From assembly GCF_000411255.1 (NCBI RefSeq), contig NZ_KE150412.1:425609-489608 (forward strand): a DNA stretch of 64,000 bases, read 5' to 3'. This stretch comes from Paenibacillus sp. HGH0039 (GTDB lineage: Bacteria > Bacillota > Bacilli > Paenibacillales > NBRC-103111). The notes under the pieces were generated by a model. That model saw nothing but the letters and a program-made list of their open reading frames with translations. It made no database searches and was not told the origin of the DNA. Positions 1 to 64,000 of this stretch are shown here, piece after piece. How positions within the stretch are numbered: position 1 is the first letter of the stretch; each line of letters starts with the position of its first letter. The translations under genes were made by a program, and so were the position numbers.

Positions 1-5
1 TTCAT
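1..5 (-). CDS. start of a gene running off the left edge
   Basis: An ATG on the minus strand begins at base 5. A good ribosome-binding site (AAGGAGG, read on the minus strand) lies at 11-17, six bases upstream. Only the first codon and part of the second are in the window, so the product cannot be named. It lies downstream of a sugar ABC permease pair but is separated from it by a terminator at 86-113. A role in the same sugar pathway is possible but is a guess. Confidence 0.55.
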
Positions 6-85
6 GTTCTCCTCCTTCGGTAAAAACACGGTTATCTCCTGTTAAAAGTTGCATAACCGGTTCGTTCAAACTTTGCATCCAAACC

Positions 86-113
86 AAAAAAAACCGTGCG
101 GCGCACGGTTTTT
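86..113 (-). terminator. rho-independent terminator after the permease pair
   Basis: A perfect hairpin (ACCGTGC, three-base loop, GCACGGT) is extended by A/T pairs on both sides. On the minus strand it ends in a run of T, so it would stop transcripts leaving the permease gene that ends at 182. The flanking A and T runs could let it work in both directions. Confidence 0.85.
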
Positions 114-181
114 AGCGATAAACTCCACAAGGTTTTTTCTGTTTTTTCTATAGATAAGTTAGTTTCCGCCGATTAACCGGC

Positions 182-1054
182 CTATTCTTTCACCGCGCCT
201 ACCACGATGCCGGTTACGAAATAGCGCTGCAAGAAAGGATACACGAGCAAAATGGGCAGGGCGCTGATAAAGATTTGCGACGCCCGGATCGTACGCTGAG
301 ACAGGCTGGCAACGGCTGCCGGGTCCAGCTTCGACATGTCCGCCTGCACGATGATCGTCTGCATAAACGTGGCAAGCGGAAGCTTCTCCGAATCCCGGAT
401 ATAGATGATCCCGTCGAAATACGAATTCCAATGCCCGACCATCATAAACAAGGAGACGGTAGCCACGACGGGCAGAGAAACCGGCAGGTACACGCTCAGG
501 AACGTGCGGAACTGGCCGGCCCCATCGATAAAGGCCGCTTCCTCCAGATCTTTGGGCACCGTGCGGAAGAAGTTCATAAGCAGAATAATGTTAAAGACGC
601 CCACCAGCCCGGGAAGAATAAGGGCCATCAACGTGTTCATTAGTCCGAGCTTCAGGATCAGAATATAGCTTGGAATAAGTCCCCCGCTGAACAGCATCGT
701 CACGACAAAATACCAGAGATACAGATTGCGCGCACGGAATACGTGACTTTCTTTGGACAGCGCGTAGGCGGCAATGGTGTTCACGACCAGGGCCAGCGCC
801 GTCCCGATCACGGTTCTCTGCACGGACACCCACAACGACGACAGGAAATTCGCGTTATCGAATGTTTTGGCGTAGGCTTCGAATGTAAAGCCGATCGGCC
901 AGAAGGTGACCAGTCCCGCATTCGCCGGAGCCGAAGCACTGAGGGACACCATCAGCAGGTGATACAGAGGAAGCAGGCAAAGAATGGCCAGAACCGTTAA
1001 AAACACATTGTTGAACAGACTGAATATCCGGTATGGCAGTGTTTTATGATACAT
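182..1054 (-). CDS. carbohydrate ABC transporter permease, LplC/AraQ-like
   Basis: Inner-membrane permease of a carbohydrate ABC importer (CUT1 class). The 290-residue protein has about six hydrophobic segments and the family's cytoplasmic EAA loop (EEAAFIDGAG, about residue 170), which contacts the ATPase. The C-terminus YPFLQRYFVTGIVVGAVKE is typical of LplC-type permeases, and the length is usual. It lies 15 bases after the partner permease (1070-2020), with which it should form the heterodimeric channel. No ATPase gene is nearby; such systems usually share MsmX. The substrate cannot be read from the sequence. Confidence 0.93.
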   Translation of the reverse strand: MYHKTLPYRIFSLFNNVFLTVLAILCLLPLYHLLMVSLSASAPANAGLVTFWPIGFTFEAYAKTFDNANFLSSLWVSVQRTVIGTALALVVNTIAAYALSKESHVFRARNLYLWYFVVTMLFSGGLIPSYILILKLGLMNTLMALILPGLVGVFNIILLMNFFRTVPKDLEEAAFIDGAGQFRTFLSVYLPVSLPVVATVSLFMMVGHWNSYFDGIIYIRDSEKLPLATFMQTIIVQADMSKLDPAAVASLSQRTIRASQIFISALPILLVYPFLQRYFVTGIVVGAVKE

Positions 1055-1069
1055 GCGCTCACTTCCCTT

Positions 1070-2020
1070 CTAGAAAATTCGGTACCCGGCAAACCGGTAG
1101 GCCAGTCTGTACGAGACCGCGATCAGGATCAGGCTGATAAACGATTTGAACAGACTGACGGCCGTGGCAAAGCTGAACTGCCCGCTGAGAAGACCTTCCC
1201 TGTACACGAACGTGTCGATAATATCGCCCTGCTGGTAAATGAGCGGGCTGTACAGGTTGAACACCTGGTCAAAGTTCGCGTTGAGCACGTTGCCGAGCGC
1301 CAGAGTCGCAATCACGATCGTAATCGGGATGAGCGCGGGAATCGTAATGTAGAACGTCTGCTTCCAGCGTCCGGCCCCGTCTACTTCCGCCGCTTCATAC
1401 AGCGACGGGTTAATGCCGGAGAGCGCCGCCAGGAAGATGATTGTGTTAAAACCGAATTCCTTCCAGACGTCACTGAAAATGATCGTGAACCGGAACCAGC
1501 TGCCGTCTCCCAGGAAGAAAATCGGCTTGATGCCGAACACGGCAACAAGAAATTGGTTGATTAGCCCGGTCTGAGCGAGCATATCGATCAAAATTCCCGA
1601 AAGCGTCACCCAGGACAGAAAGTGCGGCAAATAGACGAGCGTTTGAATTGTTCGTTTCAGCGCCATTTTCCGCACTTCGTTAAGCAGCAAAGCAAAGAAA
1701 AACGGAATGATCAGATTCATGACCATTTTCGAACAAGCGAAGAACAACGTGTTCCACGTAATTTTTAAAAAATAATCGTTTTCCCACATATACCGGAAAT
1801 GCTTCAATCCGACCCAGGGAGAGCCCGAAATCCCCAACGCCGGTTTATAGTCCTGGAAAGCCATGATAATCCCCGACATGGGGATATACGAAAATATAAA
1901 CACGAGAACGGCCGCCGGAAGGACCATCAAATGCAGGATCCATGGCTGCTTGTAGCCTTTTTGTCTGTCTGTGCGCCGGGCTTTCCCGGCATTCACCTGC
2001 TGTACCGTGTTAGCTTCCAT
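1070..2020 (-). CDS. carbohydrate ABC transporter permease, LplB-like
   Basis: Second permease subunit of the CUT1 importer. The protein has about six membrane segments, the EAA-loop motif EAAEVDGAGRWKQ, and the LplB-type C-terminus AYRFAGYRIF. The ATG at 2020 is preferred, giving 316 residues, because a GGGAGAG site precedes it. A TTG at 2038 would add six residues. It is transcribed divergently from the kinase gene at 2164. The binding lipoprotein that should deliver substrate is encoded at 5702-7363 on the other strand. Confidence 0.92.
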   Translation of the reverse strand: MEANTVQQVNAGKARRTDRQKGYKQPWILHLMVLPAAVLVFIFSYIPMSGIIMAFQDYKPALGISGSPWVGLKHFRYMWENDYFLKITWNTLFFACSKMVMNLIIPFFFALLLNEVRKMALKRTIQTLVYLPHFLSWVTLSGILIDMLAQTGLINQFLVAVFGIKPIFFLGDGSWFRFTIIFSDVWKEFGFNTIIFLAALSGINPSLYEAAEVDGAGRWKQTFYITIPALIPITIVIATLALGNVLNANFDQVFNLYSPLIYQQGDIIDTFVYREGLLSGQFSFATAVSLFKSFISLILIAVSYRLAYRFAGYRIF

Positions 2021-2046
2021 CGCTCTCTCCCGCCCCAAAAATTATT

Positions 2047-2075
2047 TTGTGTGTTCGATGAATCTCTGCTATAAA
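2047..2075 (+). promoter_or_regulatory. candidate sigma-A promoter for the kinase-regulator genes
   Basis: TTGTGT at 2047-2052 and TATAAA at 2070-2075 are separated by 17 bases, in the short region between the divergent permease and kinase genes. This fits a vegetative promoter reading into the kinase gene. It was found by eye only. Confidence 0.4.
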
Positions 2076-2163
2076 TAGTAGCAAGCATTTTGGAAAGCTG
2101 ACTATAGTACAATGTTAGGCTTCCATAGGGATTTATTAGGGGCAGGGTCTGGAGGAGATCGGA

Positions 2164-4002
2164 ATGGGTTTCGGATTAGCGGGAATAGTTACGAAAGTCC
2201 GGGGAAAAGCGCGGTACAGATACAGTCTGTTTGCCAAAATGAACACCCTGATCATCGTTCTTTTTATCCCGATTATTCTTGTGTATACGTATTCAAACGA
2301 CGTGACTTTCAATGTCGTCAGCACAGAGCTGCAGAAGTCCAGCACCAAACAGCTTACGTTTTTGTCGGGTCAGATCGATTCGCGCATCAGTCAGATGATG
2401 GATTTCAGCCTGGTCTTCGCGAAAGATCCGAATGTCAGTAAATTCAACGGATTGAATATATGGGAAGACCGCTACGACCGGATGCAGACGCGGTATGTCA
2501 TTCAGGAGAAAATGGCGCTCCAGTCCCGGGTGACCGACATTTGGCCGGCCCGGTACGCGGTCTACTCCCAGCAGAACAAAGACGTCATCTCCAATTACAA
2601 ATCGCCGGCCTTCGACGAGGACTATTTACAGAATAACAGGAGCGGGAAATGGACCTACGGGGACGGAAGCGGCAAAGCTCCGGGAGGGCTGGACGCTTTT
2701 TACTGGTTCTATAATGACTCTCTGGCCCAGCCCGGCATGTTGACGGGCAGCAGTCTCGTCATCGAAGCGAGCTTTAGCTATGAGAATATCCAGAATATGC
2801 TGGATACCTACAAAGCGGGCGGACAAGGCGATCCGTTTTTTTACCACAAAGGGGATACGCCGATCTTGAACCGCAGTGCGGATAAGCGCCTGTCGGAACA
2901 ATTGATAAGCTACCTGGACGAGCACTCCCCCGACAATACGACGCAGTATGTCATCAAGCTGGACGGCAAAAATTATCTGGTCAGCTCCGTAAAATCGACC
3001 TACCTGGATTGGCATCTGGTTGATGTGGTTCCGCTCGATCAGATCCTGGGACCCATTTCGTTCAGCCGGGATCTGTTCTACTTCTCGATGTTCCTGCTGT
3101 TCGTTGTCGGCATTTCGGCCTCGATTCTGCTGTACCGGAACGTCCAGAAGCCGATTCTCAAGCTGATCAACGGACTGCGTCGTGTTCAGCGCGGAGACTA
3201 TTCCGTCCGTCTGCATACCCGGGACCACAACGAATTTTCGTTCCTGTTCTACCGGTTTAACGATATGTCCCGCCAGATCCAGGACCTGATCGAGAACGTG
3301 TTCAACGAGAAAATTCGTGCCCGGGAAGCGACGCTCAAACAGCTTCAGGCTCAAATTAATCCTCATTTCCTGTATAACTGCCTGGGCTACATCATTAACA
3401 TGGCCCAGATGAAGGATGAGGAAGCCGTCGTCGCGATGGCTTATAATTTGAGCGCCTATTACCGCTATACCACAAGGATGGAACGGGAGACGGCCTCTCT
3501 CGAAGAAGAGATCAAGCTGCTTGTCAACTATCTCGATATCCAGAAGCTCCGGAACGGCCGGATCGACTACCGGATCGACATTCCCGAAGAAATGCGCAGC
3601 CAGTCCGTTCCGCGCCTGATACTCCAGCCGATTGTGGAAAACTCCGTCATTCACGGAGTCGGCAAATCCTATACCTCCGGCGAAATCCGGATCACCGGCG
3701 AGATATCGGACGGCTTCTGCAGAATCTATGTCGATGACGACGGACCGGGATTGAATGCCGAGCAGGAGTCGGCGCTGAACCGGAAAATGCGGGAGCCGCT
3801 GCAGGAAGAAATGGGCTGCGGCTTGTGGAACACGAATCAGCGCATCATGCACCAATTCGGCAGCCGGTCTTATCTGGCTTTCGTCAAATCGCCGCTTGGC
3901 GGACTCCGGACCGAAATCGTCTGGGAGATGCCACCTGCCGCACATACATCCGACTATTCGAGACCTCAAGGAGACCTTAGACATGCAAATGATCATCGTT
4001 GA
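2164..4002 (+). CDS. YesM-type sensor histidine kinase
   Basis: Membrane sensor kinase, 612 residues. Segments in order: a transmembrane helix near residues 22-44; a large extracytoplasmic sensor region (about 45-300); a second helix near 305-325; HAMP; a His_kinase domain with phospho-acceptor His401 in the motif QINPHFLYN; and a C-terminal HATPase domain (VENSVIHG, DDDGPGLN). This is the family that pairs with AraC-type response regulators near sugar transporters. A GGAGGAG site supports the start. The 3' end overlaps the regulator start at 3983 by 20 bases, suggesting translational coupling. It presumably senses the sugar imported by the adjacent transporter. Confidence 0.93.
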   Translation: MGFGLAGIVTKVRGKARYRYSLFAKMNTLIIVLFIPIILVYTYSNDVTFNVVSTELQKSSTKQLTFLSGQIDSRISQMMDFSLVFAKDPNVSKFNGLNIWEDRYDRMQTRYVIQEKMALQSRVTDIWPARYAVYSQQNKDVISNYKSPAFDEDYLQNNRSGKWTYGDGSGKAPGGLDAFYWFYNDSLAQPGMLTGSSLVIEASFSYENIQNMLDTYKAGGQGDPFFYHKGDTPILNRSADKRLSEQLISYLDEHSPDNTTQYVIKLDGKNYLVSSVKSTYLDWHLVDVVPLDQILGPISFSRDLFYFSMFLLFVVGISASILLYRNVQKPILKLINGLRRVQRGDYSVRLHTRDHNEFSFLFYRFNDMSRQIQDLIENVFNEKIRAREATLKQLQAQINPHFLYNCLGYIINMAQMKDEEAVVAMAYNLSAYYRYTTRMERETASLEEEIKLLVNYLDIQKLRNGRIDYRIDIPEEMRSQSVPRLILQPIVENSVIHGVGKSYTSGEIRITGEISDGFCRIYVDDDGPGLNAEQESALNRKMREPLQEEMGCGLWNTNQRIMHQFGSRSYLAFVKSPLGGLRTEIVWEMPPAAHTSDYSRPQGDLRHANDHR

Positions 4003-5602
4003 CGATGAAGCCCACTGGGTAGACAACCTGTCGCTGCACAAGCCGTGGCACGAACTCGGAATCGAACAGGTGCACCGGGCTTACTCCGCCTTCGAGGCGC
4101 TGCAAATCATCGATACCCATCCCATCGATATCATGATCTCGGACGTTCAGATGCCCGAAATGACCGGTATCGAGCTGATCGAACGAATAAGAATCCGCGA
4201 CAAGAAGATGAAGTGCATCATCCTGTCCGGACATTCGGAATTCGAATACGCCAAAAAAGCGCTCCGGCACAACGCCGTCGATTATCTGCTTAAGCCGCCG
4301 ACCGACCAGGAGCTGTTCGACGCCGTCAAAACCGCGATGGATCAGCTCAACGCGGAATGGGAGCTGATCAGCTCGCTGGAGCGCACCCGGCATACGCTGC
4401 GCGAGAATTTGCCTATTCTGCGCGGACAGCTTCTGCTCGATGCCCTGCAAGGCCGCCGGCTGTCCACGGACGAATGGCACCGGAAGCTCAGTGACTACGG
4501 GCTGCCGTTCGATTTCGAGAACAGCGCGTTAATGCTCGTCAGGCTCGAAGAAGAATTCGGCCGGTACAAGAACAACGGACAGCCCTTGATCGAATATGCA
4601 ATCATGAATATGGCCGAGGAGATCATGGGCGAATTCATGGAAGTGTGGGGCGTCAAGGAGGAGCATGGCTATCTGGTGTTTCTCCTGCAGCTCAAAGAAT
4701 CCGCTGGCGGCGCCGGACAAGAAACCCTCCTGGAGAAGCTTTCCCAGCAGCTCCAGCACAAAGTGAAGCAGTTCCTGAAAGGCTCCCTCTCCATCGTCAT
4801 CACGGAATGGTTCGCCTTTCCGGAGCAGCTGCCCGACCGTTTCCGGCAGGCTTCCTCCTATTTCCGGGAAATCGTCGGCGACGAACGGGATTTCGTTGTA
4901 CGCGTCAACGAAGTCAACCACACTCCGGCGCAGGGGCCGCTGAACGCGCTGTACGTTCCCCCCTCCCTCATTAATCTCCTTGAGGCGGGGCACTGGGATG
5001 CGGCGGAAGCCAAGCTGGCGGCCGTTTGTACGGAGCTGGAGGAGAAATGGCCGGAATCCTGGGAGCACTGTATGGAAGCCGGATTCCTCATCACCTCTTC
5101 CTTCAGCAATCTCGCCCACCGCAGCGGCTATACGCTTACGAAGCTGCTCGGGACAGAAGATATGGGAGCGCTGCAAAGCGGAGAGGCTTTTGTCACCATC
5201 AAAAAACTCGGAAAATGGTCGCTGAGCGTGCTTAACAAGCTCAAAGAAGTCAGCTCCAGCAGCGTCAAGGACAGCCGCTCCCAATACGTGAAGAAGATAC
5301 AGGAGTATGCGGACAAACATTTGCACGAAGACGTCTCCCTGCGGGCTTTGGCGGACCATATCAATTTGCATCCGACCCATTTGTCCAAAATATACAAGAT
5401 CGAGACGGGCGAAGGCATCAGCGATTATATAGCCCGGCTTCGTATGGAACGCGCCTGCCATCTGCTCAAGGCCACCGGCAAGAAAGTGTATGAAATCAGC
5501 ATGGAAATCGGCTACATGGACCCGGCCTATTTTATCAAAGTGTTCAAGCGCCATTTCGGGGTTACCCCCCAGGAATACCGGGACGGGGCTTTATTACCAT
5601 GA
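3983..5602 (+). CDS. YesN-type response regulator with AraC DNA-binding domain
   Basis: Cytoplasmic response regulator, 539 residues. The N-terminal receiver has the phosphorylated Asp54 (MISDVQMPEM) and the conserved Lys in DYLLKPPTD. A long middle region follows, and the C-terminus (about 440-535) is a double helix-turn-helix AraC domain ending HFGVTPQEYR. The ATG at 3983 is chosen over upstream in-frame codons because AAGGAG lies nine bases before it and the receiver fold begins there (MQMIIVDDEA). It probably activates the binding-protein gene at 5702 and the divergent permeases. Confidence 0.93.
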   Translation: MQMIIVDDEAHWVDNLSLHKPWHELGIEQVHRAYSAFEALQIIDTHPIDIMISDVQMPEMTGIELIERIRIRDKKMKCIILSGHSEFEYAKKALRHNAVDYLLKPPTDQELFDAVKTAMDQLNAEWELISSLERTRHTLRENLPILRGQLLLDALQGRRLSTDEWHRKLSDYGLPFDFENSALMLVRLEEEFGRYKNNGQPLIEYAIMNMAEEIMGEFMEVWGVKEEHGYLVFLLQLKESAGGAGQETLLEKLSQQLQHKVKQFLKGSLSIVITEWFAFPEQLPDRFRQASSYFREIVGDERDFVVRVNEVNHTPAQGPLNALYVPPSLINLLEAGHWDAAEAKLAAVCTELEEKWPESWEHCMEAGFLITSSFSNLAHRSGYTLTKLLGTEDMGALQSGEAFVTIKKLGKWSLSVLNKLKEVSSSSVKDSRSQYVKKIQEYADKHLHEDVSLRALADHINLHPTHLSKIYKIETGEGISDYIARLRMERACHLLKATGKKVYEISMEIGYMDPAYFIKVFKRHFGVTPQEYRDGALLP

Positions 5603-5701
5603 CAGATTCCTATCGATACTAACAAACTCATATAGATGCTTTCCCCGGAAAGTTGATACAGTAACACATGTAAGGATCACACAAGTAGGGGGAAATGAAG
5701 A

Positions 5702-7363
5702 ATGGTCAAGTTCAGGAAATTGGGATCGGTTCTCATCACGGCGGGACTTGTCACGCTTACGGCCTGCGGCGGAGCATCCAATGACACATCGAAAGGCAGT
5801 TCTGCTTCCTCCGGAGCCGAAGCCGCCTTCTCCAAAGGAAAATATGATCCGCCGATTGAAATCAGCTCGGTGCTGATGCCCAAAAAGTACGTTCAGGGCG
5901 ACACCAAGGAGAACAACGTCCACGACCGCTGGATGCTGGAAACGTTAGGCATTAAACATAAGGATACCTGGTATCCGGCCAATGATGACCAATATAAACA
6001 AAAGCTGCAGCTTGCGATCGCTTCGGGTGAAAAACTGCCCGATTTCGTATCCGTGCCGACCAATCCGGTCCTGACCAATCAGCTCATCGATTCCGGCCAG
6101 TTCATGCCGATTGACGAGCTTTTCGACAAGTACGCCAACAAAATTTTAAAAGATCATTCCTCAGCGCATCCGGAATTGTGGTACCCGTTCACGAGAGACG
6201 GCAAGAAATACAACATGCCGATTCTCGAGTATACCGACAATGACGACACGCTGCTGTGGCTGCGCGAAGACTGGATGGAAAAGCTGAACCTTCAGGCGCC
6301 TAAGACGATTGCCGATCTGGAAAATATCATGGACAAATTCAAAAACCAAAACCCGGACGGTCTCGCTCCGAAAGACGTTTTTCCGCTTGCGATATCGCTG
6401 AAAAACAATACGAACACCTGGATGGGTTCGCTTGACTGGCTGTTCGGCGCTTACGGGACGATCCAGGAGCAGTGGAACAAGGACTCTTCCGGCAGCCTGG
6501 AATACGGCTCCACCAACCCCGGCGCCAAAGAAGCCCTCGCCAAGCTGAAAGAATGGATGGACAAAGGCTACATCCATACGGATTCCGCTTTATGGGACGA
6601 AGCCAAATCGGCGGAAAGCTGGACCAAGGGTACCGCAGGCATTCTGCCCGGAGCCAACTGGGTACCGGACTGGCCCGCACCGGATCTGCTCAAAAACGTA
6701 AAGGGCGCGAAATATAAAGCCTATCCGATCCCTGCCGGACCTAACGGCCAAATCGGGACGAAATGGCAAAATTCCGGCGTTAACGCCAGTATCATGATCA
6801 ACAAAGACGCCAAACATCCGGAAGCGATCTTCCTGTATTACAACTATCTGCTCGACAACTTAGCTAATCCGGCAGCCGGAAGCAACTATGAATACGGCTT
6901 TGCAAAAGGCTATGACTGGGATCTCATCGACGGGAAACCGACCAGCGACAAAGAGAAAATCAAAGATTTCTCGAATGAGTTCCCGTTCTTGACCGGTCCT
7001 GCCCGAATTCCCGATCTGTATATGAAAACGCTCGTGAAGCTCGCCGACGGTAAAACACCGGAGACCCCTTACGAGAAGCAGATGGCCGAATTCCGCAAAC
7101 CGGAAAACTGGGCGGCGGCCAAAGTCGTCATGTCCCAGCGGGACATCCGCAAGCAGAACTATTTTACAGGTGCGGCTACGCCGACGATGGTGTCCAAGTG
7201 GAATCTTCTCCGTCAATCGGAAATGGAAACGTTCAACAAAATTATTTACGGCAAACTGCCCATCACGGCTTTTGACGAATTTGTCGCCAACTGGAAAGCA
7301 AACGGCGGCGAGCAAATTACGAAAGAAGTCAACGACTGGTATAAGTCGGTCTCGTCCAAGTAG
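5702..7363 (+). CDS. extracellular solute-binding lipoprotein of a sugar ABC importer
   Basis: Membrane-anchored substrate-binding protein, 553 residues. The signal peptide ends in the lipobox LTAC at about residue 21, whose Cys would be lipidated. The body resembles LplA/YtcQ-type family 1 binding proteins, with motifs such as WLREDWMEKLNL and a C-terminus rich in WKANGGEQITKEVNDWY. Length is usual for this branch. It follows the kinase-regulator pair after about 100 bases, so it may have its own regulated promoter. A strong terminator follows. Confidence 0.92.
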   Translation: MVKFRKLGSVLITAGLVTLTACGGASNDTSKGSSASSGAEAAFSKGKYDPPIEISSVLMPKKYVQGDTKENNVHDRWMLETLGIKHKDTWYPANDDQYKQKLQLAIASGEKLPDFVSVPTNPVLTNQLIDSGQFMPIDELFDKYANKILKDHSSAHPELWYPFTRDGKKYNMPILEYTDNDDTLLWLREDWMEKLNLQAPKTIADLENIMDKFKNQNPDGLAPKDVFPLAISLKNNTNTWMGSLDWLFGAYGTIQEQWNKDSSGSLEYGSTNPGAKEALAKLKEWMDKGYIHTDSALWDEAKSAESWTKGTAGILPGANWVPDWPAPDLLKNVKGAKYKAYPIPAGPNGQIGTKWQNSGVNASIMINKDAKHPEAIFLYYNYLLDNLANPAAGSNYEYGFAKGYDWDLIDGKPTSDKEKIKDFSNEFPFLTGPARIPDLYMKTLVKLADGKTPETPYEKQMAEFRKPENWAAAKVVMSQRDIRKQNYFTGAATPTMVSKWNLLRQSEMETFNKIIYGKLPITAFDEFVANWKANGGEQITKEVNDWYKSVSSK

Positions 7364-7382
7364 CGGTTTCACCGAAAAAAAG

Positions 7383-7420
7383 CCCGGCAGCGGATCTCAA
7401 CGATCTGCTGCCGGGTTTTT
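7383..7420 (+). terminator. rho-independent terminator after the binding protein
   Basis: Hairpin CCCGGCAGC ... GCTGCCGGG, with an inner GATC pairing, followed by five T on the plus strand. It begins about 20 bases after the stop codon of the gene ending at 7363. Confidence 0.9.
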
Positions 7421-7514
7421 GGTTTGGTTTGTTTTATTTGTGCATTAGGAATTAGAAAAGCCGTTAAACACATATATCCATATAAGGTTTACTATTCCAT
7501 TTTGGGAGGTCAAA

Positions 7515-7991
7515 ATGCCTAGTACTTTTCAGGATATGAAGAACAGCGTTGAAACAGGATGGGACATTGTAATTTGGTCCGAATCCTATGGTCCCGGAGA
7601 TTTTGCTGTATTAGCCGCTTGCGTGTATTTAGGCTGCGCCCAGGCTTATCTTGGTCAGCGTTTAGAGGATCTTGTTAAAAAAGTCGGGGCCGACGCAGTT
7701 AAACAAGCCTTGAGCAATAAAGGGAAAATATTCGGAGCGGGAGAATTTGAAGTTTCGGCTGGAGATGCCTATTGGAGCACCTATATTAAAGTGTGGAATC
7801 CTTTTAAAAGAAGACATGAAAAAATAACGATGGACCGATACATCCGTTTGTATGTCAGAATGAGAAGAAAACATCGGGAAGGATTTGCTGCATTTACACC
7901 CAGTCCCGAATATCAGGAATATACTCATCTTCCGGACTATTCCGGCGGGCCGGTTTATCCGATTGGCTACGATGGAAGATTACAGCTATGA
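7515..7991 (+). CDS. hypothetical protein, unrecognised family
   Basis: A 158-residue soluble-looking protein that I do not recognise. GGGAGGT precedes the ATG by a proper distance and a hairpin with a T run follows the stop, so it looks like a real single-gene unit. The N-terminal half is mildly acidic (ETGWDIVIWSESYGPGDF), the middle is basic (WNPFKRRHEKI, RMRRKHREG) and the end is rich in Pro, Tyr and Gly. There is no signal peptide or clear membrane helix. Its sequence is more AT-rich than the neighbours, which may indicate recent acquisition. Confidence 0.7.
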   Translation: MPSTFQDMKNSVETGWDIVIWSESYGPGDFAVLAACVYLGCAQAYLGQRLEDLVKKVGADAVKQALSNKGKIFGAGEFEVSAGDAYWSTYIKVWNPFKRRHEKITMDRYIRLYVRMRRKHREGFAAFTPSPEYQEYTHLPDYSGGPVYPIGYDGRLQL

Positions 7992-8000
7992 CTACTTTTC

Positions 8001-8043
8001 AAAGCGGAAGTCCGGAACTTACCTCCGAACTCCCGCTTTTTTT
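8001..8043 (+). terminator. hairpin terminator between convergent genes
   Basis: A 16-base stem with two mismatches (AAAGCGG ... CCGCTTT) is followed by a run of T on the plus strand. It sits between the convergent genes ending at 7991 and 8065. On the minus strand the two mismatches become G-U pairs, so it may also serve that side. Confidence 0.75.
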
Positions 8044-8064
8044 GCTGTGCTTCTAATACCGTCC

Positions 8065-8601
8065 TTACCGGTCCGTTCCGCATTCCCTCCTATATTGTCT
8101 CAGTCCCCCTGCCTGCCCTCTTCGGCTAGAAACGTTATCCACGTGACGGGTGTATTTCTCGTACCACGCTTCCCATTCCTTCTTCTGGGAGGGCATTTTC
8201 TCTCCGTCCAGCAGGAGCCGGACCACCTCCAGGCATACGTGCCAGCCTGCGAGGTCTTTCGGAGTATGCGCGGTTATGGCTTGCAGCTTCTCGGTCATTA
8301 CCAATCGGCATCCTTCCGATTCAGGATACAGTTCAAAGCGGACCCGGTCCTCTCCCCACGTATATTCGAGTATGGAAGGAGGGTGCAGCTCCAGGATGTC
8401 CAGTTTTTCGAAGCTGCCGTCCGGCATGTTGAATCGGATAAATCCGCCTTCACGCAGTTCCCCGACTTCCAGCTCGGAAAACCACAGAGCCAGCTTGTCA
8501 TTCTCCGTGAGCATGGACCAAACCGCCTCAGCGGAATGCCTGAAACAACGGTCAAAACGTGCGACGTATCCGTCCGGGGCTTTCTCAAGAATCGCCAGCA
8601 T
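8065..8601 (-). CDS. SRPBCC / AHSA1-domain protein
   Basis: A 178-residue protein of the START-like SRPBCC superfamily (activator of Hsp90 ATPase homology 1 type), a helix-grip fold with a hydrophobic pocket. Typical features are the early FRHSAEAVWSMLTENDKLALWF segment and the later GWHVCLEVVRLLLDG helix. The ATG at 8601 is chosen because AGGAGGAG lies seven bases upstream; an in-frame codon nine residues earlier lacks a site. The ligand and role are unknown. It is a stand-alone gene. Confidence 0.82.
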   Translation of the reverse strand: MLAILEKAPDGYVARFDRCFRHSAEAVWSMLTENDKLALWFSELEVGELREGGFIRFNMPDGSFEKLDILELHPPSILEYTWGEDRVRFELYPESEGCRLVMTEKLQAITAHTPKDLAGWHVCLEVVRLLLDGEKMPSQKKEWEAWYEKYTRHVDNVSSRRGQAGGLRQYRRECGTDR

Positions 8602-8924
8602 GATAATCTCCTCCTGGTTACTCCGCAATTTCAGATCATTTCGATGGCAGCCGTCTGACTGGCTGTTCTTCTGTTAGTGTATCAGCCGGAGATGTAAAAA
8701 CAAAATGGTTAAGTATTTTCGAACAATATCTTCTTTTCAAAGAAATTTAATAAAGGATTATACCATCCAGTCATCAATCTACCAGATATAGTAATTAGAA
8801 TCATCTATTGGAATCCTCAAAAAGATACTAGTATATGGGTGTATTAGTATTAAGTTGTAATAGAGTAAGCGCTTGGCCGATTACAACTAACGCTCCAAAA
8901 AAAATAACGAAAGAAGGTCATTTG
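8602..8924. other. AT-rich intergenic region
   Basis: This region separates the divergent genes at 8601 and 8925 and is distinctly AT-rich compared with its surroundings. It holds a short palindrome, ATACTAGTAT near 8826-8835, followed by a similar half near TAGTAT, and the core AGCGCT at about 8869-8874. No gene is supported, because upstream in-frame codons for the 8925 gene lack a ribosome-binding site. It probably holds two promoters, which I could not place securely. Confidence 0.4.
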
Positions 8925-9584
8925 ATGAAAAAAATCGGTATTTCACTGCTCTCCCTCTTTACGTTCCTGTTCTTTGCCTCGTCTGCTTTTGCCGTCACCG
9001 GACAAGGCGCCGCGCGTCTGATCACGACCACCAAGCATACGGCGATCCAGGGGACGCTGACGATCCCGAGTACTTGGAATGTCTCGAATGACGGCAGTTA
9101 CATCGCGTTCTACCTCGGGCTGGATGTCGTATGCGAAGGCGGCATTTCATTTAAGCCTTCCACGGGCTGGAACAAATTCCTGAACTGCGGCGGCGGCGAA
9201 GGAAGTGCCTCGAACAAAACGGCGCCGCTGACTGTCCAGCCCAACCCCGGGGATACAATCTCCCTGAAGCTGGTCAATAACTTAAACGACACGGCCACTC
9301 TTTACGTAAACGGCGTTGCGGCCTACACAAACCTTCCGGTCGCGAATGCGGGTAAGCTTAAAGCGGCAACAACCGTAAAAATGGTTCATTCCACGCAGGA
9401 TAACCAGGACAAAAACAGCTACACCAACGCTTCTTTCAGCAACGTGCTCGTGCAATCGCAATCCGGAGGCAGCTACACAGCTTTCCCGAGCAATATTTCT
9501 CCGGACTTCCCGCTCGGCGGCCAAGGGGATTATGTGATCAATTCGAGCAATCCGCTGGGCACCACGTTAAAAGCCGGCAAATAA
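8925..9584 (+). CDS. small secreted protein of unknown function
   Basis: A 219-residue exported protein. The ATG at 8925 begins a clear signal peptide (MKKIGISLLSLFTFLFFASS, cleavage probably after AFA). An earlier in-frame start at 8835 would bury it. The mature part is rich in Thr, Ser, Asn and Gly, with alternating hydrophobic residues, and has two Cys (CEGGISF and LNCGGG) that could form a disulfide. It looks like an all-beta, possibly jelly-roll, fold. I cannot name a family; a lectin-like or inhibitor-like role is only a guess. A terminator follows. Confidence 0.75.
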   Translation: MKKIGISLLSLFTFLFFASSAFAVTGQGAARLITTTKHTAIQGTLTIPSTWNVSNDGSYIAFYLGLDVVCEGGISFKPSTGWNKFLNCGGGEGSASNKTAPLTVQPNPGDTISLKLVNNLNDTATLYVNGVAAYTNLPVANAGKLKAATTVKMVHSTQDNQDKNSYTNASFSNVLVQSQSGGSYTAFPSNISPDFPLGGQGDYVINSSNPLGTTLKAGK

Positions 9585-9654
9585 AACGACGGCTTTATGA
9601 TCGGACGACAGCGCCATCCGTGTCCGAAGCGGCTCATACACCGCTTACCTGTCT

Positions 9655-9684
9655 AAAAAGAACCGCTTTACGCGGTTCTTTTTT
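9655..9684 (+). terminator. rho-independent terminator after the secreted protein
   Basis: Hairpin AGAACCGC, five-base loop, GCGGTTCT, followed by six T on the plus strand, 70 bases after the stop at 9584. Confidence 0.9.
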
Positions 9685-9844
9685 GATTTTACGGGAGGAA
9701 ACCGGAATTTCTAAACTAAAAGATTAAAGTGCTAAGATAATCTTTATGTACTTTGGCTCCCTAAAATCCCCACGATATCGCCGCTTCCTTATCACTTGCA
9801 TCCATGTTGTATAGTGAGGATATAGGAAGAAAGGAGAGGTGGAT

Positions 9845-10264
9845 ATGAACGTTAGTTATGAGCGGCCCGGCCCTGTGGAGTACGCCGAGTTGAGGAGACT
9901 CGCAGGGTTAGCTCCCTTGGAAGAAACCTTAGCCGAGGCCGGTTTGAACGGCTCCATTTTCACGGTTGTTGTGCGTGACGAGAATTCCCGGCTCTTGGGA
10001 ATGGGAAGAATCGTCGGGGATGGAGCCTGCTATTTTCAAGTGGTGGATGTCCTGGTGCATCCTTCTTGCCGGGATCAAGGAACAGGTATCGAAGATACGC
10101 TTATGAAGGAAATTGTCCGTTACCTGGAAGAAAATACGTCCGAAGGTTCCCAGGTGATTGTCATCTCGGATACGCCGGGAATCCGGTTGTACCAATCGTT
10201 CGGGTTTAAGCTTATGTATCCGGACTTTTACGGAATGTCGAGAATTACCCGGCCGCCCGTTTAA
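9845..10264 (+). CDS. GNAT family N-acetyltransferase
   Basis: A 139-residue acyl-CoA N-acyltransferase of the GNAT fold. The acetyl-CoA binding motif appears as RDQGTG at about residue 78, preceded by the beta strand VVDVLVHPSC. The C-terminal LYQSFGFK is the usual beta-bulge motif. AAGGAGAGG precedes the ATG at 9845; a GTG two codons earlier overlaps that site and is less likely. The substrate is unknown. Confidence 0.88.
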   Translation: MNVSYERPGPVEYAELRRLAGLAPLEETLAEAGLNGSIFTVVVRDENSRLLGMGRIVGDGACYFQVVDVLVHPSCRDQGTGIEDTLMKEIVRYLEENTSEGSQVIVISDTPGIRLYQSFGFKLMYPDFYGMSRITRPPV

Positions 10265-10398
10265 AAGCGTGGAAGATTCGTCTCGGGGAAGTCTCGGTTC
10301 GCTCCTGTGTGCAAAAGCATGCCGGCGTGTCTGAGCTTCCCCTCTTCCCATAGAACCGCCCGAACCGCCCGTCCGGCGAAACCTGTCCCCGCACGAAT

Positions 10399-10450
10399 AA
10401 AAAGGTTCCTGAACCTGCCTTGAGAACAAGGCGGTACACGAACCTTTTTT
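10399..10450. terminator. bidirectional terminator with nested hairpin
   Basis: Outer stem AAAAAGGTTC / GAACCTTTTT encloses an inner stem GCCTTG-AGAA-CAAGGC. The A and T runs on the two sides suit both the plus-strand GNAT gene (ending 10264) and the minus-strand reductase gene (ending 10483). Confidence 0.8.
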
Positions 10451-10482
10451 GGTCTGGCATCCCGTTCCGGAACGTATCGCTC

Positions 10483-11532
10483 CTACCCCATCATCTGCTT
10501 CACAAGCTCGCGGTTCCGCTTCTTGAAGATTTCGTTGTGGGAGGAAACCATGCCGGTTTTATCCGAGCCGGGCTGGATATACTGCTTCGCCTGATTGACC
10601 GCATTCGCCGCGTCCTGGAAAGCGCCTGCGATTAAATGCAGCTTGCCGTCATGCTTCAAAATATCCCCGGCCGCATAAAGCCCTTCCACGGTCGAGACGC
10701 TCGAAGCATTGCCCGCAATGTAGAAATCGTCCGCAAGCTCAATATCCAGCCCGCTGCTTTTGAGCAAAGTGCTGTCCCGTTCGTAGCCGTGATTGATGAT
10801 CACTTCATCGACCGGCACATGTGTAAGCTCACCCGTCAGGTGATTCGTCAGTTCGACATACTCGATAATGTCGTGGCTGGAAGCGGCGATCAGCCTCGTG
10901 ATCGACGAATTCAGGAAGCAGACGGCGGAGCCTTCCATCAGCTGCTTAACCTGCGCTTCATGCCCGGTTAACGCATCTTTGCGGTGGGTCAGATACACCT
11001 GCTTCGCTACGGATTCCAGCTCGTTCGCCCAGTCGACCGCCGAATTTCCGCCCCCGGAAATGATCACCGTCTTGTCCTTGAAGCGCTGCAGCGATTTCAC
11101 CGTGTAGTTCAAGTTCGAAACCTCATACCGCTCCGCTCCCTCGATTTGCAGCCTTTGCGGCTTCAAGATTCCTCCGCCGACAGCCACGATCACCGTTTTG
11201 GAATAATGCGTTTCCCCGGATGCGGTATGTAAAACAAAGTTTCCTTCGTCGTCGCGGTTAATCGACTCCACCTTCTCATTCAGCACCACTTCGGGACGGA
11301 ACGTCAATCCCTGTTCCACCAGCTTTTCAATGAGCTGGGCCCCGGTAAGAGGCGTATGTCCCCCGACGTCCCAGATCATCTTCTCCGGGTACACATGAAT
11401 TTTCCCGCCCAAATGCGGCTGAAACTCGATGATCTTCGTTTTGAGTTCCCTTAACCCACTATAGAAAGCGGAGTAGAGACCCGCCGGCCCCCCTCCAATG
11501 ACGGTTACATCGAATAGTTCTTTCTCCTTCAT
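10483..11532 (-). CDS. ycgT: ferredoxin/flavodoxin-NADP+ reductase, YcgT/YumC type
   Basis: A 349-residue FAD enzyme of the thioredoxin-reductase-like ferredoxin-NADP+ reductase family. It has the N-terminal FAD Rossmann motif VIGGGPAGLYSAFYSG and a second, NAD(P)H-binding motif IISGGGNSAVDWANEL near residue 160. It lacks the CxxC of thioredoxin reductases, as expected for this branch. A Fur box at 11559-11577 lies in its promoter, as known for Bacillus subtilis ycgT. It is divergent from a siderophore importer, so it probably supplies electrons for iron release or iron-sulfur proteins. Distinguishing it from the paralogue yumC rests on the Fur site. Confidence 0.88.
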   Translation of the reverse strand: MKEKELFDVTVIGGGPAGLYSAFYSGLRELKTKIIEFQPHLGGKIHVYPEKMIWDVGGHTPLTGAQLIEKLVEQGLTFRPEVVLNEKVESINRDDEGNFVLHTASGETHYSKTVIVAVGGGILKPQRLQIEGAERYEVSNLNYTVKSLQRFKDKTVIISGGGNSAVDWANELESVAKQVYLTHRKDALTGHEAQVKQLMEGSAVCFLNSSITRLIAASSHDIIEYVELTNHLTGELTHVPVDEVIINHGYERDSTLLKSSGLDIELADDFYIAGNASSVSTVEGLYAAGDILKHDGKLHLIAGAFQDAANAVNQAKQYIQPGSDKTGMVSSHNEIFKKRNRELVKQMMG

Positions 11533-11558
11533 GTTCCCTCACTCCTTGCCTTAAAGTT

Positions 11559-11611
11559 GTGATTGATTATCATTCTCAATAAAATATACGACCTTTTCTT
11601 GAATTTTACAA
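11559..11611 (-). promoter_or_regulatory. Fur-controlled promoter of the reductase gene
   Basis: On the minus strand, TTGTAA (11606-11611) and TATATT (11583-11588) are 17 bases apart. Just downstream, 11559-11577 matches the Fur box GATAATGATAATCATTATC at 15 of 19 positions. Iron-loaded Fur bound there would block early elongation. Confidence 0.7.
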
Positions 11612-11624
11612 GTCAAAATGCGGG

Positions 11625-11684
11625 TTGACAAATGTTTGCCCCCCCTTTAAAGTATGTTATGTGCTGACGATGATAATCATTATC
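11625..11684 (+). promoter_or_regulatory. Fur-controlled promoter of the siderophore importer operon
   Basis: TTGACA at 11625-11630 is followed 17 bases later by a weak -10 candidate (TAAAGT). A Fur box at 11666-11684 matches the 19-base consensus at 17 positions. It lies 44 bases before the ATPase gene start. The Fur box is secure; the exact -10 is less so. Confidence 0.8.
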
Positions 11685-11727
11685 AATAAACGGTATTTAT
11701 TTTTACACAGCTACTGGGGGTTGCATC

Positions 11728-12519
11728 ATGGTTCGCCTATATACAGATGAACTGAATATTGGGTATGGGGAACGTTTAATCGTTAAAAATTTAAGCGTAT
11801 CGTTTCCCGACAAAAAAATCACGACGATTATCGGCGCCAACGGCTGCGGCAAATCGACGCTGCTGAAAGCCGCGACCCGGATTATTTCCCATCAGTCGGG
11901 CTCTATCCTTCTGGACGGCGAACTGATTTCCAAGGAAAACACTAAAGTTTTGGCCCGAAAAATGGCCATCCTCCCCCAGTCTCCGGAAAGCGCAAACGGG
12001 CTTACGGTCGGCGAACTCGTATCCTACGGCCGGTTTCCGTATCAGACGGGCTTCGGCCGGTTATCGAAGAAGGACTACGAGGTCATCGATTGGGCGCTGG
12101 AGGTCACGGGCACCAACGAGTTCAAGTACCGCCCCGTGGACGCCTTGTCGGGAGGACAGCGGCAGCGCGTCTGGATCGCCATGGCGCTGGCTCAGGAGAC
12201 GGACATTATTTTCCTTGACGAGCCCACCACGTACCTCGATATGGCGCATCAGCTGGAAGTTCTTGAGCTTCTGCAAAAGCTGAACCTGGAACAGGGACGC
12301 ACCATTGTCATGGTCCTTCACGACCTCAACCAAGCCGCCCGGTTCGCCGACTATATCATCGCCCTTAAAGACGGCGAAGTCGTAAAGGCCGGGAATTGCG
12401 AAGAAGTAATAAGCCATGAAGTTCTGAAGCAAGTGTTTCAGATCGACGCGGAGATCGGCCGCGATCCGCGTACGAACAAGCCGATGTGCTGCACCTATAA
12501 TTTAATAAAGGGAGATTGA
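11728..12519 (+). CDS. iron-siderophore ABC transporter ATP-binding protein, FecE/FhuC-like
   Basis: A 263-residue cytoplasmic ATPase of an iron-chelate importer. Visible motifs are Walker A GANGCGKST (about 37-45), the Q-loop in ILPQSPES, the signature LSGGQRQRVW (about 137), Walker B IIFLDEPT and the switch His in VLHDLNQA. It is the first gene of a four-gene operon (ATPase, binding lipoprotein, two permeases) under a Fur box. GGGGGT precedes the ATG. Spacing to the next gene is only four bases. Confidence 0.93.
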   Translation: MVRLYTDELNIGYGERLIVKNLSVSFPDKKITTIIGANGCGKSTLLKAATRIISHQSGSILLDGELISKENTKVLARKMAILPQSPESANGLTVGELVSYGRFPYQTGFGRLSKKDYEVIDWALEVTGTNEFKYRPVDALSGGQRQRVWIAMALAQETDIIFLDEPTTYLDMAHQLEVLELLQKLNLEQGRTIVMVLHDLNQAARFADYIIALKDGEVVKAGNCEEVISHEVLKQVFQIDAEIGRDPRTNKPMCCTYNLIKGD

Positions 12520-12523
12520 CATC

Positions 12524-13444
12524 ATGAAAAAACTTCTGCTACCCATTCTGCTCGTTCTGGTTCTCGCTCTATCCGCCTGCGGCGCCAAGCGGGAAACCAC
12601 CGCCGATAAAGGAGGCGCTTCGGACAACAAACAACCTGCGACCATCACCTACCAGTCCGAAAGCGGTCCGGTTGAAGTTCCCGCAAACCCCCAGCGTGTG
12701 ATCGTGCTTTCGTCCTTCACCGGTAACGTGATGGCCCTCAACGTAAACCTGGCGGGCGTGGATTCCTGGTCCAAAAAGAATCCCCGTTTCGACAAATTAA
12801 AGGACGTTCAAGAAGTTTCCGACGAAAGTCTGGAGAAAATCATCGAGCTCAAGCCGGATCTGATCATCGGCCTCTCCAATATCAAAAACGCCGACAAGCT
12901 CAAGCAGATCGCCCCTACCGTTACCTTTACATACGGAAAAGTCGATTATCTCACGCAGCATCTGGAGATCGGCAAACTGCTCAATAAAGAAAAAGAAGCC
13001 AAAGCTTGGGTCGACGATTTTAAAAAACGGGCGGCAAAGGCCGGGGACGAGATTAAAGCCAAAATCGGAGCGGATAAAACGATCTCCGTCATTGAAAGCT
13101 TCGACAAACAGCTGTACGTCTTCGGCGATAACTGGGGACGCGGCACGGAAATCCTCTATCAGGAAATGAAGCTGAAAATGCCCGATAAAGTGAAAGAAAT
13201 GGCGCTCAAAGACGGCTACTACGCTTTGTCGGCCGAAGTACTGCCGCAGTATGCCGGCGATTATGTCATCTTCAGTAAAAATCCGGATGCCGATCATTCG
13301 TTCCAGCAGACGGAAACGTACAAAAACATCCCGGCGGTTAAAAACGGCCATGTGTTCGAAGCAAACGCCAAAGAGTTTTACTTCAATGATCCGCTTACCC
13401 TCGATTATCAGCTCGATTTCTTTATCAAGAATCTCGGCAAATAA
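12524..13444 (+). CDS. iron-siderophore binding lipoprotein
   Basis: A 306-residue substrate-binding protein of the FeuA/FhuD class (helical-backbone periplasmic-binding fold). The signal peptide ends at the lipobox LSAC (about residue 19), anchoring it to the outer membrane face. The early motif VEVPANPQRVIVLS and the two-lobed layout with a long helix (KAWVDDFKKRAAKAG) are typical. The ligand, hydroxamate or catecholate, cannot be told. It lies directly after the ATPase gene in the Fur-controlled operon. Confidence 0.92.
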   Translation: MKKLLLPILLVLVLALSACGAKRETTADKGGASDNKQPATITYQSESGPVEVPANPQRVIVLSSFTGNVMALNVNLAGVDSWSKKNPRFDKLKDVQEVSDESLEKIIELKPDLIIGLSNIKNADKLKQIAPTVTFTYGKVDYLTQHLEIGKLLNKEKEAKAWVDDFKKRAAKAGDEIKAKIGADKTISVIESFDKQLYVFGDNWGRGTEILYQEMKLKMPDKVKEMALKDGYYALSAEVLPQYAGDYVIFSKNPDADHSFQQTETYKNIPAVKNGHVFEANAKEFYFNDPLTLDYQLDFFIKNLGK

Positions 13445-13508
13445 GCAGCGCCACCCTGAAGGGATTCTTTCTCGAAAGAATTCCTTCTTCCATTCCAGTA
13501 CAGAAAAG

Positions 13509-14528
13509 ATGAGACGGATGAACAAACAAAACCCGCGTATCCTACCTTTTTCATTCAAGCTTGCAGCAGGTATCCTCGTATTTGCCGGCCTGTTTATGGC
13601 GGCTATGCTTTTCGGCGCGGCCGATGTCACCGTAAAGGATGTCTGGCTTGCTCTCACCTCTTCCTTGGCGAACGGGCAGATCACCCTGCTCCGGGAAATT
13701 CGGCTCCCCCGCGAGGTTGCCGCCATTTTCGTCGGAGCGGCGCTGGCCGTATCCGGAGCCGTCATGCAGGGCATGACCCGCAACCCGCTGGCCGATCCCG
13801 GCCTGCTCGGCTTAACCGCCGGCGCGAACGCCGCGCTCGCCTTCACGATCGCGTTCGTCCCGGCGGTTGGCTACTTCGGCATCATGGTGGCTTGCTTCGT
13901 CGGAGCCGTCATCGGGGCCGGACTCGTTTTCGGCATCGGGACGCTCAAAAAAGGCGGATTCTCTCCGCTCAGAATCGTACTGGCGGGCGCCTCCGTGTCC
14001 GCTTTCCTGTACGCCGTTTCCGAAGGCATCGGGCTTGTTTTCAAAATCTCGAAAGATGTGTCCATGTGGACCGCAGGCGGCCTGGTCGGTACGACCTGGG
14101 GCCAGCTTCAGGCCATCGCCCCTTTTATCGCGACAGGGATACTTATCGCACTCGTTCTCTCGAAGCAGCTCACCATCCTCAGCTTGAGCGAAGAGGTCGC
14201 TGTAGGGCTGGGCCAGAAGACGCTTCGGGTGAAAGCGGTTCTTTTTGTGGTGGTTGTCCTGCTCGCCGGCGCCTCCGTCGCTCTCGTCGGAAATATGGCG
14301 TTTATCGGCCTCCTGGTCCCCCATATCGTCCGTGCCGTCGTCGGAACCGATTACCGGTTCATCTTACCCATGTCGGCCGTATGCGGCGCGTCTTTTATGC
14401 TCTTCGCCGACACGCTCGCGCGGACCATCCATGCCCCTTACGAAACGCCTGCGGCCACGATCGTAGCTATGCTGGGTCTGCCTTTCTTCCTGCTCATTGA
14501 ACGCAAAGGAGGGAGAGCCCTGTCATGA
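13509..14528 (+). CDS. FecCD-family iron-siderophore permease, first subunit
   Basis: A 339-residue membrane permease with about ten helices. Family motifs are LPREVAAIFVGAALAVSGAVMQG and GLLGLTAGANAA near the N-terminus and GLLVPHIVRAVVG near the C-terminus. The ATG at 13509 (or the one at 13518) is chosen over a long upstream extension that would overlap the preceding gene; neither has a strong ribosome-binding site. It overlaps the next permease by four bases (ATGA), so the two subunits are translationally coupled. Confidence 0.92.
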   Translation: MRRMNKQNPRILPFSFKLAAGILVFAGLFMAAMLFGAADVTVKDVWLALTSSLANGQITLLREIRLPREVAAIFVGAALAVSGAVMQGMTRNPLADPGLLGLTAGANAALAFTIAFVPAVGYFGIMVACFVGAVIGAGLVFGIGTLKKGGFSPLRIVLAGASVSAFLYAVSEGIGLVFKISKDVSMWTAGGLVGTTWGQLQAIAPFIATGILIALVLSKQLTILSLSEEVAVGLGQKTLRVKAVLFVVVVLLAGASVALVGNMAFIGLLVPHIVRAVVGTDYRFILPMSAVCGASFMLFADTLARTIHAPYETPAATIVAMLGLPFFLLIERKGGRALS

Positions 14529-15532
14529 TCCATCCTTCTCTAATCAGAAAACAGCGGCTTCTGGTCGCGGGCGCTATCGTGCTTATTGCGTTAACCATCC
14601 TGGCCGGCATGGGCCTCGGGTATTCTTCCCTGTCGTACGACCGGCTGCTTCCCACCCTGCTTGGGCAAGGCTCTTTCAAAGAAAATTTTGTCTTGTTCTC
14701 CATACGGCTGCCGCGGATTATCATCACCCTTCTGGCGGGAATGGGACTTGCCCTGTCCGGAGCGGTTCTCCAGGGCATTACCCGCAACGACCTGGCCGAT
14801 CCGGGTATTATCGGGATTAATTCCGGCGCCGGCGTCGCCATTGCCGTTTTCTTTTTATTCGTTCCGATCGATCCCGGATCTTTCGTCTATCTGCTGCCTG
14901 TCGTCGCTTTCCTGGGTGCCCTGATTACCGCCTGCCTGATCTACCTGTTGTCGTACAGCCGAAAAACCGGCCTACAGCCCGTAAGGCTCGTGCTGATCGG
15001 CGTAGGATTCTCCATGGCGCTGTCCGGCGTCATGATTGTGATCATCTCGTCCGCGGAACGGGTCAAGGTCGATTTTATCGCGAAATGGCTGGCCGGAAGC
15101 ATCTGGGGAGCGGATTGGCCGTTTATCGGCGCCATTCTCCCTTGGCTGGTCCTCCTCATCCCGTTCGTCCTGTACAAAGCCAACCGCCTGAACCTGCTCG
15201 GCATGAGCGAAAGCGTCGCGGTCGGCGTCGGCGTCGCGGTCGAAAAGGAGCGGGCCGTCTTGCTGCTTGCTGCCATCGCACTGGCGGCCTCCGTCGTTTC
15301 CGTAACAGGCGGGATCTCCTTTATCGGTCTTATGGCGCCGCATATCGCGAAATCGCTCGTAGGCCCGAGAAATCAGATGTTTATCCCGCTCGCCATCCTG
15401 CTCGGCGGCTGGATGCTTCTCGTTGCCGATACGATCGGCCGCAATATTATCGAGCCCGACGGCATCGCGGCGGGGATTATGGTCGCCTTGATCGGCGCTC
15501 CTTACTTCATCTATTTATTGCTGAAAAAATAA
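14525..15532 (+). CDS. FecCD-family iron-siderophore permease, second subunit
   Basis: A 335-residue permease with about ten membrane segments. It carries LPRIIITLLAGMGLALSGAVL, the GIIGINSGAGVA loop, and GLMAPHIAKSLVG at the C-terminal side. It should form a heterodimer with the product of the preceding gene. AAGGAGGG precedes the ATG, and the start overlaps the previous stop by four bases. A strong terminator closes the operon. Confidence 0.93.
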   Translation: MIHPSLIRKQRLLVAGAIVLIALTILAGMGLGYSSLSYDRLLPTLLGQGSFKENFVLFSIRLPRIIITLLAGMGLALSGAVLQGITRNDLADPGIIGINSGAGVAIAVFFLFVPIDPGSFVYLLPVVAFLGALITACLIYLLSYSRKTGLQPVRLVLIGVGFSMALSGVMIVIISSAERVKVDFIAKWLAGSIWGADWPFIGAILPWLVLLIPFVLYKANRLNLLGMSESVAVGVGVAVEKERAVLLLAAIALAASVVSVTGGISFIGLMAPHIAKSLVGPRNQMFIPLAILLGGWMLLVADTIGRNIIEPDGIAAGIMVALIGAPYFIYLLLKK

Positions 15533-15534
15533 AA

Positions 15535-15570
15535 GAAACCCGTCAGCGTAGAGGCTGACGGGTTCTTTTT
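15535..15570 (+). terminator. terminator of the siderophore importer operon
   Basis: Perfect 11-base stem AACCCGTCAGC / GCTGACGGGTT with a six-base loop, followed by CTTTTT on the plus strand, immediately after the stop at 15532. Confidence 0.93.
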
Positions 15571-15800
15571 GTGCCCGGATCCGGTAAAGCGCGGATCTCC
15601 TTACTCATTTCAACTGATCGGGACCGATCTGTTTCGGCAAAACCGGCGGGCAAAGTTGAGTAAGCCGCCCGGTTCAGTGCCTTTTTTCCGGTAAAATTCG
15701 GGGTTCCGATCCAACCGGTAGAGCCGGGCGGCAAAACAACCCCGTAAGCGTTTATTTGGGATGAATACCGCGGTATCCCGCCCCTTGTGCGTAAAGGAGT

Positions 15801-16439
15801 CTACACGGCCGCGGATTTGATCAGCGTCCCCTTGACGATAATCCGGTGGGTCGGATTTTTCATCGGGTGGCAAGTGATGAGAGTAATTTCACTATCCTTG
15901 CCGTTGCCTTGAAGTACCTCCACCTGATGCGGCAGTACGTACCGCTTCTCTTTGACTTGGTAAATATACTTATCGGAGGACGTGTCCACTTCGATCGTAT
16001 CCCCGACGGCCATTTCATCCAGCCGGTTAAAGTTTTTTCCGTAAGCGAAGTTTCGGTGACCGGCAATGGCATAGTTTCCGATTTGCCCCGGTTTCCCCGT
16101 ATTGGAGATGCTTGCGAGAGAAATCTTCATGTTTTCTGTAGTGGCGTCTGTCAGAACGGGGAGCTTCAACTGGATTTTGTCGATCACCAGGACCCCCTCC
16201 ACGTGTTTACCGTCCTTCGCAAGTGAAATCGGGTCTTCCGCTGCGCTCGGAGCTTGTCCGGCAGAAGAAGCGTCTGTTTCGTTCTCCGGCTCCGATTGGT
16301 CGATAATCCTCAAATTGGTCTGCCACTGCTCCAGCAGCCTGCTCTGCTGTATATTTTCGTATCGGTCCTGCAGAGTCGGATACAGAAAAACAGCGATGCC
16401 CAGGATCACGCACAACAGGGGGAATATCCGTTTTGTCAT
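15801..16439 (-). CDS. class D sortase
   Basis: A 212-residue membrane-anchored transpeptidase that links LPXTG proteins to the cell wall. An N-terminal membrane helix (about 3-22) is followed by a linker and the sortase barrel. Catalytic residues are visible: His in AGHRNF, Cys in TLITCHP and Arg in THRIIV. The ATG at 16439 has GCGGGG upstream; a TTG eight codons earlier is possible. It lies just downstream of the LPQTG surface protein on the same strand, its likely substrate, but a terminator separates them. Confidence 0.92.
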   Translation of the reverse strand: MTKRIFPLLCVILGIAVFLYPTLQDRYENIQQSRLLEQWQTNLRIIDQSEPENETDASSAGQAPSAAEDPISLAKDGKHVEGVLVIDKIQLKLPVLTDATTENMKISLASISNTGKPGQIGNYAIAGHRNFAYGKNFNRLDEMAVGDTIEVDTSSDKYIYQVKEKRYVLPHQVEVLQGNGKDSEITLITCHPMKNPTHRIIVKGTLIKSAAV

Positions 16440-16490
16440 CTGAACGCCCCGCTTTGATTTCAATTTTAGTCCCGCTTCTTTCCCCCGTAG

Positions 16491-16543
16491 AAAAACCCTT
16501 TAAGCAAACCCGTTTAGTCTCTAAACAAAGTCTACTTAAAGGG
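16491..16543 (-). terminator. terminator of the surface-protein gene
   Basis: Outer stem CCCTTTAAG / CTTAAAGGG encloses an inner stem GTTTAG / CTAAAC. On the minus strand it ends in TTTTT, 25 bases after the stop at 16568. Some read-through into the sortase gene is possible. Confidence 0.8.
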
Positions 16544-16567
16544 TGTCCATCCTTCAATAGCCGCCTT

Positions 16568-20302
<3,735 letters not shown>

Positions 20303-20697
20303 GAACGTTTCACGCCTCCATTCCCTCATTTATTTGCTGAAGTCAATATCACCTTATGTTTGTAGTTAACTTGCAAGAGCATCGCTCACCTGCGCCGTGC
20401 AGGAAGAAGACTCCGAGACGCTGAAGACGTCCGGCTCCTCATCTCTTCGGACAAGTGCATACAAAGTGGACAGAGACTTCAACGGTGATTTTTTTGCCGT
20501 CCGGCATCATCAGGGTCTGATCTCTCCTGTTTCACTCCTTTCTCCCGATCCGTTTATGCCGCAAAAAGGCACACTTTGTATTGTAGCGCGGCCATCTCGA
20601 CAAAATCTAAACAACGGGAGCGGCACAAAAAAACCGGCCTGTATAAACAGCCCGGTTTCCTGATAAGCGGCTTGCCGAAAAAAGGACAGCTTCCTGT
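20303..20697. other. intergenic region upstream of the surface protein
   Basis: It separates two minus-strand genes and contains the terminator of the upstream one. The part next to 20302 (about 20330-20370) is AT-rich and should hold the promoter of the surface protein. Small open frames here lack ribosome-binding sites and coding character. I see nothing else. Confidence 0.4.
20627..20658 (-). terminator. terminator of the BTAD response-regulator gene
   Basis: On the minus strand AAACCGG...CTGT, a short loop, ACAG.CCGGTTT form a stem ending in a run of T. It lies 40 bases after the stop at 20698. Confidence 0.8.
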
Positions 20698-21846
20698 TCA
20701 AAGCACACTTGCTGCGCCTTCCCTCCACTCTTCCATCCACATTTGAACGGAACCCTCGGGAAGCACATCCATTTCTTTGAGCAGCGCGCCCAGCCGGTTG
20801 AATTGTTCTTCTACGGCCTTGCGGTCCCTAAGAGAAGCATACAGCTTCATCAGCGGGAAATAGCTGCCTTCGAAGTGCGGGTATTTCTCCTGCATCCGGT
20901 TGTAAATCATGACCGCTTCATTAACCTGGCCATGACCGGCATAAAATTCTCCCAGCTTCCGCGCATGTTCGATCCACAAAATGCGCAGCCGCTGCCGCTC
21001 ATTCTCCGCCCAGAGATAATCGCAATCCGCCAGAAAGTCTCCGGGATACAGATCCAGCACCTTGCGATGCTCCGCCGCATTGCCGGTATGAACGGATTCC
21101 AGCCGGCTCAGATCCCGCTCCCATTCCTCCGAGTCGATCCGGATGTCTCCGGCATCCAGCATATAACCCTCTTTTATGTTCATACTCCGGATTCCGATAT
21201 CCGTGCCCGTATGTTTTAACGCCTGCCGGATATGATAGATCGTCGTATACAGATGTGCGGCCGCTTTCTTGGCCTCCAAATCCGGCCAGAACATCTCCTG
21301 CAGGTCGCTTTTACGGATAGCCTGTCCACGGTGATGAATCAAGTAGGCGAAGAGCTCCTGCGCTTTGGCGGTACGCCACTTCAGCCGCTCTACGGTACCG
21401 TTCAGGCGTTCGAATTGTATCGTCTGCAGCAGACGAATCCGCATGGAGCGGGACGAATCGTCCGTACGGGCGCGGCGGAAGAGCTGCGTTTTATCCGTCA
21501 AACGCTGGACGGTTTTTAAGAGCCGTTCCTTTCGCAGCGGCTTCATCACATAGTCGACAGCGTTCAAATCAAACGCGTGAACGGCGTATTTATCGTAGGC
21601 CGTAACAAATACGATGTCCAATTCCGGGCAAACCTCCTGCAGAAGCTCGGCCGCTTGTATCCCGGATTTACCGGGCAGATGTATATCGATGAACGCTACA
21701 TCCGGCTGCAGCCCTTCGGCCTTGGCTATCGCTTCGTCCGCATCCGAGTAGGAACCCGCCACTTCAATTCCCGGGATTGCTTCCAGCATGCGGTTCATCT
21801 GCAAAGCGGCAAGGGGCTCGTCTTCCAGAATTATCGCTTTTAACAT
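20698..21846 (-). CDS. response regulator with SARP-type winged helix and BTAD domain
   Basis: A 382-residue regulator. The receiver occupies residues 1-120, with phospho-acceptor Asp54 (FIDIHLPG) and the conserved Lys in DYVMKPLRKE. An OmpR/SARP-like winged helix follows (about 145-230, AKAQELFAYLIHHRGQAIRK), then a bacterial transcriptional activator domain of TPR-like helices (about 240-375). This architecture is known in Bacilli but far less common than NarL or OmpR types. GGAGGG supports the ATG at 21846. It is divergent from the hybrid kinase at 22097, its likely partner. Confidence 0.9.
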   Translation of the reverse strand: MLKAIILEDEPLAALQMNRMLEAIPGIEVAGSYSDADEAIAKAEGLQPDVAFIDIHLPGKSGIQAAELLQEVCPELDIVFVTAYDKYAVHAFDLNAVDYVMKPLRKERLLKTVQRLTDKTQLFRRARTDDSSRSMRIRLLQTIQFERLNGTVERLKWRTAKAQELFAYLIHHRGQAIRKSDLQEMFWPDLEAKKAAAHLYTTIYHIRQALKHTGTDIGIRSMNIKEGYMLDAGDIRIDSEEWERDLSRLESVHTGNAAEHRKVLDLYPGDFLADCDYLWAENERQRLRILWIEHARKLGEFYAGHGQVNEAVMIYNRMQEKYPHFEGSYFPLMKLYASLRDRKAVEEQFNRLGALLKEMDVLPEGSVQMWMEEWREGAASVL

Positions 21847-22096
21847 CCTCAGTCCCTCCGAATCAGACTCTATTCTTTCAAACGAACTTATGTATCTTAT
21901 CGGTCTTTTATCGTGTTGTGATAGATCGGCTTTTGGTCCAAAAAACAAGGGTTGGGTTTTCGCACCCTCTTCTCTACCATATCAGAAATGTAAGAGCCTT
22001 CCTACCTATTTTTATCAGGCCAAAAGAATTAGATCGTACGGAAACGCATTTTGAGATGTGAAAGGATTTCAAGGAAGTTTGTAGAAATGCAACAAG

Positions 22097-25000
22097 ATGA
22101 AAACCTACAAAAAATTAAGAGTGTTTATATGGGTGCTTCTTTTTTTCCTGTCGCTCGGCGGACTGCGTCTGATCTGGTCCCAAATGACCTCCATCCCCGC
22201 TCATCCTCCGGCCGTTAAAGGATCGCTCAATTTGCAGAACTGGGATTTTGCCGAAAATCCGCTGGTAACGCTTGACGGCGAATGGGAATTTTATCCCAAT
22301 CAACTGATTCCTTTCGAAAGCGGCTCGGCGGCACCGGCGAGGATGCAGGTTTTGCAGGTTCCCGGTTCCTGGGAGCAGGCCTTTGCCACGGAAGCGAAAG
22401 ACAGCTACCGCTTCGGCAGTTACCGGCTGCGTGTGTCTCTACCCCGTGATACGAAGCTGACATTCAGCATCCGCCTGCCCGATATCCGCTCGGCTTCCGG
22501 CGTGTTCGTAAACGGTCAGCCGATCCATCTAATCGGCCGGCCGGCGGATACAGGCGAGGGCTTCATCCCGGGCTACCACCCCTCCTCCGTCACGTTTACG
22601 GCGGACAGCGGCCAAGCGGATCTGATCATTCATGCAGCCAGTCCGTCCTCTATGAAAGCCGGAGGCATTACGGGTTCGGTCCGTTTCGGTGAAGAGGGCG
22701 CCCTGACGCGCACCGTATGGATCGGCATCGGTTCGCAGCTTGCCATCGCCCTCGTTCTGCTGATCCACTCGGCCTATGCGGTGCTGCTTTATTTGATCGG
22801 CGCGCAGCGCAAATCCGTCCTCACATTTGCTTCGCTGGGTCTCTTTGCGGCGGTCGCCGTGCTTTTGGACGACGGCAAACCCCTGGCCGTCTGGCTGAAT
22901 ATGGGTTACGAAACCGCCACGAGGACGATATTGATCGCCTACACGGGAATCGCCCTTTGCCTGATTCAACTCGCCAGACTGTGGTTTCTCAAACAGACCG
23001 GCAAACGGATTTTTAGAATGCTTCAATTTGTTTATGTCCTGTACACCTTGTTCATTCTGTTCGCGCCCGCTTATATGGTCTCCCGCTCTTCCTTATTTTT
23101 AACGTTATCCGGCTTGTCGACGGATCTCGTCTTTCTTGTCCTTATGCTGAGAACGGTAAAAAGGGAAAAGGAGGACGGCATGTTTCTGCTGCTCGGGATT
23201 ACGGCGGTCGTCTCCAACGTGTTCTGGGCCGCCATAGAGCCGGTAACCGGTCCGGAACCGGATTTTTATCCGCTTGACCTGCTTGCCGCTTTGTTTGCGC
23301 TTGCCGCCTACTGGTTTAAACGTTATTTCCGCACTTCCGCCAGGACGGCGGAGCTTGCCGAAAGATTGCAAAAGGAAGACAAACGGAAGGATGACTTCCT
23401 CGCTAACACGTCCCACGAACTGAGGAATCCGCTGCACGGAATTTTGAATATGGCTCAGACGGTTCTCCACACGGAACAGGACAGGCTTACGGAGGAGAGC
23501 AGAAAAAACATGGAACTGCTCTTGACGGTCGGGCAGCGGATGTCTCTGCTGCTCAATGATTTGCTGGACATCACGTTATTAAAAGAAAACCGCGTCCGCC
23601 TGCAGCCGAAGGAGCTGAAAATTCAGTCCGTCGCGGCCGGCGTGGCGGATATGCTGCGTTATATGACCGGCGGCAAGCCCCTGGAACTGAAGCTGGATAT
23701 TCCCGAAACATTTCCGCCCGTCCTTGCCGATGAGAACAGGCTGACCCAGATCCTGTTTAATCTCGTCCACAACGCTATTAAATTTACGAACGAGGGGACG
23801 ATTGTCATCGAAGCGCGGGTCCGGGACGGTCACGCCGAAATCCGGATTGCTGACACGGGAATCGGCATGGACGGGCAGCAGTTGGTCCAATTATTTCAGC
23901 CCTATGAGCAGGCCGATTCCGGGATTACCTCACCCGGTGGAGGGATGGGGCTCGGTCTTGGCATCTGCAAAAGCCTGGTGGAACTGCACGGCGGCGTGCT
24001 CGAAGCTTCCTCCGTGCCCGGGCAGGGCAGTGTATTTTCTTTTACGCTGCCTCTCGCGGAGCCGTTCCGGGCCGCTGTCTATCCGGCTTATCCCGCCGGA
24101 CCGGACAAGAACGGTCCCTTCGGGCACGACGCCCTGTCCCCCGCTCCCTTAGCGGCCGCCGAAGAAGAACTCTCCCCAGCCAGCCCGACCGGACAGGCCG
24201 CGCAAACCGCCCGGCAAGAGCAGACCGGATGGCCGGAGAAGCGGCCGAGTATTCTTGTCGTCGACGACGATCCCGTCAACCTGACGGTGCTTCGCAACCT
24301 GCTGGCATCCGAAGGCTACCGCGTCGAAACGGCAGCAAGCGGCCGAGAAGCTCTGTCCCTGTTGGACGGAAACGGCTGGGACCTTGTCATCAGTGACGTC
24401 ATGATGCCGCTCATGTCCGGTTACGAACTGACCTGGACCATCCGCGGCAGGCATACGCTGGCCGAGCTGCCCGTCCTCCTGCTTACGGCACGGAGCAGCC
24501 CGCAAGATATTACGGCGGGCTTTCTGGCCGGCGCGAACGATTATGTCACGAAGCCGCTGGGCGCTTACGACCTGAAGGCGCGGGTCCGCTCCCTGATCGG
24601 CCTCAAACTGTCGGTAGAAGAACGGCTGCGCATGGAAGCCGCATGGCTGCAGGCTCAAATCAAGCCGCATTTTTTCTTCAACACGATAAACTCCATCTCC
24701 ATCCTAAGCGAAATCGACCCGGCAAAAATGAGATCGCTTCTGGAGGAATTTTCCGCTTACTTGCAAAACAGCTTCGATTTTCAAAACTCGGAGCAGCTTA
24801 TCCCTCTTCAAAGAGAGCTTGAGCTTGTCCGCTCTTATCTCGCTGTAGAAACCGTCCGCCACGGAAACAGGCTCGGCATCCACTGGGAGATCGATGACAT
24901 TCCCGGGCTCAGACTTCCGCCTCTATCCATACAGCCGCTGGTTGAAAATGCCCTCATCCACGGCGTGCCTGACAAAAAGTCGGGAGGCGTTATCCGGATC

Positions 25001-25297
25001 GAAGTGAAAAATCGCGAAAACGGGACGGAAGTCCGTGTCACGGACAACGGCACGGGGATGGACCCGGCAATCCTGGGGAAGCTCCAGGGCGTCGACGCCG
25101 GAGAAGAGCGCCGGGGAATCGGGCTGGCGAACACCGACCGCCGGCTGCGGCACATGTACGGCACGGGATTGACGCTCGAAAGCTCTCCCGGTCTCGGGAC
25201 CGCCGTTTCTTTCTTCATCCCCGCCAGTTGCATGTCAGGCGATAGCTTGCAGCCGCGTAAACAACAGAAAAACTCAGTCTCTCCGGGGAGAGACTGA
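22097..25297 (+). CDS. hybrid sensor kinase: 7TMR-DISM, HisKA core, receiver and YesM-type core
   Basis: A 1066-residue membrane signalling protein. Parts in order: one membrane helix; an extracellular 7TMR-DISMED2-like jelly roll (about 35-200, LDGEWEFYP); a seven-helix membrane region (about 205-415); a HisKA domain with His440 (NTSHELRNP) and HATPase (NLVHNAIKF, GMGLGLGI); a receiver with Asp767 (ISDVMMPLM); then a second kinase core of the His_kinase/LytS type with His858 (QIKPHFFFN) and its own HATPase (VENALIHG). It combines a phosphorelay with a second, LytS-like kinase. The ATG has only a distant AAGGAAG site. The divergent BTAD regulator is the likely output. Confidence 0.92.
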   Translation: MKTYKKLRVFIWVLLFFLSLGGLRLIWSQMTSIPAHPPAVKGSLNLQNWDFAENPLVTLDGEWEFYPNQLIPFESGSAAPARMQVLQVPGSWEQAFATEAKDSYRFGSYRLRVSLPRDTKLTFSIRLPDIRSASGVFVNGQPIHLIGRPADTGEGFIPGYHPSSVTFTADSGQADLIIHAASPSSMKAGGITGSVRFGEEGALTRTVWIGIGSQLAIALVLLIHSAYAVLLYLIGAQRKSVLTFASLGLFAAVAVLLDDGKPLAVWLNMGYETATRTILIAYTGIALCLIQLARLWFLKQTGKRIFRMLQFVYVLYTLFILFAPAYMVSRSSLFLTLSGLSTDLVFLVLMLRTVKREKEDGMFLLLGITAVVSNVFWAAIEPVTGPEPDFYPLDLLAALFALAAYWFKRYFRTSARTAELAERLQKEDKRKDDFLANTSHELRNPLHGILNMAQTVLHTEQDRLTEESRKNMELLLTVGQRMSLLLNDLLDITLLKENRVRLQPKELKIQSVAAGVADMLRYMTGGKPLELKLDIPETFPPVLADENRLTQILFNLVHNAIKFTNEGTIVIEARVRDGHAEIRIADTGIGMDGQQLVQLFQPYEQADSGITSPGGGMGLGLGICKSLVELHGGVLEASSVPGQGSVFSFTLPLAEPFRAAVYPAYPAGPDKNGPFGHDALSPAPLAAAEEELSPASPTGQAAQTARQEQTGWPEKRPSILVVDDDPVNLTVLRNLLASEGYRVETAASGREALSLLDGNGWDLVISDVMMPLMSGYELTWTIRGRHTLAELPVLLLTARSSPQDITAGFLAGANDYVTKPLGAYDLKARVRSLIGLKLSVEERLRMEAAWLQAQIKPHFFFNTINSISILSEIDPAKMRSLLEEFSAYLQNSFDFQNSEQLIPLQRELELVRSYLAVETVRHGNRLGIHWEIDDIPGLRLPPLSIQPLVENALIHGVPDKKSGGVIRIEVKNRENGTEVRVTDNGTGMDPAILGKLQGVDAGEERRGIGLANTDRRLRHMYGTGLTLESSPGLGTAVSFFIPASCMSGDSLQPRKQQKNSVSPGRD

Positions 25298-25303
25298 GTT
25301 TTT
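25268..25303. terminator. bidirectional terminator overlapping the kinase 3' end
   Basis: A perfect 17-base inverted repeat (AAAAACTCAGTCTCTCC / its complement) with a two-base centre. It has A and T runs on both sides, so it can end both the plus-strand kinase gene and the minus-strand transporter gene ending at 25327. It overlaps the last ten codons of the kinase. Confidence 0.92.
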
Positions 25304-25326
25304 CATTTTGACTTCCCGCACATCCG

Positions 25327-25812
25327 TCAGTCCGGCAATCCTTGCGGCGTCTTGGCCGCGGACGGCTCGGCTCCTTGCCTGCCGCCGAATTTGAACAGCA
25401 CGATGCCGGCGACGATGACCAGCACTCCGATCAGCTTGTTCAGCGTAAACGGCACCTTCTCCAGTCCCAGCCATCCCAGCGAGTCCCACAGCAGGGCAAA
25501 ACTGAGCTGCGCCGTCAGCACGATTGAAATGGCATATGTCGGGCCCAGAAGCTTCATTCCCTGTACGAGGCAGATAACGACGCCGACGCCGATCATGCCG
25601 CTTACCCAATACCACAGCTGCATGTTTTGCAAGGCGAACGTTTCCTTCCCTTCCACCAGCAGACTGATGGTCAACGAAGCCAGGAACCCCATTCCGAGTA
25701 CCAGGGTCGTCGTTGCCCAAGATCCCGTCCGCTCGTTTACTTTGCTGTTGAAAACCGTCTGCAGGCTGACCAGCGAACCGGCCAGAACCGCCAACATTAT
25801 TCCCAGTATCAT
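25327..25812 (-). CDS. YdcZ-family (DUF606) small membrane transporter
   Basis: A 161-residue membrane protein of the drug/metabolite transporter superfamily, YdcZ branch. It has five hydrophobic segments in the usual half-size layout, with signatures GSLVSLQTVFNSKV near the N-terminus and TYAISIVLTAQLSFALLWDSLGW. AAGGGGAG precedes the ATG. It is the last of a three-gene unit (YdcZ, Crp-type regulator, YdcZ). Half-size members may pair, so this and the 26631 gene may form a heterodimer. The substrate is unknown. Confidence 0.88.
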   Translation of the reverse strand: MILGIMLAVLAGSLVSLQTVFNSKVNERTGSWATTTLVLGMGFLASLTISLLVEGKETFALQNMQLWYWVSGMIGVGVVICLVQGMKLLGPTYAISIVLTAQLSFALLWDSLGWLGLEKVPFTLNKLIGVLVIVAGIVLFKFGGRQGAEPSAAKTPQGLPD

Positions 25813-25879
25813 GGTTTTGCTCCCCTTCTTTCTACAAATAACGCTATTCCCCGTACACGGTGAGGACCGCTAACCTGTA

Positions 25880-26578
25880 TCACTCATAAATATTGTGACC
25901 GGCCAGCGCGCTCAGCCCTTCCCGGTCTTTAATCGTAATAAACCCTCTCGTACGCTGAAGCAGCCCTTCGCTGCAAAACTTTTGGATCACCCTGTTCAGA
26001 TGCCTGTAGCTCGTTCCGATCAAATTGGCCGCATCCATGAGATGAGTCGTGCTCAGTTGCCCCCGGACGAGATTATCCGACTCTTCACAGAAAACCGACA
26101 GCAAGTAGCTGGCGAGCCGAACTTCTACCGGATACATCAAATTAAAACTGGAAAAATTCGAGTCGATGTAAAATTTCTGCGTAATAATCCCCAATAAAAA
26201 TCGCAGCAGCGGAGCGTGGTCGTTCCCGTACTTTTTGAGCCAGCGGTGATGAATTCCGATCATATGAACCGGCGATACGGCTTCAACCGTGTTCACGATA
26301 TCGCTTCCTCGTATATATTCAATATCCCCGATCACTTCAATCGGCGTCTTGAAGCAGAGAATCAGCGTTTTGCCTTCCGCGGAGGACGTGTAAATTTTAA
26401 TTTTCCCTTTAACCAGCACATACAAATAGCGGGCCGGCTCGCCCCTGGAACAGATCATCTCTCCCTGCTCGAAGCTGAACAGAGACAAATGAGGGTTCAA
26501 GGCTTCGTTAAAAACCGTTTCCAGCCGGTGTTCCCGCAAATAACGGGACAACTGCTCCCGGTCCTGAATTTCTTTCAC
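25880..26578 (-). CDS. Crp/Fnr-family transcriptional regulator, YeiL-like
   Basis: A 232-residue regulator with an N-terminal cyclic-nucleotide-type beta barrel (about 25-135, including GEPARYLYVLVKGKIKIYT) and a C-terminal winged helix (about 150-225, ANLIGTSYRHLNRVIQKF). A GTG at 26578 is chosen because GGAGGT sits nine bases before it; an ATG 15 codons earlier has no good site. No Cys cluster for an Fe-S sensor is visible. It lies between two YdcZ transporter genes, which it probably controls. The effector is unknown. Confidence 0.85.
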   Translation of the reverse strand: MKEIQDREQLSRYLREHRLETVFNEALNPHLSLFSFEQGEMICSRGEPARYLYVLVKGKIKIYTSSAEGKTLILCFKTPIEVIGDIEYIRGSDIVNTVEAVSPVHMIGIHHRWLKKYGNDHAPLLRFLLGIITQKFYIDSNFSSFNLMYPVEVRLASYLLSVFCEESDNLVRGQLSTTHLMDAANLIGTSYRHLNRVIQKFCSEGLLQRTRGFITIKDREGLSALAGHNIYE

Positions 26579-26630
26579 TGCCGGTCCACCTCCAGCCTTT
26601 TCCTTATCCTTTCCTCGAATCATTATCCTA

Positions 26631-27056
26631 TCACAGTTTCAGGATCACGACACCCGCGATCATTAACCCGATACCGATGAACTGCGGCAGCTTCATTTTT
26701 TGTTTGGCGACGCCGAACCATCCGTTGATATCGACGAGAAATGTAAGGCTGAGCTGAGCGATCAGCAGCGCGGCAATCGTAAACGTAACCCCGATTTTCT
26801 GAATGGCCGTGACCTCGCTGAAAATGATGACCGCCCCCAGTGCGCCTCCGATCAGATAGAGCGGCTTAATCCCTTTGAAACTTTGCAGGCTGCCGTCCCG
26901 CACAAAAAGCAGGATAACCAGCGCTATCAGAAAGCCCGTCAGCTGGGTTATCGTGGCGGCCTGCCACGTGCCGATATCGTGGCTGATGCGTGCGTTGGCG
27001 ACACCCTGCAGCGTAATGCATGCCCCACCTAAAAATGCAAATAAAATCCCTTTCAT
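26631..27056 (-). CDS. YdcZ-family (DUF606) small membrane transporter
   Basis: A 141-residue protein with about five hydrophobic segments, closely related in plan to the 25327 gene (GGACITLQGVANARI, TFTIAALLIAQLSLTFLVD). AAGGAG precedes the ATG. It is first in the YdcZ-Crp-YdcZ unit, and the regulator gene follows after about 50 bases. The two half transporters plausibly assemble together. The substrate is unknown. Confidence 0.88.
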   Translation of the reverse strand: MKGILFAFLGGACITLQGVANARISHDIGTWQAATITQLTGFLIALVILLFVRDGSLQSFKGIKPLYLIGGALGAVIIFSEVTAIQKIGVTFTIAALLIAQLSLTFLVDINGWFGVAKQKMKLPQFIGIGLMIAGVVILKL

Positions 27057-27170
27057 TGCGGCCGTCTCCTTCGCTTAGAACTTCTTTCTTATTAAATCCC
27101 AGCCATAGGAGTGCAGAAAAGGACATATGTCCTGAAGTCCATAAAAGGCTTCCAAGCTCACCGGAATCCC

Positions 27171-27206
27171 GAAAAAAATAACCGGCCTCTCGGGAGGCCG
27201 GTTATT
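27171..27206 (-). terminator. terminator of the acetyl-CoA synthetase gene
   Basis: Perfect 13-base stem AATAACCGGCCTC / GAGGCCGGTTATT with a TCGG loop, followed on the minus strand by seven T. It lies 125 bases past the stop at 27332. Confidence 0.9.
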
Positions 27207-27331
27207 CGGGTGCTGCTTTAAAGCAGCAGTGTGCAGAGACCTGCATAAAACCCGTCCGCTTAACTAACGGCACCGGGGCTTAGTCGTTCCTTCGCAAGCT
27301 CCGGAGACGGCAAGCAAACGAAGAGGATGAA

Positions 27332-29074
27332 TTAATCTTCCAGTGTAGACAGGTCGCCGGTAGGCAGCCCCAGTTCCCAAGCCTTCAGAACGCGGCGCAT
27401 AATTTTGCCGGAGCGCGTCTTCGGGAGCTTGTCGCGGAACTCGATTTCACGGGGAGCCGCGTGGGCCGCGAGACCTTTTTTGACAAACTGCTGAATTTCT
27501 TTGATCAATTCCTCGGAAGGCTCGTAGCCGTCCCGCAGCGCGATAAACGCTTTAATAATTTCGCCGCGCACCGGGTCCGGTTTGCCGATTACACCCGCTT
27601 CCGCAACGGCCGGATGTTCCACCAGCTTGCTCTCGACTTCGAAAGGCCCGACACGCTCGCCGGACGTGTTGATCACATCGTCGACGCGGCCCTGGAACCA
27701 GAAGTATCCTTCCTCGTCCTTGTAAGCGGAGTCGCCGGAAATATACCACGGCTTCAGCCGGTAGTACTCGTCGTATTTCGCGGGATTGTTCCAGATGAGG
27801 CGCATCATCGAAGGCCATGGAGCGCGTACCGCAAGGTTGCCCATCCGGTTCGGCGGCAGCTCGTTGCCTTGATCGTCGACGATGGCCGCGATTACGCCCG
27901 GGATCGGCTTGCCCATGGAGCCGGGCTTAATCGGCATCGCCGGATAGTTGCAGATGACCTGTGCGCCGGTTTCCGTCATCCACCACGTATCGTGAATGCG
28001 CTTGCCGAATACTTTCATCCCCCAGCGCACCACTTCGGGATTAAGAGGCTCGCCCACGGACAGGATGTGGCGCAGAGAGGACAGATCGAACTGCTTGAGG
28101 AGATCGTCGCCCGCCGCCATCAGCAGACGGAAAGCGGTCGGAGCCCAGTACCACACCGTGACTTTGTAGGTTTCGATCGTCTGGTAGCTGTCATTCGACG
28201 AGAAGCGGCCGCCGCGTACAAGCGAAGTCGTCCCGTTCAGCCAGGGCGCCCACATTCCGTATACGGTCCCCGTTACCCAGCCGGGATCGGCGCAGCACCA
28301 GTAAATATCGTCCGGTTGGAGATCCAGGACCGTTTTGGCGGTATGAAGATGCTGGATCATCGCGTTATGGACGTGCAGAACCCCTTTCGGTTTGCCGGTG
28401 GAACCGGATGTGTAATGCAGCTGCATGCCGTCTTCCAGTCCAACCCACTCGATTTCCAGCTGATCGGACGCTTTTGCCATCAGATCATCGTAGGAAATTT
28501 CCCTGTCGCCCGGCTCGCTGTTCTCGCCGACCACGATGACATGCTTGAGCGCGGGCAGCTCGGAAACGGGAATGCGGTCTTTAAGCGCAGGTGTCGTGAC
28601 AATAGCTACGGCTTCGGAATCCAGAAGCCGGTCCTTCACCGCCGCTTCCATAAAAGCTTCGAACAGCGGGCCGACGATCGCCCCGATTTTTACGGCCCCG
28701 ATATAAGCCGTATAGAGCTCCGGAGAACGCGGCATAAACACGAAAATACGATCTCCTTTGCCGATGCCGAGAGACCGCAGAGCATGACCGAATTTGTCTG
28801 AAAGTGTTTTCATTTGTGCAAACGTATACGATTCATTCCGTGCCGCGTCCGTGTAAATAAGCGCCGTTTTGTCCCCCCGGCCTTCTTCCACATGGCGGTC
28901 AAGCGCCTCGTAAGCGATATTTACTTTTCCCGTGCGGGACCACGTAAATTCCTTCTCCACATCCGCCCAGTCGAAATTGGCGTACGCCTCTTCGTAATCG
29001 GCCAGATTATTACCCGATGTAAGAACCGGTATGATTTCCTGTTCTTCCGTTTGCATCGTCATCCTTGCACTCAT
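27332..29074 (-). CDS. acsA: acetyl-CoA synthetase
   Basis: A 580-residue adenylate-forming enzyme that makes acetyl-CoA from acetate, CoA and ATP. Core motifs are visible: the P-loop YTSGSTGKPKGVLH (about residue 220), the WWMTETG segment, YISGDSAYKDEEGYFWFQGR, and the C-terminal TRSGKIMRR with the lysine that is the usual acetylation switch. Length and sequence match the Bacillus AcsA type. In-frame ATG codons at 29074, 29062 and 29056 compete; GGGAGG touches the first, so one of the later two may be used. It is monocistronic. Confidence 0.94.
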   Translation of the reverse strand: MSARMTMQTEEQEIIPVLTSGNNLADYEEAYANFDWADVEKEFTWSRTGKVNIAYEALDRHVEEGRGDKTALIYTDAARNESYTFAQMKTLSDKFGHALRSLGIGKGDRIFVFMPRSPELYTAYIGAVKIGAIVGPLFEAFMEAAVKDRLLDSEAVAIVTTPALKDRIPVSELPALKHVIVVGENSEPGDREISYDDLMAKASDQLEIEWVGLEDGMQLHYTSGSTGKPKGVLHVHNAMIQHLHTAKTVLDLQPDDIYWCCADPGWVTGTVYGMWAPWLNGTTSLVRGGRFSSNDSYQTIETYKVTVWYWAPTAFRLLMAAGDDLLKQFDLSSLRHILSVGEPLNPEVVRWGMKVFGKRIHDTWWMTETGAQVICNYPAMPIKPGSMGKPIPGVIAAIVDDQGNELPPNRMGNLAVRAPWPSMMRLIWNNPAKYDEYYRLKPWYISGDSAYKDEEGYFWFQGRVDDVINTSGERVGPFEVESKLVEHPAVAEAGVIGKPDPVRGEIIKAFIALRDGYEPSEELIKEIQQFVKKGLAAHAAPREIEFRDKLPKTRSGKIMRRVLKAWELGLPTGDLSTLED

Positions 29075-29251
29075 CCTCCCATTTTCTTTCCCGAATTCAA
29101 TTTGTAATTTATCCTAATAAATTCCATCGGAATTGATTATATCTTACATTCACGGACACGACAATAAAAAACGGACGAAGAAACGGCATTTTACCCGGAG
29201 GTAACCGGCCCATGATTGTGCCCTGCCGCAGCGCGCCAGCCCTCTCTTTTA

Positions 29252-29280
29252 TTGACAATGATAATCATTATCAGTATACT
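29252..29280 (+). promoter_or_regulatory. near-consensus promoter with embedded Fur box
   Basis: TTGACA (29252-29257) and TATACT (29275-29280) are exactly 17 bases apart. The spacer together with part of the -35 forms a Fur box (29254-29272) matching 18 of 19 consensus positions. Fur binding would directly exclude RNA polymerase, predicting tight iron repression of the gene at 29333. Confidence 0.88.
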
Positions 29281-29332
29281 GTTGTTTGGAAAAGGCTACC
29301 CTTACAACCTACATATATGGAGGAATTCTACC

Positions 29333-30262
29333 GTGTTTAATCTCAAAAAGTCCGGCACGCTCGCTTTATTTATCCTGCTTCTACTTGCCTTGACGGCAGG
29401 CTGCGGCAATAAGGAGAGCGCACAGCCCCGGCAGCAAACGGTCACGGACGGGATGGGTCACCAAGTGAACCTACCTGCCGAGCCCAAGAACATTATCGCT
29501 TCTTACCTGGAAGATCCCCTGCTTGCCCTCGGCATCAAACCCGTGGCCCAATGGTCGGTAAAAGGCGGAAACGTACAGGAATATTTACGCCCTCAGTTGG
29601 AGGGAATTCCCGCCATCCCTTCGAATCTGCCGCCGGAGACCGTTCTCAGCTTCAACCCGGACCTGATCATCCTCCGCCCGGAAGCCGCCGCTCAAGAGAG
29701 TCTTTACGAGCAGTATGCGAAAATAGCCCCTACCTTTGTCCTCTCGAAGGAGGACGCCGACGATTATAAAAAAACATTAACGAAAATGGCCGAATTGTTA
29801 AACAAAAAAGAGGAAGCGAAAAAAGCGCTGGATGCCTACGACCGGAAGACAAAAGAGTCAAAAGACAGCTTGCAGAGAACGCTCGGAGACAAAAAAGTCG
29901 CGGTTCTGTGGCTCACCAAGAAAACCTTCTACGTCGTCAACGGAAATGTTTCCAGCGGAGCGGTTTTGTATGGAGACTTGGGCTTGAACAAACCGAGCCT
30001 GCTGAATTCCTTGCCGGACTCCAAGGCCAATTGGGTGCCCGTTTCGCTGGAGAAGCTGGCCGAGCTGGACGCCGATTATCTTTTCCTCGTCAATTACGAT
30101 AAAGGCCAGGCCGGAAACCTGGAAGAAGACCTCTGGAAAAACATCCCGGCAGTTAAAAACGGTCACGTTTATGAGATCGCTTCAACCAGCAGTTGGCTGT
30201 ATAACGGCGTCATCGCGGCCGAGAAAATCGTGGACGACGTCATGAAAGCGCTGCGTCCTTAA
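29333..30262 (+). CDS. iron-siderophore binding lipoprotein, stand-alone
   Basis: A 309-residue substrate-binding lipoprotein of an iron-chelate importer. It starts at a GTG preceded by GGAGGA; upstream codons lie inside the promoter. The signal peptide ends near the lipobox TAGC (about residue 24). Typical segments are the start VTDGMGHQVNLPAEPKNIIA and a long central helix with KKEEAKKALDAYDRK. No permease or ATPase gene is adjacent, so it may feed the FecCD importer at 11.7-15.5 kb. The Fur box at 29254-29272 controls it. Confidence 0.9.
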   Translation: MFNLKKSGTLALFILLLLALTAGCGNKESAQPRQQTVTDGMGHQVNLPAEPKNIIASYLEDPLLALGIKPVAQWSVKGGNVQEYLRPQLEGIPAIPSNLPPETVLSFNPDLIILRPEAAAQESLYEQYAKIAPTFVLSKEDADDYKKTLTKMAELLNKKEEAKKALDAYDRKTKESKDSLQRTLGDKKVAVLWLTKKTFYVVNGNVSSGAVLYGDLGLNKPSLLNSLPDSKANWVPVSLEKLAELDADYLFLVNYDKGQAGNLEEDLWKNIPAVKNGHVYEIASTSSWLYNGVIAAEKIVDDVMKALRP

Positions 30263-30431
30263 CGACCGGACTCCATTCACACCTATACCGCCTGCTGACG
30301 TTCGCACTGCCTGCGTTTCCCGTTCCGGTTCCGCTTCGGCAACGGACGGCTGCCTTCCGATGCCGGATTAGGCGGCCCCTACGGGCTTCGCCTCTAAAGT
30401 ACCGTTTTGCAGAAAATCAAGTGTCTCCAAG

Positions 30432-30472
30432 AAAAAAAAGGACACCGGGGCAGCCTTCCCGATGTCCTTTTT
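30432..30472 (-). terminator. terminator of the double GNAT gene
   Basis: Stem AAAGGACACCGGG / CCCGATGTCCTTT has one mismatch that becomes a G-U pair in the minus-strand RNA, followed there by eight T. It sits ten bases after the stop at 30482. Confidence 0.85.
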
Positions 30473-30481
30473 ACATGACGG

Positions 30482-31369
30482 TTATCCCACGGTGACGCGG
30501 TAATAATCGTTTACGCTGCGCTCGACGAAGCCCACCGATTTGTATAAACCGAGTGCGCGGTCATTGCTCGCCGCCACCTCCAGAGCCAGCTTGCCCGTAA
30601 GCCGGTTCGACTCCGCTATTGAAATCGCTTTGCCCAGGATCACTCTGCCGTGACCTTGTCCGCGGTATTCCGGGAGCACGCAAAATCCGGAAATAAACCC
30701 GCCGTCGTAGAGCTGAATGTTGATTTTCCCGATAGGAATCCCCTCAAGCTCGGCAATCCAGAAGCTTTCTCCGGCCGCGGCCAACTTCTGTTCGTTGAAT
30801 CCCCTGGCATCCGATTCCGTGACGCCGAACCCGGCAACGTCCAGCCGGATCGCTAAGTCCATATCCGCCTGCTCCGCGGGACGCAGCTCGATTTGACCGG
30901 CAGAAATGACGGAGTTCAGCACGTCCCGGTCATAACCCGAGGGCAGCTCCATCCAATACTCGGAAAATTCATAAGCAGCTCCGGCATATCCGGCGAAAGA
31001 GCGCCCCGACTCCGACCCCCGCTGCACAATAAGCAGTTGTTCGGGTATCCCGCGCTTCCGGCATTCTTCGGCGGCCGCTTCGAACAGCTTCCGAAAAATT
31101 CCCCGGCGGCGGTATTCCGGGTCCACCATGCCGCTGATTTCCGCTTCGCTGCTTTTAAAGGCAAACAGCGCCAGAAAACCGACTGCTTTTCCGTTCTCGA
31201 CATAAAGCCAGTCGCTGCATTCTTCCGCTTTCCGGTTCTCGAGCATATCCCAGTTCAGCTTTAAAGTAATGGAATCGTATTCGTTACAGCGCTTTTCCAA
31301 CTCTTTCACTTGCTCCAATTGGTCGTGGGTTAAACGATTTACAGGCAGAACAATTCCGGTATCCGGCAT
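30482..31369 (-). CDS. tandem GNAT N-acetyltransferase
   Basis: A 295-residue protein with two GNAT folds. The N-terminal half has ISGMVDPEYRRRGIF and the C-terminal half ISGFCVLPEYRGQGHG, both the acetyl-CoA loop region; the second keeps the canonical Q/R-x-x-G-x-G better. The last segment NDRALGLYKSVGF is the usual C-terminal motif. The layout recalls mycothiol-synthase-like tandem enzymes, but the substrate is unknown. AAGGGGAA precedes the ATG. It is monocistronic. Confidence 0.88.
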   Translation of the reverse strand: MPDTGIVLPVNRLTHDQLEQVKELEKRCNEYDSITLKLNWDMLENRKAEECSDWLYVENGKAVGFLALFAFKSSEAEISGMVDPEYRRRGIFRKLFEAAAEECRKRGIPEQLLIVQRGSESGRSFAGYAGAAYEFSEYWMELPSGYDRDVLNSVISAGQIELRPAEQADMDLAIRLDVAGFGVTESDARGFNEQKLAAAGESFWIAELEGIPIGKINIQLYDGGFISGFCVLPEYRGQGHGRVILGKAISIAESNRLTGKLALEVAASNDRALGLYKSVGFVERSVNDYYRVTVG

Positions 31370-31687
31370 TCAGATTCCCCTTATCCATGTAGTAAGAGCC
31401 GTGAGGGCTCACAGTCCTATTCATTATAATGGAAAAATAGACCGCTCCGTTAAGGTGGATTCGATTATAGTCGTTTTTTCGGCCCGAACGGCTAGTCATA
31501 CCTTAGAGGCTCATCGCGCGCGATTCAAAAGGCGAACATACGGCGCGCCGCTCCCGGCGCACAGTGCGGAGCCGCATGACGGGGAGGACCGCACTGCCCG
31601 TCTCTGCTCCTGCAGGCCCGCAGGGACCCGGGATCGAAAAAAAACCCTGCTCGCGGCCGAGATTTCGGCCGTGAGCAGGGGCTTCTT
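31370..31687. other. intergenic region between two minus-strand genes
   Basis: It holds the terminator of the UvrA-like gene at 31637-31680 and the presumed promoter of the GNAT gene. A short hairpin (GAGCC-GTGA-GGCTC) lies near 31397. An open frame crossing it on the plus strand overlaps the GNAT gene and has no coding features. Nothing else was seen. Confidence 0.4.
31637..31680 (-). terminator. terminator of the UvrA-like gene
   Basis: A long, nearly perfect stem CCTGCTC.GCGGCCGA / TCGGCCG.TGAGCAGG is followed on the minus strand by eight T, directly after the stop at 31688. Confidence 0.93.
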
Positions 31688-34201
31688 TTAATAAGCGGCG
31701 GCCAGCGCTTTTTTCAAGAAGCGTCCGGTATGGGAAGCTGCGACCGCCGCGACCGTCTCCGGTGTGCCCGTGGCCACCACTTCTCCGCCCTTGTCCCCCG
31801 CTTCAGGCCCGATATCGACGACCCAATCGCACTCGCGAATCATGTCGAGATTATGCTCCACGACGATAACCGTGTTGCCCGCGTCGACCAGCTTGTTCAG
31901 CAGCACGAGCAGCTGCCGGGTATCCCGCGGATGCAGGCCCGTCGACGGCTCATCCAGCAGATACAGCGTATGCTGCTTCGTTTTGCCGCCCAGCTCCTTG
32001 GCAAGACGGATCCGCTGCCCTTCTCCTCCCGACAGGGTCCGGACCGACTGCCCCCAGTGCAGGTAACCTAATCCCACTTCGGTCAAAAGAGCGATTTGCC
32101 CGTCCATCTTGATTCTGCCCTGCAAGAGAGGCAGGCTTTCCTGAACCGTCATGTTCAGCAGGTCCGAAATGGAGTGCCCGTTGCAGGTGACTCGCAGCAC
32201 TTCTTCCTTGAACCGCTTCCCCCGGCAGACCGGACAGCGGACTTCAAGACCGGGCAGGAAGAACATGTCCATCGGCACGACGCCGAGTCCCTGACAGTGC
32301 TCGCAGCGGCCGCCCGGCGTGTTAAACGAGAAATGCTTGGCGGTAAGCCCCGCCCGCTTCGCTTCGGGCAAGCCGGCATACAGACTCCGCATCGCCGTGA
32401 ATACGTCGGTGTAGGTCGCAACGTTAGACCGGCTCATCCGGCCGATCGGCGACTGGTCGACCGTCACGATCCCGCCGATGCCGCCGAAACCGGTGATGTT
32501 CCGGCAGCCGCGGCGCTGCTGCTCGTCGCGTCCGCCCGCGGCCACCAGATCGAAAAGCAGGGTCGACTTTCCTGAACCCGAGACGCCGGTGACGGCGGTC
32601 AGACAGCCTAGAGGTAAGGACACGTCGATATGCTTCAGATTTCGTTCATAGGCATCGTGAACGTTCAGAAACCGGCCGTTTCCCGGCCTTCTCTGCCGGG
32701 ACGGGGACGCGGTCATGCCGGAAGACTCTCGCAGGAACGCTCCCGTGACGGAATCGGGGGTGGCCATAAGCTCCGCGAGCGTCCCTTCTCCGACGACACG
32801 GCCCCCGAAGCTTCCCGCACCGGGGCCCATGTCGATCACGTGGTCCGCGGCCTGCATCATTTCGACGTCGTGCTCGATGACGAGTACCGTGTTGCCGAGG
32901 TCTCTCAGCTGCTTCAACACGCCGATCAGCCCTTCTGTATCCCGCGGATGCAGCCCGGCCGTCGGCTCGTCGAGGATGTACAGCACGCCGGTCAGCCCCG
33001 AGCCGAGTATCGAGGCGAGCCGGAGACGCTGCGCCTCTCCGCCGGAGAGCGATACCGTTTGTCGGCTGAGGGACAGATAACCCAGGCCGACAGCGACGAT
33101 CCGCTCCGTCCGGACGGTCAGATCGTGCAGAAGCGACCCGACCGTCTCCCTGGCCTCGGGCTGCAGCTCTCCCATCAGCCGCTGCAGCCAGCCGAGCGCA
33201 TCCTGGAGCGCCCAGCCGGAAATATCGGAGATGGAAGCGCCCCCGACCGTCACCTGCCGGATGCTCTCCTTCAACCGGGCGCCGTGACAGGCGGCGCACG
33301 TCGCTTCAACGAACAGGGCCGACTCGCCCGATTCGCCGCCTTTCTCTTTGTAGCGTCTCCAGATGCCGGTTACTACGCCTTCGAACTTCCCGCCGCCGAC
33401 CGATTTGGGCAGCTTTACGTCCGGAAAATGCGCGGAGAACGCCTCGCTCTCGACACCGTAGTAAAGCAGATCGCGCTGGACGGCCCCGTACTCTTTAAGA
33501 GGCAGATCGGCATCGAAGGTGAAGCCGTAATGCTCCCCCGCCGCTTTGAGGATCGACAGGTTGTATTTCGTGATCATGTCATACCAGACCGCTACACAGC
33601 CGTTCCGCAAACTTTTCTCCTCATCGAAAACGGCATCCGTGTTCAGGGTAACCGTATGACCGAGCCCGCCGCATTCCCCGCAGGCGCCTTCCGGCGTATT
33701 GTAGGAGAAATACCGGCGCGTAAGACGTTCCATGCCGGATCCGCAATGCGGACACTTCACGGCCGGCTGCGTGTCCTCCCCGTCTTCTCCGTCTCCCTGT
33801 CCGGCCGTTTCCCCGTCAGGTGCCGGTACGAAGCGCTTTCCGCAGTCCGGGCAGGGCCGCTCGCCCAGTTTCTCGTAAATGACTCGCAGATACGTGTGAA
33901 TATCCGTGATCGTACCGACGGTCGATCTCGGATTGCGGTTCGTGACATGCTGCCCTACGCTGATGGACGGGGATAATCCTATAATCGCGTCTACCTTCGG
34001 CTTCGCAATAGCGTCCGAGGTCATGCCCATCGACTCCATATACTGCCTCTGGCACTCGCGCTGGAGCGTATCCATGGCCAGCGTCGATTTGCCGGAGCCC
34101 GAAGGTCCTGTCAGCACGACCAGTTTGTATTTCGGAATGCGAAGCGTCACGTTCCTCAGATTGTTTTCCCGGGCTCCCCGGATCACGATCTCGCTGCTCA
34201 C
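31688..34201 (-). CDS. UvrA2-like ABC-type excinuclease subunit / drug-resistance ATPase
   Basis: An 837-residue soluble protein with two ABC ATPase modules of the UvrA type: Walker [10 protein letters not shown] near the start and GVSGSGKST in the second half, signatures [11 protein letters not shown] and [11 protein letters not shown], and zinc-binding CxxC pairs (CPDCG...CPHCG; CEHCQ...CPVCR). It is about 100 residues shorter than UvrA (about 940-950), as in UvrA2/DrrC-type proteins lacking the UvrB-interaction part. A GTG at 34201 is chosen because GGAGG lies eight bases upstream. Such paralogues are linked to tolerance of DNA-binding drugs; the role here is inferred. Confidence 0.88.
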
Positions 34202-34658
34202 AAGTAAGTCCTCCGTTCGTATTTGATTTTTCTTCCTTATTGGAAGCATTCTTTCCAGCCACACAACCTTATTCTATAACATTCATGCAAATGAGAAGGT
34301 TGAAGTCTTTTGGGCTTGTTGTATCAGGCACTGGCTTACAAAATGTGTAGCCACGTACTTTAAGGTTCTAAACGAATTGGAACGACAACCGTGCGGCAAA
34401 AAGCCCTCGTTCTGCGTACAGAAGCTCTTCCGCCATGAAAACGGCGTGCTTGATGCCGATGACTTTTTCTCATGCGACGAATGATTGGACGGAAATAAAA
34501 AGACACAGCACGTACACGTGTTGTGTCTTTAAACCGCAACGGATAGCCGCCGGCGTCCGGTCCGTATGTATTCTTTTTTTATTCGGGCGGGCCGTAAAAT
34601 TTTTCAACCCGCGCTCGCATACATTCGGGTACTTTTTAACCTCAGGGGTCCGTTGGTT
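34202..34658. other. intergenic region upstream of the UvrA-like gene
   Basis: About 450 bases between two minus-strand genes. It contains a terminator at 34496-34530 for the VOC gene, and presumably the promoter of the UvrA-like gene in the AT-rich part at about 34260-34380. A 93-codon open frame from 34435 lacks a ribosome-binding site and runs over the VOC gene. No gene or RNA is supported. Confidence 0.4.
34496..34530 (-). terminator. terminator of the VOC gene
   Basis: Stem AAAGACACAGCACG / CGTGTTGTGTCTTT with one mismatch; on the minus strand it is followed by TTTTTATTT. It lies about 130 bases after the stop at 34659. Confidence 0.75.
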
Positions 34659-35042
34659 TCACACCGTGATTTCTATGCTGTTTCCTTCCGGGTCCAGAAC
34701 AACACTTTCAAAATAGCCGTCGCCGGTTACTCGGGGCTCGCCCTCGACCGTATACCCGTCACGTCTTAGCCGTTCCGTCAGCTCCACGACCTTGTCTTCG
34801 CTTCCGACCGAGAAGGCGATATGGGCATAGCCCAGATAAACCCGCCCTTCATCTCTCCCGATACACGCCGGTTTGGTCATCAGCTCCAGTCTTGCACCGC
34901 TTTCGAACTGCAAAAAGTACGATTGAAACTGCTTCTTGACGTTCGTGTACTTATCGCCCGCCGCTGCGCAGAAATAAGTTTCATAAAAGGCTTTCATCTG
35001 CTCCAGATCGGCCGTCCATAGGGCCGCATGCTCGATTTTCAT
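34659..35042 (-). CDS. VOC superfamily (glyoxalase/bleomycin-resistance-like) protein
   Basis: A 127-residue protein of the vicinal oxygen chelate fold. It opens with MKIEHAALWTADLEQMKAFYE and ends with FESVVLDPEGNSIEITV, with metal-ligand candidates His5, Glu54 (ARLELM) and the C-terminal Glu. AAGGGAAGG precedes the ATG. The start overlaps the stop of the reductase fragment (35039-35353) by four bases (ATGA). The substrate is unknown; many members act in detoxification. Confidence 0.87.
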   Translation of the reverse strand: MKIEHAALWTADLEQMKAFYETYFCAAAGDKYTNVKKQFQSYFLQFESGARLELMTKPACIGRDEGRVYLGYAHIAFSVGSEDKVVELTERLRRDGYTVEGEPRVTGDGYFESVVLDPEGNSIEITV

Positions 35043-35353
35043 AAAAATCGCCTTCCCTTCCGTAAAATAACCGGTGATCGTCCGGCGGCATACGTGACGG
35101 CGAATTCAGGCTGCGCTTCGACGCTGTAAACGCCCGCCCAGACATCTTTGGCGTAGCGTCCGTGCGTCTGCAAGCCGTCCAGCCACTTCCGGGCTTCGTC
35201 CGGGCTTACCTGATGGATATTCGCGTACGCCTGCCGGATTTCCTCTTCCACGTCCGTCGCCATCCGGCTTCCGTCATCGCATACATACAGCCGCCCGCCT
35301 TGTTCGAGCAGAGTGATCAGCTCCGCCGTATTCTCTTTCATCAGGTGCTGCAC
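35039..35353 (-). pseudogene. C-terminal fragment of a P450 BM3-like / diflavin reductase
   Basis: A 104-codon frame corresponds to only the last part of a CYP102 (BM3)-type or CysJ-like diflavin reductase. VQHLMKEN, YVCDDGSRMA, YANIHQVSPDEARKWL and GRYAKDVWAG match the NADP-binding C-terminus of that family as I recall it. Upstream the same frame reads PKTYVQH and then meets a TGA near 35400. The heme, FMN and FAD domains are missing. The usual stop after VWAG is lost and 22 more residues follow. It looks like the remnant of a deleted gene. Confidence 0.8.
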
Positions 35354-35480
35354 GTACGTCTTCGGCGTACCTTCCGCTGAGGGATCGGGCGCCCCCGAAT
35401 TTCACACGGACAAGGAGAAACGGTCCATGCTTGTCGAAGTAGTCCGTCGGGATATAACGGCTTATAAACGGAGGCGGACT

Positions 35481-35840
35481 ATGAAAGTTAAACGAATCAT
35501 TGCGAACCTGGAATCGCCGGAACTTGCGGCGGCCAAACGCTTTTATCAGGAGGCGCTCGGTCTCGATTTGCTGATGGATCACGGCTGGATCGCAACATAC
35601 GGGAACCGCGAGACGATGAACGTCCAGATCAGCATCGCTTCGCAGGGAGGCTCCGGCACCCCTACACCCGCTCTATCCATCGAAGTGGACGATCTGGAAG
35701 AAGCGCTTGCACGCATGGAGAAGGCCGGTTTTCCTGCGGAGTACGGCCCTGCTGACGAGCCCTGGGGGGTCCGGCGTTTTTTTGTGCGCGATCCGCTGGG
35801 CAAGCTGGTCAACATTTTGTCCCATGGGCAAGAAGAATAA
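35481..35840 (+). CDS. VOC superfamily protein, bleomycin-resistance/dioxygenase-like
   Basis: A 119-residue VOC-fold protein. It has a typical N-terminal strand (IIANLESPELAAAKRFYQEALGL) and the later PADEPWGVRRFFVRDPLGKLVNIL. GGAGG lies seven bases before the ATG at 35481; the longer upstream frame overlaps the reductase fragment on the other strand. It is the only plus-strand gene in this neighbourhood. The substrate is unknown. Confidence 0.87.
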   Translation: MKVKRIIANLESPELAAAKRFYQEALGLDLLMDHGWIATYGNRETMNVQISIASQGGSGTPTPALSIEVDDLEEALARMEKAGFPAEYGPADEPWGVRRFFVRDPLGKLVNILSHGQEE

Positions 35841-35896
35841 GCCCTTGTAAGCCCCGCTTGCGGAATATCGTTTTAAGATCCTGGCATAGAACGTCA

Positions 35897-35940
35897 AAAG
35901 CCGCATTCGGCCGTTATCGCAACGGTTCGAATGCGGCTTC
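35897..35940 (-). terminator. hairpin terminator between convergent genes
   Basis: Stem AAGCCGCATTCG / CGAATGCGGCTT with an inner CCGTT/AACGG hairpin; on the minus strand it ends in TTTT. It lies between the VOC gene (ending 35840) and the DUF1772 gene (ending 35958). Confidence 0.75.
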
Positions 35941-35957
35941 CGCCTGTCCCGGCATGC

Positions 35958-36443
35958 TCATCCCTTCAGCCGGAGGGCTTGTATGAACATAGCCAGAGCC
36001 GCTAGGCACGCGGCCGTACGAACATGATTCCAGGCGGTCCATTTGACGACATAACGCGACCACAAGTCGGCACCTTCCGCGCTTCCCGGGTTCACGGCAT
36101 CAAGCGTGTTATTCAGCGGAACGTTGAACACCATCGTTACCGCAAAGCCGGCGGCATAAACCAGGCTGCCTGCCAATAACCAGCCGCTGCCCGGCTCTTC
36201 CCAGTTCAAGCACGAGGTGACCGCCAGCACGACGCTTAACAAAGCCGTTCCCATAAACACGATGCCGAACAAGGGATTCAGAATGGTGGCGTTGATCGAC
36301 TGCATCGCCGCAATGCCCTGCTCCGCCGGTATCCGGGCGAGTGCGGTCATAACGAACGCCGAGAAGGCGAAAAACAAGCCCGCGTTCAATCCCGAACCGA
36401 GGGCGGAACAAAACGTTAAAACCGTAAGCAAACTGCCGCTCAT
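35958..36443 (-). CDS. DUF1772 family membrane protein
   Basis: A 161-residue membrane protein with about four helices, fitting DUF1772 (anthrone-oxygenase-like). Marks are GSGLNAGLFFAFSAFVM near the N-terminus and FNVPLNNTLDAV...WNHVRTAACLAAL in the second half, with the conserved N and W/R residues. AAGGAG precedes the ATG. The biochemical role of this family in bacteria is not established. It is monocistronic. Confidence 0.85.
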   Translation of the reverse strand: MSGSLLTVLTFCSALGSGLNAGLFFAFSAFVMTALARIPAEQGIAAMQSINATILNPLFGIVFMGTALLSVVLAVTSCLNWEEPGSGWLLAGSLVYAAGFAVTMVFNVPLNNTLDAVNPGSAEGADLWSRYVVKWTAWNHVRTAACLAALAMFIQALRLKG

Positions 36444-36550
36444 TACGAATCTGCTCCTTCCGCTGAAGCCGGCTGTCTTCTTCCCTCATTTTATAGCGGA
36501 AATGTCACGCCGGGAAAGCCGCATTTCGTTATAACCGATTTGTACCGGAA

Positions 36551-37450
36551 TCATCCCGTCGGCAGACTTCCCGCCTTTTCTTGCCGCTCCTTTATTTTTT
36601 GCCAGTCGGAATGGGCCGCCTCGACTCTTTTCCACAATTCCTCCCGCTCCGGCTTGCTGTAGTTGACAAGCTGTTCATCGAATACACCGGCCAAAACCTC
36701 GAGCCATTGCGATTTCGTGCGAAGCTCGGTTTTTTCCAGTCCGCTTGCATCCCGCCTACTCCAGATACAGCCTCTGAGTTCATTGCCGTCCGCCGCATTC
36801 CGTTGTCTGATCAGAAACTTATTAAACCAGGGAGATTCCTCGGAACGGACATAAAACTCGTGGTTCGGCTTGAACTCTTCAAGATCCGTCAGCACGTCGG
36901 GCGCGTAATCGACACCCGGAAAAGAAGCGAGGGGATCATGCTCCAGCCGCCAGCCGTCAGCCGCAACGCCCGACTCCGTCACCTTGTAGGTGTAAGGCCC
37001 CTGAACATAACGGCCATAGCTTAGAGACAGCGGCTCGAAAGGCATATCCCCAAGCCCTACGTCGGCGATCCAGGTCCCGTTCCCCGCTTCTTCATCGGAA
37101 AAATCAACGGTCAGTCCCAGATGAAAAGAATTGATCCGCGGCTCGGCTCCCATCGGCTGAACGCCGGCACGATGCAAATTAACCCGGTAGCCGAGAGAAT
37201 GCAGAAGAACGCTGAACGCACCGTTCAAATGGAAGCAGTAGCCGCTTCGCTGATTCAGAATGAGCGCCACCGATTCTTTAAACCCGATAGGGGCCGGTTT
37301 TCCGCCGAAAATGTCCAGCGTCTGCCAGGAAAGATGTTTGACGTGAGCTTTGTGCAGCTCAGCCAGATAAAGAAGCGTGGGCGCCCCGATTTCCGAAATC
37401 CCGATTCTTTTTAAATAAGCGCGCACTTCTTCCCTCGTCAATGTATACAT
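36551..37450 (-). CDS. arylamine N-acetyltransferase
   Basis: A 299-residue acetyl-CoA-dependent enzyme of the NAT family. The Cys-His-Asp triad is visible: Cys in RSGYCFHLNGAF (about 72), His in NSFHLGLTV (about 110), Asp in WIADVGLGDMPF (about 128). The Cys motif reads RSGYCFH rather than the usual RGGYCFE. Length is at the upper end for the family. GAGGTG precedes the ATG. It probably acetylates arylamines or hydrazines, a detoxification role. Confidence 0.91.
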   Translation of the reverse strand: MYTLTREEVRAYLKRIGISEIGAPTLLYLAELHKAHVKHLSWQTLDIFGGKPAPIGFKESVALILNQRSGYCFHLNGAFSVLLHSLGYRVNLHRAGVQPMGAEPRINSFHLGLTVDFSDEEAGNGTWIADVGLGDMPFEPLSLSYGRYVQGPYTYKVTESGVAADGWRLEHDPLASFPGVDYAPDVLTDLEEFKPNHEFYVRSEESPWFNKFLIRQRNAADGNELRGCIWSRRDASGLEKTELRTKSQWLEVLAGVFDEQLVNYSKPEREELWKRVEAAHSDWQKIKERQEKAGSLPTG

Positions 37451-37779
37451 AAAGAGTCACCTCGGGTACCCGTATTACGCTTGCCCGGAAATGGATTTCC
37501 TGCCGCGTAATTCCATTCTAGAAGGGAGCGGAGACGCCTACAACGCCAAAAAGGAGCAACTGTACCGGTACAGATGCTCCTTGGAGTGCGGCTGTGCACC
37601 TTCATGCAGTGACTCACCGCGGGTTGAAAGATCGCGGGAGGCCCGGCTGTCCCCGCTAACATCCGCTGCCGCACAAAGAACAGGCGGACACTCTCCACTG
37701 TGAAGCCTGCCTGTTGTCACCTTCGGTTTGGGATTTACATGCGGGTGCCCGGAGCTGCCGGGTCTTATTCACCGCTTGA
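37451..37779. other. intergenic region with one strong hairpin
   Basis: About 330 bases between two minus-strand genes. It holds a strong hairpin terminator at 37547-37582 and, nearer 37700, an imperfect inverted repeat around CAGGC. Open frames on either strand are short and lack ribosome-binding sites. The promoter of the acetyltransferase gene should lie near 37460-37540. Confidence 0.4.
37547..37582 (-). terminator. terminator downstream of the cupin gene
   Basis: An almost perfect 32-base inverted repeat (AAGGAGCA.CTGTACC / GGTACAG.TGCTCCTT) is followed on the minus strand by TTTTTGG. It is about 200 bases past the cupin stop at 37780. Confidence 0.8.
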
Positions 37780-38820
37780 TTAAAAGCTTGGCGCCCCGGG
37801 CGCGGGTGTCCGGTAAGTTTCGGACTGCGTCTGCGGATACGGCTGCCGTGAATAAGGCTGCGCGTACATCTGATTGTACGCTGTGTTGTATGCCGTGTTG
37901 TATGCCTGGTTCTGTGTCTGGTTCTGTGTCTGGTTGTACGCCTGGTTGTGTGTCTGCGTCGTATATGCCTGCGCGTTCGGCAGGGCATAGGGCCGGCCAT
38001 ACGAATTCGCCGCAGAAACGGGATTTGCGTAGAACGGCGAAGAATATGGGGCGGGATATCCGGAAGCAGGGTACCCGGCGCTTGAGATGCTCCCGTATGG
38101 AGCCGCCGGACCGCGATAGCCGATCGGAGCATTCTCGGGCGGATACGGCTGGGCGGGAGCGGCCCCGTAAGAAGCGGTCGGGTAACCCGGCGGAAGAATC
38201 GAGCCTACGTTAGCGGCAGCTCCGCTCCCCCGAATTTCACCGTTCGGTTCGCCGGAATCTCTGACTGTCTGCGGCTTTTTGCGGCAGTTGTCCAGCGGTC
38301 CGATCGCAACCGTTTTCGTGATGGGGGCGATCGCTTCTTTCCATTTTTCTTCATCCAGACAATAGGTTTCAGCCATTACACGGGCGGGGGTCAGCCTCAG
38401 AATATCCGAGCCCAGAATCACTTCAGGCGTAGGCGCATCGAATATCGCGATAAGATGGGTATCGTCTTCGGACGCCTCCTCATAATGCCACCACCCTTGC
38501 GGCACATTGGCCACCTGCCCCGTTTTAATGGGAATATGATAGAGCTTATTGGTAAAGGGATTGATAAACGAAACCGTAGCGGCACCCGAGACGCAGTAAA
38601 CGAGTTCTGTCGCGTTTTGATGATAATGCGGCTCCACATAGTGCCCCTTGCTTAAATAAATGTCGAGCAGAGAGGCGCTGCCCAGCGTATTGAGCTGCTT
38701 ATAGCCGAGCAGATTGATGTAATTGCGGCTGTTCGTTTTGAACACGGTGTTCTTCGGCAAATCATAAAAAAACTGGAGATCCGGTGAAGTGTAATCCATA
38801 TAGGAAATCGCCAAATTCAT
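37780..38820 (-). CDS. cupin-domain protein with Tyr/Gln/Asn/Pro-rich tail
   Basis: A 346-residue protein. Residues 1-165 are a cupin: motif 1 PHYHQNATELVYCVSG has the His-His-Glu metal ligands, and motif 2 includes PQGWWHYEE. From about 200 the sequence is low complexity, rich in Tyr, Pro, Ala, Gln and Asn, with repeats such as QNQTQNQTQNQ and AYNTAYNTAYNQ. There is no signal peptide. Such tails are common in spore coat or exosporium proteins, so a spore-layer role is likely but inferred. AAGGAGAAG precedes the ATG. A sigma-E-like promoter candidate lies upstream. Confidence 0.83.
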   Translation of the reverse strand: MNLAISYMDYTSPDLQFFYDLPKNTVFKTNSRNYINLLGYKQLNTLGSASLLDIYLSKGHYVEPHYHQNATELVYCVSGAATVSFINPFTNKLYHIPIKTGQVANVPQGWWHYEEASEDDTHLIAIFDAPTPEVILGSDILRLTPARVMAETYCLDEEKWKEAIAPITKTVAIGPLDNCRKKPQTVRDSGEPNGEIRGSGAAANVGSILPPGYPTASYGAAPAQPYPPENAPIGYRGPAAPYGSISSAGYPASGYPAPYSSPFYANPVSAANSYGRPYALPNAQAYTTQTHNQAYNQTQNQTQNQAYNTAYNTAYNQMYAQPYSRQPYPQTQSETYRTPAPGAPSF

Positions 38821-38861
38821 CTTCTCCTTATTCGTGATGACGGAACCTCTCCTCCTTCCTA

Positions 38862-38890
38862 TTTGTATGGGGGGACGAAATGTTTTATGT
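38862..38890 (-). promoter_or_regulatory. candidate sporulation (sigma-E-like) promoter of the cupin gene
   Basis: On the minus strand, CATACAAA (38862-38869) matches seven of eight positions of the sigma-E -10 consensus CATACAMT. ACATAAA (38884-38890), a weaker -35, lies 14 bases upstream, the usual spacing. Found by eye only. Confidence 0.35.
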
Positions 38891-39017
38891 GCTTAAGTAA
38901 GTCCGGACTTCCAAACCCGTAAGGAAGGAGTACTCGCACGAATCTCCAGCAAACGGCACCGTTTGGCGCTTCATGAAGCATGGCGTTTCTCGGCTTACAG
39001 AGATCAGCCGAACATGA

Positions 39018-39060
39018 CAAGGGACACCCTCACCGAATCCCGGGGTGTCCCTTGTTTATT
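39018..39060. terminator. hairpin after the heparinase-type lyase gene
   Basis: Stem AAGGGACACCC / GGGTGTCCCTT with a loop of about 12 bases, 25 bases after the stop at 39083. The T-rich side is on the plus strand (GTTTATTT), while the minus-strand side has few T, so it is a modest terminator for the polysaccharide operon. Confidence 0.6.
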
Positions 39061-39082
39061 TCAAGCACGTCATTCCCGTCAA

Positions 39083-41470
39083 TCACTCGCTGCCCGGTTC
39101 CATCAGCTCCAGCCCTGTCTTGCCGGAAAGGCGGACTGTTCTTGCACAGGTTTCCCCGGAATCGATTCCCCGTGCCGCTACTTCGACAACGCCCTCCGAG
39201 CGCCGTTTAAGATCTACCGCCTGGCCGGCCCGGTAAACGTGGACAAAATCAGCGGACGCTCCCTTATGGCTGTGCACAATCGCGGTCAGAAGCCTGCTGG
39301 GATCGACGGAATCTCCCGGAGTCTGTACGGCAAGCAGCTCATCGCCCGGCATAACAAGCGCTGTGTGGTACACGGATTCGCCGCCCAGCTCATACCGCAT
39401 CTGCACGGCAGCCGGAGCCGTCGGGTCCTGGTCCCGCTTGCCGGTTAACGGGTACCTCCCGCCGGATGCCCCTGTGAGCGGTTCATCCTTCAGGCTTTCC
39501 GCAAGCTGGACGGGATTCACTTCCGCGCTCCCTTCACAAGTTCCGGCTGCGGTCGGATACCCCTTGCCCGGCCGTTCTCCGGGTTCCTCCGAAACAGGCA
39601 ACGGTTCCGCAGCCGGATGCATCCACCACTCTACGGATCGCAGCCCGCCGTCATCCATGGTTACCCGGAACCAGTCCAGCAGCCAGCCGTCCGTCAGCAG
39701 AAGATGCCGGTCCAGAGTGCAGCCGGGATACGCTTCGGTCGATTGAAACCACGCGTAGAGAGCCTCCTCCGTTTCCTCGAATCGCCTGCACTGCCCCGTG
39801 TGGGGCGCCTGTGACAGGCCATCCAGTGTAACGGTGTTGTGGCTCCGCGTTTCGGAGTACCACGCTTGGCGCAGGGCGGACCCGTAAGGCACCACCCCGA
39901 AGTCCGGCGTCAGCGTCCCGGCGGGGTGCATGACGGTGAGATGAAGCTTGTCGAAATGGCCGTGAGCACCGCCGTGCCCGCCGAAATCGGCGAGGAACGA
40001 GAGCGGATTCCCGGCCCTCCTGCCGGCAGCGAAGCCGGTATCCGCCCAAAGCCTCGCGCCTCTCCGGGGCTCCCCTCCTTCACCGGCGGCATCCGGCTGT
40101 ACGTCCTCGCCGTACAGCAGCGCCTCCAGCCCGCAGCGGGCACGCGGCGACGCGAGAGTCCCGCCAAGCTGGCGGTACGCCTCGCGGAGAATCGGCCGCA
40201 GGCCGCCGATCCCGTAGCGGGACAGCCCCTGCTCGGCGATCTCGGCGATCTCCCGGGCGTAAGGCCCCCGCTCCATCGGGCCGTCGTGCAGGGCCGGGAG
40301 CACGCCCCGGTCGTCGGCCAGATCCGCCATGGCCTCGAACATCCCGCGCATCGACTGGCCGTTCCCGCCTTCGCAGGCGTACAGGTCGATGCCGAACCTC
40401 TCCGCCATCCGGGCGGAGATGAGATAGGCGCGCAGCACGAACACGTGATAGTACGTGCTGCCTTCAAACTCAAGTCCATCCGCGTTGACTCCGATGGACA
40501 AATGGTGCTTGAAGCCCCCTTCGCCTTCGATCAGCGCCTCCAGCGCGTCCTTCCGGCCTTGGGCCGCATAGACGCAGGAAAGGGAGGCGTTCAGCCAGGC
40601 GGTATAGTTGTTCTCGGCATTTTGCCGCTCGTGGATCAGAATATGACGATACTCCGTCATACTCTCCTCCAAGAGTCCCATGAAGATGCCGAGCGCAGCC
40701 GTCTCCTCCTCGCCGAACGATACGCCTTCGTCTCGCAGCAGAAGGTACGCGCCGAGCAGCGTCGTCGACCAGATGGCTTCGGTCAGCGCCTGGTGGAAGG
40801 CTCTGCCCTTCAGCATCCAGCCCTGCGCGCCCGCGTGCACGGGATAGAACGGGAACTGCTCCGCGTACGCGATAAGCAGTTCCTTGCCGAGCTGCGCACA
40901 GGACTCGTCGCCAAGGGACGCATGCACGGCAGCCGCTTCAAGGGCTGCCCGGGCCAGCGACTGGTGCTTGAACACCAGCCAGGCGCCCCGGTATTCTTCG
41001 CCTTCCAGCACGCATCCGTACGGACAGCGGAATGACGAGGCCTCCGCTTCGGCCGGGTCGAACAGCAGCTCCGTATGATGGACCGGGCACACATACTGGT
41101 GCCACCAGCCGCCGGGTTCCCGCGGAATCGCCAGGCTGCCTGCGGCATTCAGCCGGAGAAGCTCCTCACGGATGGCTTCCGCCGTCTCTCTCGCCCACGG
41201 AAAACGGGCCGCCTTGTCCCGGAGGCTTGCCTGTGACCGGGACAGCGGTCCCGAAGCCTCGGCCGGGCGGCCCCCTCCGCTCGGCTCGTTCTGCGGCATG
41301 ACTCCTCGGGGTGCGTTCCGGAGCTGCGGCCCCTTCTTGCCATAGCGCTGAATTGCGGGTTTGTCCGGCCCCTGCTGTCCGAATACGTTCTCAAGCCCCT
41401 GCCGGGATTCACCGCCATCGTGCAGTCTCATACGCTCCCGATCTCGCTCCCGCTCCCGTTCTCTTGTCAT
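39083..41470 (-). CDS. heparinase II/III-family polysaccharide lyase, cytoplasmic
   Basis: A 795-residue protein with the (alpha/alpha) toroid plus beta-sandwich plan of heparinase II/III lyases (PL12, PL15, PL17, PL21 group). Landmarks are NAENNYTAWLNASL, FEGSTYYHVFVLRAYL, and the heparinase core FGGHGGAHGHFDKLHLTV with YSETRSHNTVTLDG. No signal peptide is seen, so it probably cleaves imported oligosaccharides inside the cell. The N-terminus begins with an odd Arg-Glu run (MTRERERERDRER), and a Met at codon 14 is an alternative start. The start overlaps the upstream stop by four bases (ATGA), showing coupling with the dehydrogenase gene. Confidence 0.88.
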   Translation of the reverse strand: MTRERERERDRERMRLHDGGESRQGLENVFGQQGPDKPAIQRYGKKGPQLRNAPRGVMPQNEPSGGGRPAEASGPLSRSQASLRDKAARFPWARETAEAIREELLRLNAAGSLAIPREPGGWWHQYVCPVHHTELLFDPAEAEASSFRCPYGCVLEGEEYRGAWLVFKHQSLARAALEAAAVHASLGDESCAQLGKELLIAYAEQFPFYPVHAGAQGWMLKGRAFHQALTEAIWSTTLLGAYLLLRDEGVSFGEEETAALGIFMGLLEESMTEYRHILIHERQNAENNYTAWLNASLSCVYAAQGRKDALEALIEGEGGFKHHLSIGVNADGLEFEGSTYYHVFVLRAYLISARMAERFGIDLYACEGGNGQSMRGMFEAMADLADDRGVLPALHDGPMERGPYAREIAEIAEQGLSRYGIGGLRPILREAYRQLGGTLASPRARCGLEALLYGEDVQPDAAGEGGEPRRGARLWADTGFAAGRRAGNPLSFLADFGGHGGAHGHFDKLHLTVMHPAGTLTPDFGVVPYGSALRQAWYSETRSHNTVTLDGLSQAPHTGQCRRFEETEEALYAWFQSTEAYPGCTLDRHLLLTDGWLLDWFRVTMDDGGLRSVEWWMHPAAEPLPVSEEPGERPGKGYPTAAGTCEGSAEVNPVQLAESLKDEPLTGASGGRYPLTGKRDQDPTAPAAVQMRYELGGESVYHTALVMPGDELLAVQTPGDSVDPSRLLTAIVHSHKGASADFVHVYRAGQAVDLKRRSEGVVEVAARGIDSGETCARTVRLSGKTGLELMEPGSE

Positions 41471-42234
41471 CTCATCATCATCCCGCCGTTAACCTCGATT
41501 GTCTCTCCTGTCAGGTAAGATGCCAGATCGGAAGCGAGGTATAGCACCGCTCCGGCGACATCCTCAGGCGTCCCCTCGCGCTGAAGCGGAATGCCGTTAA
41601 TCGTGGCCTGACGGGCGGTATCCGTCGTAAACGTGGCGTGGAACATCGTGTTCCCGATAAACCCGGGAGACACATTGTTGACCGTGATGCCGCTTCCGGC
41701 GGCTTCTTTGGCCAGCCCTTTGGCGTAAGCCATCACGGCGCCTTTGCTGGCCGCGTAAATGCTGGAGCCCGGCCCGCCCCCGTTATGGGCCGCGACGGAG
41801 GTCATATTGACGATGCGCCCGGAGCCTTTGGCGGCCATACCCGGCAGCACTCTTTTGCACATAAAAACCGTGCTCTTGAAGTTGACGTCCATGATCCGCG
41901 TATACATGTCTTCGGTCATTTCCGCGTTCGGAACACGCTGCACCAGATGTCCGGCATTGTTGACCAAAATATCGACGGTGCCGCCGAAGGCCGCTTCCAC
42001 CTCGCTTACCAGACGGTCGATTTGCGCGATATCGGTCACATCGGCTTGGACCAGAACGGCTTCGCCGCCTGCTGCGCGGATCGTCTCCACGACTTCTTCT
42101 CCCTGGGCCGTATTGCTCAGGCAGTTAATGCCGACTTTCGCTCCGTGAGCGGCGAGAGCGACCGCGACGGCGCGCCCTATTCCCGCATTGGAACCCGTTA
42201 CAAGTGCAATTTTTCCCGTTAAATCGATAGCCAT
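41467..42234 (-). CDS. short-chain dehydrogenase/reductase, FabG-like
   Basis: A 255-residue NAD(P)-dependent Rossmann oxidoreductase. It has the cofactor motif TGSNAGIG (about 14), NNAG (about 91), catalytic Ser in NMTSVAAH and YAASK (about 160). The sequence is FabG-like, but it sits between a heparinase-type lyase and an SGNH hydrolase within a polysaccharide locus. A role in reducing or oxidising an unsaturated-uronate product (like DEH reductase or KduD) is therefore more likely than fatty-acid synthesis. This is inference from context. Confidence 0.88.
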   Translation of the reverse strand: MAIDLTGKIALVTGSNAGIGRAVAVALAAHGAKVGINCLSNTAQGEEVVETIRAAGGEAVLVQADVTDIAQIDRLVSEVEAAFGGTVDILVNNAGHLVQRVPNAEMTEDMYTRIMDVNFKSTVFMCKRVLPGMAAKGSGRIVNMTSVAAHNGGGPGSSIYAASKGAVMAYAKGLAKEAAGSGITVNNVSPGFIGNTMFHATFTTDTARQATINGIPLQREGTPEDVAGAVLYLASDLASYLTGETIEVNGGMMMR

Positions 42235-42235
42235 T

Positions 42236-43291
42236 TCAAATTCCCCCAGTTTCTCGGATAGATGTGCGCAGCTCGGTTAAAACCGGCTCAAGCAGTCGCG
42301 CCAAATTTTCCCCCATGCGGATATGCCCGTAATCGGAGGGATGGATAAGGTCGGTCGTCAGAGAAACAAAATCGGTCATGATTTCGCTTCCCTCCAGCAA
42401 ATGAAGCCGAGGATGATTCCGGTCCGAAACGTATCGTCTGAGCCTGTCATTGAAAATCAGGTCGCGTTTCGTAAACACATGCTCCTCATCCCGAAAAAAA
42501 GTCGCCCGGTTCGGATAGATCGTCGTGACGAAAACAGGCTTGTGCGGGTTGCGCCCCGTCACCTCATCGAGCAAGTAGGTGATCCGGCGTTCGAATTCCG
42601 GCGGGTCCATGACACTGCGCATATTGACGCCCAGCTCCAGAAATGCGGCATCCCAGCCGCTTCCGCGCGCCAAATGGTCGGCGGCTTCCTTCTCGCAGTA
42701 GCAGGTTCCGCTCAGCCCCAGATTAAGGGCATCGATTCCCAGCCTTCTGGCGGCCTGCTGCACGTAACTGTCGGTGTGGCTGAGCGAGCCCGCGCCCTGT
42801 GTGATGGAAGATCCGTAGGCGAGCAGAGTCAGCTGCGGCATCTCCGCTTTATGCGGCGGCCGAACCTCGTAACCGAAAGCGTCGACGTCATAAAAAACTG
42901 CCGTAAAGCGGTCGCAGTAAACGCGCCACACATCGGATGAGAACGCCCCGCTCTGCAGGGCGGACCTGTGCACCTCGGCAAACCTTTCCGGCTCCTCCAG
43001 CTGCAGAGTGACGGCCGTCCCGGCTTTCAAATCGTAAGCGCAGTGGAAAAAATCGCCCCGGAACACATAGACGCGGCCGTCCTTTTCCCGGGCTCCGAGC
43101 GTGATCCGCACATAGGGCGCTTCCGTCACAAAGCGGATTTCGCATCCGCTGGACTCCGCCGCTTTTGTGCGCCCTTTGGCCGACAGCGCCTCCCGGACTT
43201 CCCGGGGAAACCTCTGGAGGAGAAGACCCGGCAATCCCGGCCTCTGCTCCAGCTCCGAAACACTATGAAAATACACTCCGTTATGCAGCAT
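42236..43291 (-). CDS. SGNH/GDSL hydrolase with N-terminal beta domain
   Basis: A 351-residue hydrolase. The first 145 residues look like a beta-rich module. The SGNH domain follows with block I YGSSITQGAG (Ser nucleophile), block II Gly in NLGLSGTC, block III Asn in LELGVNM, and block V DLIHPSDYGH (Asp and His). No signal peptide is visible. In this operon it may remove acetyl groups from imported oligosaccharides, consistent with O-acetylated polysaccharides, but that is inferred. One base separates its stop from the next start. Confidence 0.88.
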   Translation of the reverse strand: MLHNGVYFHSVSELEQRPGLPGLLLQRFPREVREALSAKGRTKAAESSGCEIRFVTEAPYVRITLGAREKDGRVYVFRGDFFHCAYDLKAGTAVTLQLEEPERFAEVHRSALQSGAFSSDVWRVYCDRFTAVFYDVDAFGYEVRPPHKAEMPQLTLLAYGSSITQGAGSLSHTDSYVQQAARRLGIDALNLGLSGTCYCEKEAADHLARGSGWDAAFLELGVNMRSVMDPPEFERRITYLLDEVTGRNPHKPVFVTTIYPNRATFFRDEEHVFTKRDLIFNDRLRRYVSDRNHPRLHLLEGSEIMTDFVSLTTDLIHPSDYGHIRMGENLARLLEPVLTELRTSIRETGGI

Positions 43292-43331
43292 GCTTACGCC
43301 TTTCCCCGCCCATCCGGCAGCGGATAAGATG

Positions 43332-43356
43332 GCCCGGGTTGTTTGGACTCCCGGGC
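43332..43356. other. GC-rich hairpin between the hydrolase and lyase genes
   Basis: GCCCGGG and CCCGGGC flank an 11-base loop. On the plus strand T-rich sequence follows, but no plus-strand gene ends here; on the minus strand there is no T run. It may stabilise or process the operon mRNA between the secreted lyase and the downstream genes. Confidence 0.4.
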
Positions 43357-43402
43357 TTTTGATATCTTTTTTGAACGGAATTCCGATAAGTTCTGTGCTT
43401 AG

Positions 43403-46400
43403 TTACGGATTAATCGTCGTGATAAGCAGGACGGGAGCCTTAGCCGGATCCGTTCCTTCGAGGGAAGCGATTCTGGCCTCCCGGTCGTTTTCATTCATGC
43501 CGAGCCGGAAGCTGAGAACGCCGTCCTGAGCGGCTTGCGGGTTTTTATAAAACTCCGTGACATCGAAAACCACGTAACTGCCGTCCGCCAGAGGGCTCTT
43601 GGAGCCGAGCGGAATATCGGAATAAGTGCGCGCGGGCTGATCGTTGGCCGTTACCGCCGCCGGATTCCAGTCGTCATTCAGAATGCCGGTCAGTTGGAGG
43701 TCCGAACCGGACTGGGCCGAGGTGACGAACAGCTTCAACTCGACCGAATCGACCGGCTGCGCGAGCGCCGGGAGGGTTACTTTAACGTAACCGTTTCTGC
43801 GGCTGGCCGATTTCCGCTTAATCTGCATCTCGGTCTCCGTGCTGAAATTTGTTCCCGCCTTGTCGGACAGAATATTGTCCACATAGGTGTCTCCCCCGAT
43901 TGCAAACGGATTCGTGGAAGAAGGACGCACCGTGTACACAACCGACGGGGCTGTTTTGCCCCCGTAAGCTGCGCTTACCGAAGAAGTGCCCAGACTTGCC
44001 GGAGTCAGCCTGCCTTCGGTCGAGACGGCCAGCACGCCCGGATGGCTGCTTGTGAATACCGCGCCGGAAGGCACGGGCTCAGTAGACCCGTCGGAATAAT
44101 GCGCGACCACGACTAGCTGTTTCGGCACTCCGCCGAGAGCGAGCTGGGCCGGTACGCCCGTGAGGCTGATTCCCGTAAAAGCGGGCGTTGTCACACTAAC
44201 GGTGTTACTGGCTGTCGTATGCCCCGCTCTGTCCAGCGCTTCGATCTTGAACGTGTAAGCCGCACCCGGCTGCAGAGAACCCGCCTCGTACGACAAGACA
44301 TCTCCGAATACGGTGTCGATAAGAGCGCCGCTGCGGTAAATGCGGTAGCCCGTAATTCCCGTGTCGTCCGATGCGGCGGCCCATTTCAGCTTCACCGTAC
44401 GGGGTGTCACGCCGTCCGTCGCCAGCGGATTCGGAGACGGCCAGGCGGGCGCTGCGGCGTCCGTCCTGCCGTCGGCTACATACTCATCCGCTCCGACATC
44501 GGGTATACCCGACCGGGCTTCTCTCTCCATGTCTTCCGTTACGAAAGACAACGGACCGCCGCTCGCGTAATTGCCTTTGGAAGCGTTGATGGCCGGACTG
44601 TCCGCAGCGAGCTTCTTATAGGAGATATGGCGCAGCGGTTCATATTCGCTCGATGCCCACAACCACGGGTAGTCTTGAGGTCCGAGCTCCAGGGTGGCGT
44701 TTTGCATGCTCGGGTAGACGACTTTGACCTCGTCTTCCGTCAGCGGCGCGGAATTTCCGGTCACGAGCGGCACGCCTTTCTGCGGGAACATAAGGTTGCC
44801 CGACCACGTTAACCCCGGAATCGGCGTCATGATACGGATCAGCTCATCCCGGGAACCGACGACGATATTGTTGGCGAAGGTGAGATTTTTCGGCGCCGTT
44901 CCGTAGCGGACCATACCAAGCTCGAACCCGCTTTTGTTGTTCACCAGCGTATTGTTGGCGATCACGATGTTTTTGGCGATATAGTGATTGTTCGTCGGAT
45001 CGATGGGACTCGTCATGTTGTCGTTGTCGCCGGTCGTGAACGCAAGCGTAGCGTCCCAGTTCGTGCCGGTCAGACCTTCGAAATAATTGTTGTACACGTT
45101 GTGGTTCTCGCCGTAGACACGGACTCCGCCGGTGCCGAGCGGAGCATCGTCGGGATCGGGACTCAGCACCTGACGGCCTTTGCCGATGAACATGTTGCCG
45201 TACACGCTGGAGCCGCTGCCCGTTCGCAGCGTTACGCTTCCGAGCGACTCGACGAAATAGTTGTAGCGGATGGTGTTCGCCCCGCTCTTCACCGAAACGA
45301 TTTCCGTGTCCGAATCGCAGTGATCGAACAGGTTGTACTGGATCGTCGCATGGGCATCCAGACTGGATAAAACCGATACCCCGATGCGGATCGGCTCCGA
45401 TTCGTTGGACTGCCGCTCCAGCGTGTTGCGGAAAACGTTGTACTCGACCGTATCGTACTGGGTAATTTCGTACGGGATCGTGGAGCCTTCCGGACGGCTG
45501 GAGACACCGTCGAACAGAATGAACTTCCCTCTGTCGCGTTTGTTTTCCATCAAATTGTGATCGATGCGGTTATGGTGGCTGTTCGTTCCTTTGATATAAA
45601 TCCAGTTGGATTTGTCCGCAGCCGTCGTGGTGCTTTGGGAACGGAAGGCATTATTCGTAATCCGGATGTTGTTGGAGCCGTTCAGGTTAATCCACTTGTC
45701 CTGCGGATTCATCCGGAATTCCATATCCTGAATCGTGATATAGGAGCTGGTTTCAACCGTTATGCCCGTAGAAGGGAAAACGGCTTTGCCCTTGTGCTGC
45801 GCTTTTACGACAATCGGATTCTGGGCGGTTCCGTTCTTGCTGCGGACCGTAAATCCCGTGTAACTGCCGTCCGCCAGCTCGATCACTTCTCCGGGCACCG
45901 CCGCGTTGAGGCGGGTCAGCAGCTCCGCCGTCGTCGTGACGGGCGGCTTTGCGGACGCCTGCGGCACGGCGCTCACGGGCGCGCTTGCGCCGCTCTCGCC
46001 CGAGGCGTTCACGGCGCTGACCGTGAAGTAGTACGTCTGCCCCGGCGTCAAACCGGCGGCGGTGTACTCCGTCGCCGTGACCGGTGACGCGTTGAGCGGC
46101 GTGAAAGGTCCGCCGGCGTTCGCGGACATGCTCACGTTATAGCCGGAGGCGGATGGTACGGCCGTCCACGCCAGTTTGACGGCTCCCGCCCCCCAAGGGG
46201 ACGCGGACACGCCCGCCGGAGCGGACGGAACACCCGGCTGTCCGGGTCCGCCGCCCGTGTAGGCCGCCGCCTGAATGTCGTCGAAGGCGGTGGTGCCCGA
46301 CTGGCTGTAGAGGCCGACCCCGCCCGCCGTCAGCGGAGAAGCGTCGGTGCCCGACAGGACAAGCGTGCCGCCGTAGTAGCCGTCCAGCTTAAGGCTGCCG

Positions 46401-47122
46401 TCTCCCTGGTGAATCACGTCCAGCTTCAGCGGCAGGTAGCCCTGGCTGTCGAAGGAAGGATTCAGCACGGTATTCGGAACCGATACGCCGCTGGCGTTAG
46501 GACTTCCGGGCGACTGCGGGACAGCCGTTTTGGAAGTCCCCGTCACCCTCTCCAGATAAAACTGATAGCTGACCGAATTTTTCTTGGTCATAAACCGGTA
46601 ATAGGTCGGCTTCGTACCGCTGACCGAATATTTGGCGGCCAGTCCCGCGTAAGTGCTGTTGGCGCCGGTTACCTTCACCCGGCCGGACAACGTTAGACTG
46701 CCGTCCGTAAGGACGGGATTATCCGTTCCCCAATAGCCGTTGGCGATCAGATAGGCCGTGCCGCTGGTCGGATCCGTCTGCTGCAGGAAATGATTGGCCT
46801 CCGCGGACCCTGTGGCGGGCTCCTCGCCTACGCTCCAGCCGGCGCTTCCGCCTAGGACCGCTTTCCACGGTTGTGCGGCCGTAGGGCTGGCGCCTACCGG
46901 AGATGTGTATCCCGTCTGGGAAGAACCGTAGCTCTCGAAAGGTTCAAGCCACGGGCCGGTCAAGCCGGCGGCCGGGGCCGGATCGGTTAATTCCGCAGGC
47001 CCGCCTGTTTCGGTAGCGCTTACAGTTGTGACGAAAGCTAAGGAAAGGCATAGAGAGAGAACCAGCTGCAAACTTAGAAAGACACGGACACGCGTTCTAA
47101 AACCCGGCATGCTCTTAATCAT
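43403..47122 (-). CDS. secreted PL6-type polysaccharide lyase with FN3 and C-terminal modules
   Basis: A 1239-residue exported enzyme. Parts in order: signal peptide (to about 37, VSA); a beta-rich module (about 60-285); a fibronectin type III domain; a parallel beta-helix of the chondroitinase B/alginate lyase (PL6) type (about 390-790, with repeats like NIRITNNAF and TVEYNVFRN and the segment KRDRGKFILFDG); another FN3 (about 830-920); a Big2-like module; and a C-terminal carbohydrate-binding-type module (DTYVDNIL). AGAGG supports the ATG at 47122. It should make unsaturated uronate oligosaccharides from alginate or dermatan sulfate outside the cell. Confidence 0.87.
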   Translation of the reverse strand: MIKSMPGFRTRVRVFLSLQLVLSLCLSLAFVTTVSATETGGPAELTDPAPAAGLTGPWLEPFESYGSSQTGYTSPVGASPTAAQPWKAVLGGSAGWSVGEEPATGSAEANHFLQQTDPTSGTAYLIANGYWGTDNPVLTDGSLTLSGRVKVTGANSTYAGLAAKYSVSGTKPTYYRFMTKKNSVSYQFYLERVTGTSKTAVPQSPGSPNASGVSVPNTVLNPSFDSQGYLPLKLDVIHQGDGSLKLDGYYGGTLVLSGTDASPLTAGGVGLYSQSGTTAFDDIQAAAYTGGGPGQPGVPSAPAGVSASPWGAGAVKLAWTAVPSASGYNVSMSANAGGPFTPLNASPVTATEYTAAGLTPGQTYYFTVSAVNASGESGASAPVSAVPQASAKPPVTTTAELLTRLNAAVPGEVIELADGSYTGFTVRSKNGTAQNPIVVKAQHKGKAVFPSTGITVETSSYITIQDMEFRMNPQDKWINLNGSNNIRITNNAFRSQSTTTAADKSNWIYIKGTNSHHNRIDHNLMENKRDRGKFILFDGVSSRPEGSTIPYEITQYDTVEYNVFRNTLERQSNESEPIRIGVSVLSSLDAHATIQYNLFDHCDSDTEIVSVKSGANTIRYNYFVESLGSVTLRTGSGSSVYGNMFIGKGRQVLSPDPDDAPLGTGGVRVYGENHNVYNNYFEGLTGTNWDATLAFTTGDNDNMTSPIDPTNNHYIAKNIVIANNTLVNNKSGFELGMVRYGTAPKNLTFANNIVVGSRDELIRIMTPIPGLTWSGNLMFPQKGVPLVTGNSAPLTEDEVKVVYPSMQNATLELGPQDYPWLWASSEYEPLRHISYKKLAADSPAINASKGNYASGGPLSFVTEDMEREARSGIPDVGADEYVADGRTDAAAPAWPSPNPLATDGVTPRTVKLKWAAASDDTGITGYRIYRSGALIDTVFGDVLSYEAGSLQPGAAYTFKIEALDRAGHTTASNTVSVTTPAFTGISLTGVPAQLALGGVPKQLVVVAHYSDGSTEPVPSGAVFTSSHPGVLAVSTEGRLTPASLGTSSVSAAYGGKTAPSVVYTVRPSSTNPFAIGGDTYVDNILSDKAGTNFSTETEMQIKRKSASRRNGYVKVTLPALAQPVDSVELKLFVTSAQSGSDLQLTGILNDDWNPAAVTANDQPARTYSDIPLGSKSPLADGSYVVFDVTEFYKNPQAAQDGVLSFRLGMNENDREARIASLEGTDPAKAPVLLITTINP

Positions 47123-47240
47123 CCATCCACCATCCTCTCGGTTTCGATTCATGCCTATTATAAGTTCCGCCGGACCGCAAACCCATGACGCCTTTTAATC
47201 TGCATTGTGTTTTTTTAATTTCCGCCGCCTCCGGGAAAAT

Positions 47241-47270
47241 AAAAAAACGCCTGCTCTAAACGAGCAGGCC
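47241..47270 (-). terminator. terminator of the YesN-YesM regulator genes
   Basis: Perfect stem GCCTGCTC / GAGCAGGC with a five-base loop, followed on the minus strand by seven T. It sits 28 bases after the stop at 47298. Confidence 0.92.
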
Positions 47271-47297
47271 CTGCTTACTGTAGCATCTGGTTCAAGT

Positions 47298-49106
47298 TCA
47301 GGAGCCGATGTTCGGAAACCGGATGGAAATCGAGGTGCCTTGGCCCTGGGCGCTGCTTATGGACAGGCCGTACTTTTCTCCGAATACGAGCTGAATGCGG
47401 CGGTGCACGTTCATCAGCCCGATTCCTCCGTGCCCTTTACGGCCGGCGAGCGTGGAATCCGCAAGCTGGTTGGACTCCAGCTGGCGCTGCAGGGAAGCCA
47501 GCTTCTCCGGAGGAATGCCTACCCCGTTGTCCTCGATCGCGATTACGAGATCTCTGTCCTCCTTGTCCGTCCAGGCGTCCAGCCGGATATAGTGGTAATC
47601 CTCGATACCGTCCGCGAACGCGTGCTGAAACACATTCTCGATAAGCGGCTGGAGCGTGAGCCGGGCCGTTTTTTTCAGGAAAAATTCGGGCGTAATCCGC
47701 ACATCCAGCTCGAAATCCCGCCCTACCCGGTGCTTCATGATCGTCATATAGTTCAGCACATGCTTAAGCTCGTTGACGATGGCGGTTTCTTCAATATGCG
47801 TCTGCACCGAGTAACGGAACATGGCGGCGATCGCGTCCACAATTTCCGTGATCTCTTCCGACTGCCGGATTACCGCGTAACAGATAATATTTTCCAGCGT
47901 ATTGTACAGAAAATGCGGATTGATCTGGAGCTGAAGAGACTGAAGCTCGGCTTTCTGCCGCTCCAGCTCCGCGTCTTTCTTGTCCAGCTCCGTTTTGTAC
48001 AAGGTATCCATCAGTTCGGACAAGCTTGCGACCATCAAATTGTAGCGGTCGATGAGTTCGCTGAATTCATTGCGCGTGCGCAGTTGGGGAATCTTCATCC
48101 AGTTTCCCTGCTCGGTCTGCCGCATGCCTCTTTTGAGGATATGGATCGGTTTCGTGATGACCCGGCCGAACCGGTACGAAATGAGCAGCGCGATAAGCAG
48201 CGTGATGCCTCCGACCAGAAACGATAAATACCGGATGCTGGCGATAGGCCTGTTGATGTCTTCGGTCGGGATCGACACCATGAGATTCCATCCCGAATAC
48301 GAGGACTTCCGGCTGACGATCATGCGCTCTTCTCCGAACGATGCGTCCGTGAACGAAGTCAGCTGCATGTTTTCGAGCTTGGCCAGCAGTTCGCTGTCTA
48401 TCACCTGGCCGATTCGGGTTTTGTCCGGATGATGCACAATCCTTCCTTCATGATCCACAATAGAGAAAAAACCGCCCGGTCCGAGATTGACTCCCTTCCA
48501 CAACGTGGAAAATTCATCCGATTTGATTTGGATCGTCAAAATGCCTTTGAATTCGTTAAACACCTGGCCGTGTATTTTACGCGAGAGCGTAATCAACTGG
48601 GTATCGCTTTCCGTAAACACGCTGTTATTGATGATCGTCAGGTTGCCGTTGGAATCGGTTTCCTTGTCCAGCTCCTCCAGAGTCGCTCCTGGAACGGGAT
48701 CCTGGATAATTTTCAGGGCCGGGTTTACGAAGTACACCCAGTTTTTGCTGTAATCCGTCAAATAGACGGTCATAATTTCCGGTGTTTTCAGAAAAAGCGG
48801 ATCAATGACCTGCTTCTTGAGCGTATCCGTATATTGAAAATACGCGTAATCGTCCTTCGGCGGAGAGTCGAGAAATTTTCTTATATCCGGGTGGGTAAAA
48901 AGAGAAAGATGGGCGCGCTCGTACAGCTTCAAATACAGATCCGTATGGTTGACCGCGTTGGATACCGCCTCGATCAGATGCTGTTCGTTTTGCTGCCGCA
49001 GCTGACTGGAAGAAATATGGTAGGAAAACCACCCGATCGACGCCGCCGTGATGATCACGACAACCGCGATGTAAATAAAAATCGTCCGGGACAACGTCTT
49101 TTTCAT
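47298..49106 (-). CDS. YesM-type sensor histidine kinase of the polysaccharide locus
   Basis: A 602-residue membrane kinase. Parts in order: a membrane helix (about 8-28), an extracytoplasmic dCache-like sensor (about 35-275), a second helix (about 280-300), HAMP, a His_kinase domain with His398 (QINPHFLYN) and a C-terminal HATPase (IENVFQHAF, EDNGVGIP). Its start codon directly follows the regulator stop (TAAATG), so the two are co-translated. It probably senses the oligosaccharide released by the secreted lyase. Confidence 0.93.
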   Translation of the reverse strand: MKKTLSRTIFIYIAVVVIITAASIGWFSYHISSSQLRQQNEQHLIEAVSNAVNHTDLYLKLYERAHLSLFTHPDIRKFLDSPPKDDYAYFQYTDTLKKQVIDPLFLKTPEIMTVYLTDYSKNWVYFVNPALKIIQDPVPGATLEELDKETDSNGNLTIINNSVFTESDTQLITLSRKIHGQVFNEFKGILTIQIKSDEFSTLWKGVNLGPGGFFSIVDHEGRIVHHPDKTRIGQVIDSELLAKLENMQLTSFTDASFGEERMIVSRKSSYSGWNLMVSIPTEDINRPIASIRYLSFLVGGITLLIALLISYRFGRVITKPIHILKRGMRQTEQGNWMKIPQLRTRNEFSELIDRYNLMVASLSELMDTLYKTELDKKDAELERQKAELQSLQLQINPHFLYNTLENIICYAVIRQSEEITEIVDAIAAMFRYSVQTHIEETAIVNELKHVLNYMTIMKHRVGRDFELDVRITPEFFLKKTARLTLQPLIENVFQHAFADGIEDYHYIRLDAWTDKEDRDLVIAIEDNGVGIPPEKLASLQRQLESNQLADSTLAGRKGHGGIGLMNVHRRIQLVFGEKYGLSISSAQGQGTSISIRFPNIGS

Positions 49107-50117
49107 TTATTTGATGCCCAGCTGCTGCCGGTATTCAAGCGGAGAAACGCCGGTCACTTTTTTAAACATCCGGGAAAAGTGCGGGTAATTCTCGTAACCG
49201 ACCTCGTACGCGATATCGTTAGTGCGGTAACGCGGGATTTCCAGCAGCTTTTTGGCCAGCTCGATCCGTTTGAGAATCCGGTACTGAACGAACGTCTCTT
49301 TGTGCACTTTTTTGAACAGAAAGCTTAAATACTGCGGGGTGATACCCAAATAATCGGCCGTATCTTCCAGCGACAGCTCCTTCGTGATATGAGCGTCCAT
49401 ATAGTCTTTGGCTTTCAGCATCAGATCTTGTCCCCCTCTTTGCAGCGCGAGCTCGTCGATGATTTTCAGAATGCTGACGTGAAGCTGCTCGAAATAATGA
49501 AGGTGATCGCCCGAATCCGGAATTTCCCCGACAATCGGGTGAAACCCTTTGAGGGCAAGCCTTTTCTTCAGCATCGGAAGACAATCCTTCAACAGCTGGA
49601 CAAAATCGTAATCCGTCCGGGAAGCCGTCAGGCAGTAAGTCTTGAGCTGCTCGAAATACGCCTCCATTTCCTCGATCCGCATCGACCACACCGAATCCGC
49701 CAGGTTCCCGATGAGATCCTCGTACTTGGAAATGGACAGGGCCGGGTTCCCCCGTGAAATGAGCCGGCCCAGCAGATCACCGATTTTAGCGGGTGTAAAC
49801 GGTTTCAAAATGTATTCTTTTACCCCGTACGAAATACAGTTCTGCGCATACTCGAAATCCCCGTACCCGGAAATGATCACCTTCTGCACGAGAGGGTATT
49901 GGTCGTGCACCTGTCTGCACAGCTCCAATCCGTCCATTTTGGGCATGCGGATGTCCGTTAAAAGAAGCTGCGGCAGCGATTCCTTCATCCGTTCAAGCGC
50001 CTCCTGGCCGTTGCCGGCCGTCCTCACCCACTCGAAATCATACGGCAGCCGCCCCAGCATGGCGACCAGCCCCTGACGGATCAGCGGTTCATCGTCGACC
50101 ACCAAAATTCGCTTCAT
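49107..50117 (-). CDS. YesN-type response regulator of the polysaccharide locus
   Basis: A 336-residue regulator with an N-terminal receiver (Asp55 in LLTDIRMPKM, Lys in EYILKPFTP) and a C-terminal AraC double helix-turn-helix ending VSPLEYRQQLG. It is much shorter in the middle region than the regulator at 3983. AAGGAGGG precedes the ATG at 50117; an in-frame start 18 codons earlier has no site. It likely controls the transporter genes just upstream and the lyase genes downstream. Confidence 0.93.
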   Translation of the reverse strand: MKRILVVDDEPLIRQGLVAMLGRLPYDFEWVRTAGNGQEALERMKESLPQLLLTDIRMPKMDGLELCRQVHDQYPLVQKVIISGYGDFEYAQNCISYGVKEYILKPFTPAKIGDLLGRLISRGNPALSISKYEDLIGNLADSVWSMRIEEMEAYFEQLKTYCLTASRTDYDFVQLLKDCLPMLKKRLALKGFHPIVGEIPDSGDHLHYFEQLHVSILKIIDELALQRGGQDLMLKAKDYMDAHITKELSLEDTADYLGITPQYLSFLFKKVHKETFVQYRILKRIELAKKLLEIPRYRTNDIAYEVGYENYPHFSRMFKKVTGVSPLEYRQQLGIK

Positions 50118-50162
50118 GCCGTTCCCTCCTTCGTATACGGATCTGATGTTGTTGTGGAAGGC

Positions 50163-50202
50163 AAAAAACACATTTACCCGCCCCGGAGAGCGGATAAATG
50201 TT
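50163..50202 (-). terminator. terminator between the importer and regulator genes
   Basis: Stem ACATTTACCCGC / GCGGATAAATGT with one mismatch that is a G-U pair in the minus-strand RNA, followed by TTTTTT. It separates the importer genes (50210-53675) from the two-component genes, allowing different expression levels. Confidence 0.85.
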
Positions 50203-50209
50203 TAAACCG

Positions 50210-51769
50210 TTAGTTCGAATCGCCGAGCTTGACGCCTTCTTTTTTGTTGTACCGCTCGGTTGCTTCCTTGATGATATCATTTCCGCCTTTGGCTTTCCAT
50301 TCCTCCAGCACCTTCGGCCAATCGGAGATCGGTTCTTTGCCGTACACCATTTTGAGCATATGGTCGAGGATGACCGGCGGCATATCGGAGAACTTCAGCC
50401 CGGCATCGGTGAATTTGGCGCTGGACGTAAGCTCCGGCGCGAACGAAATACCGTCCCGGCCTTCTTTGGCCACGATCGTGTCGAATTGTTGGATCAGCTT
50501 CTTCCCGTCTTCCGTCTGGCTCAGCAGCGTACGGTTAAGAGCCGTATCTTCGACCAGGCGCAGAATGACCGAGCGGAACTGCTCCTCGTACGTTTCTTCC
50601 GGCGTTTTAGGCTGCTTGTAAACCACTTTGCCGTCCTGCGTCTGATACGTGTCTCCTTCGATCCCGAAGTTGAAGAACTTGTCGCCCTGCTCGGTCACCA
50701 TGAAATTGAGCATTTTGACGATGGCGGCCGCTTTTTCCTTGCTCACCTTGCTGTTGATATACGACAAGCCGCCGGTGTAGCTGTATTTCATCATGCCGCC
50801 CTTGCCGTCGTCTCCTACCGGTGACGGAATGATGACGACTTCGGATTTCGGATTCGTGACCTTCGTCGTGTTGATCCACGTCATGAGCAGGTTGGCGTTA
50901 TGATTCCAGATGCCTGACTTGCCCGCATTGATGTTGTTCGTCCATTTGTTGCCGTCCACGCTGGCGAAATCTTTCGTCATCAGCCCTTCGTCGTACATCG
51001 TTTTGTAAACCTGGAGGGCCTTCTGCATTTGTTCCACCTTGAAAAATTTCGGTACGACTTCGTCGCCGATTTTCTCGAACATCGTGCTGTAAGGCATCAC
51101 ATCGTAGGCGCCGAAAATAAAATCGGAGTAGACGAAATTTTGCCGGAAAGCGAACGGCTGCTCGACCCCGTTCTTTTTCATGGCCCGCAGCACATTCAGA
51201 AACTCGTCGATCGTCTTCGGAGCCGGCAGCCCCGTCGCGTCCAGAAGATCCTTACGGATAAAAGTGGCTCTGCGTGTCGGTACCGACAAGTATTCCGGAA
51301 TGGCGTAGATTTTACCTTTGTATTTAACTTCCTCCCACGCTTCTTTTGGAATCGCTTTCAATAAATCCTGGCCGTATTCTTTCAAAAGATCATCAAGGGG
51401 CATGAACAGCCCGCCTTTTATCGCGCCAAGCATATCCGGCCCTTCCGGGAACATCCCCTGGATCGTATTCATGACGTCGGGGAGGTCGTTGCTGGCGAAC
51501 ATGAGAGCCGTCTTGGGCTTGAATTCGGCATGCGGCACCAGTTTGATATCCAGCTGTACGCCGGTCATCTCGCCGAGCTTTTTCACCCATTTGTCGTTGT
51601 TAATATCGGTGCTGGCGAGCGCATATTTGTTCAAGGAATCGCTCAGCGACAAGGATACTTTCACCGGTCCGGGCGGTTCCTTCGGACTCGCCCCTTGGCC
51701 CGAGCAGGCCGTCAGAGCCAAAGATGCGGTCAACGTGAGGAACAGCGCGCTTTTTTTCCATCTTTTCAT
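50210..51769 (-). CDS. extracellular binding lipoprotein of the polysaccharide-locus importer
   Basis: A 519-residue family 1 substrate-binding lipoprotein. The signal peptide ends in the lipobox LTAC (about residue 20). Its C-terminal half has WPKVLEEWKAKGGNDIIKEATERYNKK, as in LplA/YtcQ-type proteins. The ATG at about 51769 begins the signal peptide; an in-frame start 14 codons earlier would mask it. It is third in the importer operon after two permeases. The ligand is probably an oligo-uronide, judged from the lyases nearby. Confidence 0.92.
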   Translation of the reverse strand: MKRWKKSALFLTLTASLALTACSGQGASPKEPPGPVKVSLSLSDSLNKYALASTDINNDKWVKKLGEMTGVQLDIKLVPHAEFKPKTALMFASNDLPDVMNTIQGMFPEGPDMLGAIKGGLFMPLDDLLKEYGQDLLKAIPKEAWEEVKYKGKIYAIPEYLSVPTRRATFIRKDLLDATGLPAPKTIDEFLNVLRAMKKNGVEQPFAFRQNFVYSDFIFGAYDVMPYSTMFEKIGDEVVPKFFKVEQMQKALQVYKTMYDEGLMTKDFASVDGNKWTNNINAGKSGIWNHNANLLMTWINTTKVTNPKSEVVIIPSPVGDDGKGGMMKYSYTGGLSYINSKVSKEKAAAIVKMLNFMVTEQGDKFFNFGIEGDTYQTQDGKVVYKQPKTPEETYEEQFRSVILRLVEDTALNRTLLSQTEDGKKLIQQFDTIVAKEGRDGISFAPELTSSAKFTDAGLKFSDMPPVILDHMLKMVYGKEPISDWPKVLEEWKAKGGNDIIKEATERYNKKEGVKLGDSN

Positions 51770-51830
51770 GTGGACATCCCCCTTAAGGTGCGTGTGTCTA
51801 ACCTGATTCATAACATCTTGAATCCTGGGA

Positions 51831-52697
51831 TTAAGACTTGATCGATCCGATCAGCATGCCTTTAATAAAATGCTTCTGCAGGAACGGGTAGACAAGCATG
51901 ATCGGGATCGTCGCAATGACGATAACCGCCATTTTGAGGCCTTCCGGTGACAAGTTGGCTATGTCGCCCGCCGTATTGGCAAGGTCCGAGGAATCCGTGA
52001 CGACGTATTCCCTCAGCTTCACCTGGAGCGGGAACAAGGCCCGTTCGTTTATATAATAAAGCGCGTTGGAATAGTTGTTCCAGAGGGCTACGGAATAAAT
52101 GATGCTCATCGTGGCCATCGCCGGCTTCGAAAGCGGCAGAATCATCGTCCACAGGATGCGCAGCTCCCCCGCCCCGTCTATCCGCGCCGACTCGATCAGT
52201 TCGTTCGGGATCGACTGGAAGAAAGAGCGCATCACGAACAGGTTAAACGCGCTGATCGCGCCCGGGAGCATCAGAGCCCACAGGCTGTCGAGCATTCCCA
52301 GCGAGCGGATGAGCAGGTAGTTGGGAATCAGCGGCGCGTGGAAGATCATCGTGATCAGCACGAGCACGAGAATCCCTTTGCGTTCCCTGTATTCGGACCG
52401 GGACAGCGGATAAGCCAGGCTGGCCGTCATCACCAGGGCGATCAAGGTTCCGGCGACCGTAACGAGGGCGCTGATGCCGAACGCCCTCCAGATCGCCGAC
52501 TGCTGGAGCACGGTGGTATAGTTCGACAGCGTCCAGTCGGAGGGCCACAGCAGTACGCTGCCGCTGCTGAGCGCTCCGGCCCCGCTGAACGATTTGGCGA
52601 CGATATTCAGGATCGGCAAAATCATGGCAAGCGAAATCAGCAGCAGGATCACGGGATTCAGCAGCGCCGTCTTGCTTTGTTTTTCCAAGGGAGACAA
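51831..52697 (-). CDS. carbohydrate ABC permease, LplC/AraQ-like
   Basis: A 288-residue permease with about six membrane helices, the EAA-loop variant IESARIDGAGELRI (about 170) and the typical tail YPFLQKHFIKGMLIGSIKS. It pairs with the permease at 52713, whose stop lies 15 bases upstream. The equivalent gene at 182-1054 has the same order and spacing, so the two importers are parallel systems. The ATPase would be supplied in trans. Confidence 0.93.
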   Translation of the reverse strand: MSPLEKQSKTALLNPVILLLISLAMILPILNIVAKSFSGAGALSSGSVLLWPSDWTLSNYTTVLQQSAIWRAFGISALVTVAGTLIALVMTASLAYPLSRSEYRERKGILVLVLITMIFHAPLIPNYLLIRSLGMLDSLWALMLPGAISAFNLFVMRSFFQSIPNELIESARIDGAGELRILWTMILPLSKPAMATMSIIYSVALWNNYSNALYYINERALFPLQVKLREYVVTDSSDLANTAGDIANLSPEGLKMAVIVIATIPIMLVYPFLQKHFIKGMLIGSIKS

Positions 52698-52712
52698 GCT
52701 GGTTCCTCCTTC

Positions 52713-53675
52713 CTAGTATAATCCTTCTCCGGTAGTTTTTTTGCTGAATTTATTCGCCGATACGATTAGCACGAAACCGATTAAGGACTTGAACAGGCCG
52801 ATTGCCGTCGTGTAGCTGTATTCTCTCTGGATCAGGCCCACTCTGTAGATGTACGTGTCGAGAATGTCGCCGCTTCCGTTCGTTAAGGGATTGAGGAAAA
52901 CGAAAACCCTTTCAAAACCGAGATCCAGAAAATTCCCGATCTGCAGCAAAAACAGAATCGTAATCGTCGGCATGATCGAAGGAATCGTAATCGAGAACGT
53001 CTGCTTCCACCGGCTCGCCCCGTCCATCTGCGCGGCTTCGTACAAATCGGGATTGATGCCGCTCATGGCCGCGAGGTAAATGATCGTGCTCCACCCGGCG
53101 TCTCGCCAGATACCGGAGCTTACGATAATGGAGCGGATGTACGAATCCTCCCCCATAAAGTACACCGGTTCCCGGCCGAAGAGGCCCAGGATGTAATTGA
53201 TGGCGCCGCTTGTCGGGGACAGAAGCTCGATCACAATTCCGCCTACGACGACCCAGGAAAGGAAGTGCGGCAGATAAACCGACGTCTGGACAAAGCGTTT
53301 GTAAGCCGCATTGCGCAGCTCGTTCATCATCAGCGCCAGAATAATCGGAATCGGGAAGCCGAACAGCAGCGTGTAAAACCCGATGGAGAGCGTATTTCCC
53401 AGAATGTGCCAGAAATCCGCGTACTCGATCATCCGCCTGAAATTGTCGAGTCCGATCCAATCGCTCTGCCAGATTCCCGCGAAGATGTTGTAATCCTGAA
53501 ACGCCATCACAGATCCCGTCAGCGGGATGTATTTGAAGATCAGGAAATACGCGATACCCGGGAGTGACAAGAGGTATAACACTTTGAACCGGCTGTAATA
53601 GGCGAAAAAACCGGCCTTCTTCCTCGTACGATGTCTTTTCGATTCGGCTCCGAGACCGGCCCCGCTGTAGCTCAC
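52713..53675 (-). CDS. carbohydrate ABC permease, LplB-like
   Basis: A 320-residue permease with six membrane helices and the EAA-loop motif YEAAQMDGASRWKQTF. It starts at a GTG (53675) preceded by AAGGGTG; a nearby ATG is in another frame. It is the first gene of the importer operon, so the main promoter of the polysaccharide locus should lie in 53676-53880, next to the divergent helix-hairpin-helix gene. The basic N-terminus (KRHRTRKKAG) is cytoplasmic. Confidence 0.92.
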   Translation of the reverse strand: MSYSGAGLGAESKRHRTRKKAGFFAYYSRFKVLYLLSLPGIAYFLIFKYIPLTGSVMAFQDYNIFAGIWQSDWIGLDNFRRMIEYADFWHILGNTLSIGFYTLLFGFPIPIILALMMNELRNAAYKRFVQTSVYLPHFLSWVVVGGIVIELLSPTSGAINYILGLFGREPVYFMGEDSYIRSIIVSSGIWRDAGWSTIIYLAAMSGINPDLYEAAQMDGASRWKQTFSITIPSIMPTITILFLLQIGNFLDLGFERVFVFLNPLTNGSGDILDTYIYRVGLIQREYSYTTAIGLFKSLIGFVLIVSANKFSKKTTGEGLY

Positions 53676-53880
53676 ATTCCATCACCCTTGCTTTGTTTGG
53701 TATGATTGAAGTGTACCTTACGGGCCGTTCAATCGGGATACCGTGACTTAACATGAGTTATCTTTTTTTAAGGTCCCGCAATTCCTAAGAAAAAACATCA
53801 TGGGCCCCGTGGTATAGTAAAGCTAGTTTTATCCGCTCCTAGGAGAAGACACCCATTATTTGCGGAGAGGAGGTAATGAC

Positions 53881-54138
53881 GTGCCGACTAACCTTCCTGA
53901 CGAGCCGAATAAAAAAGCGGCATCCGGACCGGAATCCGATTTTCCCGCAGGCCTGTCCAAGCCCGCACTCCGCGCGCTTGCCGGAGCCGGCTTCCTGCGG
54001 CTGGAGCAGCTGACCCGGGTCACCGAGAAAGAGCTGCTCCAGCTGCACGGCATGGGTCCCAAAGGGATTGAACTGCTGCGTCCCGCCCTGGCGGCCAAAG
54101 GACTGTGTTTCGCAGCAGCAGCCGGAACATCGTCCTAA
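53881..54138 (+). CDS. small helix-hairpin-helix DNA-binding protein
   Basis: An 85-residue protein. After a polar N-terminal tail, residues about 24-80 form a helix-hairpin-helix like the RNA polymerase alpha C-terminal domain (LSKPALRALAGAGFLRLEQL, HGMGPKGIELLRPAL). A GTG at 53881 is chosen because GGAGGT lies eight bases upstream. It precedes the MerR-type gene by 46 bases and is probably co-transcribed. Its target is unknown. Confidence 0.82.
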   Translation: MPTNLPDEPNKKAASGPESDFPAGLSKPALRALAGAGFLRLEQLTRVTEKELLQLHGMGPKGIELLRPALAAKGLCFAAAAGTSS

Positions 54139-54184
54139 ACAAACGCTGAAACCGCCGATTTCCGTGCGGAGAAAGGCCCGAGAC

Positions 54185-54898
54185 ATGGAGTACTACAAGC
54201 CCATCGACATTGCCCGACAACTGAACATCAGCACGAGCGCCTTGCGGCATTACGAATCGTGGGGCGTCGTTCCTGCGCCGGACCGGGCCACGAACGGGTA
54301 CCGCCTGTACACGAGGATGCATCTGGCGTATTTCCGCTGTCTGCGCGCCATGTTCCCCGCCTTCGGCGTCGGACTCAGCTGCGATGTGCTTCGCCATATC
54401 CAGCGCGGCGATATGGACAGCGCGTTCTGGCTCGTCAGCCATGAGCAGTCCGTCCTCCAGCATGAAAAAGCGGTGGCCGACAAGACACTCGCTCTCCTCC
54501 AAGACCCCGAGCTGCCGATCCTCGCCAACAAAAAGCTGAAAAGCGCGATGACCATCGGCGAAGCCGCCTCTCTCACCGGTGTCCAGGATTCCGCCATCCG
54601 CCATTGGGAAAAAGAAGGGCTGCTCAAGCCGGGTAGAGATCCGGACAACGGGTACCGGATTTTTACGCCTATGCACATCCGGCAGATTCTGCTGATCCGC
54701 ACGCTGCGCAGAACGGTTTACTTCCTGGAAAGAATGAAGGATATCGTACAAGCCGTGGAACACCAGAGCATCGAAAAGGCGAAAAAAGTGACGGAGCAAG
54801 CGCTTCATAGCATTCATGAGAGGAACCGGCAGCAGTTCCGTGCTGTCTCTGAACTCGTCGAGCTTTGCAAAGAAGTCGGATTAATGGAACGGGATTGA
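54185..54898 (+). CDS. MerR-family regulator with two DNA-binding domains
   Basis: A 237-residue protein with two MerR winged-helix domains in one chain. The first is at about 4-70 (IARQLNISTSALRHYESWGVV, NGYRLYT) and the second at about 118-185 (IGEAASLTGVQDSAIRHWEKEGLL, NGYRIFT). A C-terminal helix (about 185-230) follows. Normal MerR proteins have one such domain and dimerise, so this may act as a pseudo-dimer. GGAGAAAGG precedes the ATG at 54185. No metal or drug ligand Cys cluster is seen. Confidence 0.88.
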   Translation: MEYYKPIDIARQLNISTSALRHYESWGVVPAPDRATNGYRLYTRMHLAYFRCLRAMFPAFGVGLSCDVLRHIQRGDMDSAFWLVSHEQSVLQHEKAVADKTLALLQDPELPILANKKLKSAMTIGEAASLTGVQDSAIRHWEKEGLLKPGRDPDNGYRIFTPMHIRQILLIRTLRRTVYFLERMKDIVQAVEHQSIEKAKKVTEQALHSIHERNRQQFRAVSELVELCKEVGLMERD

Positions 54899-54929
54899 CC
54901 TAACCTCCCTCCCCCTTTCATCTCCATAC

Positions 54930-54966
54930 AAAAAACCGCCCGCTTCCTTCAAAGGAAGCGGGCGGC
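54930..54966 (-). terminator. hairpin terminator between convergent genes
   Basis: Perfect stem CGCCCGCTTCCTT / AAGGAAGCGGGCG with a short loop. The six A before it give a T run on the minus strand, so it suits the gene ending at 55159. It follows the MerR stop by only 30 bases and could act on both sides. Confidence 0.8.
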
Positions 54967-55158
54967 GGTTCTATGAGCCTTCCTATGCGTATACGTGCCG
55001 GACGTATGACAGGAACAGGCTCCTTTCTATTTTCAAAGCATGCTTTGCCGGCAATCGTAAGTTCACTCTTGTACTACTCTTGTACGCCTTTAGTTCCTAT
55101 GCGCAGTCACCGTCCGGGATGAACGGCTCAGCGCCGGTCGGCGGCTAGAGGCTGGCGG

Positions 55159-57687
55159 CTACTTCAAGATTTTACTCGCCACGGCAGAGAGATCCTGATT
55201 ATTAATTTTACCGTCTTTATTGATGTCCAGGTGCTTGACCTGCTCCCAGTCCGTACTTTGTTTCGTTTTTCCGTACGGAGCCGCCACGATGGCCAGGTCA
55301 CCAACGCTCACTTTGCCGTCTCCGTTATAATCGCCCGGAACCGATCCCGCGGTTTGTACGGTCAGAGACGAAGGCGCGGCCGCCGCTTCTTGTCCGTCGC
55401 GGTCACCCATCACCGCGCTCGTGACGGAGACAACTCCTTTGATCGTCTGGTTGTCCTTTTTGCTGCGGAAGGTTAATTCGAGCAGCTTGGCGGGACCCGT
55501 CACGGCATGGCTGTCACCTTGACTGGCCACCAGCAGCCGGAGCTGCCCAGGTGTTTTTTTGTCGGTTTCAAGCAGGGAGATTCCGTCCAAAACGGGCTTC
55601 GCCGACACAAAATCCATAAACGCGGCGTCATATTCGACTTTAATATCCTGCGCGTATACCGCCTGCGATCCTCCGGTCAGGCCGTAGGTAACGGAGAACT
55701 TCTCTCCCGCCGGAACCGTTCCGCTGCCTGTCAATACGGTCTGCCAGCCCGTCTGCCCCGCCGCAATCGTCACCGTCACCGTGGCGACATTGGAATCCGT
55801 CTTGCCGTCGCTGGCTTTGAACGTGAACGTGTCGGTCCCCGTCTGGCCCTTGCCCGGCGTATACGTGAACGTCCCCTTGGACGCATCCGTCACGGCGGCA
55901 TTTCCCTTGACGCCGTTGCGCACAATGCTGTAAGTCAGCGGATCGCCGTCGTCATCCGTCGCCGGAAGAGTACCGGAGACGGGCGTATCCGGCGGTGTAC
56001 TGAGTGCGCTGTCTGAAGCTACGGGAGCCCCTCCCGCCGGAGTCCCGCCTTTGGTGAACTCGTAGAGCTTGTCGTACAGGCCGCGGATTTCCGGATCGGA
56101 GCTTGCCGCCGCCTGGGCCATGACAGGCCCGCTGCCTTTATAGTAAGCCTTGAAGGGGCTTCCCTTAAAGCCGAACTGCTCGCCCGCATCCAGGTATTCC
56201 AGGAATCTCTTGCGGAATACGGCATCGGTCAGCATCCGGTCGTCGAATTCAAGCTCGACGCCCATTCCGAACCTCTTGGCCGTTTCGGCCGCGTCTTGCA
56301 GGCGGTCTATGTTCAGGGGCTCGAAATAATAGTTCGGCTGGAAAGTGACCGCGTCAAACCCGACATCCTTCCACATGTAGCTTTTGTACGCGAGGAAATG
56401 GGGAATCCAGAACGACTTCAGCCCTTTCTCGTGAACGAGACCATTCGTAAAGCGCAGAAGATCCGGCCCCGAGCTGCTCGTTCCCACCTGCTCCTGCAAC
56501 CAGTAGTAACCGGAAAGCTCCAGATTGGAATAGTGCTTTTCTTCGAACTTACGGCTGACCTCGTCGATCCACCAGCGGATCACCTTCTGCCGGTTGGCGA
56601 TGGCTTTATCCTTCCCTACCGCGCCCTCGTTGAAATTCTCGGTGACGCCGTCTCCGTCGATATCCCCGAAATCGGTTGTATATTCGCCCGGATTAGGGAT
56701 CATCATGACCGTTTTCGTTTTGTGGCCGGGCTGTCCCAGCTTCTGGCCGACTTCCTTCGTCGCTTCGTTAAGCTGCTCCAGGTCTCCCTGATCCGCGAAC
56801 GTTTTATCCAGGTACCATTTCCAGTCCGTCAGCAGCGCCCCCCCTTCTCCGAAATCGCGTCCTTGCGGCGACTGCAGACCGAGGACAAGGGCTCCGTCAA
56901 AAAACCAGTCGACGGGCTTTCCTTCCTTGTTCACATAGCCGATCTCGGGAACCAGTTTCTCCTTCGTCATTTTGACGCCGTCCGAGTAGTATCCGTTGTA
57001 CAGCAGCGACAGGTTGCGGATACCTGCGGTGTTTTCACCGGGCTGCATATAATCGAAAGCTTCCGCAGGCACCTGCTTCGCCCCTTCGATTTTGCCGTCG
57101 GCTCCCCAGATCTCGATCTCGTCGATAAACTCCCACGCCTTCGGATGCATGGAGAACGCCACTTTGACATAACGGGCATAGGCCATCTTCGCATCGGAGC
57201 CCGCATTAGGGATGCCGTCCTTGCTTCCGTCCCACGTATAGAACTGGTCGACAGGCGGACCGTCCGTCCACAAATGCTCCGTCGCCTTATGGGCTACCGT
57301 TCCCCAGTTCTGCTTATCGTCGGACACATACATGGAGACCGTCAGAGGGAAAAGAACCGCCGATCCCGGCCAATCCTGCAGAAAATGCGCCCGGATCTTG
57401 GAAATAGACTTGGCCTCGCCCAGATCGAAGACGATTTCACGGGTCTGCTTATTTAAGCTTCCGACCCAGGACGGGTCCGTCACATTCGCGCTGCCGATCA
57501 CTCCGTCGGTAAGCTTGCCGGACGGATCCGGATAGTTTGAATGAGGAGCTTCGGACCATTCGTACTTCAAGCCTTTGGCAAGATTGCGCACTTCCGGCTG
57601 AGCTTGGGCGCCGTATGCCTGGGGAAGCATCGTAGCCATCAAGGTCACTCCCAGTGCCAGCGATAACCATTTCTTCTTCGAACTCAT
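55159..57687 (-). CDS. secreted DUF4855 protein with cohesin-like and dockerin modules
   Basis: An 842-residue exported protein. Parts in order: signal peptide (to about 26); a discoidin-like F5/8 module (about 35-205); a DUF4855 domain, probably a glycosidase-like barrel (about 215-565, GYYWLQEQVG, VELEFDDRM); a cadherin-like linker (about 570-660, TYSIVRNGVKGNAAVTD); a cohesin-like beta module (about 665-775); and a dockerin type I with two calcium loops (DYNGDGKVSVGDLA and DINKDGKINNQDLS). TAGGAGGG precedes the ATG. A cre-like site sits 26 bases upstream. The DUF4855 substrate is not known to me. Confidence 0.85.
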   Translation of the reverse strand: MSSKKKWLSLALGVTLMATMLPQAYGAQAQPEVRNLAKGLKYEWSEAPHSNYPDPSGKLTDGVIGSANVTDPSWVGSLNKQTREIVFDLGEAKSISKIRAHFLQDWPGSAVLFPLTVSMYVSDDKQNWGTVAHKATEHLWTDGPPVDQFYTWDGSKDGIPNAGSDAKMAYARYVKVAFSMHPKAWEFIDEIEIWGADGKIEGAKQVPAEAFDYMQPGENTAGIRNLSLLYNGYYSDGVKMTKEKLVPEIGYVNKEGKPVDWFFDGALVLGLQSPQGRDFGEGGALLTDWKWYLDKTFADQGDLEQLNEATKEVGQKLGQPGHKTKTVMMIPNPGEYTTDFGDIDGDGVTENFNEGAVGKDKAIANRQKVIRWWIDEVSRKFEEKHYSNLELSGYYWLQEQVGTSSSGPDLLRFTNGLVHEKGLKSFWIPHFLAYKSYMWKDVGFDAVTFQPNYYFEPLNIDRLQDAAETAKRFGMGVELEFDDRMLTDAVFRKRFLEYLDAGEQFGFKGSPFKAYYKGSGPVMAQAAASSDPEIRGLYDKLYEFTKGGTPAGGAPVASDSALSTPPDTPVSGTLPATDDDGDPLTYSIVRNGVKGNAAVTDASKGTFTYTPGKGQTGTDTFTFKASDGKTDSNVATVTVTIAAGQTGWQTVLTGSGTVPAGEKFSVTYGLTGGSQAVYAQDIKVEYDAAFMDFVSAKPVLDGISLLETDKKTPGQLRLLVASQGDSHAVTGPAKLLELTFRSKKDNQTIKGVVSVTSAVMGDRDGQEAAAAPSSLTVQTAGSVPGDYNGDGKVSVGDLAIVAAPYGKTKQSTDWEQVKHLDINKDGKINNQDLSAVASKILK

Positions 57688-57712
57688 AATTTCCCTCCTA
57701 AAATGGGTGATA

Positions 57713-57726
57713 TGAAAGCGCCTACA
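57713..57726. promoter_or_regulatory. cre-like site upstream of the DUF4855 gene
   Basis: TGAAAGCGCCTACA matches the CcpA operator consensus TGWNANCGNTNWCA at all but one position. It lies 26 bases upstream of the start codon, where bound CcpA would block transcription when glucose is plentiful. Confidence 0.6.
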
Positions 57727-57928
57727 ATGTAACCTTAAGAGACGCGCCTCTTGAATAAAAGAGATAACTTCCGACTTTTATATACACTTCTTTACTTCAC
57801 GCTTTCAAATCGTGTGTCCTCAAGTTTTTGCATAATAGGGCCTTTTTGGCTTTCCGATCTCTTCCCTCCAGCCGTAATTTACACGCGGAAACAGCAAAAA
57901 AGCCGATTACCGCGGCCTGTCGAAAGCC

Positions 57929-57954
57929 GGCTATTCGGTTTGGCTATTCGGTTT
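57929..57954. repeat. tandem 13-base repeat, two copies
   Basis: GGCTATTCGGTTT occurs twice head to tail at 57929-57941 and 57942-57954, followed by a degenerate start of a third (GGCTGTTGGG). Function unknown; it could be slippage product or an operator. Confidence 0.6.
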
Positions 57955-58160
57955 GGCTGTTGGGATCGGCCGCTGCCCTCCTCCCGCTTTTTCTTACCGT
58001 TACGGGCTGGTCTTCTCCACTTTGTTAGCAAGCGAAATCCGGTCAAACCATTGGCAAAAAGACGAGTCGGATTGAGCCTCGGATGGGCAGACGCATAAGC
58101 AACTGTCTTGATCTTGAATAAAGTGTCGTAGTTCCCATTAGAAAGGCAGGACTGCGATCC

Positions 58161-59231
58161 ATGTTGAAAGCAACCCTTATCCGAAGAAAATCACTACCGA
58201 AAGTCATTGCTACGATTCCTGTAAATTCTCCCCTTCATGTCGCCATTAACCGCAAAACGAACCGGGTGTTCGTAACCCGGAGCTTGGATGCGCTGGCGGT
58301 AATCAACGGCTTTACCAATCGTGTCATTAAAACCATCCCTATCGAAAACGCGCCGAATCACCTGGTGGTCAACGCACGGAAAAACCGTGTTCACACGTTA
58401 AACACGGCAGTAACGGCGAATCCCCACGGACTTACCGGAAGCGTGAGTCTGGTGAACGGCGCGACGAACCGGCTGGTATCGTCCGTTAACGTCGGCAAGG
58501 ACGGCGCGGCTATCGTCTTGAACGCCGCAACCAACCGGGTGTTTGTCGTCAACGCGGGCAGCGACTCCGTCACCGTGATCAACGGGCGCACCAACCGGGT
58601 CATTACAACCGTTAAAGTAGGCGACACGCCGTTTAACGCGGCCGTCAATCCGTTCACCAACCGGATCTTTGTGTCCAACAACAGCGCCGGCACGGTTTCC
58701 GTCATCAACGGAGCCAACAATAAAGTAATCGCTACCGTTAAAGTAGGCACAGGACCGGACACCATCGCGATCAATCCCCTGACCGACCGGATCTTTGTCG
58801 CGAATACGAACAGCAGCTCCGTTTCGGTCATTAACGGAAAAACGAATAAAGTCATCAAAACAATCCGTGTGGGCGCATTTCCTTCCGACATCAAAGTCAA
58901 CCTAAAAACCAACCGGATCTACACCGCAAATTCGTCCGGCAATACGGTTTCCGTCATCAGCGGAAAAAAACTGTCGGTTATCGACACGATCGGAGTCGGG
59001 AGCCAGCCGTCCGTTCTCGGTATCGATACAAAGAAGAACCGCATCTTCGTCGCTAACGCTTCTCCGAATCTATCGAGAGGAACCGTTTCGGTCATCAGCG
59101 GTTTCAAGAACAAGGTCATTGCCACCCTTACGGTCGGTGCCCAGCCGTCGGACCTCAGCGTCAATTCCAAAACGCACCGGGTGTATGTGACCAACAGCAA
59201 CGGTGACAGCGTTTCGGTTATCCGGTCGTAA
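58161..59231 (+). CDS. YVTN-type beta-propeller repeat protein
   Basis: A 356-residue protein made almost wholly of about eight repeats of 42-43 residues with the pattern TNRVFVxNxxSxxVSVINGxTNKVIxTIxVGxxPxxxAIN. This is the YVTN/Lvp beta-propeller family, expected to fold as one closed propeller. There is no signal peptide or membrane segment, unlike many relatives, and the N-terminus starts straight into the first blade (KVIATIPVN). The ATG has a moderate upstream site (GGCAGGAC). Function unknown; such proteins often mediate surface or protein contacts. Confidence 0.87.
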   Translation: MLKATLIRRKSLPKVIATIPVNSPLHVAINRKTNRVFVTRSLDALAVINGFTNRVIKTIPIENAPNHLVVNARKNRVHTLNTAVTANPHGLTGSVSLVNGATNRLVSSVNVGKDGAAIVLNAATNRVFVVNAGSDSVTVINGRTNRVITTVKVGDTPFNAAVNPFTNRIFVSNNSAGTVSVINGANNKVIATVKVGTGPDTIAINPLTDRIFVANTNSSSVSVINGKTNKVIKTIRVGAFPSDIKVNLKTNRIYTANSSGNTVSVISGKKLSVIDTIGVGSQPSVLGIDTKKNRIFVANASPNLSRGTVSVISGFKNKVIATLTVGAQPSDLSVNSKTHRVYVTNSNGDSVSVIRS

Positions 59232-59278
59232 TCCACGCGCAAAGTTTACCCCTGGGCCTGACTGCCGGCAGGGACAAG

Positions 59279-59319
59279 GAAGCCCGGCCTCATTCATTCG
59301 AATGAACGGCCGGGCTTCT
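59279..59319 (+). terminator. hairpin after the beta-propeller gene
   Basis: Stem GAAGCCCGGCC / GGCCGGGCTTC with an inner TTCATTCGAATGAA palindrome, 48 bases after the stop at 59231. The T run is weak (TCTCAATCCTCTT). Confidence 0.65.
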
Positions 59320-59345
59320 CAATCCTCTTGAGGTGCCGCATGCAT

Positions 59346-59380
59346 AAAAAAGATGACTCCCGAATATTCGGAAGTCATCC
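59346..59380 (-). terminator. terminator of the AA10 monooxygenase gene
   Basis: Stem GATGACT.CCGAATATTCGG.AGTCATC with one mismatch pair, followed on the minus strand by six T, 26 bases past the stop at 59406. Confidence 0.88.
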
Positions 59381-59405
59381 TGGGACTAACGGTCAGCGGC
59401 GGCTG

Positions 59406-60455
59406 TTATGGAATCACTTTCCATACGCCGGAGTTGCTGCCGGGTGTTTCGCCCTGCGTCCACCATTTGGCTTCGTAGTTGACGCCGTTGTACGTCACCT
59501 TGCTTCCGCCCGTATAAGCGGTCGAAGCGTTCCAGGCCGGATAAGTCGTGCCAACGATTGTGGTGAAGCTGGCGGTGTTGCTGGCCGCCGATACATTGCC
59601 AGCAGCGTCAACGGCTTTGACCGTGATGGCGTAGGCCGTATTGGCCGTCAGGCCCGTCAGGTTGAAGCTGAGCGCTCCGCTGGTCGTGCCGATTTGAGTG
59701 GAACCGTTGTAGATCCGGTAGCCGGCTACACCGACATTGTCGGAAGACGCCGTCCAGGATACGGTTGCGCTTGTAGCGGCAACATTGGAAGCCGTCAGGC
59801 CTGTTGGTGCCGTCGGAGCTGACGTGTCGGGAGTACCCGGAGATCCGCCGAAGTTCACGTCGATTACGTTGTAGAAAGCGTTGGCCGTATCGGCGATTTC
59901 CCAAACGGCAAGGATTACTTGATAACCCGTTCTGCTCGGAACGTTACACGTGTCGGAGTACGAACCGGAAGGTTGTCCCTTGTACGGTACGTTGCAGAAA
60001 GGCGTCAAGTCGAAGGAAGCGCGGCTCAAAGGCGCATTCGGGTTCCAGTCCTGCTTCGTGATGTAGTATTTCCAAGCGGACGTCGCATGCGGAACTTTCA
60101 GCGTCCAGTTGAAAGTCGTCGGGCCCGGGCTGAGGTTTACTTTGGTCCAGCGGGTGGACGACTGCTCGTCGAGCGGTGCGAACTGGCCGTTCGCGCTTGC
60201 GATTTTACCGTCGGCAGGTCCCGCGGCGGGGAAGCCTTTAAGCGCTTCGAGGCTGTAAGGCTCGTAAATAATCAGACCGCAGTTTTTGTTCACTCCGCTG
60301 GCGCAAAGAGCGGCGCGGCTGGACGGGTTACTGACATACCCGTGAGCGGAAGCTTTATTTTCCAGCAGAAGAAGCATGGCGATGGACAGCATGAGCATAA
60401 TAGCTCCGGCCGCAAGCATCTTGATCATCCCTTGATAGGGCAAACGAATGGTCAC
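59406..60455 (-). CDS. AA10 lytic polysaccharide monooxygenase with FN3 and CBM5/12
   Basis: A 349-residue secreted copper enzyme that oxidatively cleaves chitin or cellulose. After the signal peptide (cleavage at ASA-HGYV), the mature N-terminal His begins the histidine brace; a second His lies in KVPHATSAW. The AA10 domain spans about 38-200 (SRAALC, WNPNAPLSRASFD, YQVILAVWEI). An FN3 domain (about 210-295) and a short CBM5/12 chitin-binding domain (YPAWNASTAYTGGSKVTYNG) follow. It starts at a GTG with AAGGAGG eight bases upstream. A cre-like site lies in its leader. Confidence 0.94.
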   Translation of the reverse strand: MTIRLPYQGMIKMLAAGAIMLMLSIAMLLLLENKASAHGYVSNPSSRAALCASGVNKNCGLIIYEPYSLEALKGFPAAGPADGKIASANGQFAPLDEQSSTRWTKVNLSPGPTTFNWTLKVPHATSAWKYYITKQDWNPNAPLSRASFDLTPFCNVPYKGQPSGSYSDTCNVPSRTGYQVILAVWEIADTANAFYNVIDVNFGGSPGTPDTSAPTAPTGLTASNVAATSATVSWTASSDNVGVAGYRIYNGSTQIGTTSGALSFNLTGLTANTAYAITVKAVDAAGNVSAASNTASFTTIVGTTYPAWNASTAYTGGSKVTYNGVNYEAKWWTQGETPGSNSGVWKVIP

Positions 60456-60487
60456 TATAAATTCCTCCTTTTAGTGGGCGATGAAAA

Positions 60488-60501
60488 TGAAAGCGTTTTA
60501 A
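60488..60501. promoter_or_regulatory. cre-like site upstream of the AA10 gene
   Basis: TGAAAGCGTTTTAA matches the CcpA operator consensus at 13 of 14 positions. It lies 33 bases upstream of the GTG start, predicting repression by preferred sugars. Confidence 0.6.
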
Positions 60502-60846
60502 CAAATGCCGGCGTTGGAGCCGGGTCTACCATTAAGTACAAGTGGGCAGCGGCAAAGATTATTCCTGCGGATACCCCTGCATCCTCCTCCTTTCAGGGGA
60601 TCGCGGCTGGCTGCAAACAAAGCTAACCGCCTCTTTCCTCTTCGCGACAGCGTGCGTAAGCGATTTCATAAACAGCCGGATAGTAAGCTGCATGGCCACA
60701 GCCACCCGGCTAGAACGTAGAATCCGGCGCATACTGTCGAAAATACACCTCATATTATACCTCATATTACAAATTATACAATAACATGATACAACTGTTT
60801 GTTTTCTTTTAATGACGACATAATAACGGTTATTTTCTCCCTATCT

Positions 60847-60881
60847 AAAAAAGACACACCCGCAGAAAACGGATGTGCTTT
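60847..60881 (-). terminator. imperfect terminator of the glycosyltransferase pair
   Basis: On the minus strand AAAGCACATCCG pairs with CGGGTGTGTCTTT across a short loop, with one bulge, and is followed by T. It lies about 90 bases beyond the stop at 60973. Confidence 0.6.
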
Positions 60882-60972
60882 GTAATGCCTTTCGGTCGCC
60901 AGCAGGAGGAACACGCGCATAAGAACCCCCCCTGCCGCCGGAGCAGGCGAAGCGCCGGGAGACCGCAGCCGG

Positions 60973-62046
60973 TCAGAGGTTCCCGTAAGAAGCCGCGCTG
61001 TTAAGTTCCAGAGCCGCTTTAACGGCCTCCAGCACCTGATAGCCGTACTTCGTGTCCGGCTCCAGATATGCTCCCTCCGCCCATTCGTTCCAGGCGTTGA
61101 TAAACAGAAATTCGCTGCCGAAAGTCTCCCTGGCTCTCGCGATTTGCCGGGACAAGTACCAGCCGAATTTCCGCGGAGTCATGCCCAGAGTGCTCTGGCC
61201 GTCAGCACCTTTCCGGGGCGTATTATCCCAGTTGACGAAAGCGCCGGGATAAATCACTTCGCCGTTCCTGTGCGGCGTGCGCCCCAGGATGTTTGTCCAT
61301 GTCCGGTCGTAGTCAACGGCCAGATGCCCCTTTCCCATGACCGGGATTTGCAGCCAGGGCAGATGTATGCTGCCGTGGGCGAATGTGTAATGCGGTTCGA
61401 ACTCCACGCTGGCGTCAAACCCGTGCTGCGTGCCGACGGGGAAACCGCCGAGCGTCCGCACCAGATGAAGCCCCTCCAAGCCGTTGAGGCGCGCCAGGTT
61501 TCTCCAGTGGTTGAGCATGGCTTCGCACTTCGGAATGCTCGCGGGCCTGTAAATCAGGAGCACCGGCTTGCCGTCGACACGGATGTACCGTTTATCCCTG
61601 AATGCATCCAGGAGCGCATAGAAGTGCAGACTCCAGTCTGCTTCGTTCCCGTAATCCTGGGGCATCAGCACATCCGACTCCATACCGTCCCATCTCCGTG
61701 TCCAAGGCTCGTTGGCCCAGGACAGGCAGAAGGGAAAATCCGGATCCCCGCTCGCCAATATATGCTGAACGGGCTTCTCAAGCAGCCGCTTTCCTTTAAA
61801 CCAGTAATGGTAATAGCAAAATCCGTAAATCCCGTAGTCCCGGGCTGTCCGGGCCTGCCACTGCCTTGCGCGCGGATCGGTCAGGTCATAATAATAATCG
61901 TTCAGAGGGGCTCTGGGCTGACTATGATGCCTGTATAACGCAACGGACTTTTTTACGTTCGTCCACTCCGTGAAGCCTTTTCCCCACCAGCGGTCGTTCT
62001 CCTCAATCCGATGAAACTGGGGCAGTAAAAAGGCAATGAGCTTCAA
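60973..62046 (-). CDS. WbsX-like glycosyltransferase / GH99-like protein
   Basis: A 357-residue soluble protein of the Glyco_tran_WbsX family. Signatures are LLPQFHRIEENDRWWGKGFTEW at the start, YGFCYYHYWFKGKRLLEKPV, CLSWANEPWTRRWDG (about 118) and FINAWNEWAEGAYLEPD near the C-terminus. It starts at a TTG with AAGGAGGG upstream. It follows the CgeB-like gene by 52 bases and is probably co-transcribed. It likely builds or trims a surface glycan, plausibly on the spore. Confidence 0.9.
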   Translation of the reverse strand: MKLIAFLLPQFHRIEENDRWWGKGFTEWTNVKKSVALYRHHSQPRAPLNDYYYDLTDPRARQWQARTARDYGIYGFCYYHYWFKGKRLLEKPVQHILASGDPDFPFCLSWANEPWTRRWDGMESDVLMPQDYGNEADWSLHFYALLDAFRDKRYIRVDGKPVLLIYRPASIPKCEAMLNHWRNLARLNGLEGLHLVRTLGGFPVGTQHGFDASVEFEPHYTFAHGSIHLPWLQIPVMGKGHLAVDYDRTWTNILGRTPHRNGEVIYPGAFVNWDNTPRKGADGQSTLGMTPRKFGWYLSRQIARARETFGSEFLFINAWNEWAEGAYLEPDTKYGYQVLEAVKAALELNSAASYGNL

Positions 62047-62098
62047 TGCCTATCCCTCCTTGTTGAATAAGAACGCACCCCGGATGTCCTCCGCCGGT

Positions 62099-63184
62099 TC
62101 AGTCGAATACAAGGTCCAGCAGTTGTATGCCTTTTTGAAGAAAAGAATGATTGTACTTGTTGTCGGCCAGAGCTCTCGAAGCGGCGAGCCGCCGGTGATC
62201 GACGTTTTCCCGGTAATACAGAAATTTATCCGCAAACTCATCCTGCGTCTGAAAGGTGACCCAGTCCCCCGCTTCCAAAAAGGGCGTCAATTCGGAGTGC
62301 TGCTGGATGAGCTGAAACGCGCCGCAGGCCGCCACTTCCAGCGTCTGCATGAGGGAACCGCTGCAGTTGATCACGATGCGGGCTCCGTTGTAATAAGGCG
62401 CCAAATCTTCATCCGGCGGAATAATAATCAGAGAGGGGAACGTTTCCCAGCCTCTTCCGCATGCCCTAACCTTCTCATCGGCCGGTAAGTCCGAAAAGGC
62501 GAACGAATACAGAATGCTTTTGGGCTCGGCGTCACCGATCAGCAACAGATCGGATTTATAGCGGTCCTCGACCGGTCTCGGAAAATACATGCCGGTATCG
62601 GAGGCGTAGGGCAGACAAACGCAGTTTCGGCATTGTAACGCCCGGTAAACGGGGATGTGGGCCATTTTCTGAGTAAGGATATAATCGAACAAAGAAACCG
62701 TCCGCGAATCCAAATCGAACGGCTTCTCTTTGTCGGACAGCCAGAGCACCTTACGAACCGGTGTGTTTTTCAAGGCGTACGTACTTTCATCGGAGAACGG
62801 CTCTTCCCCGCCTATAATCAGAATCAGGTCAAGGTCCGGCCGGTTTAGCTGCTCCGCCATAGGCTGGGTGTATTTGATTGTCGTCACATTTCTCGCCAAA
62901 TGCCTCAACTGCTCTTCAAGCAGTATCTCGTTCGGTGCGCCCGGCATAGGGTGGTCGGGTGCAACAAGAAGCAGGTTCATCCGCTTGTAAGGCCGTTTTT
63001 TAGTGATCTCCCGGCTCTGGACATCCCGCGGCAGCGGCAACTCGTTCCGAGTACCGGGCCGGTTAACGGACATCGTGTGTTTGAGCGGCTGAGGCTTCTT
63101 GTTTAACGGTTTTTTCACATCATTTAAAATCCATTTATTTTGCGCCTGTTTGGAAGGGGATTTCTTCTTGATCGTTTTTTTCAT
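62099..63184 (-). CDS. CgeB-like glycosyltransferase (spore maturation family)
   Basis: A 361-residue protein. The first 75 residues are very basic (KKTIKKKSPSKQ, KKPLNKKPQPLKH) and likely disordered. A Rossmann-like glycosyltransferase of the CgeB type follows (MNLLLVAPDHPMPGAP, LLLIGDAEPKS), with the C-terminal sugar-nucleotide region SLMQTLEVAACGAFQLIQQH. The ATG at 63184 has GAGGAG upstream; longer forms are possible. CgeB in Bacillus takes part in the outermost spore layer. It is paired with the WbsX-like gene downstream and is divergent from the repeat protein at 63438. Confidence 0.87.
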   Translation of the reverse strand: MKKTIKKKSPSKQAQNKWILNDVKKPLNKKPQPLKHTMSVNRPGTRNELPLPRDVQSREITKKRPYKRMNLLLVAPDHPMPGAPNEILLEEQLRHLARNVTTIKYTQPMAEQLNRPDLDLILIIGGEEPFSDESTYALKNTPVRKVLWLSDKEKPFDLDSRTVSLFDYILTQKMAHIPVYRALQCRNCVCLPYASDTGMYFPRPVEDRYKSDLLLIGDAEPKSILYSFAFSDLPADEKVRACGRGWETFPSLIIIPPDEDLAPYYNGARIVINCSGSLMQTLEVAACGAFQLIQQHSELTPFLEAGDWVTFQTQDEFADKFLYYRENVDHRRLAASRALADNKYNHSFLQKGIQLLDLVFD

Positions 63185-63396
63185 GCTGCTCCTCATTTCC
63201 GCATAGTCCTCGGATAGCGACAACGTCCGTTTCAAGGGGGCTTTTAAGCTAGCATATGCACAGGTAAAATCATTTGATTTAGTGTGTTTATCCCAAATTG
63301 ATAGGCAGTTGAACAAAAAAAAGCTCATTTCAGTGATTTAGGCGCTTTTTCGGCCGAAAATGTGTCAACAGATCATATCTTCTTGATAGTTGTCCT

Positions 63397-63404
63397 CATA
63401 GAAT
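63397..63404 (+). promoter_or_regulatory. possible sporulation-type -10 element
   Basis: CATAGAAT fits the CATANNNT core shared by sigma-E and sigma-K promoters, 33 bases before the TTG start at 63438. A clear -35 at the proper spacing is not seen (TCATATC lies 17 bases upstream, a little far), so this is only suggestive. Confidence 0.25.
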
Positions 63405-63437
63405 GAGATATACCAATTGAAAGAGAGTGTGATAGAT

Positions 63438-63836
63438 TTGCCGACATTCGATAACGTACAGGTGACAGGCAGTCAGACAATCGGACAGGATCTTCAGGTG
63501 AACGGCAATGAGACAGTCGGTTCGCATCTGAACGTGAATGGAAATCAGACAATCGCCGGCAGTCTGCAGGTGAACGGCAGCGAAACGGTCTTAAACCACC
63601 TGGCTGCGGGCGGAACGATTACGGCCGGCGGAAGCATTCGTGCGGTCGCACAAGTGGGAGCGCTCAACCAGCCTACACTGCCGGTCAGTATTCCTTCCGT
63701 TCAACAGGTACGGTACTATAATCCCGGCGTTCTGAATCAGCCCGGGCTGCTGTTAACGGGTACGGACGGCCTGGCCTACGTCCTGTTCGTCGATGTGAGC
63801 AGCGGCACGCCCAGCCTAGCCATCCAGAAAGCTTAA
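63438..63836 (+). CDS. short protein with 12-residue VNGxxT repeats, probable spore-surface protein
   Basis: A 132-residue protein. Residues about 7-65 contain five tandem 12-residue units of the type VNGNQTIxxxLQ, suggesting a beta-solenoid or trimeric stalk. A distinct C-terminal half follows (SVQQVRYYNPGVLNQPGLLL, YVLFVDVSSGTPSLAIQ), perhaps a cap domain. A TTG at 63438 (MPTFDNVQ) with GAGAG upstream is preferred; a TTG seven codons earlier is an alternative. No signal peptide. Its divergence from CgeB- and WbsX-like genes suggests a glycosylated spore-surface filament, an inference. Confidence 0.75.
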   Translation: MPTFDNVQVTGSQTIGQDLQVNGNETVGSHLNVNGNQTIAGSLQVNGSETVLNHLAAGGTITAGGSIRAVAQVGALNQPTLPVSIPSVQQVRYYNPGVLNQPGLLLTGTDGLAYVLFVDVSSGTPSLAIQKA

Positions 63837-63902
63837 AAACCGGTGGTCCGTTCCCGCCCTGCCCTTCCCGGCTGTTAGGATCTGAGCTGCCCCGGTTTCC
63901 TC

Positions 63903-63937
63903 AAAAAAAAGAAAGGCTGCCGTTTCCGGCAGCCTTT
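63903..63937 (-). terminator. terminator near the right edge
   Basis: Stem AAAGGCTGCCG / CGGCAGCCTTT with a four-base loop. The eight A before it give a T run on the minus strand, matching the minus-strand gene ending at 63959. It may also stop the plus-strand gene ending at 63836. Confidence 0.85.
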
Positions 63938-63958
63938 ACCTATGAATCCCATCGGCGA

Positions 63959-64000
63959 TTAGTTAGGGAGTGTCGCCTGATATTCTGTCCAAAGCGTATT
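63959..64000 (-). CDS. 3' end of a gene entering from the right edge
   Basis: An open minus-strand frame ends in TAA at 63959 and reads NTLWTEYQATLPN before the stop. A strong terminator follows 22 bases later, which supports a real gene end. Thirteen codons are too few to name the product. Confidence 0.5.
   Translation of the reverse strand, partial: NTLWTEYQATLPN

Follow-up and report, generated by a model that had tools for sequence, protein, structure and literature searches.

A probable alginate-utilisation operon of Paenibacillaceae with a PL17-like candidate lyase and an added SGNH esterase

The closest described system is alginate cluster II (Bw800-807) of Bacillus weihaiensis Alg07, which is reported to be induced by kelp (its YesN gene has no table value) and has had its SDR and PL15 activities measured (PMC5128808). 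Single proteins can be compared with the PL6 alginate lyases AlyGC (5gkd) and 7o77, the PL17 oligo-alginate lyases AlyA3 (7bjt), Alg17C (4nei) and BoPL17 (8bdd), and the PL15 oligoalginate lyase Atu3025 (3a0o). A neutralising Asn-His pair is conserved in PL17 (PMC12336832), and its His is conserved in PL5, 15, 17, 38 and 39 alginate lyases (PMC12088678). Paenibacillus alginolyticus and P. chondroitinus have been reported as associated with alginate degradation; a search of an open-access library found no paper on a Paenibacillus alginate operon, the matches being to other organisms or reviews, and the Firmicutes alginate pathway was still in need of genetic study according to a 2021 review (PMC8286568).

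The window, which is the whole 64,000-nucleotide stretch of Paenibacillus sp. HGH0039 analysed here (C1:425609-489608), contains nine consecutive orfs between positions 39083 and 53675, all on the minus strand. An earlier note on this DNA had described nine same-strand genes, and both this count and the roles it assigned agree with the orf list and the Pfam matches: two permeases, YesN and YesM domains, Chondroitinas_B, Lipase_GDSL, an SDR and Hepar_II_III_C (Table 1). The order of transcription is permease, permease, lipoprotein, YesN, YesM, PL6, SGNH, SDR, and the heparinase II/III-type protein, here called HEP. As in the B. weihaiensis report, two permeases, a binding protein, YesN, a kinase, an SDR-type DEH reductase position and an oligo-alginate lyase position follow one another, the KDG kinase and KDPG aldolase genes lie apart from the cluster, and the alginate lyase is secreted. 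The differences are that PL6 and SGNH here stand inside the operon, between kinase and SDR, and that HEP occupies the place of PL15, which is encoded on another contig. The layout is largely known; what is unusual is the internal lyase HEP and the added SGNH esterase. We read the locus, with a probability of roughly 0.84, as an alginate-utilisation operon of Paenibacillaceae, the activities of all of its parts being predicted ones; alginate is a polysaccharide of seaweed and of bacterial slime. An alginate target for a uronate-polymer locus is well supported by the PL6 scores (121.5 versus approximately 50 bits), by the nearness of HEP to PL17, and by linkage to PL15.

Table 1. Features of the candidate alginate locus, in order of transcription (positions within the window).
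Feature	Coordinates	Strand	Evidence
ABC sugar permease 1 (LplB-like)	52713-53675	-	PF00528 (BPD_transp_1)
ABC sugar permease 2 (YtcP-like), TTG start	51831-52697	-	PF00528 (BPD_transp_1)
Solute-binding lipoprotein	50210-51811	-	lipobox LTAC by eye
YesN-type response regulator, AraC output, GTG start as called	49107-50171	-	PF00072 (Response_reg) + PF12833 (HTH_18)
YesM-type sensor histidine kinase	47298-49106	-	PF06580 (His_kinase) + PF02518 (HATPase_c)
Terminator-like hairpin + T run, between YesM and PL6	47269-47249	-	consensus match only
Secreted PL6-family lyase, 1249 aa	43403-47152	-	PF14592 (Chondroitinas_B) + CBM96 + fn3
SGNH esterase, candidate O-acetylesterase	42236-43291	-	PF14606/PF13472 (Lipase_GDSL); no signal peptide by eye
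SDR, candidate DEH reductase	41467-42234	-	PF13561 (adh_short_C2)
Cytoplasmic heparinase II/III-type protein (HEP), candidate oligo-alginate lyase	39083-41470	-	PF07940 (Hepar_II_III_C) + PF05426 (Alginate_lyase)

Gaps within the nine-gene set range from -4 to 38 bases, with the exceptions of SGNH/PL6 (111) and PL6/YesM (145). The hairpin between YesM and PL6 raises the possibility that the nine genes may form two transcription units; terminator-like sites in the region showed no excess over shuffled sequences (18 versus a mean of 16.9). The core string of permeases, binding protein, YesN, YesM, SDR and HEP recurs in dozens of named contigs, so the gene order is not due to chance, and it is accompanied by both PL6 and SGNH in 7 of 80 loci (the best 80 of 100 relatives), in which the permeases mostly fall beyond the 10-kb flank. 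One relative with the PL6-SGNH-SDR-HEP row is Paenibacillus chitinolyticus NBRC 15660 (L034), whose HEP is 86% identical to that of the window. Orfs in relatives are simple calls in which antisense frames were sometimes kept and genes hidden (the binding protein of L151, the SDR of L035, HEP of L084). Alignments comprise 20 of the 30 loci L004-L033, L004 being the window (A1), and the window with 43 of 77 HEP frames (A2), 15 of 16 SGNH frames (A3), or 17 of 63 SDR frames (A4).

Permease 1 shares 57-64% identity with its counterpart in PL15-type operons, and permease 2 adjoins it as a conserved pair in relatives. The lipoprotein has no Pfam match; it is remotely related to 5gx8 (64 bits, the best solved relative), which we take to be a glycosaminoglycan-disaccharide binder, and to AlgQ2 (43.6 bits). 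The lipoprotein and permeases would import unsaturated oligomers with an ATPase encoded elsewhere. The YesM-type kinase has dCache and HAMP matches below their own Pfam cut-offs, and, if the induced cluster of B. weihaiensis is a guide, YesM and YesN may sense the oligomers and turn the operon on.

The PL6 protein matches PF14592 at 157.8 bits (cut-off 24) and carries an N-terminal signal by eye, as signal peptides and the lipobox of all locus proteins were judged only in this way. The PL6 domain, at approximately residues 405-790, is joined by two FN3 domains and a C-terminal CBM96. The solved structures nearest to this domain are PL6 alginate lyases, with 121.5 bits for 7o77, a PL6 poly(beta-D-mannuronate) lyase, and 112.6 for AlyGC, compared with 50.2 for chondroitinase B. 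Both the beta-helix domain and the catalytic Lys/Arg pair of these lyases are recovered, K622 and R643 aligning with the catalytic Lys and with R241 of AlyGC; the differences are that about 390 of the 1249 residues align and that the window protein adds FN3 and CBM96. This family membership suggests that the secreted, CBM96-bearing enzyme would cut alginate outside the cell.

The SGNH protein has the Ser, Gly, Asn and Asp-x-x-His motifs of SGNH/GDSL enzymes: GSSIT from residue 160 and GVN from 221 are kept in 15 of the 16 locus copies (L098 differs), and HPSD from 317 in all 16. Its structure model is nearest to SsfX3, then to 4lhs and CE2; with SsfX3 and the CE2 acetylesterases, SGNH enzymes with an N-terminal beta domain, it shares a two-domain fold (Z 17-27) but is 8-17% identical. 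The 2021 review describes bacterial alginate as often O-acetylated on mannuronate (PMC8286568), and it is plausible that the esterase deacetylates imported alginate pieces; removal of O-acetyl groups in the cytoplasm would be the least certain step of the pathway, and no papers on alginate acetylesterases in such loci were found in the open-access library searched. That the enzyme instead acts on some other ester (such as a lactone, or a methyl or acetyl group of another sugar that enters through this importer) is a serious competitor to which we give somewhat less than even odds. SsfX3, the nearest fold, is a salicylyl acyltransferase, no characterised close relative was found among solved structures, and SGNH was not found in 64 of the 80 HEP loci (best 80 of 100 relatives). 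The other-ester reading is opposed by O-acetylation of the polymer itself, by the CE2 acetylesterases among the nearest folds, by the conserved catalytic motifs, and by the position of SGNH upstream of (SDR-)HEP in all 16 loci that have it, which is partly by construction as the loci were fetched by HEP. It is opposed also by the HEP tree, in which SGNH turns up in a group that branches early and once more in the type to which the window belongs; this tree was quickly made, has a number of long branches and places L055, labelled C, among type B. SGNH occurs in 16, PL15 in 60, and both in none of the 80 HEP loci (best 80 of 100 relatives), counts that carry the error of orf calling through hidden genes.

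HEP is nearest to PL17 by profile and by fold. Profile scores are 99.6-77.9 bits for PL17 structures, 26.8 for PL39, 25.6 for heparinase III and 21.5 for PL15, and the fold, an alpha/alpha toroid with a beta-sheet, places eight PL17 entries at ranks 1-8 (VIA-align Z 30.4-31.9, 586-590 residues aligned, rmsd 3.3-3.9; the next scores 28.8). The protein does not group with enzymes acting on non-uronate substrates. It shares with AlyA3, Alg17C and BoPL17 the whole-length fold (Z 30-32), the Asn and the catalytic-acid Tyr, the latter being Y341 in STYYH, which aligns with the position at which 7bjt and 7bm6 differ; G..YYH is kept in 76 of 77 orthologues. In the region of the catalytic-base Tyr the alignment is gapped, with an invariant Y529 nearby. 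HEP differs from these enzymes in its 16-20% identity, in having no signal peptide by eye, in an N-terminal CPxH...CPxGC motif, possibly a metal ribbon, outside the sequence-aligned part, and in having Asn-Tyr for Asn-His: N288-Y289 sit at the PL17 site, where the motif is NNY in 66 and SNY in 11 of 77 orthologues, and the His is absent from all 77 read. The conserved part begins near residue 82, the first approximately 80 residues missing from aligned orthologues of other genera. Because of the invariant Asn-Tyr we do not file HEP as PL17, and the 21.5 bits with 3a0o set aside PL15; with the NCBIfam olalg_lyase model it scores 28.6 bits of the 1400 required. The comparison with a PL15/PL17-type oligolyase in the earlier note is supported by the fold and by the PL15-type gene that follows in many loci; the PL17 His is lacking. 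The fold and linkage suggest that HEP, together with the PL15 enzyme of the other contig, may degrade oligomers into monomers, the opening of which yields DEH. Heparinase-type paralogues of 30% identity (regions L142-L150) have no characterised link; the five read at full length (L142, L143, L145, L147 and L148) have Asn-Trp at the site placed by eye over the HEP Asn-Tyr.

The link to PL15 is seen in the relatives. A PL15 protein cluster is present in 60 of 80 HEP loci and lies directly after HEP in 54 of 79 (named loci, best 80 of 100 relatives), and the one member tested (L067) matches Atu3025 end to end at 887 bits. A relative of Atu3025 is encoded near HEP in those 60 loci, and once elsewhere in the HGH0039 genome; the window has no PL15. 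Among 98 genomes, PL15 occurs in 35 of the 36 HEP-positive and 7 of the 62 HEP-negative ones. The HEP-positive set was picked by hand as genomes with a segment of at least 49% identity, since by E-value one fragment at a contig edge ranks behind paralogues of only 30% identity. Strong PL6 matches (E below 1e-40, a limit passed by 21 of 27 matching genomes) are missing from 19 of the 36 HEP-positive genomes and PL7 from 31, so many HEP carriers show no PL6 or PL7 endolyase. One locus (L151) reads PL7, two 332-aa proteins, PL7, permeases, YesN, YesM, SDR, HEP, PL15. The PL15 gene of HGH0039 is at C2:1873858-1876149, beside an importer 51-65% identical to the present one and with no adjoining SDR; a GH29 and a weak GH43-like gene are also there, and the natural glycan is possibly not pure alginate.

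We consider it improbable that the locus serves a different uronate polymer, such as a plant or bacterial exopolysaccharide that contains mannuronate or glucuronate and bears acetyl or fucose groups, and which alginate only imitates. That reading is favoured by carrier names pointing in several cases to soil, roots and plants, by the GH29 and GH43-like genes, by the many carriers without PL6 and PL7, and by the active-site difference of HEP; it is opposed by the end-to-end match of PL15 to Atu3025, by the PL7 at the head of L151, by the HEP-PL15 operons of P. alginolyticus (L058) and P. chondroitinus (L041), and by the B. weihaiensis precedent (PMC5128808).

For the alginate operon, the SDR is the candidate DEH reductase. 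It scores below the equivalog cut-offs for FabG (NCBIfam; 212.9 of 297.75) and KduD (TIGR01832; 179.3 of 338.85) and was rejected as either; a true FabG elsewhere in the genome, at 364.2, exceeds the FabG cut-off. Of the 25 NCBIfam models listed, the only one whose cut-off the SDR clears is NF005559, a broad 'glucose 1-dehydrogenase' subfamily (222.3 of 215); the SDR of L170, a locus reading SDR, PfkB kinase, KDPG aldolase, PL15, cupin, clears it too (249.8). The profile ranking is the uncharacterised dehydrogenase 4yqy (238.5 bits), FabGs (approximately 210) and the A1 DEH reductase (201.8), and in single-sequence comparison 3afm scores 170.8 versus up to 167.2 for reductases named as FabG-type. 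Sequence by itself does not make this protein a DEH reductase, and that part of the earlier proposal is carried by genomic linkage to an oligo-alginate lyase and the KDG path: the SDR gene immediately precedes HEP in 70 of 79 loci, and in four loci of other families SDRs 56-63% identical to it adjoin PL15, one of these loci having a kinase and KDPG aldolase as well. In HGH0039 it would reduce DEH to KDG. The earlier note was right that the window has no kinase or aldolase for this path, since all matches in the genome are outside it; a PfkB kinase (C2:458949) and a KDPG aldolase (C2:460025) are adjacent on another contig and would finish the pathway.

Set against the alginate reading are the missing His of HEP, the ranking of 4yqy and FabGs ahead of the A1 DEH reductase, the own PL15 locus with its GH29 and weak GH43-like gene and no SDR beside it, the binding protein closer to 5gx8 than to AlgQ2, and the many HEP carriers without PL6 or PL7.

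Glycosaminoglycan uptake (dermatan/chondroitin, heparin or hyaluronan), with PL6 as chondroitinase B and HEP as a heparinase or chondroitinase, had been allowed for dermatan and heparin in the earlier note and is highly improbable, for although the Pfam name of the lyase, the heparinase fold, the binding protein's remote likeness to 5gx8 and the absence of the alginate-lyase His, as in most GAGases compared in PMC12088678, all favour it, chondroitinase B scores 50.2 bits versus 121.5 for the PL6 alginate lyase, orthologous loci carry PL15 and one PL7, and the window has no GH88 or sulfatase match. The three GH88 and seven sulfatase matches of the genome are all elsewhere, one GH88 adjoining another heparinase at C2:625-628 kb and one near two sulfatases at C1:74-80 kb.

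For the alginate operon we also offer, as a doubtful extension, that Paenibacillaceae process plain alginate through PL15 and, in parallel, O-acetylated bacterial alginate through PL6, SGNH and HEP. In this second route SGNH would be a cytoplasmic alginate-oligosaccharide O-acetylesterase and HEP the founder of a new lyase family with a PL17-like fold and Asn-Tyr for Asn-His. If SGNH and HEP do handle acetylated alginate, the pair would explain how bacteria of the soil feed on Azotobacter and Pseudomonas slime, and would make available a deacetylase together with a lyase whose active site is unusual. The locus family, present in many Paenibacillus genomes, is a defined operon for testing the Firmicutes alginate pathway.

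Downstream of HEP is a cupin gene (37780-38820) with a Pfam Cupin_1 match and a long repetitive tail, features on which it was set aside as KdgF; the cupins that adjoin PL15 in L168 and L170 are, by contrast, small.

The locus at 39083-53675 of the window (C1:425609-489608) is most probably an alginate operon of a known Gram-positive layout, with variant features: a PL6-family lyase and an SGNH hydrolase are encoded inside it, the PL15 gene lies outside it, and its heparinase II/III-type protein (HEP) is not assigned to a PL family. The gene families and their linkage are observed, whereas all activities named here are inferred. The nine same-strand genes described in the earlier note are consecutive minus-strand open reading frames. 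Pfam matches identify two ABC permeases, an AraC-output response regulator (YesN), a YesM-class histidine kinase, the PL6-family protein (which also carries two FN3 domains and, C-terminally, a CBM96), the SGNH hydrolase, a short-chain dehydrogenase (SDR) and HEP; the lipoprotein had no match in the Pfam scan. Intergenic gaps are short apart from two, of 111 bases (PL6 to SGNH) and 145 bases (YesM to PL6). Because the latter gap contains a terminator-like hairpin, the importer and sensor genes may, judging from sequence, be transcribed separately from the enzyme genes. A further hairpin (see table) is possibly an attenuator or transcript-processing site.

Alginate is well supported as the target by three lines of evidence: the PL6 scores, the gene company in relatives, and precedent in Bacillus weihaiensis and Paenibacillus. 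The secreted lyase is, as had been proposed, PL6-type; its domain scores 121.5 bits against a PL6 poly(beta-D-mannuronate) lyase and 112.6 against AlyGC, far above chondroitinase B (50.2), and both catalytic residues, Lys and Arg, are retained (K622, R643). That the operon instead serves a glycosaminoglycan is disfavoured: the three GH88 and seven sulfatase matches in this genome all lie outside the window. In favour of a glycosaminoglycan, the solved structure that best matches the binding protein is 5gx8 (64 bits), above AlgQ2 (43.6 bits), which is weak either way.

Relatives' HEP loci—the best 80 of 100, nearly all Paenibacillus—were compared using simple ORF calling, which sometimes keeps an antisense frame and hides genes, so that locus counts carry that error. 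A second heparinase-type gene, forming a single PL15-type cluster, is present in 60 of the 80, and lies immediately 3' of HEP in 54 of the 79 where HEP was called; the cluster member that was compared with the PL15 oligoalginate lyase Atu3025 aligns with it along the full length (887 bits). In a survey of 98 genomes (PL15 threshold, E up to 1e-100), 35 of the 36 genomes with HEP had PL15, as against 7 of the 62 without HEP; the corresponding figures within the family are 30 of 31 and 2 of 28. Within the window's own genus, HEP, PL15 and PL6 are all present in three genomes and all absent from two. One relative's operon (L151) has two PL7 alginate lyases at its head, followed by permeases, YesN, YesM, SDR, HEP and PL15, an antisense frame having been kept at the binding-protein position. 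Many PL15-type loci (L036-L049 and others) continue beyond PL15, in the same orientation, with another binding protein and pair of permeases, frequently accompanied by a YesM/YesN of their own.

The B. weihaiensis cluster is reported to contain two permeases, a binding protein, YesN, a kinase, a DEH reductase, a PL15 lyase and a pectin-degradation protein, and to be induced on kelp (no value being given for YesN); the reductase and PL15 enzyme were both assayed, and a kinase and aldolase occupy a separate cluster (PMC5128808). PL15 is inside that cluster, whereas here it is outside, with PL6 and SGNH inside. Alginate degradation has been linked to P. alginolyticus and P. chondroitinus (PMC5522943), and both have the HEP-PL15 operon (L058 and L041).

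SGNH genes occur in 16 of the best 80 HEP loci and PL15 in 60, with both in none and neither in four, although hidden genes may affect these counts. An SGNH-type and a PL15-type locus, one of each and on different contigs, occur together in at least seven species or strains (P. qinlingensis, P. plantarum, P. oryzisoli, P. allorhizosphaerae, P. cremeus, Soil766 and Soil750). SGNH-linked HEP copies group together and branch early in the HEP tree, with locus L098 apart on a long branch; the window's type is nested in a set of 31 rows, all others PL15-linked, where it makes up two subgroups left unjoined by the tree. The SGNH model most resembles SsfX3 (Z 27.3), a Bacteroides GDSL protein (22.6) and CE2 acetylesterases (17-21), and no signal peptide was seen by eye. 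Since mannuronate residues of bacterial alginate frequently carry O-acetyl groups (PMC8286568), we put at about even odds that SGNH deacetylates imported alginate oligomers.

Known alginate pathways, as the earlier note pointed out, use a heparinase-fold (PL15/PL17) oligolyase. PL17 is nearest to HEP by profile (99.6-77.9 bits, versus 26.8 for PL39, 25.6 for heparinase III and 21.5 for PL15) and by predicted fold: with the AlphaFold2 model (pLDDT 85.5, pTM 0.89), eight PL17 entries rank on top (Z 30.4-31.9), followed by PL40 ulvan lyase (28.8), PL12 (27.8), PL39 (26.2) and PL15 (24.5). Y341 aligns with the Tyr mutated in 7bm6, and N288 with the PL17 Asn. An Asn-His pair is described as conserved across PL17, the His being common to several alginate-lyase families (PMC12336832, PMC12088678), but each of the 77 orthologues read has Tyr (Y289) at the His position (NNY in 66, SNY in 11), and we therefore do not file HEP in PL17. 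HEP could nonetheless act as an oligo-alginate lyase does: the tabulated entry for PL12 heparinase III gives only Tyr, His and Asn (PMC12088678). A conserved C-P-x-H ... C-P-x-G-C stretch is possibly a metal ribbon, and the N-terminal extension may be a real element or a start-site artefact. Relatives also encode a 30% identical heparinase-type family (L142-L150), for which a search found no characterised member; the five printed in full (L142, L143, L145, L147, L148) share, by eye, a C...CxxC stretch and have Asn-Trp at the Asn-Tyr place.

A PfkB kinase and a KDPG aldolase, candidates for the KDG-path steps noted earlier as missing from the window, are adjacent on contig C2. The aldolase scores above two NCBIfam subfamily cut-offs; the nearest NCBIfam model to the PfkB kinase is KDG kinase, below cut-off (187 of 400). 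L170, a locus of a different family within the class, has YesN, YesM, SDR, a PfkB kinase (48% identical to ours), KDPG aldolase, PL15 and a cupin in one row, and its SDR is 59% identical to that of the window. This row puts the SDR in the position expected of a DEH reductase, and the window's SDR is a candidate for that role. A sample of 398 genomes from the class contained 14 with PL15, this one included; SDR is directly upstream of PL15 in three of four further neighbourhoods, and only kinase and aldolase intervene in the fourth. No such SDR adjoins the own PL15 gene in the neighbourhood read. The importer there is 65, 60 and 51% identical to the window's, and this second uronate locus perhaps serves a fucose-bearing glycan.

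Locations of features in the window, its genome (contigs C1 and C2) and the relative's locus L151
Feature	Location	Strand	Content
HEP N-terminal extension	39083-41470, first 80 codons	-	begins MTRERERERDRER; genus-wide, missing from other genera's orthologues
Hairpin	50170-50201	-	14 pairs, between lipoprotein and YesN genes
Importer/sensor set	182-7363	both	two permease-like ORFs (-); YesM-, YesN- and lipoprotein-like ORFs (+), by eye
Surface protein	16568-20329	-	1253 aa; five Collagen_bind stretches, SpaA domain
Cupin protein	37780-38820	-	long repetitive Q/N/Y/P-rich tail; ~260 bases downstream of HEP
Secreted protein (by eye)	55159-57687	-	842 aa; adjoins the operon
LPMO	59406-60455	-	AA10-type (PF03067) with FN3 and CBM5/12
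PL15 gene	C2:1873858-1876149
PL15 locus	C2:1873852-1883648 (L137 9852-19648)		PL15, GH29 fucosidase, weak GH43-like protein, second importer
PfkB kinase	C2:458949-459836
KDPG aldolase	C2:460025-460615
GH88	C2:625-628 kb		adjoins a different heparinase
GH88	C1:74-80 kb		near two sulfatases
332-aa proteins	L151 2960-3958, 4151-5149		between PL7 lyases; similar signal-like N-termini

The first of the 332-aa proteins of L151, the one scanned, has a Pfam beta-helix match, and both are possibly further lyases. Elsewhere in the window, the lipoprotein-like ORF of the additional importer/sensor set had no match in the Pfam scan, and the LPMO is likely a chitin or cellulose enzyme. The 842-aa protein combines DUF4855, Big_9, cohesin and dockerin in one chain, with F5/8C just below the Pfam cut-off.
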